A DNA stretch of 64,000 nucleotides from assembly GCA_025769875.1 (NCBI GenBank), contig JAGFNK010000018.1:62001-126000 (forward strand), read 5' to 3'. Origin of the DNA: Russula earlei. Lineage: Eukaryota; Basidiomycota; Agaricomycetes; Russulales; Russulaceae. The notes under the pieces were generated by a model, which was not told the DNA's origin, ran no database searches, and saw only the letters and a list, made by a program, of their open reading frames with translations. The position numbers and the translations under genes are program-made. Positions within the stretch are counted from its first letter, which is position 1; each line of letters opens with the position of its first letter. This document shows positions 1-64,000 of this stretch, piece by piece.

Positions 1-324
1 TCATGAATTCTCAAAGCAGTGTCATGACAGTACCATATGAAAGGGTAGCCTGCGCCTTGTCCTTTATAAAAGGAGATAAAGTTGATGGATGGGTAATCCA
101 ACAACTGGAAACCTTGATAAGAAGAGTACAAGGGGACCATGCAAACCAATTGGCACCAACTCACCTTCGAGAAGATGAAGACCTGTGGTACCTCTTCTCA
201 ACGGACTTCCTAAATCAGTGGCATGACAGTACTACCATAGAAGATGCCACAATGAACATCCAACAACTTACTATGAAGGAAGGAGAATTGGATGACTACA
301 TCGCAACCTTTAACCAATACCTAC
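1..324 (+). pseudogene. element D gag, N-terminal-side fragment
   Basis: Frame 3 from the window edge reads a retrotransposon gag (capsid) segment with the family signatures ALSFIKGDKVDGW and MKEGELDDYIATFNQ. It aligns with the gag of element B (ALTYIKGEKVHEW; DDYTSKF). The frame is cut at 324 by insertion of element A1, with CCTAC duplicated at 320-324 and 8680-8684. The gag continues at 8685 in the same frame. The start codon is left of the window. Confidence 0.85.
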
Positions 325-816
325 TGTCACAAGTACCGGCTCTTCAGACCAGACCAGCAACCGGATAAGCCTACCTGGACAGACCTCACGATTCCCGCGC
401 ATCCTTATGACTAACCTAGCCTTGCATGTACCAGCACCTTCCAACGTGTCCTAGTCTCGATTGCCTCGCTACTACCTTGTGTCTGCTATTTGATATAGGA
501 TACATTGTCTATATAAACCTGTCCGTAGGAGAGAACAAGCTCTAAGCTTGTTCTCTTGTGAAATATCACTGGATTCAGCTTCCGGACTGTAGGCTTGCAG
601 GGAATCAAGCAATCGTCGCGAAATCTCTTCTATCTCCCTAAGTCTTCGAACGCGAAGACTTATCCATTGACTTTCTACTCTGTGGTACACACTAGCCTTT
701 GCTGTGTTGTCACCGAGATCCCTGAACTCTGCAAGAACTTGTTGTCTCACTCGACTCTGTGCACACATCTCGCGCATGAAACAATTTGTCAGCAACACCG
801 CCCCCAGTCGGTGACA
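325..816 (+). repeat. 5' LTR of element A1
   Basis: TG...CA bounded, 492 bp. It holds a TATA box (TATATAA, 510-516). About 20-30 bp downstream is a perfect 11-bp hairpin (531-541 pairing with 545-555, 3-nt loop), the expected transcription start region. Bases 543-554 are the exact reverse complement of the primer-binding site at 819-830. Confidence 0.93.
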
Positions 817-818
817 TT

Positions 819-830
819 AGAACAAGCTTA
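819..830 (+). promoter_or_regulatory. self-priming primer-binding site of A1
   Basis: AGAACAAGCTTA lies 2 nt inside the 5' LTR and is the exact 12-nt reverse complement of LTR bases 543-554. Those bases should lie at or near the mRNA 5' end, 30-45 bp after the TATA box. No TGG start matching a tRNA 3' end is present. The arrangement matches self-priming in Tf1/sushi-type Ty3 elements, where the mRNA 5' end folds back as the primer for minus-strand DNA. Confidence 0.8.
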
Positions 831-893
831 CCCTCTCGAACCCCTGACCATGAACCACACGCTCATACAGAATATATCAATTTTTCTTCCAAC

Positions 894-2591
894 ATGACCA
901 CAACCAGAGACTGGAAGACCAAAGGGTACCAAGTCCCAACCATTGAAGGACTAGCTGCCCTTAAATGCCTCTTTGAATTGCTACCTGACTAGGAAAAGAA
1001 TGTCCCCAGTATAACTATGTTCAACGATGGTGTTGAATTCTATATGATACAGAAGGACAACGTACCCTGGACCAGCTACTATGCCAACTGGATGGGTGCC
1101 AAAGTAGCCCTTGGACACCTCTACGGCCTCTGGTTTGAAATCACAAGGCACGGAGACACGTGGGAAGCGACGCGTGTTGCTCACTCGGCCTTCAGACTCC
1201 AACAAAGTCCTCTTTGAGGCATTAACATCACTACACTGACAGCCTCAGGAGCACCCCTTCCTAGATCTAGGGCTCCAAGCAACACCTCAACGCCAGGACC
1301 GGCCCCGACTACCCACACCCCGATGGAACTCAAGCTGACGACAACGACAAACATTTTCGTCGCCACCACCAACCCCAACCCTCCTCAACCACAGCCCGCG
1401 TCATCCGGGACAGCACAACCCCCCACCCGCGCTTCATTCGCCAGGATCGGAGGATGTGGAATACGACCCCCGAGTCCCAATCCTGACCCCAATGACTACG
1501 ACACACACATGAATCATGACCGCAACACACGCGGCCCCGACTATGGAAAACTCGAGGGAATTCCCCCTGAGTTTTTCAACGGTGATCGCGCCCGAACACA
1601 CGCGTTTCTAGTCGCGTTTAACAGGTTCATGTCCATGAACCATGATAGTAAAATTGCTGGAGATCCAATCAAGAAATGTGCTTATTTCCTCTCATTGATG
1701 AAGGGACCCAAGGTCAAAGGATGGCTCAAAGCCATGGATCAATGGCTTGAAGACGTACAAAATGACCCTACCAACATCCCACTGGGACTCACAGCATGGG
1801 AAGCCATGCAACAACAGTTCCACCACGCGTTCACCGACTACGTGGAACATGAAAAGGCCCAAGACAGGCTCAAAGAGCTGAAAATGAAAGATGGCCTTTT
1901 GGACGACTATATATCCGAATTCCAACTATTGGCAAGACGCACTGGACTCGACGTCGACGAACCGACAGTCATGAGACTGTTTGCCTGGGGATTCCCATGG
2001 TCCCTGGTCGAATCATGCCTCGACCTCAAGGACCCCACATCATTTGTAGATTGGGTCGTGGCAGCACAGAAACATCACAGGGTCTGGATGCGCAAATGTG
2101 CAATCTTGTCCGACCACTCTAGCACACGCGGACGCAACTTCAATCAGCCCCAGAATAACAGGCCTTGGGGACGACTTGTTAACTCGGCATGGGCCAACCG
2201 CAGGAACAATCAAAACAATGCCACATCTGCACGTCCACACCTCCCACCACACGACCCAAACGCGATGGATACCAGCGCAGGTGCTGCACGTAAGGCAACC
2301 ACCAAAGCTGAGAAACAAAAACATCGAGAGGAAGGGAGATGCTTTTACTGCTCCCTTTGAGGACACTTGGCTCGTGACTGCCCCACAAAGCAAAAACGCG
2401 AGACGACTCGCGCACGTGCTGCCGACACAACCGCCACATCCAAATCTCCCATCGTGGAGATAATCGAGGAAAGCGCAGCAGACAAACTCGCAAAGGCAGC
2501 TAAGGCACTTTCTGTAGAAGAAAGAGAGGCCTTTATTATGGCCCTGACAGGAGATAGCGGGGATAAAGAAGAGGATTTTTCAGACGCTTGA
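894..2591 (+). pseudogene. gag: A1 gag (capsid/nucleocapsid), three nonsense codons
   Basis: The start ATG (894) aligns with the A2 gag start (MTTTRDWKTKGYQVP). The order is an N-terminal Trp/Tyr-rich region, a Pro-rich linker, a Retrotrans_gag-like capsid region (KKCAYFLSLMKGPKVKGW, then MKDGLLDDYISEF) and one CCHC zinc knuckle near the C-terminus (CFYCSL-x-GHLARDC). Stops occur at 990-992 (TAG; CAA in A2), 1215-1217 (TGA; CGA in A2) and 2358-2360 (TGA; CGA in A2), the last inside the zinc knuckle. The gag stop is 2589-2591, just after a slippery heptamer at 2573-2579. Repaired length would be about 565 aa, against 569 in A2. Confidence 0.9.
2573..2579 (+). promoter_or_regulatory. predicted -1 ribosomal frameshift site, gag-pol of A1
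   Basis: The heptamer G GAT TTT is read in the gag frame 9 nt before the gag stop. Slipping back one base enters the pol frame at 2579, which is open from there. The same heptamer lies at the same place in A2 and D, and G GGT TTT in B. G GAU UU(A/U) is a known type of slippery sequence. Confidence 0.7.
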
Positions 2592-5500
2592 GCATAATGG
2601 CGATTGCTCGAGCTTTAGGTATCGACTCTATGTACAAGTCTCAAAGAAAGTCAATATCAGTGATGACTACTATTTACATTGGATTGAACAAAGCCGAAAA
2701 GAAAGCCCTGATAGACAGCGGGGCCACCGAATGCTTCATATCCCCCAAATTGACAAAAGAACTACACCTGCAAACCAAAGAACTAATTCCAACCAGAAAC
2801 ATCAAGAATGTCAATGGAACGCTTAACCATTCAGGAAAAGTCACCCAAACCGTCCAACTAGAACTGAAACTACTGGGACAAAGACATACACACCAATTCC
2901 TGGTTGCAGACATAGGACAAGACGATATCATCCTAGGATACCCATTCCTGGAATCAACTAACCCAAGAATAAATTGGTCCAAAGGAACCATTATGGGGAG
3001 AGTCACCCTCAAAGGAGACCAAGAAACTCCAGTGTGGATCAAGGCATTGGTAGACTGGGAAGAAGGTGATGAACTGTGGCTACAAACCCAAATATGTAAA
3101 ACCACCATAGCACAACAACTGGCAGAATCACAGATACAGGATAAACCAAAGACCTGGCAAGAAATAGTTCCCCTTCAATACCACCAATACAGACAAGTAT
3201 TCATGGAACAAGAGTCAGAAAGGTTCCCTGGACCAAGGAAATGGGATCATGCCATCGACCTAAAATCGGACGCTCCAACAACAATCAACTGCAGAGTATA
3301 TCCCCTTTCACCTAAAGAAAAAGAAGAACAGGGGAAATTCCTCAAACAAAACTTATGGCTCAAGCGAATAAGAAGATCTAACTCACCATACACCAGTGGA
3401 TTCTTCCTTATAAAAAAGAAGGACAGTAAATTTTGACCGGTGCAAGACTATAGGAATCTAAACAAATGGACAATACCCAATGTATATCCACTGCCCTTAA
3501 TCCCAGAACTTATTCATGCCCTAGCAGGAAAAGAACTCTTTACTAAATTCGACGTTAGATGGGGCTACAACAACATCCGGATCAAAGAAGGAGACGAATG
3601 GAAAGCAGCCTTCAAGACCAGTGACAGACTGTTCGAACCTACAGTAATGTTTTTCGGACTAATGAATTCCCCAGCTACCTTTCAGACCATGATGGACAAC
3701 ATTTTTCAAGAAGAGCTCGCACAAGGATGGTTGAAAATCTATATGGACGACATCATCATTGCCACAAAAAGTGATGAAACAGAACACGCACTCAAAGTCA
3801 ACCACATACTATCTAAACTGAAACAGCATGATCTCTATCTCAAGCCAGAAAAGTGTCGATTCCACAAAAGAAAAGTGGAATACCTCAGAGTAATCATAGG
3901 AGAAGGAAAAATAACTATGGACCCCGTCAAAGTCAAAGGAATTAAAGACTGGCCAACCCCATCGACACTAAAAGAAGTCAGAAGTTTTCTGGGATTCTGC
4001 AACTTTTATCGAAATTTCATACCCAACTTTTCCATAAAAGCCAGACCACTGAACGACTTAACAAAAAAGAATAAACAATGGGAATGGACGACAAAGGAAG
4101 ATCAAGCCTTTCAGATCCTAAAAGAAACTTGCATATCCTATCCGGTACTCTGCACTCCAGCATGGACAAAACAATTCATTCTAGACACCGACGCATCGGG
4201 ATTCGCTATAGGAGCAGTCATATCCCAAGAATATGAAGATGGTCTACACCCAATCGTGTACTATTCCAGGACATTATTAGATGCAGAAAGGAACTACGAC
4301 GCACATGATAAAGAACTAGCAGCAGTAATTTTCGGATTAAAAAGTGGACAACCATTCTTCCTGGGAGCCAACAAACCAATTAGAATAAGGACAGACCACA
4401 AAAACCTTACCTACTTCAAAGAACTGCAAAAATTAACAGGATGACAAGCCAGATGGATGCAATACATGCAAGATTTCAACATCACTATGGAACACATCCC
4501 TGGACATACACACACGATCGCCGACACACTTTCTCGTCGCAAAGACCTTAACAAGGGGGTAGAAGAACAAAAAACCACATTACTACCGCCCAAAATCTTT
4601 GCACGAAAAACCTACCTACCAGACAAACCCGACAAACGACGAGAAATCCTAAGACAATTTCATGACACCCCTTTCGCAGGACACCCAGGAATAGCTAACA
4701 CCTGGGATTTAGTCAAACAACACTATGAAGGACCTAGACTACAACAATTTGTAGAACAATATGTCAAAGGTTGCGCCAAATGCCAAGAGTCCAAGACCAA
4801 TATACCCAGAAAGAAAGCCACGACCTTTCCGCTTGACACACACATTGAACAAGGCCCCTTTCAATACGTATCAATGGACCTTATCACTGACCTGCCCAAA
4901 TCAGAAGGGTTTGACAGCGTCCTTACCATAGTCGACCAAGGATGCTCCAAAGCAACAAAGTTCATCCCATGCAACAAAACAATCGATGGAACAGGCGTCA
5001 CACATGAATATCTGAAACACCTCGTGCCCTGGTTTGGCATTCCCAAAAGAATCATCTCCAACAGAGACCCCCAATTTGCATCAAACTTCTCCAAAGCCAT
5101 ATGTAAAAACCTAGGCATCAAACAAAACATGTCCACCGCGTTCCATCCCCAAACAGACGGACAAACAGAACGAATGAATGCATGGCTAGAACAATACCTA
5201 AGACCCTGGACCACGACTCATCCTCATTCCTGGGCAAAAATGCTCCCCTTGGCAGAATACGCACACAACTCATGGAAACATGAAACATCATGGAGATCAC
5301 CACATGAACTCCTCATGGGGTTCAAACCCCAAATCAACATCAATCTAGAAGACAACAATGTGCCTTCATCCACCAATCATCTAAAACAACTAGAAGAGGC
5401 AAGACTGGACACTCAACAACTTCTAGAATGTAAACAACAACCCCTAAAACCTGACATCAAGGAAATGGAAGAAGAAACCCTCGTATGGCTAGAAGCGAAG

Positions 5501-5899
5501 AACCTCAAAACACAAGGAACATGCAAGTTAATGCCTAAAAGATACGGCCCATTTCCTATTACAAAAAGAATTTCCAAAGTCGCATATCAATTACAACTCC
5601 CGCCATCAATGAAGATACATGACGTCTTCCACGTCAACCTGCTTCTCCCTTATAAGGAGACGGAGGAATATGGCACGCCGTTCACACGACCTCCACCAAC
5701 CGTCGAAAATGAGGAAGAATACGAAATTGAAGCAATTCTAGATGCTAGAAAATTTGGACGAACACGTAAACTTCAATATCTCATACATTGGAAAGGATAC
5801 CCAGCATCAGACGACTCATGGGTCGACCACCACGACCTTAACGCCCCAGAACTCCTGAAAGAATATTACTCTGCTTTGGCTGGACGACCCCACATATAA
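2579..5899 (+). pseudogene. pol: A1 pol polyprotein (PR-RT-RNaseH-IN-chromodomain), two nonsense codons
   Basis: About 1106 codons in one frame. The aspartic protease has DSGATE near residue 45. The reverse transcriptase has KFDVRWGYNNIR and the catalytic YMDD (near 3740-3760). RNase H (DTDASG) follows. The integrase has an H2C2 zinc finger (near 4660-4800: GHPG ... CAKCQ), then D in SMDL, D expected in the SDRD-type motif (here SNRD) and E in QTERMN. A chromodomain (YEIEAILDARKFG ... IHWKGYPASDDSW) occupies the last ~60 residues. Stops at 3434-3436 and 4442-4444 are both TGA where A2 has CGA. Expression should be by -1 frameshift from gag. The next ORF starts 55 nt after the stop. Confidence 0.92.
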
Positions 5900-5953
5900 A
5901 AACACCACCTACAAACGATTATCCCTCACCGTTCCATCCCCAATTACTACAAC

Positions 5954-8169
5954 ATGACCTCCTCACAGAACTCCCCCACCGCTTCCACCGCTACCCTCAT
6001 ACCTACTTCCCCTTACTCTCCTACACTCATCCACCTACCACTGTCCAGAGAGCCCTCCCCTTCTATGGCGGCAACCATCAATACCAGAATACTCATCCAA
6101 CGTGCCACACAACACGCCGCGATGATCGTACAAGCACGCGAACTATGGGAAGATGACTCCCTCACTGCTATACTGAGAGCCTTTGGCAATCGGTCCCCTG
6201 CTCGAGGGACCAACTCACCTGTCAGAACCCGCAGCCCTTCCTATCATGTTCGCTCCCCCTCACCTGACCCCATTCCAATTCCCCCACGCACTACCACTCC
6301 CATCATCCAACAAGTTGAGGACGTCGTTCTACTCAACGAAAACTTCACCCCAATAGACCTCGAAAGAACTCCAACCCCCATCTATGAACCATCTGCTAAC
6401 CGCGTTCAACCCACAGAACTGGAAGAACTTGGAGAAGGATGGGAAGAAGGAGACCTTGGACTAGACTTACTAATCCCAGACCCAGGCAATGAAGACGACT
6501 GTCATGAACCATTCTCCGGAGAGGGCCCTTGAAGGACCCTTCCTTATAAGAGGAAACCCAGCCTCTATGGTGTCACCCTATTCACACGAGCAAAAGGGGT
6601 GAGTAGAGGTGTCCACAATATCGCGCGCGCATTGTTGCGCGAGCGATTCTCGGCACAATCGACATACAGCAAGCCCCACTTAAAGGCAGCCCTTCTAGCA
6701 ACAAAAGACAGTATTAGGGCCTTCCTAAAGACCCGTTGGAACGACCCTAAGAGCTCTACAAGAGGCACTAACCTAGTATCAAAGGCCCTACAATGCGTTA
6801 TTAGACCGACTCTAATAACTATAGAACGAACTATAAGGCAATACTAAGGACCTTAATAGAAATATTAGGGTCAACTCTAAGGACCCTAATAGAACTATAT
6901 AAGGGCCTTATAAGATGACACTATTCTCTAACCAAACTACAAGTCCTCAAATGACCGGCCCTAAACTAACTAACAGGAAATGAATCAGGTGCTCGCACGT
7001 GTACTAAAGCAGTGAAACACGTGGACAATGGAAGCTCTTACTCATCAAGAGGAGCCTTCTTACTCAGCAGCTTACTGAGCATGACTGAGCATGCTCAGTA
7101 AGCATCCTCCAACTTCTTACTCATTACTCTATTGTGCTTGATAACAAGGTTATGACTTGTTCCCTATTTAGCAGTTCTCCTGTAATATATAAGCGCTCAA
7201 TAAAGTAACGGACAGTCCTCAGACTGTCCATTTGTTTACGGCACTCTCTATCCCTGGGATACTCCTTTAAGGACCGTCCCCTTGTGACTATCCTGGCCCC
7301 TTCTCTGCGTGACTGCTCTACTCTCATGGTAACAGTGCCTCTCTGGTACCTGTTACTACTCTGGTCTCTACTCCTTGCCCACGCGGTCCTGGACGTCTAT
7401 CGACTCGTCTTCGAGCTTACCCCTCGCTCTTGAACTGGATAGTTCAACAGTGAGTCTTGACAACGACACACTACCCCCTTGCTTTGTCCTCCCCGACCTC
7501 ACACATGGCTTCCCCTCCTTACTGGCCACCTATGGTCCCGGATGTCCCACTCATTGCATTCCCATCCAAGCTCGAGCCGACCCTTACCCTTGTCCTCTCC
7601 TTACAAAGAAAGACGCTTTCCTATTCAAGGAAGGCCTCAGACATTCCAAAGCCATAGACAAGGCACTTAGGTTTGAACAAGACCTATCCCTAGAAGCGGA
7701 AGTACGTCGCTATCGATTCGCCATAAAGAAAGCACGACAAATGGCAAACAGCCTCGTCACTGCTTGCGAGAGATATCACGACATGGTATGGGAAATAAGA
7801 GACTCAGAAGTCAAGTTAGCTAGGGCTAACGCCAAAGCTCGTCTTGAACCACGAGTCTTATTCAGAACCATGCCCCAACTTACTGACCAACAGCACAAAG
7901 ACACTAAAGAAGCCCTCTCGGACCCATGGTACCAATTCCTCCCTCGACTCTCAGACAAATGCGCCTGGTGTCACGATGGAGGACATGACACGTTTGAATG
8001 CCCCAAGATCGCCATCTGCGTTCTTTGCAATCATCATGGACATGTAGCTGACCAATGTAGAAATCCGCATTGACGATGCAAAACCGACAAGATATGTCAA
8101 GTCCCTTGCGACCAACTCCACTTCCACATTCATCGCTGCCAATTGACCATCTTCCCTTACGTCGCTTAG
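5954..8169 (+). pseudogene. A1 ORF3: post-integrase coiled-coil and zinc-knuckle protein, split by a solo LTR
   Basis: The halves 5954-6499 and 7468-8169 join in frame when the solo LTR and one TSD are removed, giving 1248 nt, the same as A2 ORF3. The product is Ser/Pro-rich at the N-terminus, then an acidic segment (LEELGEGWEEGDLGL), a conserved HGFPSLLATYGPGCPTH block, a probable coiled coil (LEAEVRRYRFAIKKARQ...) and two tandem CCHC knuckles (CAWCHDGGHDTFEC and CVLCNHHGHVADQC) with a Cys/His-rich tail. A TGA at 8071-8073 replaces CGA of A2. Function is unknown; nucleic-acid binding is inferred from the knuckles. It resembles a second nucleocapsid. Confidence 0.85.
6500..7462 (+). repeat. 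solo LTR (963 bp) inside A1 ORF3
   Basis: A TG...CA bounded block (TGTCATGA ... CTTGACA) is flanked by a perfect 5-bp TSD ACGAC (6495-6499, 7463-7467). It contains a TATA-like ATATATAA (near 7186) and, about 20 bp downstream, a hairpin GGACAGTC-CTCA-GACTGTCC (7210-7229), the same promoter-plus-hairpin design as the other LTRs here. No internal element sequence remains, so it is a recombination relic. A related hairpin (7-bp stem) occurs at 37282-37299. The ORFs seen inside it are not supported as genes. Confidence 0.9.
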
Positions 8170-8187
8170 ACGTTAACAAGGGGGTGA

Positions 8188-8679
8188 TGTCACAAGTACC
8201 AGCTCTTCAGACTGGACCGGCAACCGGATAAGCCTACCCGGACAGACCTCACGATTCCCACACGTCCTTATGACTAACCTAGCCTCGCATGTACCAGCAC
8301 CTTCCAACGTGTCCTAGTCTCGATTGCCTCGCTACTACCTTGTGTCTGCTATTTGATATAGGATACATTGTCTATATAAACCTGTCCGTAGGAGAGAACA
8401 AGCTCTAAGCTTGTTCTCTTGTGAAATATCACTGGATTCAGCTTCCAGACTGTAGGCTTGCAGGGAATCAAGCAATCGTCACGAAATCTCTTCTATCTCT
8501 CTAAGTCTTTGAACGCGAAGACTTATCCATTGACTTTCTACTCTGCGGTACACACTAGCCTTTGCTGTGTTGTCACCGAGATCCCCGAACTCTGCGAGAA
8601 CTCATTGTCTCGCTCGACTCTGTGCGCATGTCTCCTGCATGAAACGATTTGTCAGCGACACCGCCCCCAGTCGGTGACA
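8188..8679 (+). repeat. 3' LTR of element A1, with upstream polypurine tract
   Basis: 492 bp, matching 325-816. The sequence just before it (8175-8187, AACAAGGGGGTGA) is purine-rich and is the likely plus-strand primer. The same tract precedes the 3' LTRs of A2 and C. Confidence 0.93.
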
Positions 8680-9280
8680 CCTACTCATGTCTGGATGGCC
8701 TAGAAATACCCAAGGAACAGTCAAATTATTCAGGGATGGGCTTCGAAGAAACTTACATGCTATGATTCTCTGAAGAAGGCCCCTACCTGCAGCTGCAAAC
8801 CTGGATGCATGGCAAACCATAGCAAGAGAAGAGGCGGCAGCCTTGAATGAAATGAAGAATGCCTTAGGAACATCGGGGAATCTGAGTTCTAGAGCACAAT
8901 GACTCAAGAATTGGAAGGAGAAGAAAGCCAAGAAGGATCCTAATGCCATGGACATAGATGTGGTCAGAGCTACTTCAAGGCTTAGTGAAGAAGAAAGAAA
9001 AAAGCTACAAGCAGAAGGGAAATGCTTTATCTGCAAGAAGGTTGGGCACATGAGCCGTCAATGCCCCCAGAGAAGAAAAAAGGATGACCCTAAACAGAAA
9101 GGGAAGGATGTCAAGGCTCGTACCACCGAAGCAGAAGAAGATGAACCTGCAAAGAGCTCCAAGGAAGAAGAACAGCCCCCTGCCTATGACATCAATAGTA
9201 TTATGGCGGCTATTAAAGGAATGAAGACAGAAGAAAAGGATGCCTTTTTGGACAAAATGATGGCTGATGAGGATTTTTGA
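8680..9280 (+). pseudogene. gag: element D gag, C-terminal part with CCHC knuckle
   Basis: Continues the frame of 1-324 after excision of A1. It carries the linker typical of element B gag (DPNAMDIDVV; B has DPNAMEVDSV) and a zinc knuckle CFICKKVGHMSRQC near 9025-9066. Two TGA stops occur at 8771-8773 and 8900-8902. The gag stop TGA (9278-9280) directly follows the slippery heptamer G GAT TTT (9271-9277). Confidence 0.87.
9271..9277 (+). promoter_or_regulatory. predicted -1 frameshift site, gag-pol of D
   Basis: G GAT TTT is immediately followed by the gag stop TGA. After a -1 slip the pol frame continues from 9277 into the protease. Same position and sequence as in A1 and A2. Confidence 0.7.
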
Positions 9281-12200
9281 TAAGCCCAAGGTCGATGGCC
9301 AGACTAAGGGCAGCAGTAACTCGCACCGTGTACATTAGGAGAATTGCAACTATGAATGTCCCTTTCTCATTTCACACGGCACAAGGAGTGGCCACAGAAA
9401 AGGCTCTACTAGACAGTGGAGCAACAGAAAACTTCCTGGATGAAGATACTTGGAAAAGACTAGGAATAGGAAAACAAGCTCTTTGAGAACCAATGATGGT
9501 CCAAAATGTTGACAGAACAGAAAACAAGAAAGGGGAACTGAAACACTTCTGTTGGCTTAGGGTTCATTATAACCAAAGAAACAAGTTACAGAAGTTCTAC
9601 ATCACGTCCCTGGGAGGAGACCGAGTCATATTGGGGTACCCCTTCCTCTGGGAGTTTGAACCAACTATGGATTGGAAAAAGGGAGAACTTAAGGAAGGAT
9701 CCTTGTGCCTAGAAAGTGCACGACTCAAGTACCTTGACCACTATATCAAATCAAAGCGGTCAAGGAATGCGGAAGGCCCAAAGAGGACCAAGCCTTATAT
9801 ATACAAAAGACTAGTTTAGCTCAAGAATGGGCTAGAGATCAAAATTTGAAGGCTCAAAAATTAACAGAAGAAGATTTGCCCAAAGGATATCGGCGACATG
9901 CAAAAGTCTTTTCTAAGGAGGCTTCTTCACGCTTCCCTCCTAGTAGAGAAGAAGATATGAAGATAAACCTATTCCCTGATGCACCTAGATCCTTGGATTG
10001 TAAAATTTATCCTCTGTCTCAAGAAGAAAAGGAATACTTGAGGAAATATCTTGAGGAAAAACTCAACAAAGGATACATTAAACCTGGAGCCTCTAACTAT
10101 GTCTCACTGGTATTCTTTATTGGCAAAAAGGACAGTAGAGAAAAAAGGCTGATCATTGACTAAAAAATTTCCTGGACTTGATGGAACAAAACTCATACTT
10201 TTTAAAAATATCCAAGTGCGAGTTTGAGAAAAGAAGTGGGATATTATTCCAGAACTTTAAATTTGGCAGAACGAAACTATGCAGTGTGGGATAGAGAATT
10301 CTTAGCACTGGTCGCCACCCTCAAAAACTGGAGGCATCTCTTGCTTGGGTCACCTCATAAGGTAGTGGTCTTTATGGATCACAAAAACCTGATGTACTAT
10401 CGAGAACCTCAAAAACTGAGGGATCGAGTAGCAAGATATCTTCCCAGAGTGGCTCAATACAATCTGGAATTACGACACCAACCAGGGAAAAGAAATAGGG
10501 CAGATGGGCTATCATGAAGACCTGATTACAGATCAGATGTTCCAGAGAAGGAAGAAATCACCGCCTTACCAGATGAACTGTTCATTCAAGTTCTAGAAGT
10601 TACGGCTATGGAAGAAAGAGTCAAGCTTGACCAAAGAAAGGAAGAAGGAACAAGACTCCTAAAACGATGGAGAGATCACTACGAACTCAAGATAGTCAAT
10701 GGACAATTGAGGAAAGATACGGCCTTGGTAGTGACAGGAGGCATGGAAGCATATCAAGCAATCCTTCTGTTGAGATTACCACTGCTTTGGGCAGTCTGAT
10801 GTAATCACAGCCCAGTCGCGTTAACACGTCGGCTCCCACGGACCGGGCGCTCTCGGCTCACGCGCGTCGCTCACGCGTCGGATCAGCCCGGACCGGCTCA
10901 GCTCAGATGCTGCAGCCTGCATATGTTACAATGATAAGTTAATTGATGACAATCGGTAGCTACTAACAACTGATCCTTTATGATACAAGTTGGTAGTTAT
11001 GATTACTTTGCTTAGAGACGCTTTCGCGTATTTAAGAGGCACTCAATTAGCTAGATCGCTTCAGTTTTGTCTTACACAAACTGAAGTGAGTATTTACTGT
11101 TTCCTATCTTATCTATCGCATCTAATCACGCGTTGTAGATATCTTTTGATAGGTATTACTGATTTACAGTTTTGTCTTACACAAACTGAAATATCTTTTG
11201 ATAGATCTTAAGGATCTTATCGCTCTTATCATAACCTGCGCCCATCTGCTTCAACACCTTTGAGAATATCATGATGGATCGACAGCAGGACATCCAGGGT
11301 TGCACAAAACCTATACTGCAATAAGAAGAGATTATTGGTGGCCCAATCAGAGACAAGTGATTCAAAATTACGTCAAAGGGTGCGCAACATGTCAATCAAA
11401 TAAAACCATCACAAGATGAAATGAGCCACCAATATATCTGATAACGCTCAAAACAGAAGCAACCCCTTTCCAAACTATAGCTATGGACTTCATCACCAAG
11501 TTGCCGCTATCAAAAGGATACGATTCCATACTCACTATAACTGATCATGACTGCACCAAAGCAGTCATACTACTCCCCTTTAAAGAAACTATGGGAATGG
11601 AAGACCTAGCCAAAATCTATCACAAGAGAGTCTTTCTGTTTGTGGGTTTACCAAACAAAATTATTTCAGACAGAGATATTTGCTTTACGTCAAAGCTTGC
11701 CCAAGAAATTTGTTGACAACTCAAAATAGACAGGAATATGAGTACAGCATATCATCCCCAGACCGATGGGCAATCAGAAAGAACCAATCAAATGGTGGAA
11801 ACTATATTGCGGATATATTGTAATTTCCAGCAAGACAATTGGGCGGACTTGTTGCCAGTAACTCAGTACATTATTAACTCACATACCTCCAGTGCCACAC
11901 AACAGACACCATACGAGTTGTGGATGGGATTTCTCCCCAAGGCCTACCAATCAACTACAGTAGGAAACTTCCCAAAACTAGAAGAAAGAAAGGAATCATT
12001 ACAAAAGGCGAGACGGGACGCCCAGAAAGCTATCCTATTGGGGCATAGACTGCTGAAGAAGAAGATAGGGTTTAAACCTTATAAAGAAGGGGATAAAGTA
12101 TGGTTAGAAGGAAAGAACATCAAAACGTTCCAGCCCATGGCCAAACTAGCCACAAAAAGACTAGGACTGTTCAAAATCAAAGAAGTGATAAGCCCAGTAG

Positions 12201-14158
12201 CCTACAAATTACAATTACCAGATCGATGGAAGGTGCATGATGTCTTCCATGCTAACCTCTTACATCCATATCAGGAGATGGAGGAATATGGCGCAAATTA
12301 TGAAGAACTGCCACCAGATGTCGTAAATGATGAACAGGAGTGGGAACTCAAAAACATTTTGGGGTCAAGGCGTGTTGGAAGAAAGAAACAGCTGCAGTAT
12401 TACGTTTGTTGGAAGGGATACTCCTCTGCTCACAACTCTTGGGAGCCAGCCACAAATCTACACGCCCCCGACCTCATGAAAGACTTTCACAAAGCAAACC
12501 CTACAGCCATTAGGACTATAAAAACCTGCATGGAAAGCGACACTGATCCTAGTAGGCCTTCATCCCCCATTGAAGATCTTTGTCGACAACTGAGTCACAT
12601 CCATATTGACCAACTACTCCCCGTCTTCCTTGACCTTGTTGGTAACAGAATGACTATGTCTACAGATGAACGAGCCTCGCCCTCTTATCATGTCCAAACA
12701 CCTTCCCCATCTCTCCCCAACCTCGAGTACCTTGACACCGTCGTTCCCCCTGGACCTACAACGGAAGAATCGATTAGTCCTATTCCCATCACATCTAACT
12801 CCCCTACGAGTACCTACGTGGACCCCGACATCCCAGGAGAAGGGTGGGAATGCTACGACCCCGGTCAACACCTTGTCCACATCACTATCCCAAATAACTG
12901 GCATGAACTCGTCCCAGCCAAATATATTTGATGGGGTGTGGGTGGAAACCAGGGTGCAGAAGAACCATTCATCTGGGGCTGTCAAGGGAAGGACAAGTTG
13001 GTCTTTGGAGAACCCTTACATGCGCACCCTAACTACAACCTCTACCCAGAGTTCCTTCCAGAGGGTGAAGAAGAATACCCTGATGTTCTTACAGCCGACA
13101 TCCCAAATGTCCCTCTCCACATGTTCCACTCTCTCCTCACCTCTGTCACACACACATTGGGTGATGCCGGAGTCAAAGCTGAAATATGGCGCATTAACCA
13201 GCATTCCATGCAACTCGCTAGCTTGGCTCGACAAAATCAACTACTTAACGAGCGACAAAACATTATTCAGCAAGAAAGAGATCAATTGGCTCTTGATAGA
13301 GCTTGAGCGGAGGATGTCTACCAGGGAGCGCATTCTCGTCTCCGAGCAGCCAAATTCCTCCCTTGTGCACGAGAAATGTGGGCTCTTATCACGAGAGCAA
13401 ATGGCCCACGAGGCGTTCTGGAGGGTACAGGACTATGGCAAGAGGAGTTCTTCTTACCTGAGGTACAAGTCCTTGTTGCCCGCCATGTTGCAGAAAGAGT
13501 TAGAGGAGGGGCTGGAAGCGAAGATTCTCAGAATGACGAGGGAGGAGAAGCAGGACCATCTCCAAGAGCTCATGAGGAGGAAGAGATTGAGCGAGGAAAG
13601 TTTTCTCGCCCTCCGACCCCCCCTTACAATGCAGGAATGGCTAAATGGTGGCAGCTCATGTACGAACACAAGTGCCGATGGTGCAGTTGGAAGGGACATT
13701 GGGACCGACAGTGCGAAACACCCCACTATGCCTGCATCTCTCGTCGACAATGCATTGTCCCCAACAATCACAAATTCTTCCAGCCCATAGAATGGTGCAG
13801 TCATCTGAGGCCACTCTTGCCAGAAGAAAGGACCTTAAGGGGACATTTGCGAGGCACAGTAAGCGTCTTACAAGATGCAGTGGCTAATGCACAAGCAGCA
13901 TCGACCGCAGTCAATGATCTCAAGATCACCCTCACACGCACATCTTGTGCAGTAGAAGGACTCAAAGGCACACTAACGAGTACCACTGTAGAAACTTCTG
14001 CTGCAGAGCAACTTGTGGCAACTGTCTTAAATGACAGTACTATAAACCTGGATACCCCCCTTCCCTCCTTAACTCCAACCCCTATAACCTCACGCCACGC
14101 TACACCAGCTGAAGCAAGATCTGGGTCAGAGCCCCCACTTACTGGACAAGGGAGGTGA
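9277..14158 (+). pseudogene. pol: D pol polyprotein with C-terminal zinc-knuckle extension, heavily broken
   Basis: The protease is at 9277-9750 (LDSGATENF; VILGYPFL). A frameshift lies near 9770-9795. The RT N-terminal part runs to ~10163 (IYPLSQEEKEYL; SPVFFIGKKDS-like). Most of RT is deleted, jumping to a thumb remnant near 10180-10215. RNase H (YYSRTLNLAERNYAVWDREFL), integrase (H2C2 near 11262-11400; MDFI, SDRD, QSERTN) and chromodomain (near 12330-12490) follow. The same frame then runs, through TGA at 12929 and 13304, into a Pro-rich, coiled-coil and CCHC (CRWCSWKGHWDRQC) extension ending 14158. Other TGA stops: 9484, 10515, 11417, 11714. The extension matches the fused tail of element B. 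Confidence 0.87.
10768..11256 (+). repeat. solo LTR (489 bp) in D integrase
   Basis: TGTTGAGA ... TTCAACA is bounded by CCTTC (10763-10767) and CCTTT (11257-11261), a 4/5 TSD. Removing it with one TSD restores the integrase reading frame (LREYHDG). It contains two copies of an inverted repeat around TTTTGTCTTACACAAA (11060 and 11168 regions), comparable to the promoter hairpins of other LTRs here. Confidence 0.82.
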
Positions 14159-14547
14159 GGAAGAGGTGGTAACAGACAACCCTCACAACGAAGTGCTCGA
14201 CTCAGGGGAGAGACCAGTGCTCCCCCAACCGCGAGACGAGGTGGAGGACTCCTGGTCTGAGAAGTTCCCAATGCAGTGCGCCTAGCCTTGACTTCACGAC
14301 GCATGCCTAGGGCTAGTACCTCTGATCTAGGACTAGCCACGACTCAAGCAGAAATGAAACAATATGAATATTACAAGGAGCTGACTTCTCTAGAATACAG
14401 TCCAAAGCGTATCGATAGAGATGTCTCCACCCTCCTCACTGAACGAGATGCTCTGGACATGACTGAAGGATGGGAAGGCGAGTGGGTCGAAGGTTATCAT
14501 GGAGTAAGTGACTAGGTTGTGCCAGACCTAGTCTAGAGGGGGAATGG
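14159..14547 (+). other. D internal 3' region and polypurine tract
   Basis: Sequence between the polyprotein stop and the 3' LTR. The frame after the TGA at 14156-14158 reads a further Arg/Gly-rich stretch that may be an eroded C-terminus. TAGAGGGGGAATGG just before 14548 is the likely polypurine tract. Confidence 0.6.
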
Positions 14548-15100
14548 TGTTAGGATTCTCATGTTCTCTCCGACTATCACTTGTTTTGCTGACTCATCTG
14601 TGATTACTTATATGTGTGCTTACTGATTGATTACTGATTGCTTATTGATCCTCGCTTACTGATCCTTGCTTACTGATCCTGATCAGTAATGGCTTACTCA
14701 TTTTATGACAGATACTAGGAAAGGATGACTCACGCGTGAGTCATTCCTAACATTCTCAAATTGCGCTCTCCGTATTAGGATACTACTGGTTTTCAGCTAT
14801 GTGCACCCCAAGTTTCGTACGAATCGGATCAGTAGTTGTTGGGATACCATATAAATAGTCTGTGGTATCAGGAAGCCGAGCCTTACGCTCGACTTATTAA
14901 TAATCTTTCAAACAAAACATATTGATTTTGTCTATTCTCTAAAAGAAACAATCTATTCAAGAACTCTAGTGAAAGAGGTCCCTCTCTTCTCTTAAACATT
15001 TACTCTTCCTGAGATAATATCAAAGGGATCAAAGTCTAGTGCTTGAACTATATCAAGCAACTCTTTCACTAAGAGTTGGTATAAGACTAAGGTCTTAACA
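14548..15100 (+). repeat. 3' LTR of element D (553 bp)
   Basis: Begins TGTTAGGA after a purine tract and ends CTTAACA. It contains a TATA box (ATATAAATAG near 14850). The next bases CATGA belong to element C integrase and would be one TSD copy; the other is off the window to the left. Confidence 0.88.
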
Positions 15101-15433
15101 CATGAACTCCTCATGGGATACAAACCACAAATGAATATCAGTCTCCTGGATAACAACGTACCATCTTCCACTGATCACCTCAAGGAACTAGAAGAGGCTA
15201 GACAGGATGCACAACAACTTCTAGAATGAAACAACAACCCTCAAAACCTGACAGACCGGAAATGAAAGAAGGAACCTTGGTATGGTTAGAAGCAAAGAAC
15301 CTCAAAACACAAGGGACACACAAACTGATGCCTAAGCAATACGGACCTTTTCCAATCACAAAGAAAATCTCCAAAGTCACTTACCAACTTCAATTACCAC
15401 CATTGATGAAAATACATGATGTTTTCCACATTA
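15101..15433 (+). pseudogene. pol: element C integrase, left fragment
   Basis: Matches A1 5306-5625 (HELLMG...; LVWLEAKNLKTQGT; YGPFPIT; MKIHDVFH). A one-base deletion near 15227 creates a TGA and shifts the frame. The fragment is cut at TA 15432-15433 by DNA transposon G and resumes at 34691. Confidence 0.87.
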
Positions 15434-15782
15434 TTGCCATTTTCAGCGCACTTGGCGGAGTTTGAATTCCACCCAAATCGGCGCAAAAAACCCTCTCAAA
15501 TGTGCGGGGCGAATATCTCTCGCAAAACAGCTTCAATTCACATAAAACTTATTGTCCCTGAATTGCCTGAATGAGGGCTAGGCAGCCCCATTGTTTTCAT
15601 GAGATTTGAGTGAGAATTGGTGGAGCTGGTCTCAAGCCACCTCCACATGTGTATTAGATGAATTACAACTCAAAATCACAGTCTATATCTATTATTTTTC
15701 CCTCATGTTGTACCCATGGGCTGTCTTGAGGCAGCCCCATAGTGTTTTTGACTCAAGCGTTGTGGTGTGCAACGTCGTTTCC
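15434..15782 (+). repeat. left terminal inverted repeat of transposon G
   Basis: Aligns over ~349 bp with the reverse complement of 34341-34688, including the shared block near 15590-15775 (GGCAGCCCCATTGTTTTC and TTGTACCCATGGGCTGTC). Mismatches are mostly CG versus TG/CA. Confidence 0.9.
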
Positions 15783-16087
15783 CTCATATCGTGTGACAGT
15801 AGCACGGTCATGTGCCCGGAAGGAGCCCCCCCAGGAAGTGCACACCTGAGCCCATGGGGCGGTGAAGTGTGTCCAAGAATGCAGAATGACTTCATAAGAC
15901 TGAAGCTCCAAAGAGGAGGAGCACCTAGCGGGAACGCGAGAACGCGTTTGTTCATTCGACTGCACTCAGGTTCACACAGATGATAAGAGAACAACAGGGC
16001 AACTTTATTCAACATGGTAGCAGATACAGGTTAGAACTAAGGCTAAGGGACAGGAAAAGCACAAAAGACAGGCATATGAAAGGAAAT

Positions 16088-17074
16088 CTAGACGTGAGAA
16101 GGGGACCGAAGCTGGACGACATGAGGTATCGAGTCGTGGTCTCTAGCGGCTGTGGTAGTGGCGTGTGGCGATTTGTGAAGGATGGCTGAGGCCAGGTGTG
16201 GTGACGAGGGGTGTGGTCGAGTCGCGATGCAAGGAGGGGGAGATGATGCAAAGGAGAGGCTGGAGGGGGGATAGGGAGAGTGCTGGTGGGTGGTAGCTTG
16301 GGCGCTGATGGCGCTGCCAAACGCGATTGCAGGTGGGACGATTGGAGAACTTGGATGGCAGATGCGAGGTAGAGGAGCGAGGGGGCGTGGAAGTAGAAAG
16401 GGAGAGGGAAGACGGCGGCAGGCTGGGAAATGGACACATAGGCGGCGTGCAGATCTCTGACTAACAAAATGAGAGTCTAGTAAAAAAGGGGAGAAAAGCA
16501 TACCGAAATGTACAGTAGCAACACTGTCCAATGGCAATGAAGACGGCGGTGTGGTACGGGGCTCTTTGGCTGTGCGTTGGGACTCATTGGTGCATGGTGA
16601 AGGTGGGGGCATTGAGGGCGAGGGCATGTGGCGGTTGATGGGGGCGAGGGTGGCGTGCTGGTGGTGACGATGATGATGCTGTGAGGATGAAGAGGAGATG
16701 GCACAAAAGGAATACGCACATATGTACTCTTGTAAGTGATTCGCGGCCAGCCATATAGCTGTGTGGGTGAGTCGACATCGAGGCCGTGCGCCTTTGTGAC
16801 AATTTTGCATGTCTTGTGGTCCATGTGTTTGTGCTGTAGTGAGTTCCCAGGCTTCTGCATTTACATAGGCATAGGACTCTTCCTCCCCATCCTCATCAAT
16901 AGCAGGAAGGGATGTCTTGGAAGCCTGAGCTCGTGGTTGTGATCGCTTCAGTCGAGTGGGAGTGCCTGAGCTGTCACTTTCATTTCCACCAGTTTTTTTT
17001 TGGACAGCCTTCCTTTGGCCAGTAGTACGTGTCGGTGCAGGCCGGCGTTTTGAAGCACATTGCTTCGAGCCCAT
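16088..17074 (-). CDS. unrecognised basic/Ser-rich ORF inside transposon G
   Basis: A minus-strand frame opens at 17074 (MGSKQCASKRRPAPTRTTG), continues with Lys/Arg-rich and acidic segments (KRSQPRAQ; AIDEDGEEE), then becomes low-complexity Ser/His/Pro. The first ~100 residues look like the N-terminus of a real nuclear protein. The rest may be intron or non-coding. I recognise no domain. It could be a captured host exon or the remains of the transposon's own protein. Confidence 0.3.
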   Translation of the reverse strand: MGSKQCASKRRPAPTRTTGQRKAVQKKTGGNESDSSGTPTRLKRSQPRAQASKTSLPAIDEDGEEESYAYVNAEAWELTTAQTHGPQDMQNCHKGARPRCRLTHTAIWLAANHLQEYICAYSFCAISSSSSQHHHRHHQHATLAPINRHMPSPSMPPPSPCTNESQRTAKEPRTTPPSSLPLDSVATVHFGMLFSPFLLDSHFVSQRSARRLCVHFPACRRLPSPFLLPRPLAPLPRICHPSSPIVPPAIAFGSAISAQATTHQHSPYPPSSLSFASSPPPCIATRPHPSSPHLASAILHKSPHATTTAARDHDSIPHVVQLRSPSHV

Positions 17075-17169
17075 GAGGGTTTAGGGGGTTGAAATGGAGG
17101 GGTAGAGCAAGGTAGGGAAGGGAAGAACGCCCTGTCGTTGTCCTGGAGTAGGAGTGGACAGGTGGACGG

Positions 17170-17564
17170 TTGATGAATAAGCCACACGACTCTTTATGCA
17201 CTGTCTCGTCCGTCGCCTCGTCTGTCGCCACAGTAGCCTCAGTCGTGCCAGCTGCCGACTTCACATCAGTCTCTGTCTTAGCCTTGCCTGTACTCGTCAG
17301 TTCAGCCCGGTCCGTCATAGCACCAGCATCGCCAGCCACCGCCGTCTCCACCCTGCCCTCAGCCTCAGCCTTCTCAGTCTCAGCTGCCGCCACCACACCC
17401 CTAGTTTTGCCACCGTCTCCGTCGCCCCAGCTTCAGATCAGTCAACCGCCGCCACCACGCTCTTAGCCTTGCCAGCCACCTTAGTCTTGTCAGCCGCTGC
17501 CGTAGCCTCAGCCTCAGCCACCAACGTCTTAGCGCCACACACCGCCGCCGTCTCACAAGCCACC
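17170..17564 (+). other. Ala/Ser/Thr-coding low-complexity block, left of element B
   Basis: Imperfect GCC/GTC/TCA repeats are open in more than one frame on both strands (plus: ALPATLVLSAAAVASAS; minus: Ala/Glu/Thr-rich). The same compositional block resumes at 33606, so element B inserted into it. No coding assignment can be defended. Confidence 0.5.
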
Positions 17565-18152
17565 TGTTACCGAGTGGTTTGGGGTCCGGAAGATGCCGGA
17601 ACACCTGAACTATGGACTGCACTGTTTCCATTATGCATGCATCAGATCTTGATCGTTTATGTTCGTTGACATCACATTCGGAACGCGTTGATCGTATCTT
17701 TCAGAAGATGTACTGAAGAAGCAATGAGTAGCATTGCTTCTGTCCCAGATGTTCCTGTACCGCCACGTACATCGATTCCTTGATTGGGGAAGCACTTAAT
17801 GCTTCCAGCACCGAGATCGTTTACATAGAAGCAACCTTGCTTCTATGAGCCGCGTTTTGCTTCTATAGCACCAACCAGTACTACAGTAGCATAAACCTTA
17901 TCCCTGTAGGGCTATATAAAGCCCCCAGTAGAAACAGTTGAGCCTTAAGCTCGACTTAGTTTGCCAATCCCAAACAGTTGACTCCTACCCCGTCTGCAGA
18001 GCCCCTCTCATCTTGTTGTCATACTCTAGAAGGATCTAACACTCCTTCCCCTCCACGAGTATTGCTTGCTTGACTCAAGCATATCTGCATTGGTAGGACG
18101 CGTTTATAGACGCGACCATTGATCTTAATTAAGGCACTTTGGAGCCTTAACA
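17565..18152 (+). repeat. 5' LTR of element B
   Basis: 588 bp, TG...CA. TATA box TATATAA near 17913. Bases 17948-17959 (AAGCTCGACTTA), 35-45 bp downstream, are the reverse complement of the primer-binding site that begins right after the LTR. Confidence 0.92.
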
Positions 18153-18164
18153 TAAGTCGAGCTT
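18153..18164 (+). promoter_or_regulatory. self-priming primer-binding site of B
   Basis: TAAGTCGAGCTT abuts the 5' LTR and is a perfect 12-nt reverse complement of 17948-17959 near the predicted mRNA start. Same logic as A1/A2 but a different sequence, so the pairing is conserved while the bases are not. Confidence 0.8.
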
Positions 18165-18438
18165 CTATCACAGACATCACTGTGAAAGCGAACCAGAAAT
18201 AGGCAGGAAGCCTAAAGACTAGGATCTAGTCATCATACGGTCAGCAACCTACGCTGAAGTAGTCAAGGGGGAGAATCTATACAGACCTCTCCACGACAAG
18301 AAGAAGGTGTACTACGTGACTCTCGACGAGCAGCACGGTTGGACACATGCATACTTCTGTAAAGACCCCTACTGTCATTGGCATAGACAGTGGTAAGAGG
18401 GCAGACAAGTCCCGACTCCCTAGGAAAGGCAGTGGCGA

Positions 18439-20331
18439 GTGGACAAACTGGAAATCGAAGGAGAACATAGCATACACGTAAAGTTCAACCAGAAATCAAA
18501 GCAAGGAACCAAATTTGGTTGGTTCAAAGCTAGAGAGAGGGACAATCTACCCTCAGGAATCAAAGGAACTGCCATCTGGTGTTGGGCAGACCAGGAAGGG
18601 CCTAACAGATACGAGGTCCGATACAAAGGAAGCTACCTTCCTTGTGAATACATCAACGATCAGTGGTACTTTGTTGATTACCACAAAGGACGTCCCTACG
18701 CAGGAGAGGACGAAGACATCGACGAATATAAGGTCCTAGGTTTAGGAACCAAGACAGATCCTTATACTACTCATTGGGAACCCAGAAGCCCAGTGGTAGA
18801 CGACCCAGCTCCATTGATACAAAAGTCATCAAGTGGAGAAACAGAACAGTCAGACCCTCTGACTACAGATCAGAAAGCAGAAGCACCAGAAGTATTGGAG
18901 CTAGCTGAAAGACTAGAGCAGACAGTACACGTCTCACCCATTGAACCAACAATCATTGAAGAGCCAGAAGAATCAGTCGAAATGGCTACCATTGCAGCAA
19001 CGCAGACAGCCACCATTGCCACCCAGACAGCAGGTGGAAGAGCAGGGCCCACCATCGTAGTAAACCCTGGAGGTGGTCCACCTGGAGCAGGAGGACCACC
19101 TGGAGGTGGAGGAGTCCCCTTCGGACCCAGAGGTCCACCAGTACCAGGAGGAGGCCCACCCGGAGGAGGCCCTCCAGCAGGGGGACCACCGGCAGCACCT
19201 CCTGTAGGACCAGGGGCGAATCTGGCACCTCAGCCGGCACCAGGCCCCCATGGGGGCAACGGATCTCTAAAAGGAGACCCTCCTGAAGTCTTTAAAGGAG
19301 ACAGGAAAAAGACAAAGTACTTTGTCCAGGATTTCAATCTATGGAATCTGCTCAACAGCAACAACCCGAGCATGACTATTCCAATGAAGCGAGTAGCCCT
19401 AGCTCTCACCTATATCAAAGGAGAGAAAGTACATGAATGGGTGGTCAATCAAACGAACCTGGTAGAAGCAAAAAGAAATGGGGACCCGCCGTCTCCTTAT
19501 GCACCAGTGCAGCTAGATCCAACTGACATGCTCTTTTGGACCAAATTTGTGGATGACTTCTTCAGAGAATTCAAAGACACCACAGAGCCTGAAGACGCTT
19601 TCATGGAGCTACAACAATTGTCCATGTCTAATGCAGCATTGCTGGATGACTATACCAGCAAATTCCTTGTTCTGCTCAGTAAAGCAGGATGGGACCAGAA
19701 CTCACCAGGAGCAGTCAAAGCCTACAAGGCTGGCCTAATCACCTGGCTGGTGCGACGAATCTACAATCGACCAGTCAGAGACATACCTGCCATCAATGAT
19801 CTACGAGCATGGATCAATGCTGCTAGGGAAGAACAGGCCAGAGACCAGCTCATGAAAGCCAATATTGGATCTGGAGGTGGATTGTTGACCACCAGGGAAA
19901 ATCACATGAAATCCCTACAGACTGGGAAAAGGCGAAACCAAAGAGATCCAAATGCAATGGAAGTGGACTCAGTATCCACTGATGCAGCAAGGACCAAGCG
20001 ACGTCCCCCTCTGACAGAGGAAAAGAAGAAACTGCTAGCAGAAGGGAAATGTTTCATCTGCAAGAAAGCAGGGCATATCAGTCGGAACTGTCCTGACAAG
20101 GACAGAGTCAAGAAGAAATCAAGTAACCCAAGGGACAAAGGGAAAGCTCGAGCTCTGGAAACAGAAAAGGAGGACGACTCGGGGGACAGTGGAAATGAAA
20201 GCACTGTCTCCGGACGATCTACATCTCCCCCTCCTACTTATAACAAGAGCTCCTCCTCGGTGTCCATAAAGAAGATGTCCACCAAACAGAAGGAGGACTT
20301 GTTGGAAGAACTGATGGAACAGGGTTTTTAG
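18439..20331 (+). CDS. gag: element B gag (capsid/nucleocapsid)
   Basis: About 630 codons without an internal stop. The N-terminal region is Trp/Tyr-rich, then comes a striking Gly/Pro-rich linker (near 19065-19250), a Retrotrans_gag-like capsid (ALTYIKGEKVHEWV; LDDYTSKF) and a CCHC knuckle CFICKKAGHISRNC near residue 540. No ATG was found at 18439 (the codon is GTG). The same frame upstream (18247-18438) also reads family-like protein but has TAA and TAG codons, so the true start is unresolved. The gag stop TAG (20329-20331) directly follows G GGT TTT. Confidence 0.85.
   Translation: MDKLEIEGEHSIHVKFNQKSKQGTKFGWFKARERDNLPSGIKGTAIWCWADQEGPNRYEVRYKGSYLPCEYINDQWYFVDYHKGRPYAGEDEDIDEYKVLGLGTKTDPYTTHWEPRSPVVDDPAPLIQKSSSGETEQSDPLTTDQKAEAPEVLELAERLEQTVHVSPIEPTIIEEPEESVEMATIAATQTATIATQTAGGRAGPTIVVNPGGGPPGAGGPPGGGGVPFGPRGPPVPGGGPPGGGPPAGGPPAAPPVGPGANLAPQPAPGPHGGNGSLKGDPPEVFKGDRKKTKYFVQDFNLWNLLNSNNPSMTIPMKRVALALTYIKGEKVHEWVVNQTNLVEAKRNGDPPSPYAPVQLDPTDMLFWTKFVDDFFREFKDTTEPEDAFMELQQLSMSNAALLDDYTSKFLVLLSKAGWDQNSPGAVKAYKAGLITWLVRRIYNRPVRDIPAINDLRAWINAAREEQARDQLMKANIGSGGGLLTTRENHMKSLQTGKRRNQRDPNAMEVDSVSTDAARTKRRPPLTEEKKKLLAEGKCFICKKAGHISRNCPDKDRVKKKSSNPRDKGKARALETEKEDDSGDSGNESTVSGRSTSPPPTYNKSSSSVSIKKMSTKQKEDLLEELMEQGF
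20322..20328 (+). promoter_or_regulatory. predicted -1 frameshift site, gag-pol of B
   Basis: G GGT TTT is a textbook X XXY YYZ heptamer (X=G, Y=T, Z=T) immediately before the gag stop TAG. After slipping, the frame reads from 20328 without a stop into the protease. Confidence 0.75.
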
Positions 20332-23300
20332 GAACACCTAAGTCGACGGCCTGGCTTAGGAAGAATAGTGTGTTGCAAGTGTACATTAGAAGACTGAATG
20401 CTATGAATATTCCATTCACTTTCGTCACTGCACACACAAAGGCCGAGGAATCTGCTCTACTGGACAGTGGAGCAACAGAGAACTTCATTGATCACTCAGC
20501 TTGGAAAAGACTGAAGATTGGGAAACAAGAACTACATGAACCTATGTTAGTACAAAACGTCGACGGAACCCAGAATAAGCAAGGGGAACTCACCCACTAC
20601 TGCTGGCTTCGCATCCGATATAAGGAGAAGGAGAGCTTGCAAAGGTTCTATCTCACAGATTTAGGAACGGATCGAGTCATCCTGGGATATCCCTTCCTAT
20701 ATGAATTCGACCCCGCCATCAACTGGAAGAAAGGACAGGACAGCTGATGGAAGGAATGGTACAGATTGAGACTGCTCGATACAAGTACCTGGATCTCTAT
20801 GTCGCAAAACTCCAAAAGTGAGCACGAGATGAAAACCAACAATTGAAGAAAGGGGAAGCCATTTACCTACAAAAGACGACTATTGCTCAGAAGTGGGCCC
20901 AGCAGTCGATTAAACCACAGGAAGGAGAGGATCCCCTTGCCAATGTTCCAAAGCAATTCCACCGCTTTGCAGATGTCTTCTCAGAAGAGAAGTCCCAGAG
21001 GTTCCCACCACCAAGGGAACCAGACATGCAGATAGAGCTGTTACCTGACACACCAAAGGAACTAAACTGCAAAGTGTACCCCCTAACACGAGATGAGCGA
21101 GAATACCTCAAGAAATTCCTAGCTGATGAAGTAGAGAAGCGATACATCACTCCAGGTCCATCCAGCTACACATCTCCAGTGTTCTTCATTGGCAAGAAGG
21201 ACAGCAAGGAGAAGAGGATCATTGTAGACTATCGACGACTAAATCAGTGGACCAGACGAGACAATGAACCTTTACCGCATCTGGAACAAGAGGTGGAAAG
21301 ACTCCGAGGGAAAAAGGTCTTCTCCAAATTCAATATACAATGGGGATACAATAATGTGCGGCTGGCAGAAGGAGATCGCTGGAAGGCAGCCTTCAAGATG
21401 CCATATGGAACCTACCTGCCCAACGTCATGTATTTTGGGCTCAAGAACGCACCAGCCTTCTTTACTAGGCTGATGAGAAGAGACTTTGATGACTGGCTGG
21501 ACCAATGGGCAGAATACACGGTCAACTATCTGGATGACTTTGGAATTGCCACGGGGGACAGTCCTGAACAACTAGAAATCCATGAGCAATGTGTCAACGA
21601 ACTACTCACACTGATGCAGAAGAAGTCATACTTCCTGAAACCCCAGAAATGCCAGTTCATGGTGCGAAAACTAACCATGCTAGGATGGGACATAGACGAA
21701 GGGAAGATGAAGATTGAGGCCTCCAAAGTCCGAGGAATCACGGACTGGCCTCGGGAAATCAAAGACATACACGAAGTGCGCAAAGTCATGGGAGTCCTCA
21801 GTTACAATAGGGCTTTCATTTGAGGATTCAGTCAGATTGCTCGACCCATCATTGCCTTGACAAAGAAAGGGGTGCCATTTGAATGGACCCAAGAATGCAA
21901 AGATGCTCTGGAATGACTTATCCAGATAGTATCTTCTGACCCTGTCCTGCTCCATCCTGATGAGGAGCGACCCTTTGAACTGGAAGGAGACACGTCCAAT
22001 TATGCCATTGGAGCAGTATTATTCCAGAAGGACGAACAAGGAAAGAGGAGGCCAATAGGTTACTTCTCAGCAGCCTTGAAACAAGCAGAGAAGAACTACG
22101 ACATATGGGACAAAGAGTTCTTAGCCATGGTGCGAGCCTTGAAACACTGGCGACACCTGCTCATGGGAGCAAAGCATAAGGTGGTGGTCTATACAGACCA
22201 TGCGAACCTGTTGCATTACCGACACCCTCAGCGAATAAATGGTCAAGTGGCAAGATACATTACCTTCTTGGCGGACTTTGACTTAGAATTGAAACATCAG
22301 GCAGGGGCAAGGAATAAAGCAGATGCCCTGTCAAGGAGACCTGACCTTGACAATGGACAAGGGGATAAAGAAGAAGTGGTCGCGCTACCTGACCATCTTT
22401 TTATTCAAGTAATGCACACTGCTGCATTGGAAGAACGAATAAAGAACCAACAAGGGGAAGAAAGACACCGATTAAAGTTACTTGATTGGGTACAGAGACA
22501 CCGACTGGAGAAGCGACATAACTTATGGTGGAAGAATGAAGCCTTGGTGGTTACAGGTGACGAAGGAACCCACAGGACGTTACTGGAACAGTATCATGAC
22601 AGTCCCACAGCAGGACACCCAGGGAAAGCTAAAACATTACTGGGAATGATGCGATACTACTGGTGGCCCACCATAAGACGCTTTGTCGACCGATATGTGG
22701 AAGGATGCGCAATTTGCCAAAGTAACAAGTCAGACACTCATCCAAATCGACCTCCCTTGTATCCCATTCCACCGGAAGAAGGGGCTACTCCCTTCTCAAC
22801 TGTCAGCATGGACTTTGTGGTTGAATTGCTGAAGTCAAAGGGATGCGACAGTATATTGACTGTCACTGACCATGATTGTACTAAAGGCGTCATCTTGCTT
22901 CCTTGCAAAGAAGAAATGGATGCAGAAGAGCTAGCACAGCTCTACAAGGACAGAATATTCCCATTTGTGGGAGTACCAAGCAAGATCATATCCGATCGAG
23001 ATAAACTAATAAGTTCCAAGTTCATTAGGGAACTTTGCGACCAGCTGCATATCAAACAGAATATCAGCACTGCCTACCATCCCCAGACAGATGGACAATC
23101 AGAAAGAACGAATCAGACAATGGAAACATCGCTAAGAATCTTTTGCAACCACCAACGAGATGATTGGGTGGATTGGCTGCCTCTGGTGCAATACACGATG
23201 AATTCTAACGTTTCAGAGACAACCAGACAATCCCCTTTCTTCTTATGGATGGGCTTTACGCCCAAAGCACACCAGCCAAATCGGGGAAGCAAGATACCAA

Positions 23301-25576
23301 GAATAGACAATTGGAAAGTCCGGATCCAGGAAGCGAGATCACAGGCACAAGAAGCGATGAAGATCGCTTCCCTAATGTGGAAGCGAAGAAGTAGTTTCCA
23401 ACCTTATCAGAAAGGAGAAAGGGTATGGCTCGACAGCACCAACCTAAAGATGACACATCCTACAGTGAAACTACACCCAAAACGATATGGGCCCTTTGAA
23501 ATCACGGAGGTGATTAGTCTGGTGACATACAGATTGGATCTCCCTAGCCGCTGGAGGATCCATAACGTGTTTCATGCCTCCTTATTAACACCTTACAAGG
23601 AAACCGAGGAGCATGGGGCCAACTACACCAATCCAGAAGCAGAATTGGTGGAAGGAGAAGAGGAATATGAAGTAGCAACGATTTTAGGTTCGAGACGAAC
23701 TGGAAGGAGGAAACAACTGGAGTATCAAGTCCGGTGGGAAGGGTACTCCGAAGCCCATGACTCTTGGGAGCCAGTAGAGAACATCAAAGCGTCTAGACTA
23801 ATAGGGGAATATCACAGAAGGAACCCCACAGCCATACGGGTTATAAAAGTCCAGCGAAAGATGCCCTCTACTTCCTCATCCCCATATCATCGCTCACAAA
23901 TGTCCCAAACTCCCACTAACGAAATCATTCCCCAATCCGACCTCTCTGGTGCAGAGGGGCCACTTGAAATCACCACTCCTAATGCTTCCCTCCTCGCCTT
24001 CTTCCAAAAAATGGATGGACATAGCACTGGAGAAGGAGAAGCAGATATGCGTCCTCTCGAATTTGGACCCCCTGCTGACCAAGTCGACGTCCAGCCTGGG
24101 GATTGGGAAGAGACGTCCCCTACCAGCACTCTTGACCAGGATACCCACCCTGGAGAGCCTTGGGTACGATGGGACGCTGACAGACACCACACAGGGATTG
24201 ACATCCCTGATGGCATGACTTGGGGCAACAAACCGGCCAGGTATGTGGCCTATGACGTTGCCTTGGGAGAGCCGAGAGTGAGGGGGAAGAATGGAGAAGG
24301 CCATGCAGACTATGGCGAGATCCTCCAGGCCACCCCTTGCTATAACCTCTATAACTATGGCCAAGACGAACATGACTTAGACTGCTTTGACACAGAAAGG
24401 CAGTTTGAAGGGCACTGGAGACAGACCCTCTACCTGCTAGGCGACTATGGGCTGCAGGCAGAAATCTACCGCTTAGACCATCTTTACACCTTACAAGAGA
24501 CGCTGGAAGCTAACTATAAGGTGCTCGAAGAAGAAGAGAAGCAGCTGCGCTACAAGCTCAGCAAGTACCTAGCCAAGAAGCGAGGAGTAGAGAGAGGCAG
24601 GGCTGAAGCCAAGGAGAGAATGGCGGCAGCCAAAGTACGCTCACGTTGTTGGGAGTTCATTGAAGCAGGCTGTAGCCAGGGAGAAACCCCTCCAGGTGTC
24701 TGGGCTGAAGAACTCCTCACCAACTATCGGGCTGGGCAGCCCACTCCCCCTCTACCCATCTTCGTCCCTCAGCTGCCATTGGCAGACATCACTCAGGGGT
24801 ATGCTACCCCCGACCCAGAACCAGTACCAGCCAGCCCCACACCTACGACGGTGCTAGGGTATTCAGAAGAGGAGATGGGCGTCCTCCAAACCATGTCCGG
24901 TATGCGCCTTCGAGGAGGAGCAGGATTGGAAGCATCACCAAACCCTTCCCCCCAGAGCTCTATCTATTACCATTCCTATAGCAGCAGTGGGGAAGCATCT
25001 ACTGCAACGGCTGACTTCATTCCAGAGCCTCAGCAACTGAACATGATAGAAGGGAGGAGGAAAAGGAACCGATGCAAGTATTGTGGCGAGATAGGACATT
25101 TTGACAAGTACTGTCCCCTACCCCACCAATATTGCCACGACCAACTGGCAGCAGACGCTGCCTCACATTGCCTAGTGCCTCCCTATCATCGCAGCTATGC
25201 CCCAGTCAGATCATGCCCCTTTCACCGAGGATGGGAACTGGGACACCCGAGCAGGAAGAGGAAGTCCGACCAGGAGAGGGAGGACACGGCTAACCCACGC
25301 ATCTTGCAGGTAGCGAAAGGAGAAGGGTCCAGGACCTTTCAAGAACCTTTCACTACGACTCCTCTTCGCTCAGACACACCTCCAGTCCGGAGGTTACCTA
25401 GGGACTCTGACAGACTCCCACAGATCATGTCTCCTTCAGCCACCGCTAAGGAGTCAGAGGCGATAGTGGCCTTAGCATTGGCTGCCTATGAGGCAGCAGA
25501 AGAAGGCCGATACACCTTCACCGCATCACCTCCTCCCCTTGATGATGATGGCGTTGACCCCACCACTCGATTTTAG
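20328..25576 (+). pseudogene. pol: B pol polyprotein fused to C-terminal coiled-coil/zinc-knuckle domain
   Basis: Protease (LDSGATENF), RT (KFNIQWGYNNVRL; YLDD near 21525), RNase H (to ~22330), integrase (YHDSPTAGHPG zinc finger; SMDF, SDRD, QSERTN), chromodomain (YEVATILGSRRTG ... VRWEGYSEAHDSW near 23665-23815). A further ~570 residues follow in the same frame: Pro/Ser-rich, coiled coil (near 24490-24640) and CCHC (CKYCGEIGHFDKYC near 25073). Breaks: a 5-bp duplication near 20737 shifts the frame, and TGA at 20819, 21821 and 21914. From 22076 to 25576 the frame is fully open (1166 codons). Confidence 0.9.
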
Positions 25577-25618
25577 AATCGTTGGTGTGTGGGACCACCA
25601 ATCTGAAGGAGGGGTAAT

Positions 25619-26111
25619 TGTCACAAGCACCGGTCCCTCGGACCGAATTGGCAACCGGACAAGCCTACCCAGACAAGCCTCATGATTCCCGTGTGTCCTT
25701 ATGACTCATTCAGCCTCGCATGTACCACTACTTTCCAGCGTGTTCCAGTCTTGATCGTCTTGTTGTTACCGCATGTCTACTATTTGATATAGGACACAGT
25801 TGTCTATATAAGCCTGTCAGTAACAGAGAACAAGCCCTAAGCTTGTTCTCTTGTGAATATCACTGGATTCTAGCTTCGGGACTGTAGGCTTGCAGGGAAT
25901 CAAGCAAACGACTCAGAAACTTCTTCCAACCTGTAAGTCTTCGAACGCGAAGACTTATCTGTCATCTCTCCACTCCGCGGTACACACTAGCCTTCGCTGT
26001 GTTGTCACCGAGATCCCCGACCTTCGCGAGAACTCGTCGTCTCGCTCAACTCAGTGCGTACGTCTCGCGCGTGAATCGATTTGTCAGCGACACCACCCCC
26101 AGTCGGTGACA
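25619..26111 (+). repeat. 5' LTR of A2
   Basis: 493 bp, TG...CA, TATA near 25806. Bases 25838-25849 (TAAGCTTGTTCT) pair with the primer-binding site AGAACAAGCTTA at 26114-26125. Confidence 0.93.
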
Positions 26112-26113
26112 TT

Positions 26114-26125
26114 AGAACAAGCTTA
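26114..26125 (+). promoter_or_regulatory. self-priming primer-binding site of A2
   Basis: Perfect 12-nt reverse complement of 25838-25849, 2 nt inside the LTR, as in A1. Confidence 0.8.
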
Positions 26126-26186
26126 CCACCCGAACCCTTGATCCCGAACCACACGCTCGTCAGAAAATATATCGATTTCTTCCAAC

Positions 26187-27896
26187 ATGACTACAACTCG
26201 AGACTGGAAGACCAAAGGGTACCAAGTCCCAACCATTGAAGGACTGGCTGCCCTCAAATGCCCCTTTGAGCTACTGCCTGACCAAGAGAAAAACGTCCCC
26301 AGCATAACTATGTTTGACGATGGTGTCGAATTCTACACAATACAGAAAGACAGCGTACCATGGACTGGGTACTATGCTAACTGGATGGGTGCCAAAGTTG
26401 CCCTGGGTCACCTCTACGGCCTTTGGTTCGAAATCGAAAGGCGAGGAGACTCGTGGGAAGCGACATGCGTCGCTCGACCGGCTTTTAGACTTCAACAGAG
26501 TCCCCTCCGAGGCATCAATATTACCACACTGACAGCCTCTGGAGCACCCCTCCCTAGGTCTAGAGCTCTGAGCCTCGCCCCAACGCCAGGACCGGCCCCC
26601 ACCACCCACGCTCCAATGGAGCTCGAACCAACGACAACGACGAACGTTTTCGTCGCCGCCGCCAACCCTGACCCCGTCCAACCACAACCCGCATCATCTG
26701 GGACGGCACAACCCCCCACTCGCGCCTCATTCCCTGGAATGGGAGGCCGCGGAATACGACCCCCGAGCCCTGACCCCAACCCTGACGACTACGACACTCG
26801 CGCAGATCGCGACCGCAATGGACACGGCCCCGACAATGGAAAACTTGAGGGAATTCCCCCCGAGTTTTTTAACGGCGATTGCGCGCGGACACACGCATTC
26901 CTAGTTGCGTTCAACAGGTTCATGTCCATGAACCACAACAGCAAAATTGCCAGAGACCCGATCAAAAAGTGTGCTTATTTCCTCTCACTGATGAAAGGAC
27001 CCAAAGTGGAAGGATGGCTCGAAGCCATGGATCAGTGGCTTGAAGACGTACAAAACGACCCCACTAATATTCCACTCGGGCTGACAGCGTGGGAAGCCAT
27101 GCAACAGCAATTCCATCACACATTCACCAACTACGCGGAACACGAGAAGGCCCAAGATCGACTCAAAGAATTGAAAATGAAAGATAGCCTGCTTGACAAC
27201 TATATATCTGAATTCCAACTGCTGGCCAGGCGTGCAGGACTTGATGTCAATGAACCAACGGTCATGAGACTATTTGCGTGGGGACTCCCATGATCCTTGG
27301 TCGAATCGTGCCTCGATCTCGAAGACCCCACCTCTTTTATGGACTGGGTTGCAGCAGCACAGAAACATCATAGGGTCTGGATGCGCAAACGCGCAATTTT
27401 ATCCGACCATTCCAGCACACGCGGACGCAACCTCAACCAACCTCAAAACAACAGACCTTGGGGACGACTCGTCAACTCGGCCTGGGCCAACCGCGGGAAC
27501 AACCAAAGCAACGCCACACCCGCACGTCCACGTCTCCCACCGCGCGACCCAAACGCGATGGATACCAGCGCAGGCGCCGCTCACAAGGCAGTCACCGAGG
27601 CCGAGAAACAAAAGCATTGCGAAGAAGGTCGATGCTTCCACTGTTCTCTCCGAGGACACCTGGCTCGCGACTGCCCCACGAAACCGAAATGCGAGACGAC
27701 TCACGCGCGTGCCGCAAACACGACCACTACCACATCCGAATCCTCTGTTGTGGAAGTAATTGAAGAAAGCACAGCCGACAGAGTCGCGAACGCAGCAAAG
27801 GCAGCAAAGGCGCTTTTGGTAGAAGAGAGGGAAGCCTTTATTAAAGCCTTGATGGGAGACGAAGAGGACAAAGAACAGGATTTTTCGGACGCTTGA
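26187..27896 (+). pseudogene. gag: A2 gag, one nonsense codon
   Basis: 569 codons from ATG 26187 (MTTTRDWKTKGYQVP). Capsid region as in A1 (KKCAYFLSLMKGPKVEGW). The zinc knuckle is intact here: CFHCSLRGHLARDC. Its single defect is TGA at 27291-27293, where A1 has TGG. The gag stop is 27894-27896. Confidence 0.92.
27878..27884 (+). promoter_or_regulatory. predicted -1 frameshift site, gag-pol of A2
   Basis: G GAT TTT lies 9 nt before the gag stop. The -1 frame is open from 27884 into pol. No ATG is available at the start of pol (A1 ATG 2597 is ACG here), which favours frameshifting over reinitiation. Confidence 0.7.
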
Positions 27897-30800
27897 GCAT
27901 AACGGCAATTGCTCGAGCTTTAGGTATCGATTCCATGTATAAGTCTCAAAGAAAGTCAATATCAGTGATGACAACTATTTACATTGGATCGAACAAAGCC
28001 GAAAGAAAAGCCCTAATAGATAGTGGGGCTACTGAATGCTTCGTATCTCCCAAGACGATAAAAGAACTACACCTACAAACGAAAGAATTAATCCCGGCCA
28101 GAAACGTCAAAAACGTCGACGGAACACTCAATCGTTCAGGAAAAGTTACTCAAACAGTCCAACTGGAATTGAAACTACTGGGCCAAAAACATATACATCA
28201 ATTCCTGGTCGCAGATATAGGACAAGACGACATCATCCTGGGATATCCGTTCCTAGAGTCAACAAACCCGAGAATAAATTGGTCCAAGGGAACCATCATG
28301 GGAAGAATCACCCTCCAAGGAGACCAAGAAACTCCAGCATGGATCAAAGCGTTAACGGACTGGGAAGAAGGTGACGAACTATGGTTACAAACTCAAATAC
28401 GTAAAACTACCATAGCGCAACAACTGGCAGAATCACAGGTACAAGGAAAAACACAAACTTGGCAAGAAATAGTCCCCCTTCAATACCATCAATATGGACA
28501 AGTATTCATGGAACAAGAATCAGAAAGGTTCCCCGGGCCAAGAAAATGGGATCATGCTATCGACTTGAAATCAGACGCTCCAACAACGATCAACTGTAGG
28601 GTATATCCCCTCTCACCGAAAGAAAAGGAAGAACAAGGAAAATTCCTCGAACAAAATTTACGACTTAAACGGATAAGAAGATCCAATTCGCCATACGCCA
28701 GTGGATTCTTCCTTATAAAAAAGAAAGACGGAAAATTTCGACCAGTACAAGACTATAGAAATCTGAACAAATGGACAATACCCAACATATATCCACTGCC
28801 TTTAATTCCAGAACTTATCCATGCTCTAGCAGGAAAAGAACTTTTCACCAAATTCAACGTCAGATGGGGTTACAATAACATTCGAATCAAAGAAGGAGAC
28901 GAATGGAAAGCAGCCTTCAAAACTAGCGATGGACTATTCGAACCTACAGTAATGTTCTTCAGACTAACAAATTCCCCAGCCACCTTTCAAACCATGATGG
29001 ACGACATTTTTCAAGAAGAACTCGCACAAGGATGGTTAAAAATCTACATGGACGACATCATCATTGCCACACAAAATGACGAGACAGAACACGCGCTCAA
29101 AGTCAACCACATACTGTCCAAATTGAAACAACACGATCTCTATCTTAAACCAGAAAAATGTCAATTCCACAAGAAAAAGGTAGAATACCTTGGAGTAATC
29201 ATAGGAGAAGGAAAAATAACTATGGACCCTGTCAAAGTCAAAGGGATTAAAGACTGGCCAACACCGTCAACACTAAAAGAAGTCAGAAGTTTCCTAGGAT
29301 TCTGTAACTTCTATTGAAACTTTATACCTAACTTTTCCATAAAAGCAAGACCACTAAACAACTTAACAAAAAAGAACAAACAGTGGGAATGGACAACGAA
29401 GGAAGACCAAGCCTTTCAAATCCTAAAAGAAACCTGCGTATCCTACCCAGTACTCCGCACTCCAAATTGGACGAAACAATTCATCTTAGACACCGACGTG
29501 TCGGGATTCGCTATAGGAGCAGTCATATCCCAAGAGTATGAAGATGGTTTACACCCAATCGCATACTATTCTAGGACACTACTAGATGCAGAAAGGAACT
29601 ACGATGCTCACGACAAAGAACTAGCAGCAGTAATATTCAGATTAAAAAGTGGACGACCATTCTTCCTGGGAGCCAATAAACCAGTTAGAATAAGAACAGA
29701 CCACAAAAATCTTACATATTTTAAAGAACCACAAAAACTAACAGGACGACAAGCCAGATGGATGCAATATATGCAAGACTACAACATCACCATGGAACAT
29801 GTCCCTGGACATACACATACAATCGCTGACACACTTTCACGTCGCAAAGACCTTAACAAGGGGGTAGAAGAACAAAAAACCACGTTACTACCACCCGAAA
29901 TCCTCGCACGAAAAACCTACTTACCAGACAAACCCGACAAGCGACGAGAAATCCTGAGACTATTTCACGACACTCCCTTCGCAGGACACCCTGGAATAGC
30001 CAACACCTGGGACTTAGTCAAACAACATTATGAAGGACCTAGACTACAACAATTCGTAGAACAATACGTCAAAGGTTGCGCCAAGTGTCAAGAGTCCAAA
30101 ACCAACATACCCAGAAAGAAAGCCACGACTTTTCCACTCGACACACATGTTGAACAAGGCCCCTTTCAATATGTATCGATGGACCTCATTACCAATCTAC
30201 CCAGATCAGAAGGATTCGACAGTATCCTCACCATAGTCGATCAAGGATGTTCCAAAGCGACAAAGTTCATCCCATGTAACAAAACAATCGATGGAACAGG
30301 TGTTGCACACGAGTATCTAAAACACCTCGTGCCCTGGTTTGGTATCCCCAAAAGAATCATCTCCGACAGAGACCCTCGATTCGCATCAAACTTCTCCAAA
30401 GCCATATGCAAAAATCTGGGGATCAAACAAAACATGTCCACCGCATTCCACCCCCAAACAGATGGACAAACAGAACAAATGAACGCGTGGCTAGAACAAT
30501 ACCTAAGACCCTGGACCACGACTCATCCTCATTCCTGGGCAAAAATGCTTCCTCTGGCAGAATACGCACACAACTCGTGGAAACATGAAACATCACAGAG
30601 ATCACCACACGAACTCCTCATGAGGTTCAGACCCCAAATCAACATCAACTTGGAAGACAACAATGTACCCTCAGCCACCGATCATCTAAAATTACTAGAA
30701 GAAGCAAGACTAGATGCTCAACAACTTCTAGAACGCAAACAACAACCCCTAAAACCAGACATCGAGGAAATGGAAGAAGGAACCCTCGTATGGCTAGAAG

Positions 30801-31204
30801 CAAAGAACCTCAAAACACGAGGAACACGCAAGTTAATGCCCAAAAGATATGGTCCATTCCCTATCACGAAAAGAATTTCCAAAGTCGCGTATCAATTACA
30901 ACTTCCGCCATCGATGAAGATACACAACGTTTTCCACGTCAACCTACTTCTCCCCTATAAGGAGACAGAAGAATATGGCACGCCGTTTACACGACCTCCA
31001 CCAACCGTAGAAAACGAGGAAGAATACGAAATTGAAGCAATTTTAGACACAAGAAGATTCGGATGGACATGTAAACTTCAATACCTCATACACTGGAAAG
31101 GATATCCGGCATCAGATGACTCATGGGTCGACCATCGTGACCTCAACACCCCAGAACTTCTAAAAGAATACTACTCCGCTTCGGCTGGACGACCCCAAAT
31201 ATAA
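27884..31204 (+). pseudogene. pol: A2 pol polyprotein, one nonsense codon
   Basis: 1106 codons, identical in length to A1 pol. Protease (DSGATECF), RT (YMDD near 29048), RNase H, integrase with H2C2 finger, SMDL, SDRD and QTEQMN, and chromodomain (YEIEAILDTRRFG ... IHWKGYPASDDSW). TGA at 29315-29317 replaces CGA of A1 within the RT/RNase H connection (CNFYRNF). All DDE residues are visible. Confidence 0.93.
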
Positions 31205-31254
31205 AAACACCACCCATAGACGACTATTCCCTACCGCACTACCCTCCAACAAAC

Positions 31255-32502
31255 ATGTCTTCCACTCAGAACTCCCCCACTGCTTCCTCTACCACTCTAG
31301 TACCCACTCCACCTTACTCCCCCACTCTCATCCACCTACCGCTGTCTCGAGAACCATCCCCCTCGACGGCAGCCACTATTAACACCAGACTACTCATCTG
31401 ACACGCTGCACAACACACCGCCATGATTGTCCAAGCACGCGAACTATGGGAGGACGACTCCCTTACCACGATACTACGTGCCTTCGGCAATCGATCTCCC
31501 ACTCTAGGAACCAATTCGCCTATCAGGACTCGCAGCCCGTCTTATCACGTCCGCACTCCCTCACCTGACCCTATCCCAATTCCCCCACGCACCACTACAC
31601 CCATCATCTGACAAGTCGAAAACATCGTTTTACTCAACAAAAATTTCGCCCCGATAAACCTCGAAAGGACACCACCTCCCGTCTATGAACCACCCACCAA
31701 CCATGAACAGCGCTCAGAACTAGAGGAACTTGGAGAAGGATGGGAAGAAGGAGACCTAGGACTGGAGTTACTAATCCCTGATCCAGGAAACGAAGAGGAT
31801 ACTCTTCCCCCTCGTTTCGTCCTTCCTGACCTTACACATGGCTTCCCCTCCCTCCTAGCCACCTACAGCCCCGGATGTCCCACTCACTGCATTCCCATTC
31901 GAGCTCGAGCTGACCCCTACCCTCGCCCTCTTCTTACACAGAAGGACGCTTTCCTATTCAAAGAAGGTCTCCAACATACTAAGGCTATAGACAAGGCACT
32001 TAGGTTCGAACAGGACCTGTCACTGGAAGCCGAAGTACGTCGCTATCGGTTTGCCATAAAGAAAACACGACAGATGGCAAACTCCCTTGTCGCTGCCCGA
32101 GAAAGATATCACGACATGGTATGGGAAGTAAGAGACTCGGAAATCAAGCTAGCCAGAGCTAACGCCAAGGCCCGCCTCGAACCACGAGTCTTGTTCGGGA
32201 CCATGCCTCAACTCACCGAACAAGAGCACCAAGATGCTAAACAAGCTATCCAAGATCCATGGTATCAATTCTCCCCCCGACTCTCCAACAAATGCGCTTG
32301 GTGCCACGACGGAGGACATGATACCTATGAATGTTCCAAAATTGCCATCTGTATCCTCTGCAATTGTCAAGGACACATAGCTGACTATTGCCGAAGCCCT
32401 CACCGACGATGCAGACCCGAGAAAATATGTCGAGTCCCTCGCAATCAAATCCACTTTCATACCCACCACTGTCGCTCTACCATCCAACCCTACGTTGCCT
32501 AG
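31255..32502 (+). pseudogene. A2 ORF3: post-integrase coiled-coil and double zinc-knuckle protein
   Basis: 416 codons from ATG 31255, 51 nt after the pol stop and in a different frame from pol, so simple readthrough cannot express it. The layout is Pro/Ser-rich, GEGWEEGDLGLELLIPDP, HGFPSLLATY, coiled coil, CCHC (CAWCHDGGHDTYEC), CCHC (CILCNCQGHIADYC) and a His/Cys tail. TGA stops occur at 31399-31401 and 31609-31611. It ends TAG just before the polypurine tract. Function unknown. Confidence 0.85.
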
Positions 32503-32520
32503 ACGTTAACAAGGGGGTGA

Positions 32521-33013
32521 TGTCACAAGCACCGGTCCCTCGGACTGAATTGGCAACCGGACAAGCCTACCCGGACAAGCCTCACGATTCCCACACGTCC
32601 TTATGACTCATTCAGCCTCGCATGTACCACTACTTTCCAGCGTGTTCCAGTCTTGATTGTCTCGTTGTTACCGCATGTCTACTATTTGATATAGGACACA
32701 GTTGTCTATATAAGCCTGTCAGTAACAGAGAACAAGCCCTAAGCTTGTTCTCTTGTGAATATCACTGGATTCTAGCTTCGGGACTGTAGGCTTGCAGGGA
32801 ATCAAGCAAACGACTCAGAAACTTCTTCCAACCTGTAAGTCTTCGAACGCGAAGACTTATCTGTCATCTCTCCACTCCGCGGTACACACTAGCCTTCGCT
32901 GTGTTGTCACCGAGATCCCCGACCTTCGCGAGAACTCGTCGTCTCGCTCAACTCAGTGCGTACGTCTCGCGCGTGAATCGATTTGTCAGCGACACCGCCC
33001 CCAGTCGGTGACA
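32521..33013 (+). repeat. 3' LTR of A2 with polypurine tract upstream
   Basis: 493 bp. Preceded by AACAAGGGGGTGA (32508-32520). Confidence 0.93.
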
Positions 33014-33017
33014 GTAA

Positions 33018-33605
33018 TGTTACTGAGTGGTTTGGGGTCCGGAAGATGCCGGAACACCTGAACTATGGACTGCACTGTTTCCATTATGCGTGCGTCAGAT
33101 CTTGATCGTTTATGTTCGTTGACATCACATTCAGAACGCGTTGATCGTATCTTTCAGAAGATGTACTGAAGAAGCAATGAGTAGCATTGCTTCTGTCCCA
33201 GATGTTCCTGTACCGCCACGTACGTTGATTCCTTGATTGGGGAAGCACTTAATGCTTCCAGCACCGAGATCGTTTACATAGAAGCAACCTCGCTTCTATG
33301 AGCCGCGTTTTGCTTCTATAGCACCAACCAGTACTACAGTAGCATAAACCTTATCCCTGTAGGGCTATATAAAGCCCCCAGTAGAAACAGTTGAGCCTTA
33401 AGCTCGACTTAGTTTGCCAATCCCAATCAGTTGACTCCTACCCCATCTGCAGAGACCCTCTCATCTTGTTGTCATACTCTAGAAGGATCTAACACTCCTT
33501 CCCCTCCACAAGTATTGCTTGCTTGACTCAAGCATATCTGCATTGGTAGGACGCGTTTATAGACGCGACCATTGATCTTATTTAAGGCACTTTGGAGCCT
33601 TAACA
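33018..33605 (+). repeat. 3' LTR of element B
   Basis: 588 bp, ~2% different from 17565-18152. Its first base overlaps the last base of the A2 TSD, showing that A2 entered right at the LTR boundary. Confidence 0.92.
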
Positions 33606-34340
33606 CCACTGCCGCCACGCCCTTGTCAGCCACAGCCACTGTCGCCCCTGCATTGCCCTCAGTCGTCGCCTCCGCCCCGTCCGCCTCCACCGTAGCACCA
33701 GCTCAGTCTGCCGCCACCTTCTCAGTCTCAGCCTCAGTCTTCTCAGTCACAGCCGCCACTTTAGTAGTTTCGCACAACACCAGCACCACCACACCGTCGC
33801 AACCCCTTGCCACCAGCACCACCCCAGAAGAACAAGAAGGTCTTGGCCACGAACTTAGCCACAACATGCCACAACAGGAGCAGAAGCCGCCACTGCAGGA
33901 GAAGCAGTCGCCAACACCAACAGCACACCGCACCCCGCCTCCCACATCGCCTCCCCATCCGTTCGCGCGCTCTCACCCACATCTGCTGCCGACACCTGCA
34001 GTGGAGATGACCCCGCCACCGCTGCCGCAAGATGACAGATCCCACCCCCATGCAAGCCGCCCCATGCATCCTCTTTCTCAAGTCCTCGCCACCTATGTCT
34101 CTATCTACAAACTCACGCTCACCGCCTACGCCTTCGCTCCTCGTCCACGCCTGCTGCCACCACCTGCAATGGAGATGACTCCTGTATATAAAAACACCCT
34201 AGCTACTCTGTAGTAGAAAGAGTTCAGAATAGGACCCCTCTTTGCAACCCACTCCTCTCTGTCTGTGAAAAACAAGAAGGATGGTCAGAATCGAGAGGTG
34301 AGAGGGGTGATGAGTGGCTGGCTGTGACTCCAATCACACT
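33606..34340 (+). other. right interior of transposon G (low-complexity, no clear gene)
   Basis: Continues the Ala/Pro/Ser-coding composition interrupted at 17564. A plus frame (33572-34213) and several minus frames are open, which is expected of such GC-rich repeats. A TATA-like TATATAAA lies near 34184. I do not assign a gene. Confidence 0.45.
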
Positions 34341-34688
34341 GGAAATAATGTTGCACACCACAACACTTGAGTCAAAAACACTATGGGGCTGCCTCAAGAC
34401 AGCCCATGGGTACAACATGAGGGAAAAATAATAGATATAGACCATGATTTTGAGTTGTAATTCATCTAATACACATGTGGAGGTGGCTTGAGTCCAGCTC
34501 CACCAATTCTCACTCAAATCTCATGAAAACAATGGGGCTGCCTAGCCCTCATTCAGGCGATTCAGGGACAATAAATTTCATATGAATGAAAGCTGTTTTG
34601 AGGGAGATATTCATCCCACATGTTTGAGGGGGTTTCTGCACCAATTTGGGTGGAATTCAAGCTCCACCAAGTGTGCTGAAAACAGCAA
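34341..34688 (-). repeat. right terminal inverted repeat of transposon G
   Basis: Reverse complement of 15434-15782 over its whole length. The target TA follows at 34689-34690. Confidence 0.9.
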
Positions 34689-34941
34689 TAACTTACTCCT
34701 TCCATATATGGAGATGGAAGAATATGGCACGCCATATACACACCCTCCACTTACCATCAAAAACAAGGAAGAATACAAAATTGAAGTGATTCTAGACTCC
34801 AGAAGATTTGGTCGACAATGTAAAGTACAATACCTGGTACAATGGAAAGGATATCCCGCTTTGGACAACTCTTGGGTTGACCACCACGACCTAAATGCCC
34901 CCGAACTTCTCAAAGAATACTACTCTGCTATGGCTGGATGA
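34689..34941 (+). pseudogene. pol: element C integrase C-terminus and chromodomain
   Basis: Resumes the frame of 15101-15433: NLLLPYMEMEEYGTP, then the chromodomain YKIEVILDSRRFG ... VQWKGYPALDNSW. Ends TGA 34939-34941. Confidence 0.88.
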
Positions 34942-35017
34942 TCAAATGTATAAAAGACCTTCCAAACCACCACCAAATCGTCACCAACATTCCCCCTCAG
35001 ACACAACTAACTATGAC

Positions 35018-36247
35018 ATGTCTTCCACTCCTAACTCTCCTACTCCTACGTCTGCCACACTAGTCTCATCTTGACCTCCTTCCCTCACACTCATACCACT
35101 CGCACCTTCCAGAGGACCATCCCCATCAACCGCCACTACTGCTAACATTAGACTCATAGTAAGACGTGCAGCACAACATACTGCTATGGTGGTTCAAGCC
35201 CACGCACTCTGGAACGACAACTCTCTGTCAACTATAATCCATGCCTTTGGCAACAGGTCCCCTACCCTAAGGATGACTAGCCCACTTAGGTCTCGCAGCC
35301 CCTCATACCATGTCCACTCACCCTCCCCAGACCCAATTCCAATTCCCCCTTGCACCAAAAACACTGTGCTTCTTGATGCGAACTTCCAACCAACAGGGGA
35401 AGCAACACCTCCTCCCACCTACATTCCTCCCCCTACCAATGCACCAATCAACCAACCTACAGAACTAGAAGAACTAGGAGAAGGTTGGGAAGAAGGAGAT
35501 TTAGGGCTCAACATACTCATTCCTGACCCAGGAAATGAAGACAACACCATTCCTCCCTGATTCATCTTACCTGACCTTGTCCATGGTTTCCCCATCATAA
35601 TGGCCACCTATGGCCCAGGTTGCCCCACTCACAGAATAGCCATTCAAGCTAAAGCAGACCCATACCCACTTCCCCTTCTGACAAAAAAGGATGCCTTCCT
35701 TTTTCAAAATGGGTTGAGACATAGTAAGGCCATAGATGAGGCCATCAGATTCGAAGAAGACCTATCTTTGGAGGCTGAAGTTCGCAGATATAGATTCGCT
35801 ATAAGAAAGATGCACCTGATGGTGAACCAACTGGCGACAGCCAGAGAACAATACCACGATATGGTCTGGGAGGTACGAGACTCGGAGGTAAAACTCGCCA
35901 GAGCTAATGCCAACGCTCATCTTGAACCCCAAGTCCTCTTTCAATCTATGCCCCGCCTCACCAATGAGGAACACAAAGAAGCAAAGGAGGCCATCTTAGA
36001 CCCATGGTATCAGTTCCGCCCATGTCTTGCCAACAAGTGTACCTGGTGCAGCGATGGAGGACACGATACCTTCGAATGTCCCAAGATAGCCATATGCATT
36101 CTCTGCAGTAACCAAGGACATCTCGCCAAACACTGCAGGATGCCTCATCATTGCTGCAAACCTCACAAAGTCTGCCGAGTCCCTAGAGATCAAATTCACT
36201 ACCACCTTCATCGCTGCAGATCTTCCATTATTCCCTACAGTGGTTAA
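35018..36247 (+). pseudogene. element C ORF3 (coiled-coil, double zinc knuckle)
   Basis: ATG 35018, 77 nt after the pol stop, ~409 codons. Same order of blocks as A1/A2: SPSPDPIPIPP, LEELGEGWEEGDLGL, HGFPIIMATYGPGCPTH, coiled coil (LEAEVRRYRFAIRKMH), CTWCSDGGHDTFEC, CILCSNQGHLAKHC and a Cys/His tail. TGA at 35072-35074 and 35558-35560. The zinc knuckles and coiled coil survive although the element is old. Confidence 0.85.
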
Positions 36248-36266
36248 GACGTTAACAAGGGGGTGA

Positions 36267-36760
36267 TGTTACAGAACTGGTACTTTGGACCAGACCAGCA
36301 ACTGGGCTAGCCTACCCAGATGGACCTCGCGTCCACCTCGCGTTTTATGACTCGTTTGACAAACTCATGTATTCCTGTATGTTCCAGCATGTTCTCATCT
36401 CGATTGCCTTGATGTACCCTCAAGGACACCATTTGATATAGTGTTCCTCATGTATATAAGACTGCTAGTTGACGATAACAAGCCCTAAGCTTGTTCTCTT
36501 GTGAAATATCACTGAATTCAGCTTCGGGACTGTAGGCTTGCAGGGAATCAAGCAATCATCTTAGAAACCTCTCCACCTCTCTGAGCCTTTGAACACAAAG
36601 ACTTACTCATTGTCTTTCCACTCCACGGTACACACTAGCCTTTGCTGTGTTGTCACCAAGATCCCCAAACCCCACGAGAACTCATCGTCTCACTCAACTC
36701 AAGTGTGCATGTCCCATGTGTGAAACAATTTGTCAACGACACCTCCCCCAGTCAGTGACA
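36267..36760 (+). repeat. 3' LTR of element C
   Basis: 494 bp, TGTTACAG ... CAGTGACA, homologous to the A1/A2 LTRs. Preceded by the polypurine tract AACAAGGGGGTGA. It contains TATATAAG and TAAGCTTGTTCT, the same promoter and self-priming block. Confidence 0.92.
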
Positions 36761-36974
36761 TGAGCCTTAAGCTCGACTTAGTTTGCCAATCCCAATCAGT
36801 TGACTCCTACCCCATCTGCAGAGCCCCTCTCATCTTGTTGCCATGCTCTAGAAGGATCTAACACTCCTTCCCCTCCACAAGTACTGCTTGCTTGACTCAA
36901 GCATATCTGCATTGGTAGGACGTGTTTATAGACACATCCATGAATCTTATTTAAGGCACTCTGGAGCCTTAACA
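36761..36974 (+). repeat. B-family LTR, 3' part only (E)
   Basis: Matches the last ~214 bp of the element B LTR (GAGCCTTAAGCTCGACTTAG ... GGAGCCTTAACA). Its 5' part was separated by insertion of element C and lies left of the window. No primer-binding site follows it, so it is a 3' or solo LTR. Confidence 0.85.
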
Positions 36975-38035
36975 TCACTGCACAGCAGTACCACTATCTG
37001 AGTCCCAGTCATAGGGAACACATGAGTCACAAGCACCTTAGTCACAGAGCATGCTCAGGTCACAGGACCAAACACATCCATGGTCACAAGACTTCATTGT
37101 TTGGTCAACAGAGGTGTCTGTTTACTGGTAAATGGACTGAGGTTCAAACTCCACTCTACACAAGAGTAGGAGATCATTGGTTGAATGCACCTGTAGGAGG
37201 ACAGTAGACCTGCCCTCATGTATTAGTCAGATGGTCTGTGTGCCATTGCCTGTTATGTATATAAACCCACCAATTGTTGATGACAGTCCTTAGACTGTCC
37301 ATTTGTGATTCTCCCCCTGTACTCCATCATGACTGCAGCTGTACCATCACTCCCTCCATTCTCCTTCAAGACAGTGGAGTTTAAAGACTTCTCTTGCTTC
37401 CCTGCATACTCCTTTGTGACTGTGCATTACAGATCCTCTGCCCAACCCCTTGTACTCCAGTGTGACTGCAAGGTTAAGAAAACCCTGGCCTTCCCCTCAC
37501 TCCTCTAGGTCCCTGTCCCTGTTCTCCTTTGGCTTGTCCTCTACACTGTCATGAATTACCCCCTTGTCAGTTCGTCTCTACACTCTCTTTGTTATTGTTT
37601 TACTTTTTACTATTGTTCTCCATCACCCTCATTCCCCCGGTTACTGTTTCACCCCTTGATGCTGATGGTCCCTTATTGTTTCATCCGTTGTGTTTCATCT
37701 ATTGTTCAAGTACCTTTTGCCATTGGTTCGCCTTTATCTATTGTTCTGCATATAGTACTGTACAGCCTTGCTAGATACAGTATTTAAGTGCCTGTAGAAG
37801 CTGGGGAATACTCCAAGCTTAGCTTTGTCCCATTCCCTGTCACATCCCCTGCCCTGTATACTCTCTCAAATCACAACTTGTTTGTGCTGGCCTACACTCT
37901 GCTTGAACTAAGCACACCTCAAGGAACCCTTGTGTTCCTTTTTCTCCTCTGCTTCTCTCTCATCGTCCTCCTCTTCTGTGAAACCAGAAGATCGACTCTG
38001 TCTGCGGACTGAGTCATTGTCTGACTCAGCCTTGA
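36975..38035 (+). repeat. decayed LTR-like sequence, no gene
   Basis: A TATATAAA box near 37258 is followed ~25 bp later by the hairpin GACAGTC-CTTA-GACTGTC (37282-37299), which also occurs in the 963-bp solo LTR (7211-7228). The design (TATA, then hairpin, then T/C-rich tail) is that of an LTR, but I cannot place its ends. A second TATA-like TATTTAAG lies near 37780. Short ORFs here are unsupported. Confidence 0.5.
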
Positions 38036-38750
38036 GATGCTAAACCCTTGACCCAGTCTCTTCGAGCTGGCTCCCACTGGACCCTTGAACGAAGTCACAG
38101 GGACTTGACCCCATTAAACCTTGAGCTAACACTCTTATGGCCGCGACACCATAACATACACTGAGCTTTTGCTTATCAGGTTCATCGCCCTCAACATCTG
38201 GCACATCTACCTTGCTTATACTGACTGCCCCTGCAGGCTGTAGTATTGGCCCAGCAGTGAGTAGTTGACAGTAACATACTTGTAAAACATATAAAATAGC
38301 TTGTCTTTGCCTCCAAATGTAACAACAAGTGCCCACTGTTCTTGAAAAACCCCTTGTGTGTACACAAAAGGTCTCCCCTCTTGTCTTCTACTGTCAAGAC
38401 ACATACTGCTGATCACTAAGGACTCAGGAGCAGGTGGGCAAAGGTCAGAACAGATGATAGGCATTGAGTAAAGTGTTGAGCAGAAGGATGAGCCAAATGA
38501 CAAGGAGGTACCAGATGGGGACTGGTACATGTTGCAGGAGGCAAAGGCAAATGCTAGAGGCCAGAGCAGTGAAGGGGCTTTAGACAAGGCAGTCATGAAA
38601 GAGTGCCTTGGGAATGGGGGGAAATCCTTAGACAGAGCAGTCACAAGGAGTACTCTGGAAGATGAGAGCATCACAAATGGACATCTGACAACTGCCATGC
38701 TACATTGGGGCTTATATACTTGTTACAAAGCTGAGTACAAACTATAGAAA
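38036..38750 (-). other. unrecognised sequence with overlapping minus-strand ORFs
   Basis: The longest frame (38216-38698, minus, 160 codons) is Ser/Phe/Tyr-rich without a recognisable domain and overlaps another minus frame (38040-38336). Surroundings are repeat-derived. I do not call it a gene. Confidence 0.25.
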
Positions 38751-39261
38751 TGATCTCAGACTCTTTGGACTGCTCCAATTGGATTCAGGGGGCATAAACC
38801 TGTTGTGTCAGACCTATAGGTGACTCAGGACAGTTAGGGAGTTTGTGGAGCAGTGACATCATAATGATATCACTGTGGAGTGCTTGGTGAGAATATGAGG
38901 TCATAGTGGAGTTGCTTAGTCAGCCATGATGTCAGTGGAGCTTTATGACATCATATAGGTTGTTCTAGGAGGTCTAGGAGTCCTTCCAGTGTTTTGAGAT
39001 TCAGTGGCTGAGTGGCCATGTGGCTAGCACATGGTGGGTTACCCAAATAGGGAGGAGGGTGTCTGAGCAAGCCACAGAGACTTGGAGGATGATGATGATG
39101 ACCTGTGTTCTATGCTTGTAGAAGGGAACGGTCGTTGGAAGTAGAAGCAGATAGATGATGCAAAGTGGAAACAGGTACTTTGAGCAAAATAGAACAATGC
39201 ATGGTTAGGTCTTGGCCTTGATTCACAACACCTACCACTGCTCTGTGTTGTTCACATGCAT

Positions 39262-39264
<3 letters not shown>
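38751..39264. other. no recognisable feature
   Basis: A/T-balanced sequence with several short TGACATCAT/ATGATGTCA-like motifs (38850-38955). No ORF, LTR end or RNA gene could be supported. Confidence 0.4.
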
Positions 39265-39299
<35 letters not shown>

Positions 39300-39700
39300 G
39301 AAAGTGTTTTATTTTGGTAGTTAAGTATGGTAACTACGTAGAATAAATGTTAGAGAGCAGGAGAAAAGGGTTCAGCCCTATCTAACACACTGTAGCCAGT
39401 GCAGTGCATGGACAGGGTGTGAGGGTGAAATGCACTTATGCATGACCCCATTAGGGGACAGTGTGGGACTCAGGGCACCTAGCCTGGGGGGTGGGCTAAT
39501 GTGACCTCTTACCCACTGAAACCTCATGAAGAGAGAGCCAGTTTGTTGGGAGTTCCATATTTTTCTTGAGGAGGTGTTCCCAGATATCCTTGACTAATCA
39601 ATAGGACCCTTTATCTCTTTTATTTTTGGTTGCAGTAATTTTGTTGTTAGTAAGTCTCATTTATTCTAAAAATGATTCCTATTAGTTTATCATATATGCC
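39265..39700 (-). mobile_element. poly(A)-tailed retroposed sequence on the minus strand (3' part)
   Basis: A run of 34 T (39265-39298) is a poly(A) tail on the minus strand. A perfect AATAAA signal (39308-39313 complement) lies 9 nt before it. This is the signature of a LINE/SINE or processed cDNA inserted in minus orientation. The 5' limit and TSD could not be found; 39700 is a guess. The body shows no ORF. Confidence 0.6.
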
Positions 39701-39752
39701 ATGTCACTGATATCACACTGGTCACACCAGTCACTCTTGGAAAATTCCAGAA

Positions 39753-39788
39753 TTCAAGTTCAAGTTCAAGTTCAAGTTCAAGTTCAAG
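39753..39788 (+). repeat. (TTCAAG)6 microsatellite
   Basis: Six perfect hexamers read directly from the sequence, flanked by an AATTC pair. Confidence 0.95.
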
Positions 39789-39916
39789 AATTCTTGGTTG
39801 GTAAAACAGGCCTAATTTTCCAACCCATGGAGTTTTAAGGAATGGAATGTCAAAGCCTGTCAATGACAAATGGATAGAGTTGAAGGGAAAAAAGAAGTGA
39901 AGGGAGACAGGGAGAG

Positions 39917-39956
39917 GGGATGGGATGGGATGGGATGGGATGGGATGGGATGGGAT
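39917..39956 (+). repeat. (GGGAT)8 microsatellite
   Basis: Eight perfect pentamers. The complementary strand is an ATCCC repeat, open in frame by chance. Confidence 0.95.
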
Positions 39957-40694
39957 GGAGGACAATTAAAAGGCACAGCTGACTGACAGTGATGTTCAGA
40001 GGCACGTGACTCCGAGTAGCGAATCAACCATTACGTTGCCAGCCAAATTCCCATGCCGTTAAGTTGCCGCAGCACGCGGATGGTCGGTGGCGGTGGTCTC
40101 TCTCTATAGAGAACCTAGACTGCGAACTCACTGCTTCTACAGCTTGAACAAGTAACTTTCAACTGTAAGCGCATCGCCACTCCGATCACGGTGCGTATAT
40201 ATTGCGGACTTGAAGCCCAGACAATATCATACATTGCCGTCGTAAGCCGCGGGATACATGATCGTCGTTCCTCATGAGCGACTGCACCATGCGACTGCCC
40301 ATGACAGAAATGATTGTCACTCTGACACGCGACTATGAGATGCAAGGTGAGAACATGACTGCAACAGCCGAGAGGTATGTATGATTGTCACGTTTCTACA
40401 ACGCTTTCATATGCCTCCGGGCACATCCTTCCGAAATTCGACCTCTCAACAGCCACGAAGGCCAAGCACAATTTAATGCACACCTCCGGGCCTTTTTGGA
40501 AATGGTGCCAGCTTCGAAGTTGGCACTGGTCCGCGGGGAGCAGAGCGGTCTCGAGGGAGGGCCGTGTACGAATTACCGCTTATGAGGGTAGAGTCATCTT
40601 AAGGTTTCTTTTGCTTACGGTGCTACCCGCAGGACTATATCAATGGGTCGACAAGGTTTTGAGGCATGACCGTGTCCTTTCCTCGATCGGGAGG

Positions 40695-41937
40695 ATGAGG
40701 AGATCCTGCTGGATAGTCTTTCTCCCAGTTCTCACCGAACTTACTTTTGCCCAGCTCTCTTATCCAAACTGCATTGGAGGATGGGAATGGGTGAGTGATA
40801 ACCCGCTCGCTTTGTCAGTCAGTCCTTCCTACTACCCATTACTGATCGATATTCGATCCTAGTCGTACAACACCCTGGGTCAGAACCCTTGCGCCGTTTT
40901 CGCATACCTGGCTGCTCAAGGAGGCAGTAAGTTCGTTGGTCCTTGTCTCTTCACCCTTACATGTGATTGGTACCTCTGTCAGACTTCACAGTCGATTCGT
41001 ATCACACCGGTATCGTATATTCAGGTCCTCGTTCTTCTAACGGCGAAGGCTTGTACCAATGCAACACGGTCGTATACTCGCTTTCCAGCGCCTGCGCCTC
41101 ATGTCAGGGAGGTTCTTGGGGGAAGTAGGTGGTCTCCTTGACCCATGTATAACTCACGGCAATGACATTCTGCAAGTTGGTCCACATGGTCGTCGAATTG
41201 TGCCGTGGTAGCCTGGAATGGAACGTTGGTGCACTTCCACTTTCGATGCTGATCACATCAATGTCCTTCTCTTTGTCTCCTCTGACAGTTCTGTAACAGA
41301 TATCCGTTCCCAACTCCTACTGGAACAAGTGTACCTCACTGGGCCTATGTTCAAATAGTGTGTTTTGTTTTGTCTCTGCATTCCTGTGTTATCCTGGCCT
41401 TGAATCGGCCCTCTTTTCCCAAAATGGCGCAGACTGCTAACAGTTGGAATGTAACTCTTGCACAAAGCGCGGGTGGTAGCCCCACCTTAAATCAGAACAA
41501 ACCACATTCAGAACACGGACTCATTGCCGGCGCCGTCATTGGTGGTGTCATAGGTACCGTGCTTCTAAGTGCTGTCGTGTTTTGGTGCCTCCGGCGTCGG
41601 CGCAGCCACACCGAGTTGGAGCCATCTCCATCAAGAGGTAGGGCGGCACCCATTGCGGAGGCAGTCGATCTACAGCACCAAGACACCTCCATTCCAATTG
41701 GAAAGTATTATGTGCGTGCTGTAACTTGCAGGTTACCCGATTCTTGCTCATCCCGTCTTCATCATGCGGCGGTTTGATGTGAAACACGTCATGACAACTC
41801 AGGATCCATCTGACCCAAGCACATTCCCGCCACTGGTCATGCCTGGCAGGAAAAAAGGTTACACCGCTGAGCAAATTGAGATGAAGGAAAGGATGCATAC
41901 AAATGATACCCCGGCCGAAGGAGGTACTGGCCAGTAA
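40695..41937 (+). CDS. secreted-ectodomain, single-pass membrane protein (7 exons)
   Basis: Exons 40695-40790, 40863-40926, 40983-41124, 41177-41224, 41300-41357, 41433-41637, 41732-41937 give 272 aa with all introns GT-AG (52-94 bp) and phases consistent. Residues 1-19 form a signal peptide (MRRSCWIVFLPVLTELTFA). The Cys-rich ectodomain has SYNTLGQNPC, CNTVVYSLSSACASC and WSTWSSNC, then a Thr/Ser stretch, one membrane helix (LIAGAVIGGVIGTVLLSAVV), an RRRR stop-transfer and a cytoplasmic tail with DPSDPSTFPP. I recognise the layout of a large uncharacterised Agaricomycete family; the function is unknown. TM orientation should be N-out. Confidence 0.82.
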
Positions 41938-42096
41938 TCCGTCGAACGTTCTATTTGTGTCAGAATTCAACCGTGAGAGTTGCTTAGTCAGAGATTGGAC
42001 AAACTCGCCCCTCTTTGCTTGGGCAAGTTTTGATTATATACACGAACGCAAGAACCCTGCAACTACTTCGGCCTTGCTTCCTTCCATTCAACAGTC

Positions 42097-42720
42097 ATGT
42101 CCTCGGGGCTTCTTGGTGACTCGCCCTCCATTCCGTCTTACGGCGTCACGGGTTATGTCTTTTTAATCGTCCCTAGCGACCACTGACCAATCGATTGTAG
42201 ATCGGGTGACAATCAATACGCTCCCCAATGATGTCCTCATGGAAACATTCTATTTCTATGTGGATGTCTCAGAAATGAGGTCAAAAGAATCGCACACACT
42301 GGTCCACGTGTGCCAGACATCGTGTCTACATACCCACGTCGCCTGAACCTGCAACTTGTGAAAAGCCGATGTCTGAGATGCTGGACATCTTGGCCAGTCT
42401 TGCTGGTGGCGATGAGTTTGATAACATACCTCGACCGCTGTGGAAACATAGCTGCTAGCCTCGAGTCGGAGCACCACCACCGCATGTGCGAAATTCGCAT
42501 TGCAACATCACATTGGCCGCAGCGATGCAGAAACCATTCCCGTAGCTAACATCTCGGTGAAAGAACATGCGGTGACGTCCCTTCCGGATTTGTTCCTAGA
42601 AGGATCAGCCGCCACTTGTGCGACATTGTCCTGTCCATGTTTGTCTGTCACTCACCTTGTCGTGCTTGACCTTTGGCTCGTTCTCCATCCGTGTTACATC
42701 TCGCCGGGGTATTCAGTAAA
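42097..42720 (+). pseudogene. F-box/LRR-type protein pseudogene, copy 1
   Basis: ATG 42097 (MSSGLLGDSP), a short intron (~42150-42199, ending GTAG), then the F-box core INTLPNDVLMETFYFYVD and LVHVCQ. The expected RWR after VCQ is missing and later segments recognisable from the mushroom F-box family (YPRRLNLQL; EMLDIL; VTSLPDLFLEGSA; SVTHLVVLDLWL; GYISPGYS) lie in different frames. So this is a degenerate copy. F-box proteins recruit substrates to SCF ubiquitin ligases. A second copy lies at 59509-60190. Confidence 0.72.
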
Positions 42721-42914
42721 TAAAAGGGGACTGTTTAGGGATTGGGGTAGAAACGATCGGACATGCGCACTAGTACGCGAGCCTGAGATTTCCAACAAAA
42801 TCGGCTCCCGTTGCGCTAACGGACACCTGGATAGATAGATTCCTATACTACCGAGAACTGTCTGCGAGCGATCCACTCACCAATCGACGCTATCTGCTAG
42901 ATCAAAAGCCGAAT
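42149..42914 (+). repeat. duplicated segment, copy 1 (second at 59509-60190)
   Basis: Direct repeat of ~700 bp with high identity, from GGGTTATGTC to CAAAAGCC(A/G)AATAAG. Copy 1 has ~69 bp that copy 2 lacks, carrying precisely the F-box core. It lies upstream of CRN gene 1, while copy 2 lies downstream of CRN gene 2. Confidence 0.85.
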
Positions 42915-43019
42915 AAGTGGCCAACTTAACTCTCGGAAAATGCCGAGAAAGTATTTGGTGGCCGTGGTGGCGCGTGGCGTGGCACACAGACAGTTTTGTC
43001 AGTGACCACCATCATCATC

Positions 43020-45592
43020 ATGACGACAACCAAGCTTTTCTTTGTCCTCCTCAACGACCACCAACAACCCGTTGGAGCACCCACCTATGTGCAAGTGTCG
43101 GACAGTACCACTGTTATGGACTTACGGGAGTTGATCAAAGCCAAGAGGTCAAATCACCTTGCCAGAGTCGACTCCGCCGACCTCGAAGTGTGGAACTGCC
43201 TCAACCGAGAGGTGGCCATGGCGAACGATGACCAATTGGCGGACCAAATTGCCCGCATCAAATTTTCAACAAACAATGATACTGTCGTACGCCTTAACAC
43301 CCGTGAGACGCTGGAGCGCATCCCGCGAGACGGCCACCTACTACTCGTGCGGGTAATAATACCTCAGTCTCCGGATCCTGCGAACGACAGGGTTGGTAAG
43401 TGCTTCATATGCTTCCTTTCTCCAGCTGAGCATCTGTGACCAATAACAATGTAGAAACCGAAGTGTTGGGCGATTCAGACAATCTCCGAGAATACAACAA
43501 TATCTTCATCAAAGTTGCGAAACTGGGTGCCTTCGACAGGTCTGATATTGATCGGAATGACATAGTGCCTGCGCCATTAGTCCCGGAATTTGTTGAGACT
43601 TTTGAAAGAAAACTTGAGAGCAAGCCGCGTGTACGCTGTTCCTTGTCTGCCAACTTGTCAATTTGTCAATTCTGATGCTCCAATGTAGGCGCACTGGGAT
43701 CTATTCGATCATGATTCTTGGTGTGAATATTTCCGGCCTCCGGAAATGGCCACCGAGGATGGGCCACCAGAGGAATTGACCTCCGAGGGCCGATCTCATG
43801 AGGGAGAAACTGCGCGCGAGGCCGGGGTGATAGAGATGGCGCACATTACCTATCTGCGTATTGATTGGGAACACTTTTGGTCCCCGCGTTCCTTCAAGGA
43901 AAATCATACGAACATGATGCTCTTTCCCCCACTCGTCCTTTGCGCTCGAGGTGTCAAGAAAACCAATGTTACCTTGTACGTGCTCTCTTGAATTCCTCGT
44001 TCTATTGCGATTTATAGTCCTTTTCACAGAGGTCGCAACTCGTGGCCTTTCCATCTTGGTATGAGATGTGAAGACCCTAATATCCAAAATGAGAATGACC
44101 GTCTCTGCAAATTTCGGCCTCGTAGTGATTGTCTGATCACAAAGTCAAATCTTCCTCGGCTCATTGTAGAGGTCAATTCAGCATCAGGGTCCGATCCTGT
44201 TGATCGTACCAGGCTCCTTGTGGAGGGGGCGGCTGTCGTCCGGCTCGCAAACAGATTCTTGGATGCGTTCAAAAAGGAGGAATCCTTCGTCCTCATCGCG
44301 ATATATATTTGGCCCACTGCCATTGCATCTCAATATTTCATGTTTCAGAACCAGAAGGACCACCACGTAAGATGATCTTTATGAATCAACCCGTCCGCAA
44401 GCTGAGCCATCATAGGTTTATTACGAAGAAAAGGAGATTCCCTTGAATACCGCGGTAGGCCGCGCCAAGTTTATACGTGGGTTGTACAACGTTCTCCACG
44501 ACAAGGAGGACGTAGATGACGCGAAAGGACACACTGATGCACTCAACAAGTTGGTCTCAAAAATGAAGTCATATTACACGCCCCATGAGGGGAGTGGGAG
44601 GAAACGCGCACGGACCGGTGACAATGACAATGCAAGGACTGGTGCTGGTGCTGGTGCTGGTGGCCGTGCTGGGGGCACAAGTGCAACAGACTGCGCAGAG
44701 CTCGGCGCTCATGGCTATAATGTGAAACCGGCGGTAATTGTGCGGGCTGATGGTATTGAGTTGGAGCCACTGTTCGAGGTGTGATGACCGTTTCGACTTG
44801 TCATGTGTTGTGTTGACAGTCTGTCCTCAGATGCCTCCTCATATTCTCACCGTGTATCAACCCTCAAATCCACGCACCGAGTTAATCGCGAAGAAAGTTC
44901 ACGAGGAATCGAACGAGCTCGCGATCTTCAACCTCCTTAATCGCATAAAGCCGAAGTCAGATCACGTTATCTCGTTGCTCGACTCATTTCGTACGCAGTC
45001 GGCAACGTGGCTCATTTTACCCAAATTGGTCTCTGTTACGGATTATGTCGCCGTCGATCCCGAGCGACTATGTGGCGAAGTCGCTCGAGTCTGCCAGGGC
45101 CTCATCGAGGGCCTGGCGTATCTTCACGAGCATTGTATCGCTCACAGGGACATCAAGCCTGACAACCTTCTCGTCGACCAAGACTTTTGCGTGAAAATAA
45201 TCGACTTCGACCTCGCTATGCCAGTAAAGGGCGAGGACGAGGAGGTCGACGACGAATACGGGACGAAGCATTGGATGGCACCCGAGATTGGGAAGTCGAT
45301 GCACAGTCCGATCAAGGCCGATCGATGGTCTTGTGGGCGTGTTATTATTCATCTTCTTGACACGCTCAAAAAAGAAGACAAACGCCTGAAGGCGATCGCA
45401 AGGAAGCTGATGGCCCATGATCCAAACCAGCGGCCGTCGTTGCTTGAATGGCGCATGTGGTTCGCTCGGCCAATTTTGGACGTGGCCAATGTAGCTGCTG
45501 AGATAAAAGCCAGGCGACCTTGTCCAGACGCAATCGGAGGAAACACGGAGCCCCCGCAGGCGAAGAAGCAGAGGCTCACAGCGTTAGGCTGA
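43020..45592 (+). CDS. Crinkler-like protein: CRN N-terminal, nuclease-like and protein kinase domains
   Basis: Exons 43020-43395, 43455-43630, 43689-43975, 44030-44366, 44416-44778, 44831-45592 give 766 aa with consistent phases. Residues 1-125 resemble the ubiquitin-like CRN header (KLFFVLLNDHQQPVG; DLRELIKAK). A central region has RPRSDCLITKSNLPRLIVEVNS, resembling a PD-(D/E)xK nuclease fold with Asn in place of the usual Lys, then basic and Gly/Ala-rich linkers. A Ser/Thr-kinase-like domain follows (IAKK; HRDIKPDN near 618; IIDFDLA with DFD instead of DFG; GTKHWMAPE). CRN proteins of this type are known as effector or inter-organism/genome-conflict proteins; the role here is inferred. There is no signal peptide. 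Confidence 0.8.
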
Positions 45593-46321
45593 AATGAGCA
45601 GGAGAGGGAGTTCCGAGAACGTTTAGAACTACGGTCGAATATGGCCCAGGTAGATTCGGCACCTGTATGATACAGTAGTGGTGTGGGTGCATATAAAATA
45701 CTGATAATTGTGCTACGGCTCGGCTCACTGAGCACTGAGCGCTGAGTCATTTTCGAGTTGAGGTAAGCTGGTCCACACTGAAAACCTCGTGGTGGTGAAC
45801 CTCGTGGTGAGAGTGAGACCTTACGGCTCGGCCACTCCACGTGTCCTCAACCCGTTGCGCTTTCCCTTTTTTTTCTTTTTCTTTCTTTTTTACTCACTCT
45901 TTCTAACATCTTCTCACAGCCAGCAACAGCATGGAGGACCAAGGTCATCAGATGACACAGCCGTCAAGACGTTCACAACGGGTCGATCGGTGTCTCGTAG
46001 ATTGTGAGTCTTGTCCCGCCCCCCACACTTTTTTTTTTTTTTTTTTTCCTTTTCTCTCTCCCCTCTGCTCTCCTTCGCACAGTGCTAACTAGGTCTTCCA
46101 GGTCTACATCGCGCGATGGGCATGTCTCCACGCAGCCGTCAACACGTTCACGAGCGGTCAATGGATGTCTCACGCGTTTTGTGCGTTTTCGTCTTTCGCG
46201 CTTCGTTCGGCTTTCGCTCTCCTCCTGTCTCCGTTGTTTTTTTTGTTTTTGTTTTTTTTTTTCCTTTTTTCTTCCCTTGTCCTTTGCATCTGTTTGGCCG
46301 TTCTGACCTCTCCTTACACCA
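45593..46321. other. intergenic, homopyrimidine runs and an imperfect tandem repeat
   Basis: Several T-rich tracts (45870-45890, 46030-46047, 46230-46275). A ~50-bp block around CAGCCGTCAAGACGTTCAC (45958) recurs at 46131 (CAGCCGTCAACACGTTCAC). No gene supported. Confidence 0.5.
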
Positions 46322-46323
46322 TA

Positions 46324-46378
46324 CTGTAGGCTACCCATTAGTCGGACAGCTTAAGTAAGCTACCCATTAGTTGGACAG
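46324..46378 (+). repeat. left TIR of pogo-like element
   Basis: Matches the reverse complement of 49096-49150 with few changes. Internal duplication of the ACCCATTAGT motif at 46335 and 46362 suggests two transposase-binding sites per end. Confidence 0.9.
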
Positions 46379-46732
46379 TCACAAATAGTAATGTGAAATG
46401 TAATGAAATTTTTGAACCACTGGTTGAACCTTACATTGCTGAGATCAAATGTCAAAAATGTGTAATTTGGGGGGGGGGGGGGGGAATGCAAACAAAAAAC
46501 ATTGTATCTACTGATTAATCTCCATGCAATGTCTGCCTTGAATGAAAAGCCCACCAAACCGAGGGTGATGAAGGAGCTCAGGGTGCACTCCTATGTGGGA
46601 CTTGACCTGGGTTGCCAGCTCATTGATGGTGCCTGTCATGTTGAGGCCAAGTGCACCAGAGAGTGCAATGAGATCATCCTTGTGCTTATACAAAGAGAGT
46701 GATTCTGCAAAGCATGAGTACATTGTCATGAT

Positions 46733-47071
46733 TCAGCTCTGGGACTCACCGCTGAACACCCTTGAATCTATTTCCTCCCAGAGTTGCACCTCACACACCA
46801 CATCATTGACCACCTTTTGAGCTGCCTTCTCAGCAGCTTCTCTGGTGAGCTGGGCCTTCTTTTCCTGTCCAGCAAGCCACTGTGCTTCAACCGTAGGGTG
46901 GGTGACATAACGCACACTTGTCTTCACTGAACAGTGTGTCTTGCACTTCTGGTTTTCCAGCTCCTTTCTGGCATCTGACGCCACACGCTTCATGATGGTG
47001 CAGTGGGCATTGCTGGAGGTGCTCTCTGCCCTGGATATAGCAAGCTCCCTTTCTAGTAGTTCTACTGTCAT
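46733..47071 (-). pseudogene. possible C-terminal exon of the pogo-like transposase
   Basis: A Glu/Lys/Ala-rich helical segment (KKAQLTREAAEKAAQKV) in the same frame as the catalytic ORF, separated from it by ~300 bp. Fungal pogo transposases often end in such a coiled region. The splice link is not proven. Confidence 0.4.
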
Positions 47072-47374
47072 CCAGAGTCAGGACATCTCCGAATGAAACT
47101 CCTGCGGTAAGGTGGGGATTGGTGCATGGGTGGGACCAAGGGCGATAGAGATAGACATTGCAGAGGATGAAGGAGGGTTGTGAGAGCAAGTAAAGTGACT
47201 GGGAAACAGGGAGGAGTTGGAGTCAACACAAATATTGTGGGCGGGTGACACATTTTGTATGATGGACTGTTCAGTGCCACTGGCACACAAGGACATGGGT
47301 GAGTTAAGCGAGATGTGAATGCATGGGGCAGGGTTGGTGTGGATGGCAGGGGATGGAAATGAAACATGTGGTCA

Positions 47375-48568
47375 TCATGAGTCTGGATCATGGCCCTGCA
47401 GTGGCTCATAGTCAAAGTTGTCATCATCATCCATGTCCCAGTCAAAAGGGGTCATGTCATCAACCTCCTCAGAGAGCAGGTCTTCCAAGGAGGTGTTGCT
47501 GTCAGAACAGGTGGAGGGAAGAGGGGAGGACAAAGGGATGTCTGCAGGAAATGATGCTGGCACATGCTGGGTGGTGGAATACAATCTTGAAGGGGCAAAG
47601 TCGGCCTCGGTGAATATGAGGGGGTTGAATGGAAAGATGCCAGTGGAGGAGAAGGCAGAGGCAAGCAGTTTCTGGGACATTGTGCGAGCACACACCTTCA
47701 TGTACTCAACAATGACATTGTACTGTGTCATAGGAACATTTTCACAGATGTGGCAGTCACAATGGTTGGACCAGTTCTGCTATGTCTGAGAAAAAACTTT
47801 CACATTGAGCGGTTGGAGTTTGTGTGTGCACTTGGAGGGGAAGCCAATGACAATGACTCTGTGCTCAAATGTGAGTGCCTGGAGTTCATCAGTTTTGTGA
47901 GAGCTGTGGCCATCAACAAACAGGACGACAGGGTCACTGGAGACCTTCTGGGCCAGTGCAAAGGGGAGGAAGGTGTCACGGAACCACAATGACCCAATGT
48001 TGTTGTCTGTCCACCCATTTGGGGATGTGGCAATTCCTCTGATTTCAGTGGACAGCTTGTTGGGAAGCACTGGGACAGGCCCAGTTGAAAGAATGAAGGT
48101 GGGGGGCACAGACAGCCCAGAAGGTGAGATGCACTCAACAATTGTGACGAGTTTGAGAGAGTCAGACCACACACAATAGAAATTTGACTTCTTGAGGCTG
48201 CGCATGTGGTAAAATTGTTTGTAGCATTTGTGGCCCCCACCAAGTTGGATCCCCTTCTCATCCATGTTCCAGATGTGCTGTGGTGGGAGCTCTGGATGGT
48301 CATTGTAGACCTGCTTAACCAGTTCAAAGTAACAAGTGACATTTGAAGAATTAAAATTCTGCGTGTGCTTGGGGTCCAGGGAACTTGGCATTGAGAGTTG
48401 AAGGTCCGTGTGCTGCATCCAGAATTGATGGTGCCAGTTGATACCTGGCATGACACCAGACATATCATATACAAGGGAGTTGACCTCCATCTGGTCCATG
48501 GGCTTGGCCATCAAAGCCTTGTGGTCAATCCAAGTGACCAGTGCCTCTTCCTGTCTCTCCGAGAGCAA
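47375..48568 (-). pseudogene. pogo-like DDE transposase, catalytic region
   Basis: One minus-strand frame of 398 codons interrupted by a single TAG (47780-47782). It begins with a CENP-B/HTH-type end (LSERQEEALVTWIDH), then the DDE_1 catalytic core: first Asp in WNMDEKG, second in LFVDGHSSH, third expected in LQPLDV but reading LQPLNV (codon AAT at 47804-47806). The tail contains SSTGIFPFNP and an acidic stretch. Further N-terminal sequence (AYEDCIQAAITERQGG) is readable upstream near 48700-48770 in broken frames. The protein would be catalytically dead. Confidence 0.82.
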
Positions 48569-49095
48569 TTGTTGGCCCTCATGTGAATCCTTCCTGGAAC
48601 AATGTCCATTGATGCAGTCACTCAGTGTTTGATGAGGAATCTAAGAGTGTTTAATAGAGTTAGCAAGAAAAACAAGGCAGCTCCTCACCTCATGCGTGAT
48701 CACAGCTACTCATCTGCTTTTGAAAAGGCCCCCCTGCCTCTCTGTGATTGCTGCTTGAATGCAGTCCTCATATGCATTGTCCCATCTGCTTTTGCTTCAA
48801 ATCGGGAGGCATGAATTGATATGTGTTTGAGCACCCTGCAGTGTAGCAGCATTGTGGAAGGGACAAGGGATAAGGAACATATGTGATCAGCTGACAATGC
48901 CGATTTGAAGTGCCAACTCAAACAACTCAAACTCTAACATTGTGTGTGACATCCTCTCCAAGAATCCCAGAAAGGGGAAATCATCAAACAGGGGTCTTTT
49001 GACACCCAAAAAAAACTGTGGACTCCCATTAATCAGCACTTTGACCCCCAGGTTAAAAGAAATCCCAATCTTTATTGTACGTATGCCCACACGTT

Positions 49096-49150
49096 CTGTC
49101 TGACTAATGGGTAGCTTACTTAAGCTGTCTGACTAATGGGTAGCCTACAG
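49096..49150 (-). repeat. right TIR of pogo-like element
   Basis: Reverse complement reads CTGTAGGCTACCCATTAGTC then a second TACCCATTAGTC copy. TA target follows at 49151-49152. Confidence 0.9.
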
Positions 49151-49152
49151 TA

Positions 49153-50780
49153 CTGTGCTTAACCTGAGCTTCAGGCAGACCCCTCAATCAGACAATCACA
49201 GGTTGTCACAACATCCCATCAATGGATTTCAACCTCCGATATCAACCTCTGCACCCAGGTAACAAATGATTTTGGGTGTCAAAATTGAGCATCATGCTGT
49301 GGACACCAGCAGTATGTACATGCATGAATATGGCTTTCTCATCCTCATTCCCAGTGCTTCATTTAGGCGAGCCTTGCAATGTGGGTTGCCTGCAGGCCAG
49401 TCCTGCCACCTATGGTGCCTTTTGGCAGGCATGGGCAGCAACCCTTGGGTGAATGCAAGTCAAAGACATGGGATAGTATTTGATCTCCAATGTGGCATCA
49501 ATCAGCAGGCATGACATCTGCCTATTTTCTGACCCACCTAGCACTGAGATTTAGAAATTTGGGCCTTTGACCACCACTTTGCAGGTTGACCAGCCTGCCC
49601 ATTCCAGCTCAGTCAATCCACTGGGTCATTGATTCACCCTGATGCATACAGGAGTCCAACAAGACAAATGGCATTGAGCTACAATGCAGAATCTTTTGGT
49701 CTCACCACAATTGGGTCCTTGCACATGCTCCTTTTGATCTGTATCCTACCAGGGCCTGATATGCTAATGCCAGCGGGTTTTAGGTTTCAGGCAGGGTGTG
49801 GCCAGTCATGGTTCTACTGGCCGGCTTCTGGTGTGTCAGTGTCCAAACTGGACATGTTGGTGGTGCTGCAGACAGTCCTTGGCAAGTGACTTTGAAATGA
49901 GGATGACACCCTCAATGGTAGAGGCCAGATTTGAATGGTCAGCCAAGGATGATGCCCACACAAGAAAGGCAAGGTCAAAGTTGTGTCTACTGTCAGGGTG
50001 TTGGAGTCAGATGTGTTGACAAATTCCCTTCACAAACCTGCCACCAGGACCCCTCAAAATAACAATGGCATATCCAAGGCAGTGGGATGTGGAGCTGAGA
50101 GGCTTGTGGCCCAGAATGCACAAGGAGTTTACCTGCAGGGGCCACATGTCCAGCAGGAGTCGATGAGCAGGGAGACCTGGTGAAGATTATGAAGCTAAGG
50201 TGAAGGTCTGAGGGCACAACAATCAATATGCAGGAGCTGGGAGCAGGACTAGTGGCATGCGAGGGGGATTTGGGAACACAGAATCATCTCTAAGTCTATC
50301 TGTTGGCTTGCTTTTCAAGCCTTTTAAGTACACCTTCATGCCTACAATACTTGTAAGTACTAGTTGTAAAGATTTGCTATGTAGTATAAAAATTTCTTGA
50401 GTCAAGTAAGCCAATATTGCCTTTGTGGCCTTTAGCCACAGCAACAAGCTTGCACTCTTGGTTAAGACATTTTGCTTGGGCCCATATCTGAGACATTTAA
50501 ATGAAACTTCTTTTTAGCTTTTTAACTTTTAGCATGCGTGATCAGAAACAGATGAGATGGGTGTATGATTGAGGTAAAGAGTTGTTTGGAGCAACTTTCC
50601 CCTGTGAAGGGGGAGGGTTCCAAAAATTTTATTCCAGGCCCTTTTGGGTCCCGAGGCATAGCACATCACACTGCAAAGGCACTTTGTGTGTCTTCACCTT
50701 TGGTGGAGCAAAATCCACCAAGACCTGCCTTGGGTTGAGGGGAGAGTGCGTCTTGTCTTTTTGCAAGAGAACTCACAGTG
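49153..50780. other. no gene recognised; probable decayed repeat
   Basis: Short overlapping ORFs on both strands without domains. CAGG/CCTG-rich stretches and A/T-rich 50340-50540. This is the region the copia element entered (TSD GTGCA at 50781-50785). Confidence 0.4.
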
Positions 50781-50785
50781 GTGCA

Positions 50786-51170
50786 TGTTGTGCAGCATAG
50801 AGCACAGCTAACAGGCCAAGCAACCCACCTTAGAGGTTGTGCTAATGCTCAAGTGATATTGGGGTGTAGAGCGATGTGTATACTTGTCTACATGTATGGT
50901 ATTTATACCTCTATGACCCAGGGCTGTTCCTAAGTCCAAAACAGGTGACTACAGGTGTCCACTATATCGCGCATTCAGTGACGCATGATGTGGAAACGTT
51001 CTAGACGCAGCATAAGGCTGCATCTTGTGATAGATAGTGTAGTATGTGTAACCCTATTGCCATAAGCGCATATACTAAAGTTCTGTCTAACATGTAACAT
51101 CTATGAGCGGATCTTGAACCTTGTATGAAGGTCTTTGCCTTCTTTGATCCGTTCGGGTTCTGGTTCAACA
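50786..51170 (-). repeat. 3' LTR of copia element, with polypurine tract
   Basis: 385 bp. On the minus strand it is preceded by AGCAAGGGGGAG (51171-51182), the likely polypurine tract. Confidence 0.93.
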
Positions 51171-51219
51171 CTCCCCCTTGCTAAGTGCATCAGTAGATGC
51201 CGTGAGCATTTTCCCACAT

Positions 51220-54200
51220 TCAGGGGTAGAACGTTAGTCCTAGTTGCTCCCTGAATTTGAGGAACTTGACGCGACCAAGGTTCTTGGTGAACATGTCGGC
51301 TGGGTTATTAGCCCCTTCAATAAAGAATAGCTCCACCTGTTTATTTTGAATGACTTCATGAATGAAGTGATAGCGCAAATCAATGTGTTTGATGTGCTTC
51401 TCTTGCACAGGGTTGGAGGCTAAGAATATTGAGCCTTGGTTATCACCGAACAGTGGGATGGGAGCAAGATTAATGCCAAGTTCTGTTAGTAAGGATTTGA
51501 TCCAAACTAACTGTCTGCTCGTGTCAGAGAGCGACATATACTCGGCTTCAGTGGAGGAGAGCGCGACTGTTTTCTGCGCTCGTGAGTTCCACAAAAATAT
51601 TGCTCCAGCCAGGTTCACCATATAGCCTGTAGTGGACTTCCGATTTGTCGGATCAGAAGCCCAGTCAGAGTCAGCATATGCCATTAGGCCGCCATTTGAT
51701 GGTCCATCATAAACCAAGGCATAATTGGCGGTTCCCAAGAGGTATTGGCAAATATAGAATGCACGATTTAGATGGTCCTCTGAGGGATTGGCAGCATGTT
51801 GCGACAACTTTGTGACAGCAAAGGCTATGTCTGGACGCATTCCAAGCATTATGTATAGGAGTGATCCTATAACTTGCTGGAATTTTGACCGCAAGGTTGG
51901 GTCAGCAGCGGAAGTGTTGGGAGAGGGGTGATAGCCCTCTGGTAGCAGAGTAGGAGCAGGGTTTGCGTTAAGCAAGTCGAAACGCTGCAGCACTTTCCTT
52001 AGATACTCAGTCTGGTCCAGATGTATTTGGCCAGACTTGCGTATGATGCGCATGCGTAGAAATTCTTGGGCATCGCCCAGATCTCAACATTCCCAGAGCT
52101 TCATGAAGCGCTCCTTGGTTTTATTGATTTGTTTTTTGTCTGCTCCAAAGAAGAGCACATCATCAACATAGACAATGGCTATGATGCTCTTGTTTTTACT
52201 AACAAAGAGCCCAGAGTCAGACATAAGGCGAATAAGGCCGAGCAAGGCCATGGACTTGTCAAGGGCTTTCCACCAAGCAAGTGCCGCTTGCTTGAGTCCA
52301 TATATTGCGCGTTTAAGGCGCATGACTTTACGCTCTTGGCCTTTTATTTTGAAGCCCTCAGGCTGCTCCATATATAGCTCTTCATCGAGCTCACCATAGA
52401 GAAAGGCAGTCTTGACGTCTAGTCCGCTAATGTGCCAGTTTTTGAGCACTGCGAGCGCAATCATCAGGCGGACTGTCTCAAACCGTACCATGGGTGAGAA
52501 TATTTCATCATAGTCAATGCCTTCTACTTGGGAGAAGCCTTTGGCAACTAGTCTGGCTTTTTTACGACCATCAGACTTAAGGTCAAATACCCATCTATTT
52601 TTAATTATTTTGTGATCCTTGGGAGGATCGACTAGTTCAAAGACTTTGCGTCTGCGGAGGGATTCCAACTCCTCGCAACAAGCATCTTTCCACTCCTTTT
52701 GGAGTTCACTTGGCATTCGCAGAATGTCCCTAAAGGTCCATTCGCGAATCTTCGCAGTATCAGGTGTATCTGAATGTAGTGGAACTGCTTGGGCGAGCAG
52801 ATAGTTCAGAAATTTGACTCCCCCTTCCCTTGCTAGACGTAGAATGTCTTCTACCTCATCCTCAGAGGCTTGCGGCGGTTGATCGTCAAGGACGACAGGA
52901 GGGTAAGGGCCTGGTGCGGCCGATCCTGACGTACTACCCTCACCAGAGCTACCGGGTTGGTTTTCTGTCATTGTTCTCCATGTGCGTGTGCGCCGAACGT
53001 CTTTTTCCACTTCTGTGGGGTGTCTGCGTTCACCATAGACGTTGCCTGGACGGGTAGGTACTTTCCTCAACCGCTTAGACCTTCGAACAGGTACAGGTTC
53101 TTCAACAGGAGGAGGGGACGGTGTTGGAGGGATGGGCGTTTGCTCGTGTTCCTCTTCTTCTGGCGCCTGTATAGGCTGCTCATCCTCCTCACTTTTAATA
53201 GTAGGGAATGGGTCGTCAACACCAGGAATGGTGTCTTCGACAGGTTGTTGCGGTAGTTCCTCATGCGGTTCATTAATACGTGTGGTACCTTTAGTGCGCA
53301 CTTTGTCGCATTTGGGGTACAGGGTCTCATCGTACAGGGCAGTAGCATTTGTGTAAAGCGTATTATTTGGGAGCCTCATGAAGAGTGAGGCTTTGATCCC
53401 CTCAGTATGACCAAGGTAGATCATTAGCTCGCTTTTAGGAGAAAGCTTATTGACTCGACGCTTTTCTGGTATGTGCACATATGCACCGCAACCAAATACT
53501 CTGAGGTGTGAGATATGAGGGACCTCGTTCTTTAGGACTTCATAGGGTGTACGCCATTGAAGGCGTCTGGCAGGGGTCCTATTGTAACAGTGTGTCCCAT
53601 GATTTACTGCAAATTCCCACCAGGAGGGAGGTAGACAAGCTTCAAGTCGCATTGCCTGAGCTTTGTCCATTACAGTGCACATAAAGCGCTCTGCGCATCC
53701 ATTCTGTTGTGGAGTGTATGGGGCACTTTGCAGGATTTTAATTCCTTCATCCTTTAGGACGTTATCAAAGGCCTCGGACTTGTACTCTCCGCCAGCATTG
53801 GACATCCACTCTTTGATTCCTGCTTTGTATTGGTTCTTGACCATAGCAAGGAATTGCTTGACGGCCATGATGGTCGACTTTTTATTTTTTAAGAGTGTAA
53901 TCCATGCATAGGAGGAATAATCGTCAATGAAACTGACGAAATATTCGTACTTATGATACGACTTCACAGGGAAACTCTTCAGGTCCGAGTGAATGCGCTC
54001 GAACAGTGCGGAAGCACGAGTTTCAGAAGGAGGGTGCACAGATGCAGGCATCTTTCCTTGCGCGCAGCCAGGACATACTGGCTGTTCCTGAGGGATTTTC
54101 AGGTCTTCAGGGAGACCCTTGGTATGTGTCTTTGCACATGTTACGACATCCTTAGATGGGTGGCCAAGGCGTCGGTGAATGACATCATAATCTACTGCAT

Positions 54201-56073
54201 AGATAAGAGAATGCGCTTGCGCGCTTTCAATCGAGGCGTCTAACCAATACATGGTTTGACCCGGGAATAAAGGGTAAGAGGACAGGATTATTTGTCCGTC
54301 CTCTCGTAGGGAAATATGATTTCTATTCCCTAATGCATGCATCCCTTGTTGTAAAAACTCCCCCATAGATAATATCCGAGTGTTAATTTTCGGAATATAG
54401 AGAACAGGAGAAATGCGCGTAACAACTGTTTTAGAGTTGACAGTGTGCCGAAGCAACACAGTGCCTTTGCCTTCCACATATATAGTGTTATCGGCAGTTT
54501 TAACAGGGGATCTTTCGTGCAGCAAAGCCAGCGTATACTCTATAAAGTCTTTTATTTCGAAGGTGAAGTGTGCGGACGCGCCGGAGTCAAGGAGCCATAA
54601 GGATCCCATTTTACTCAAGTCGTGCTTTCCTCTACATCTCGAACAATTTTTGTTACATTCACTTTGAAGGGAAGTAGTCCCTTCGCTAATTTGTACATTG
54701 TATGATACAAGCGAACATTTATTAGACATATCTAGCCCGCTTTGGGGCTGGGGAAATGCTAATAGGTTCTTTAGCAAGTGAAAGGAGAGAGGGAGGCGCA
54801 CGCACACTTCGTTATCTTCGGGGTCGCTGCCCCAATCAAGCACTTCATCCGACGGAGTCAGGGCACACTCAGGGGTGGCAGCACCTTCTGGGATACCGTC
54901 ATATATGTCGAATAAATCCGACATGTTTGTTTGTGCAAAGTCGCCATCGTCCTGGTCCATAGGCTCAGGGACGGGCGATGGGAGTTTGACTGCACTTGTC
55001 GAGGCAGCGGATTGAGTCGAGATCCGCTGCTCGAGGGTCTTGACTGTCTGTATAGTGGGAGTTACCCCAAGATTGTCAGCAAGATCAAGCGCTTTGTTTA
55101 AGGCCTTATAAGGGCCGTGAGTGCGTTTGCGAGGGTCAGTTGCAGTCGGGACGGTACATTGTTGGATCCCCGAAGGACCCAGATGGGCGATAGTGGTAAT
55201 GGTCGGGAGTGGGAGTGCGGCAACATCCGCAATGTGGGAGTGTCCGGGACCATGGCTGTTATCAGCCTTCTCCTTGCCTTTCCCTTTTCCTTTGCCGCCA
55301 CGCTTGCCGCGTTGGCGCTTGTCCTTATCTTCATCGCGCTTGGGCTTATTGCCCTGCTGCTGATTGGAGAAGGAAGGGTCACCATGCTTGCACTTGACAG
55401 CTGAAAGCTTCTGTGTGCTGTGCTTCTTGCCTGTTCCACGATTGATCTCAGTTTGATATTGAGAGACGATAGCCTCTCGGACGTCCTTAGCGTTAAGGTC
55501 GGCCACTTCATAGTTCTGAGTAAGAATGTGGACAAGCATTTCCCATTTCTGGGGAATGGCAGCAAGCATGATGAGCACCTGTAAGGCGTCAGGAATAATG
55601 AGGGAGGATGTGGTGAGACGCTGGAATGCAGCGTGTATCCGATCTATTTGTGGGCCAGGATGTTGGCTCGGGTTAATGCAAATGGAGATGGCTTCTTTGA
55701 AGTCCTTATAGATCGTGGTGGTCGTCGCCGTGCCATAAAGGGTGTCTAGGCGATTCCAGATTGTTTCAGCGTTATCCAAAGACATAAGATCTTGTTGGAT
55801 CGCGATGCTTGATCTAAGGACCATATGACCGACTGCCATGTCATTTCCTTTATTCCATTCTCTCAGGGCTACAACAGCGGCAGCCTGGGCAGCAATCTCT
55901 TTAGCAAGAGGCGCCTGAGGAAGTCCAGGAAGGACTGGCAGTTCAAAAGTGCCATTGCAATAACCCCACAGTCCAACGGACATGAGGTAGGCTTTCATAG
56001 CCTTTGACCAAATACCATAGTTTGCGCCATCAAGGATGGGGACAACAGGGGCAGAGGGTTGAGACGACAACAT
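51220..56073 (-). pseudogene. copia gag-pol polyprotein, one nonsense codon
   Basis: 1617 codons from ATG at 56073. Gag (residues ~1-230), a Lys/Gly-rich basic stretch (GKGKGKEK) in place of a clear CCHC, protease LLDSGASAHF near 498, GAG-pre-integrase (HRRLGHPS; CPGCAQGK), integrase core with Asp in HSDLKS (~696), the second Asp replaced by Asn in MSNAGGEY (~759; codon AAT at 53797-53799) and Glu in NGCAERF (~794). RT follows (WVFDLKSDG; LDVKTAFLYGEL; YVDD ~1303) and RNase H (ADSDWASDP ~1469; STEAEYMSL). TGA at 52084-52086 splits RT from RNase H where RDLG is expected. Confidence 0.93.
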
Positions 56074-56227
56074 TGTAGCTGTTAGAAGAGGGCTTAGAGG
56101 TCGTCAGTAAGAGTATTTGTATTAAAACAAGCCGACATAGTCTCCCCATAGGGTAGACTAGCTCGCCGCAGCATGCAGGCTTCAGGGATGCTTCGCCATC
56201 ATTGCAGCCGATGAAGGCGCATGGCTT

Positions 56228-56242
56228 GCAGGGCCCATAACC
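56228..56242 (-). promoter_or_regulatory. copia primer-binding site matching the initiator tRNA-Met anticodon arm
   Basis: Directly inside the 5' LTR (minus strand). The plus-strand 15-mer GCAGGGCCCATAACC matches the anticodon stem-loop of fungal initiator tRNA-Met (GCAGGGCTCATAACC in yeast) at 14 of 15 bases. This implies priming by an internal tRNA fragment, as known for Drosophila copia and yeast Ty5, not by the tRNA 3' end. Confidence 0.75.
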
Positions 56243-56627
56243 TGTTGCGCAGCATAGAGCGCAGCTAACAGGCCAAGCAACCCACCTTAGAGGTTGTGCT
56301 AATGCTCAAGTGATATTGGGGTGTAGAGCGATGTGTATACTTGTCTACATGTATGCTATTTATACCTCTATGACCCAGGGCTGTTCCTAAGTCCAAAACA
56401 GGTGACTACAGGTGTCCACTATATCGCGCATTCAGTGACGCGTGATGTGGAAATGTTCTAGACGCAGCATAAGGCTGCATCTTGTGATAGATAGCATAGT
56501 ATGCGTAACCCTATTGCCATAAGCGCATATACTAAAGTTCTGTCTAACACGTAACATCTATGAGCGGATCTTGAACCTTGTATGAAGGTCTTCGCCTTCT
56601 TTGATCCGTTCGGGTTCCGGTTCAACA
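56243..56627 (-). repeat. 5' LTR of copia element
   Basis: 385 bp, TGTTGAAC ... GCGCAACA on the minus strand, nearly identical to the other LTR. Confidence 0.93.
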
Positions 56628-56632
56628 GTGCA

Positions 56633-57300
56633 CCAATTGTTGTATATCTGGCTGTAATATTCTACCTTGCTTACTTCTGTATACCAGAAGTTATCATCTC
56701 GATCTGAGACGGCACTGAGTTCATTACCCCGATGTTACGCACCGTGTATTCCCATCCGTCGGGCACTCCTTGTCGATTGCCGTCGAATAAACCACTGGAG
56801 CCGCAACTAAGGAGGCCAATGAGGCGAGGACATATCGGGATGATCAATCGATTTGATACGTTCAATGTTCGCGTCGGACTCGAATTTAGCATGCCTGGGT
56901 CTTCTTGCCACGCCGCCGCAATGTGAACAAGGAGTATGAGACGAGGAACGCGGACTCCACACCGAAACGCTGAAATTTGCCCTAGAGATACGACATGCCA
57001 AGGATACGGATACAAAGCTCTTTGAACTTTCAGCATGTTCACGCGTGCAGCCGCACACACTCCCGCCACAAGACAGCCAGATCTTTAATTGCCTGTCTTA
57101 GTTTTCCTGTCAGTCGGAGGGGTCAGAGGGGAGACGCGCAATCGATCAGACATCGAGTCGCGGTCTTTACAGCCGAGCCACCTGACTCGGAGTTTCAAGT
57201 AGAACGCGCGACGCGTTATAAGCCTACACTCTTTATTTCTCACTCCCCGCTCTTCATCATCCCTAACCCGATTGTTCATCTGCCCTCCTCATCTGCTACT
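56633..57300. other. upstream region of CRN gene 2
   Basis: No supported gene. A minus ORF (56671-57069) has no domain. TTATAAG near 57216, about 80 bp before the CRN2 ATG, is a candidate TATA box, followed by a CT-rich stretch. Confidence 0.45.
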
Positions 57301-59213
57301 ATGGCCGCTAATCTGGATCTTTTTGTCTATATTATTGGATTGGGAAATGCCTTCCCAGTCAATATCGAACGGTCGAAGACCGTTGACCATTTAAAAAAGG
57401 CGATTGTACGAGAAAAACCTAACGATCTGAAAGGTGTCGACGCCGACCGACTCAAACTCTACCAAGTCGACCTACCTGATGACGAGGACCTTGAGGAAGC
57501 TGCTAAACAAGCTACGGAGGGTCAAGAGCCGCTGAAAGTATCATCTCGCTTGCTCTCCAAAATATTCCAGAGGGATCCTCTAGAGGAGAGGGTCAGCATC
57601 CTCGTGGAGGTCCCGGAAATCGGTGAGAATTCCCGTGGCTAATCATGAGCGTTGTTGATAACATTATGCTTAATACTCGCTTCCCGTTTAACTTGGCTTG
57701 CCCTATCAATGTGCTGTTCCAAATACTCATCTGATCAGAAACGGGATCTCGCTTCGATGGCAAGATAACGTTGGAGTCTTTGCGGAAGCGTAAAATTGTT
57801 TCCACTTCGGCTTCTCGGATCAGTACGCAGAAAATGTACAGGTCAATACAAGCAGTTCCACGTGAAAGGATTTGGGACGACCGTCCTGAGTCTGATTCGC
57901 TTCCTCCTATTTCCCTCTTATATGACGGCTTCGGTCACTTTCTCGATATCTATAAAGGTCGGCACAATACACGTGCTCCGACGAAGGCGAGGGGAAAACT
58001 AGAAATGGCCGTCGACTCTTTCTCCGAACGGATGACCAAGTTATACAACAATGAGGCCAGCCGGATGGACGAGGGCCTAGTGGCTTTGAACTCGATTTTT
58101 TTCCTTTCGCAACCGTGACTGTCCACCCCTTACGCAGGGCACCATCCGTAATGGCCGTACGGATGGTCATTTTCTCGGCCCACACGGCGCAGTATCGTGT
58201 GTGGTAGAGTTCAAAAACGAGCTCGCTGACATCAATTCGATACCTGCCGTGGAACTCGTTAGTTACATCGCCAAATCGCACACTCAAGCAATGAAAGACC
58301 AAAGAGGACCGTTTCGGTGGCGGGTGCCGTGTCTCGGCCTGACAATTGTTGGTAAGCCGAGCGTCACTTGGTCTCCTATCGTACAAGCCTGACTTGCGTA
58401 CGAGGCACTTATGTCATGTTTTTCGGAGTCCTTTTTCTTCAAGACTGTTGGCGCGTTGTCAGCCTCACCCCTATGTTGTCGTGTATCCCATTCGCCGTCG
58501 ATGGTGATGATCGAGAGAGTCTATATGCCGCCTTTTATGGCGCATTGCATCTTTTAAGATGCATAGATAATGACATACAGCTCTTCGTCAAGGGTGACGG
58601 CGCGATCCCACACGACGTTAACCTTCCATACATCTCGGCGTTGACGAGGCGCGACAATAAGGACGTGAAACTCGAATTTCGGATTATTGGGCTCCATCAC
58701 GATACGCAGGATTACCGCCACCTGTACATCGCCAAAACGCCGGACGAAAACATAGAAATCATCGTGAAGTTTTCGCGACGGTACTCGATCGAACTGCACG
58801 AGCTTTGTGCTCATCGAAGACATGCCCCAAAGATTCTCGGCTTCCAGGAACTCCCAGGAGGTTGGTTCGCCATTGCTATGGAGTACATTTCGTCACCTGT
58901 GTCCCCCTCTTCGTCACAAGACCTCGAGGGTCTCTGTGACGAGTTATGGAAGCTCATGGAAGACTTCCATGATCGCGGGTTCGTTCACGGGGACCTACGG
59001 GAGCCCAACATACTTTATGATGGAGAAAGGATGATACTATTAGATTTTGACTGGGGGGGCAAAGTTGGAGATGCAATGTATCCAACCGGACTGCTCACCA
59101 ACGAGTTGACGGATGGGCGAGCGGAAGATGCTGATTCGACGATTTCGAAAGATGATGATAGGCGGGTGTTGCTGAATACGATCAATACGATTAAAAACAG
59201 AAAAAGTAGCTAA
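57301..59213 (+). CDS. Crinkler-like protein with PD-(D/E)xK nuclease and kinase-like domain
   Basis: Exons 57301-57622, 57739-58079, 58138-58351, 58405-59213 give 561 aa. Phases agree, although the donor at 58080 (GTGGCT) is weak. The CRN header occupies residues 1-~110 (LDLFVYIIGLGNAFPVNIE; TVDHLKKAIV; DADRLKLYQVDL). A nuclease-like centre (residues ~222-300) has TDGHFLGPHG and VVEFKNEL, i.e. Asp plus Glu-x-Lys of a PD-(D/E)xK fold. The C-terminal atypical kinase has HGDLREPNIL (~487) as catalytic loop and LLDFDWGGK (~506) as metal-binding motif. Both nuclease and kinase residues appear intact. Same class as the gene at 43020-45592 but clearly divergent. Role inferred: effector or genome-conflict protein. 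Confidence 0.8.
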
Positions 59214-59508
59214 AATGTGATACGGCAGCGCTATTCAAATATCGGATCGTTGATACTACGAACACATGCCCCACTCAAGTATAAAAACTCAGGCTGTGGT
59301 AGGTAATTCCAGACGACCATCATACCCAACTTCCTCATTCCCTATGTATGTCGAACGAACTTCATTGTCACCATTCCTGAATTAACCAAGTCTCACGTAG
59401 TCGTGTTCGCCGTGGAAAGCAAGTCAAGTCATAGCGCGCGTTGCCGGGTTGTCACCGCCACGTACGGTACTAGCATGTGCTGCGTGGTCGAATAATCCTG
59501 TGCCCTCG
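59214..59508 (+). other. CRN gene 2 downstream region
   Basis: Non-coding. No RNA gene or repeat seen. Confidence 0.4.
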
Positions 59509-60190
59509 GCGGGTTATGTCCTTTTCATCGTCCATAGCGACCACTGACCAATCGATTGTCTCAGAAATGGGGTCAAAAGGATGACACACACTGGTCCACG
59601 TGTGCCAGACATCGTGTTTGCATACCCACATCGCCTGAACCTGCGATCTGAGATGCTGGACATCTTGCCAGTCTTGCCGGTGGCGATAGGTTTGATAACA
59701 TACCTCGACCGCTGTGGAAACATAGCTGCTGGCCTCGAGTCGGAGCACCACCACCCCATGTGCCAAATCCGCATTCCAACATCATAATTGGCAGCGGCGA
59801 TGCAGAAACCATTCCCGCAGTTGACATCTCGGTGAGAGAACATGCGGTGACGTCCCTTCCGGATTCGTTCCTAGAAGGATCAGCCGCCACTTGTGCGACA
59901 TTGTCCTGTCCATTTTTGTCTGTCACTCACCTTGTCGTGCTTGACCTTTGGCTCGTTCCGCATCTGTGTTACATCTCGCCGGGGTATTCAGTAAATAAAA
60001 GGGGACTGTTTAGGGATTGGGGTAGAAACGACCGGACATGCGCACTTGTACGCGAGCCTGAGATTTCCAACAAAATCGGCTCCCGTTGCGCTAACGGGGA
60101 CCTGGATAGATAGATTCCTATACTACCGAGAACTGTCTGCGAGCGATCCACTCACCAATCGACGCTATCTGCTAGATCAAAAGCCAAATA
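59509..60190 (+). pseudogene. F-box/LRR relic, copy 2
   Basis: Repeats 42149-42914 but lacks the ~69 bp with the F-box core and the first exon. Family fragments are still legible (DIVFAYPHRLNLR; SEMLDILPVLP; VTSLPDSFLEGSA; SVTHLVVLDLWLVP; ISPGYS) in shifting frames. Non-functional. Confidence 0.72.
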
Positions 60191-60668
60191 AGGGTCTGCG
60201 TGAGATCTTGATGTTTTTGGGTTTGGTAACAGCACTCAAGATTCCAAACGACATCGGGTGCGATAGAACGGTGAGTGCATGGCCATGACACTGTCGATTC
60301 TTCAATGCTGAGCTAAGTGACTTTCCCGAATTGATGATTTTGACTCGTAAAGAAAAGTCGTGTCCGTGGATGGCGGTTGCCTGCTTTCCTCGTCCAAACT
60401 CCCGACGCATACAACGAACTATGGGCTTTGTGTCGCCTCGCCGTGTGTGACCGTGTGACCGAGAGGATACAGGCGTCGCCTGCTTAATACTGCGTACTTG
60501 GTAGGACTGGGCTGACAGCCTGATTGACGACCAGTCGGATTTAAAGATGCTGTCACCCACACCGGAATCTCTAGCATCTTGCTCTGCATTTGCTTCATAC
60601 TATCCCCAGACTGCGTTCTGAGTTTTCAACATTCTACACCCCCCCACACACATCCGCTTTTTGTAAAC
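60191..60668 (+). other. no gene recognised; promoter side of the next gene
   Basis: A minus ORF (60177-60560) is not supported by any domain. CT-rich sequence with a C run precedes the ATG at 60669. Confidence 0.4.
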
Positions 60669-61679
60669 ATGTTCACCACTTTCATGCGTTCTGCTACCGC
60701 GAGGCTGGCTGCCAAGCTCGCCCAGCGCCCGAAGGCCTCTGCCGATACCATGCGGCCCTATGATCCCAAGATGGGCGAGGGGCTTTTCGTGCGACTTGAA
60801 GCCTTTAGAGCTCAAGATCGCAAGGTGCTCGGTCACATCCGGCGCGTCCTCGGTTAGTAGCTCTACTATCGTTTTCGGTCCCTTGAACCATCTCTTCAAT
60901 CAGGGAAAGCAAGAAAGCGGAGGGCACAACCTGAGCCAAGCATTGCCTCCCCGACGAGTCCTGTCTCTGAGATCCCGTCCATGATAATCACCGATGAAAC
61001 AGGGACCCATTCCGACTTCGACCCCACGCAGGACGAAGCATGTGTACAAACGTACCAGTATGAGGACCTCAACTTCCCTTATCCCACACGCGATCTACAC
61101 GATGCTGCAGAGGGAGAGGGAGAGCCTGGGTATGAGACAGACGAGCCCACGTCGGCCTTCTCCGATGACTCCAGCGACTTCGACATTATCGATCACCAGG
61201 ACCTGGCCAGCATCCTGGAAGAAAGCGGAGACGAGTGGGAGTCCAGCGACAGCGATAATTTCTCGACGCGGGCAGATGACGGCCATGAGGAAATCCTGAG
61301 CGAACACGAGGCGGAGAATGAAGTCCCCTCGACCAACAGTGAGGCAGGGGAAGACACAAATGTGTGGATCTGGTCATCTCATGCCGACGTTGTGACATGC
61401 CCCACCGTTTTCCCGAGAGAAAGCAGGCCCCAGACCACGCTGAGCCCTTCGTCGATCTTCTTTTTCCCCTCAACACCAGCGTCAACTCTGACGACGCCCA
61501 CGCCGTCCGAGGGAGACAGCGGGCCAAGCACACCACGCGATACATCGGCGCTTGTGCCCGGGTCTATATCTTATGAAGACGCCCTATTCGCTGATTTCAA
61601 GGAGATCATAGAGGGAATCATAGGCGACGACGAGGAGGAATGGAATGAGCCCCGGCGAGATGCGCCTGCTCACCGCTAA
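60669..61679 (+). CDS. acidic Ser/Asp/Glu-rich protein of unknown function (2 exons)
   Basis: Exons 60669-60852 and 60904-61679 (intron 51 bp, GT-AG, phase kept) give 319 aa. The N-terminal ~70 residues are basic and Ala/Arg-rich (MFTTFMRSATARLAAKLAQR ... RKVLGHIRRVLG; KARKRRAQ) and could be a mitochondrial or nuclear targeting region. The remainder is strongly acidic with repeated Asp/Ser/Glu (SDDSSDFDIIDHQD; EESGDEWESSDSD) and a Thr/Ser/Pro stretch, ending DDEEEWNEP. No known domain recognised. Long open frame and clean splice support a real gene. Confidence 0.65.
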
Positions 61680-62628
61680 CGCCAGCGCGATCAGGAAAGA
61701 GGGGAGTGGCACGTGATGGAAGCGGGATTCTTGAGAGCGAGGGGACAGACAAAGAGCCAGATCAAGAGTTGGAGGAGGGCAGTGCAAGGTCAGTCAATTC
61801 ATGGCGGCTGACAGTTTCTAGTGCACACCGGCAAGGTAGGATGCGGAGGCGCAGGACTCATCACTGTGCATTGATAGCGGTCTTTCGGCCGGACTCGCTA
61901 TCTGCACTGTTGGGAGTCACTGCGTGGCGTTCCCTTCTGCAAGACGAGGTATGACAAAGAAGAACAGTTTGATATATCTCAGCTCACCTCACGTCAAACA
62001 GGATAACAGCTACGCCATTATACACAACCCAGTCACCGAAGCAAGCACTCACGGCATCTTCACTCTTTTCATAGATAGCTGCATAGAGCGTCGCTGTCAG
62101 CCCAGTGTGAGATACTGGTCCTCCATGATTACAAATTACTTACGTGCGCAGTTCGAAGGGGCGAAGGTGGTCTGTGCGTGGTCTTCCTTGAGGTGCAATG
62201 CAGAGGTCGTTCGGCCCGACTTCTGTTTGTATTTTCGGGGTCGCTACGCAGCAGCGGGCTCCCCTGCGAAACTGAGTAAGAAGTGCCACATATCGGAAGG
62301 GAGTTGAGTTGATCAGTATCACACCACCAGCCAACGACGGCGATGCACTGTTGTCCTTGCGATTCATGCTCGGTGAGTTACTCCGACGATGTCCTGTTTT
62401 CTCTTGACTAAGGGGAGGACCAACGTAGCTAGATGAAGGCCAAAGGTCGCGGCTCGATCACCCTTTGCTCGACCCGATGACGGTGCAGACGGTACTCCTG
62501 CGCAGCTTATCAGAGGGTCTGGTGGAAGGAGCTGGATTGGGTCGCGTGAGGCCAGTAGGCTTTTTCCCCACAGGGTTTTTTTATCGCCCTGGCCAATAAT
62601 CGCGGTGGTGGTAATGTGAGGAAGGGAG
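61680..62628. other. no gene recognised
   Basis: Several short ORFs on both strands (largest 61924-62307, plus) lack domains and splice support. It could hold a decayed gene. Confidence 0.35.
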
Positions 62629-63075
62629 AAGTTGCCCGCGGTGCTCATGACGCAATCATGGTTGCTACAAGAGGTATGTCTCTGTGTTTATTGTCCGTCA
62701 CAGCAGATGCTGAGATCTTGTAGCACCATGCGCACCCGGACAATGGAGAGGGGAGTTGGTTGAATTTTTGGGTTTTTGTGTTGGGGAGAAATCGTCCGCG
62801 GTGCTCATGACGCGATCATGGTTGCTACAAGGGGTATGTCTCTGTGTTTTTTGTCCGTCACGGCAGATGTTGAGATCTCGTAGCACCCTGCGCACCCGGG
62901 CAATAGAGAGGGGAGTTGGTTGATTTTGCGTTGGGGAGAAATCGCCCGGGTGCTCATGACGCGATCATGGCTGCTACAAGAGGTGTGTCTCTGTGTTGAT
63001 TGTCCGTCACAGCAGATGTTGAGATATTTTAGCACCCTACGCACCCGGGCAATAGCGAGGGGAGATGGTTGAACA
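62629..63075 (+). repeat. three-copy direct tandem repeat, unit ~150 bp
   Basis: Copies begin near 62629, 62787 and 62937. Each has GTGCTCATGACGC(A/G)ATCATGG, a GGTATGTCTCTGTGTT-like block, GTCCGTCAC(A/G)GCAGATG and CCCGG(A/G)CAAT(A/G)G, then GGAGTTGGTTGA. Units differ by point changes and a GGGTTTTTGTG length variation. It lies between the acidic gene and RPL14. Confidence 0.85.
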
Positions 63076-63412
63076 TTTTTGTGTTTTTATGTTTAAGAAT
63101 TAATACGTTACACTTACGATGAGAAACACGGACTCTCGTTAAAATCACGGCAACACCCGTATAATTAACACTCCGAAAGCTCTGCATGCCGTCGACGACA
63201 GCGGACGAATCCTCCAGACAAGAGCCATGCCCGTGAGTGTTACTTTCACTGCATCGCAGAGTAAACCCAAGGTGGGTTTGTCCTGCTTTACAATCTGAGC
63301 TTTTCGTCATGATGGATGTCACTTGGTAGCTTCAGATGTACCACTGCCAGTAGGAGCAGCTGTCGGTGGTTTCGGGCACAATGGGATTTTCGAAATGAGG
63401 ATCTGACATTAC

Positions 63413-63934
63413 ATGTCGCAGCTAGAATCAAACTTCAACCGCTTCGTAGAGGTTGGCAGAGGTAAGCCTTGGTGATACCTTCCTTTTCAAAACTGATAAA
63501 CCTTCTTCAAGTTGTGCTCCTCAAAGCCGGTCCTTATGCAGGTCACATCGCAGTCATTGTTGAAATAATTGACCACAACAGGGTAGGAGGAACGATGCCA
63601 TATACATCCCTTCTTGGTCTCCTCACATGGTTATCAGGCAATCATCGATGGTCCCACAACCGGCGTCCCGCGCCAAGCTTTCCCTTATCGACACCTTACC
63701 CTCACACCTTTGACCGTCTCGAAACTTCCGCGCAATGCAGGCTCTGGCACGGTGAAGAAATATGTCGACAAACCTGGCATTGTTACGAAATGGGAGTCGA
63801 CGGCGTGGGCAAAGAAACGTGCTGCTGCAGGGAAGCGGCGAACACTCTCAGACTTTGAACGTTTCCAAGTCATGTTACACAAAAAGTCGCGACGCGATAA
63901 GGTGCGGAAGGTGCTCAAGGCTGCTAAGGCATGA
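63413..63934 (+). CDS. RPL14: 60S ribosomal protein L14 (eL14)
   Basis: Exons 63413-63461, 63512-63582, 63638-63934 (introns 50 and 55 bp, GT-AG) give 138 aa. The start is MSQLESNFNRFVEVGR. Hallmarks are VVLLKAGPYAGHIAVIVEII, then DHNR, IIDGPTTGVPRQ, LTLTPLTVSKLPRNA and a basic C-terminus KKSRRDKVRKVLKAAKA. The length is normal for fungal eL14, a component of the large ribosomal subunit. It is complete and apparently functional, and marks the return to conserved chromosomal sequence. Confidence 0.95.
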
Positions 63935-64000
63935 GTTCGCCAGGGACAGAGCGAAGGTGGTGTTCGGTTTGAACGGTGGCCGCGGGGCGTATGACCATGA

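Follow-up and report, generated by a model that had tools for sequence, protein, structure and literature searches.

Ty3 retrotransposon copies in a 64,000-nucleotide stretch of the Russula earlei genome (the window; contig JAGFNK010000018.1, positions 62,001 to 126,000) carry, between the integrase chromodomain and the 3' LTR, a coding region with a shared zinc motif that is under purifying selection in four families (A, B, D, and E). By the usual description, chromoviruses end at the chromodomain or shortly beyond it. Five Ty3 copies in the window (A1, A2, B, C, and D) have coding sequence 3' of this domain, either as a separate ORF of ∼414 codons in the A/C family (about 410 to 415 codons in A1, A2, and C) or as an in-frame tail of pol in B, D, and a family recognized elsewhere in the genome, E (Table 1). 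The LTRs flank gag and pol in A1 and A2, with LTR pairs and Retrotrans_gag matches above cut-off, and the chromodomain (PF00385) scored above cut-off in A2 and B and was recognized by eye from the translation in D and E.

Table 1. Features of the Ty3 copies in the window (window coordinates)
Feature	Position	Strand	Remark
A1 third ORF, 5' part	5954..6499	+	Ser/Pro-rich segment and GEGW/IPD acidic block
Insertion in A1 third ORF	6500..7462	.	TGTCA...TGACA; 5-bp duplication ACGAC
A1 third ORF, 3' part	7463..8169	+	Constrained block, coiled coil, knuckles, PH-C-C tail; one internal stop
A1 third-ORF CCHC knuckles	7960 and 8017	+	
A2 third ORF	31255..32502	+	415 codons, with two premature in-frame stops; knuckles at 32293 and 32350
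C third ORF (3'-only copy)	35018..36247	+	Two in-frame stops before the terminal stop; knuckles at 36038 and 36095
B pol tail after chromodomain	23822..25576	+	584 residues; knuckle and PH-C-C tail at 25073
B predicted long helix/coiled coil	24395..24628	+	Model residues 85-162; model and heptad scan
D open part of pol tail	13307..14158	+	Knuckle and PH-C-C tail at 13673
A2 chromodomain (PF00385)	31025..31174	+	End of pol (pol ORF 29498-31204)
B chromodomain (PF00385)	23666..23821	+	
A1 5' LTR	325..819	+	94.7% identical to 3' LTR; BLAST boundary
A1 3' LTR	8181..8679	+	Start 8181 or 8188 depending on pairing; BLAST boundary
A2 5' LTR	25611..26114	+	BLAST boundary
A2 3' LTR	32514..33016	+	97.4% identical to 5' LTR; start 32521 if A1-paired; BLAST boundary
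C 3' LTR	36260..36764	+	BLAST boundary
A2 ordinary gag knuckle	27633..27674	+	Without PH-C-C tail
Gag-knuckle counterparts	2340, 20050, 9023		A1 (stop inside), B, and D (assigned by position), respectively

Rereading the frames of all five copies reproduced the ORF coordinates given in a first-pass annotation of the window, as well as its description of split and fused forms, the latter being seen in B, in E, and, judging from the frame, in D. The third ORFs of A2 and C stop less than 20 nt from the 3' LTR (11 and 12 nt, respectively, by BLAST boundaries, or 18 nt with the LTR start taken from pairing with A1). In A1, the ORF is open from its start as far as an insertion of ∼963 bp and resumes in a second part (7468-8169); considering the TGTCA and TGACA ends of the insertion and the ACGAC target duplication on both sides, we read it as a solo LTR of another element. 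In B, a single 1,166-residue frame (22076-25576) covers RNase H, integrase, the chromodomain, and then the 3' region, which forms its tail. The knuckle ORF of D (13376-14158) is in frame with the chromodomain ORF (11738-12931), the window copy being broken between them, and two other D matches sit in open frames known by their length (1,726 and 1,833 codons). For E, a 1,693-codon open frame (copy C343) starts just 5' of the protease, passes through reverse transcriptase, and includes the module region. Elsewhere in the window, we noted a stop-free, 1,329-codon Copia-type polyprotein frame on the minus strand (52087-56073; RVT_2, E = 1e-58), a protein kinase-like ORF (44738-45589; PF00069, E = 4.7e-29), and, on the plus strand, an ORF with a Crinkler effector N-terminal domain (56995-57639; PF20147, E = 2.3e-21), with a weakly kinase-like ORF (58368-59210) after it.

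The CCHC knuckle pattern C-x2-C-x4-H-x4-C is present in the region of A, B, C, and D and also in E. It occurs 12 times on the plus strand of the window (once with a stop inside), always within these elements, and never on the minus strand, indicating that it is not a product of chance. From one alignment, the zinc motif common to A/C, B, D, and E reads C-x2-C-x3-GH-x4-C-x2-PH-x2-C-x(4-10)-C, which is longer than an ordinary knuckle and unlike these elements' own gag knuckles; in A/C, a second CCHC knuckle directly precedes it. An ordinary gag knuckle is additionally present in all four elements with gag in view (A1, A2, B, and D). In A and B, the two families compared in this way, gag and the 3' region showed nothing similar beyond the knuckle, and a duplication of gag was therefore rejected as the source of the module; the region had initially been called gag-like, a term that does not hold in the sense of gag-derived. 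In the A2 gag ORF (26187-27293), the Retrotrans_gag match (residues 284-367) is preceded by 283 residues, and no further Pfam match reached an E value of 0.01 or better.

Relationships between the families were assessed with the tail that follows the knuckle (one representative per family, six pairs) and with hhalign. The tail score was reached by 1 of 2,000 shuffles for B-D, 6 for E-D, 9 for E-B, and 13 for A-D, and the signal was weak for A-E and A-B (170 and 707 of 2,000, respectively); when the module tails were set against three gag-knuckle tails (twelve comparisons), the score was reached each time by no fewer than 284 of 2,000 shuffles. The hhalign values in the zinc part were 94.9% for E-D, 94.0% for B-D, 69.5% for A-D, 66.1% for A-E, and 26.8% for A-B, while the best E-B alignment (95.9%) fell in a different block, 60 columns before the coiled coil, which was the sole block alignable between families outside the zinc part. 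Based on these two sets of results, common descent of the module appears well supported among B, D, and E, and it is probable, albeit not proven, that the A/C module shares that descent. The block order described as the same in all copies was not supported as a sign of common descent over the whole length, as only the zinc part and the B-E block align; no homology of the GEGW/IPD block was found between A and B. In D, moreover, the best-scoring heptad window is found 3' of the zinc motif, contrary to the proposed order of coiled coil followed by knuckle.

Matches to an already known domain, which the first-pass annotation had named as a refuting result, were limited to subthreshold zinc-knuckle hits. 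The best E values against the zf-CCHC profile, below cut-off, were 0.083 (B) and 0.12 (E), with no match to this profile for A; among PDB structures, retroviral nucleocapsids matched at the knuckles, again below threshold (1a6b, E = 0.016; 2bl6, E = 0.046), and nothing meaningful was found in NCBIfam. Other subthreshold Pfam matches, e.g., SLATT_4 on the helical part of A (E = 0.0037), were taken as chance. The predicted coiled coil is partly shown, with a confident helix in B only: the B model contains a long helix (residues 85 to 162), has pLDDT block means of 80 to 96 over residues 111 to 160 only, and is good for this one helix, while the A model (mean pLDDT of 32.5) was unusable. The heptad scan yielded one window per family and carried no chance control. 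No transmembrane stretch was found, the maximum 19-residue hydropathy being 0.68 to 0.85 (over the full region in A and B and over part of it in E and D).

The module is under purifying selection in all four families. Of the 30 best-scoring A/C loci fetched, 10 had an uninterrupted ORF, and their pooled dN/dS was 0.066 (pS, 0.477; pN, 0.049), with pairwise values of 0.03 to 0.15 (dS of 0.07 to 1.25 in ten of the pairs) and 92, 44, and 336 variable columns at codon positions 1, 2, and 3, respectively. Picking open copies does not by itself reduce dN/dS. As a control, the 3' end of integrase plus the chromodomain in nine of the same copies (286 alignment columns) gave 0.079, with looser values in its last two bins (0.26, and >1 over the final few codons). 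Wrong-frame readings of the A ORF gave 1.9, 2.9, 1.5, and 4.2, and one antisense frame gave 0.13, a low value that would follow from third positions in common with the real frame. The A2-C comparison yielded 0.088 at a pS of 0.72, and two decayed sister copies (L012 and L013) had a pN/pS of 0.62. In the decayed A/C and E matches, stops were mostly TGA, as expected from C-to-T changes in CGA codons.

Similarly, dN/dS was 0.072 in E (10 copies, chosen stop-free), 0.22 in B (17 copies), and 0.18 in D (the window copy and 4 stop-free copies). For B, 23 of 30 fetched loci were examined, six of which were left out for stops or because a fixed offset missed the frame. Within the region, constraint was concentrated in blocks, including the zinc stretch of E (0.024 to 0.029), which is its tightest block, the zinc block of D (0.073), and two 60-residue blocks of B (0.016 and 0.055); the tightest block of A comprised residues 201 to 240 (pN, 0.001), before the heptad region. 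Several blocks had a pS of >0.5, making their ratios rough. Taken together, ratios well below 1 in four families agree with the first-pass proposal of a real, selected zinc-knuckle product 3' of the chromodomain and are far from the near-neutral values named there as grounds for abandoning it.

To describe the distribution of the module, the genome (66.6 Mb, 1,374 contigs) was searched with each family. The A/C ORF returned at least 150 matches (the best 150 of 512 candidates), at least 74 of which lay 3.5 to 8.5 kb downstream of an A-family gag/protease match in the same orientation, 54 of these 74 at 4.49 to 4.64 kb; in the control comparisons, 3 of the A/C matches listed had such a match on the opposite strand and 1 had it downstream. 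With the B tail as query, 81 matches were obtained (75 of 892 candidates scored), and its 70-residue zinc part gave at least 150 B-type matches at 83 to 100% identity. The D query produced 149 rows, consisting of 77 D copies or fragments, one B copy, and 71 matches confined to residues 69 to 162, i.e., the zinc part, at 27 to 40% identity; reading six of these 71 led to the fourth family, E, which itself returned 134 matches. Homologues therefore exist in further families, contrary to the refuting case of none in other elements that the earlier annotation had named. In protein databases, the only relative found was a Russula earlei "hypothetical" protein (P0007), 66 to 68% identical over 41 to 45% of the query, with no alignment in its second half. 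No relative of the B region was found among 6,748 candidates, nor were relatives found in two scans of viral contigs. Transposons are often omitted from gene models.

The module was absent from the loci read of another chromodomain family. In the eight best chromodomain loci (L001 to L008), reading each 3.2-kb locus in its three sense frames revealed no knuckle, and in seven of them pol stops 14 residues past the chromodomain; in L008, pol continues about 80 residues beyond the stop of its seven relatives. The at least 150 chromodomain matches listed all scored ≥65.5 bits, versus 34 bits for A2 and 46 bits for B, indicating that this module-less family, known from eight loci read, is probably abundant. 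Hence, the module is a trait of certain families and not of every Ty3 element in the genome, and the first-pass statement that all Ty3 elements carry it stands for the five copies in the window and fails genome-wide. Integrase identity was 40 to 53% among the carriers A, B, D, and E (92% for A1 versus A2) and 39 to 43% between carriers and the module-less family, values that, in this unrooted comparison, would be compatible with a single carrier clade.

How the separate A/C ORF is translated was approached from its start. The ATG lies 34 to 60 nt past the pol stop in eight uninterrupted copies and 123 nt past it in L038, whose frame ends early. Since the frame of the ORF relative to pol varies among uninterrupted copies, read-through or a fixed frameshift from pol was rejected as a general mechanism. 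A conserved splice acceptor before the start was not supported, as the CAG present in certain copies is absent from others (e.g., L022 and L024), and a TATA box at the pol stop was not conserved. The spacer between pol and the ORF is free of ATG in nine of the ten sequences inspected, L028 being the exception with one, and all ten have a purine at position -3 of the start codon; these features would suit reinitiation after pol, although they are suggestive only.

The reading we favor, to which we give an even chance of being correct, is that the module has an accessory role in the particle or the integration complex, as a nucleocapsid-like, nucleic-acid-binding helper of integrase. The coiled coil would oligomerize this protein, and nucleic acid would be bound by the zinc module at its C terminus, in which a C/H-rich extension follows one or two CCHC knuckles. 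This reading is favored by purifying selection in four families, the similarity of the tails beyond the knuckle, the weak knuckle matches to retroviral nucleocapsids, the long helix of the B model, and the open frame shared with protease and reverse transcriptase in one E copy. In B, D, and E, the product would be made as the C-terminal tail of Pol and would reach the particle along with integrase. In A/C, where the ORF stands apart and has its own start codon, the product would most likely be a second nucleocapsid-like chaperone or tether and may serve reverse transcription or the integration complex beside the chromodomain. A role in the particle or the integration complex seems likelier than one in the host cytoplasm because a Pol tail would be made and packaged together with integrase. 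A second nucleocapsid or a partner of integrase, as first suggested, still fits best. A selected zinc-knuckle product is supported; an origin from gag is not. Against a helper of integrase, the nucleocapsid and zf-CCHC matches are subthreshold, one chromodomain family does without the module, the A-E and A-B tails are only weakly similar, the A model is unusable, and the best heptad window of D is on the unexpected side of the zinc motif. In addition, the tightest block of A (residues 201 to 240) is outside the zinc part and resembles nothing known, and the main function may reside in this block. We put forward more tentatively, as rather doubtful in its entirety, that these elements constitute a fungal chromovirus group whose second nucleocapsid sits on the integrase side. 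It would represent a new protein family, distinguished by a zinc module of its own (a knuckle with the PH-C-C extension) and an oligomerizing coiled coil, and would be deployed as a Pol tail in some families and, in another, as a separately translated protein acting in trans with the chromodomain integrase.

Some plant transposons encode extra proteins that protect them against host silencing, and the strong selection on the module, which lacks a link to a known replication step, would also be explained if its product shielded the element from methylation or RNAi and were kept for that purpose. The separate A/C ORF could have its own expression level, and the predominance of TGA among the stops of decayed copies implies that the genome mutates these elements. 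Nevertheless, we regard such counter-defense as unlikely, given that the Pol tail of B and E (and of D, by frame length) ties the product to the particle, that zinc knuckles and a coiled coil suit nucleic-acid packaging, and that no anti-silencing protein appeared among the library matches. The module could also be a C-terminal targeting extension of integrase that binds chromatin or DNA and selects the insertion site together with the chromodomain. It follows the chromodomain in A, B, and E, and it is in frame with integrase in B, in E, and, judged by frame length in other copies, in D. A/C would then have to supply it in trans, and the separate ORF of that family, whose frame relative to pol is not constant across uninterrupted copies, makes targeting an improbable account as well.

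The remaining explanations are far weaker. The position between pol and the 3' LTR is that of env in retroviruses, and envelope-like ORFs occur there in some of the bdelloid elements described in PMC5408684; an envelope-like protein for cell-to-cell passage is nonetheless very improbable here, as the hydropathy maxima above reveal no membrane segment in the portions scanned, zinc knuckles are found instead, and the region is fused to pol in other families. Stops or an insertion in all three A/C copies of the window would fit a nonfunctional remnant or a chance open frame, an idea with practically no likelihood left: it is refuted by the dN/dS of about 0.07 that uninterrupted copies show and by the pattern of their variable sites over codon positions. 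A selected zinc-bearing module beyond the chromodomain, occurring both as a Pol tail and as a free protein, would bring an additional component into the machinery with which abundant fungal retrotransposons replicate or integrate and would offer a way to test packaging or targeting of the integration complex. The module is also a target for annotation, its Russula earlei relative P0007 being labeled a hypothetical protein.

Additional ORFs without an assigned function have been drawn in fungal Ty3 elements before, some chromodomain elements among them (PMC2864245, Figure 3 legend). The present ORF may correspond to these; the accessible text on that additional ORF contains nothing on knuckles, position, or selection. 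The words zinc and knuckle are absent from the accessible text of PMC3248453 and PMC5348765, and no description of a zinc-knuckle module after a fungal chromodomain was found in the portions available of the open-access literature consulted (PMC2864245, PMC3248453, PMC5348765, PMC5408684, and PMC11963269). The ORF3s of bdelloid rotifers (PMC5408684) are likewise third ORFs beside gag and pol, several of them non-envelope and shared across lineages, but they are of envelope, GDSL, DEDDy, coiled-coil, or transmembrane types, and neither "zinc" nor "CCHC" occurs in the text available. Plant Retand elements with TRP28 ORFs (PMC11963269) likewise carry an additional ORF after pol and before the 3' LTR, for which DNA binding is presumed; unlike the module, it is antisense, belongs to a nonchromovirus lineage, and has a different domain. 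Compared with retroviral nucleocapsid, the module lies after integrase rather than in gag next to capsid, its knuckle is followed by PH-x2-C...C, an ordinary gag knuckle is present as well, and the profile matches are subthreshold. The likeness is in the knuckle itself: retroviral and Ty3 nucleocapsids have the same C-x2-C-x4-H-x4-C pattern, which stands two in tandem in A/C, where the knuckles weakly match the profile of a lentiviral nucleocapsid (2bl6, E = 0.046).
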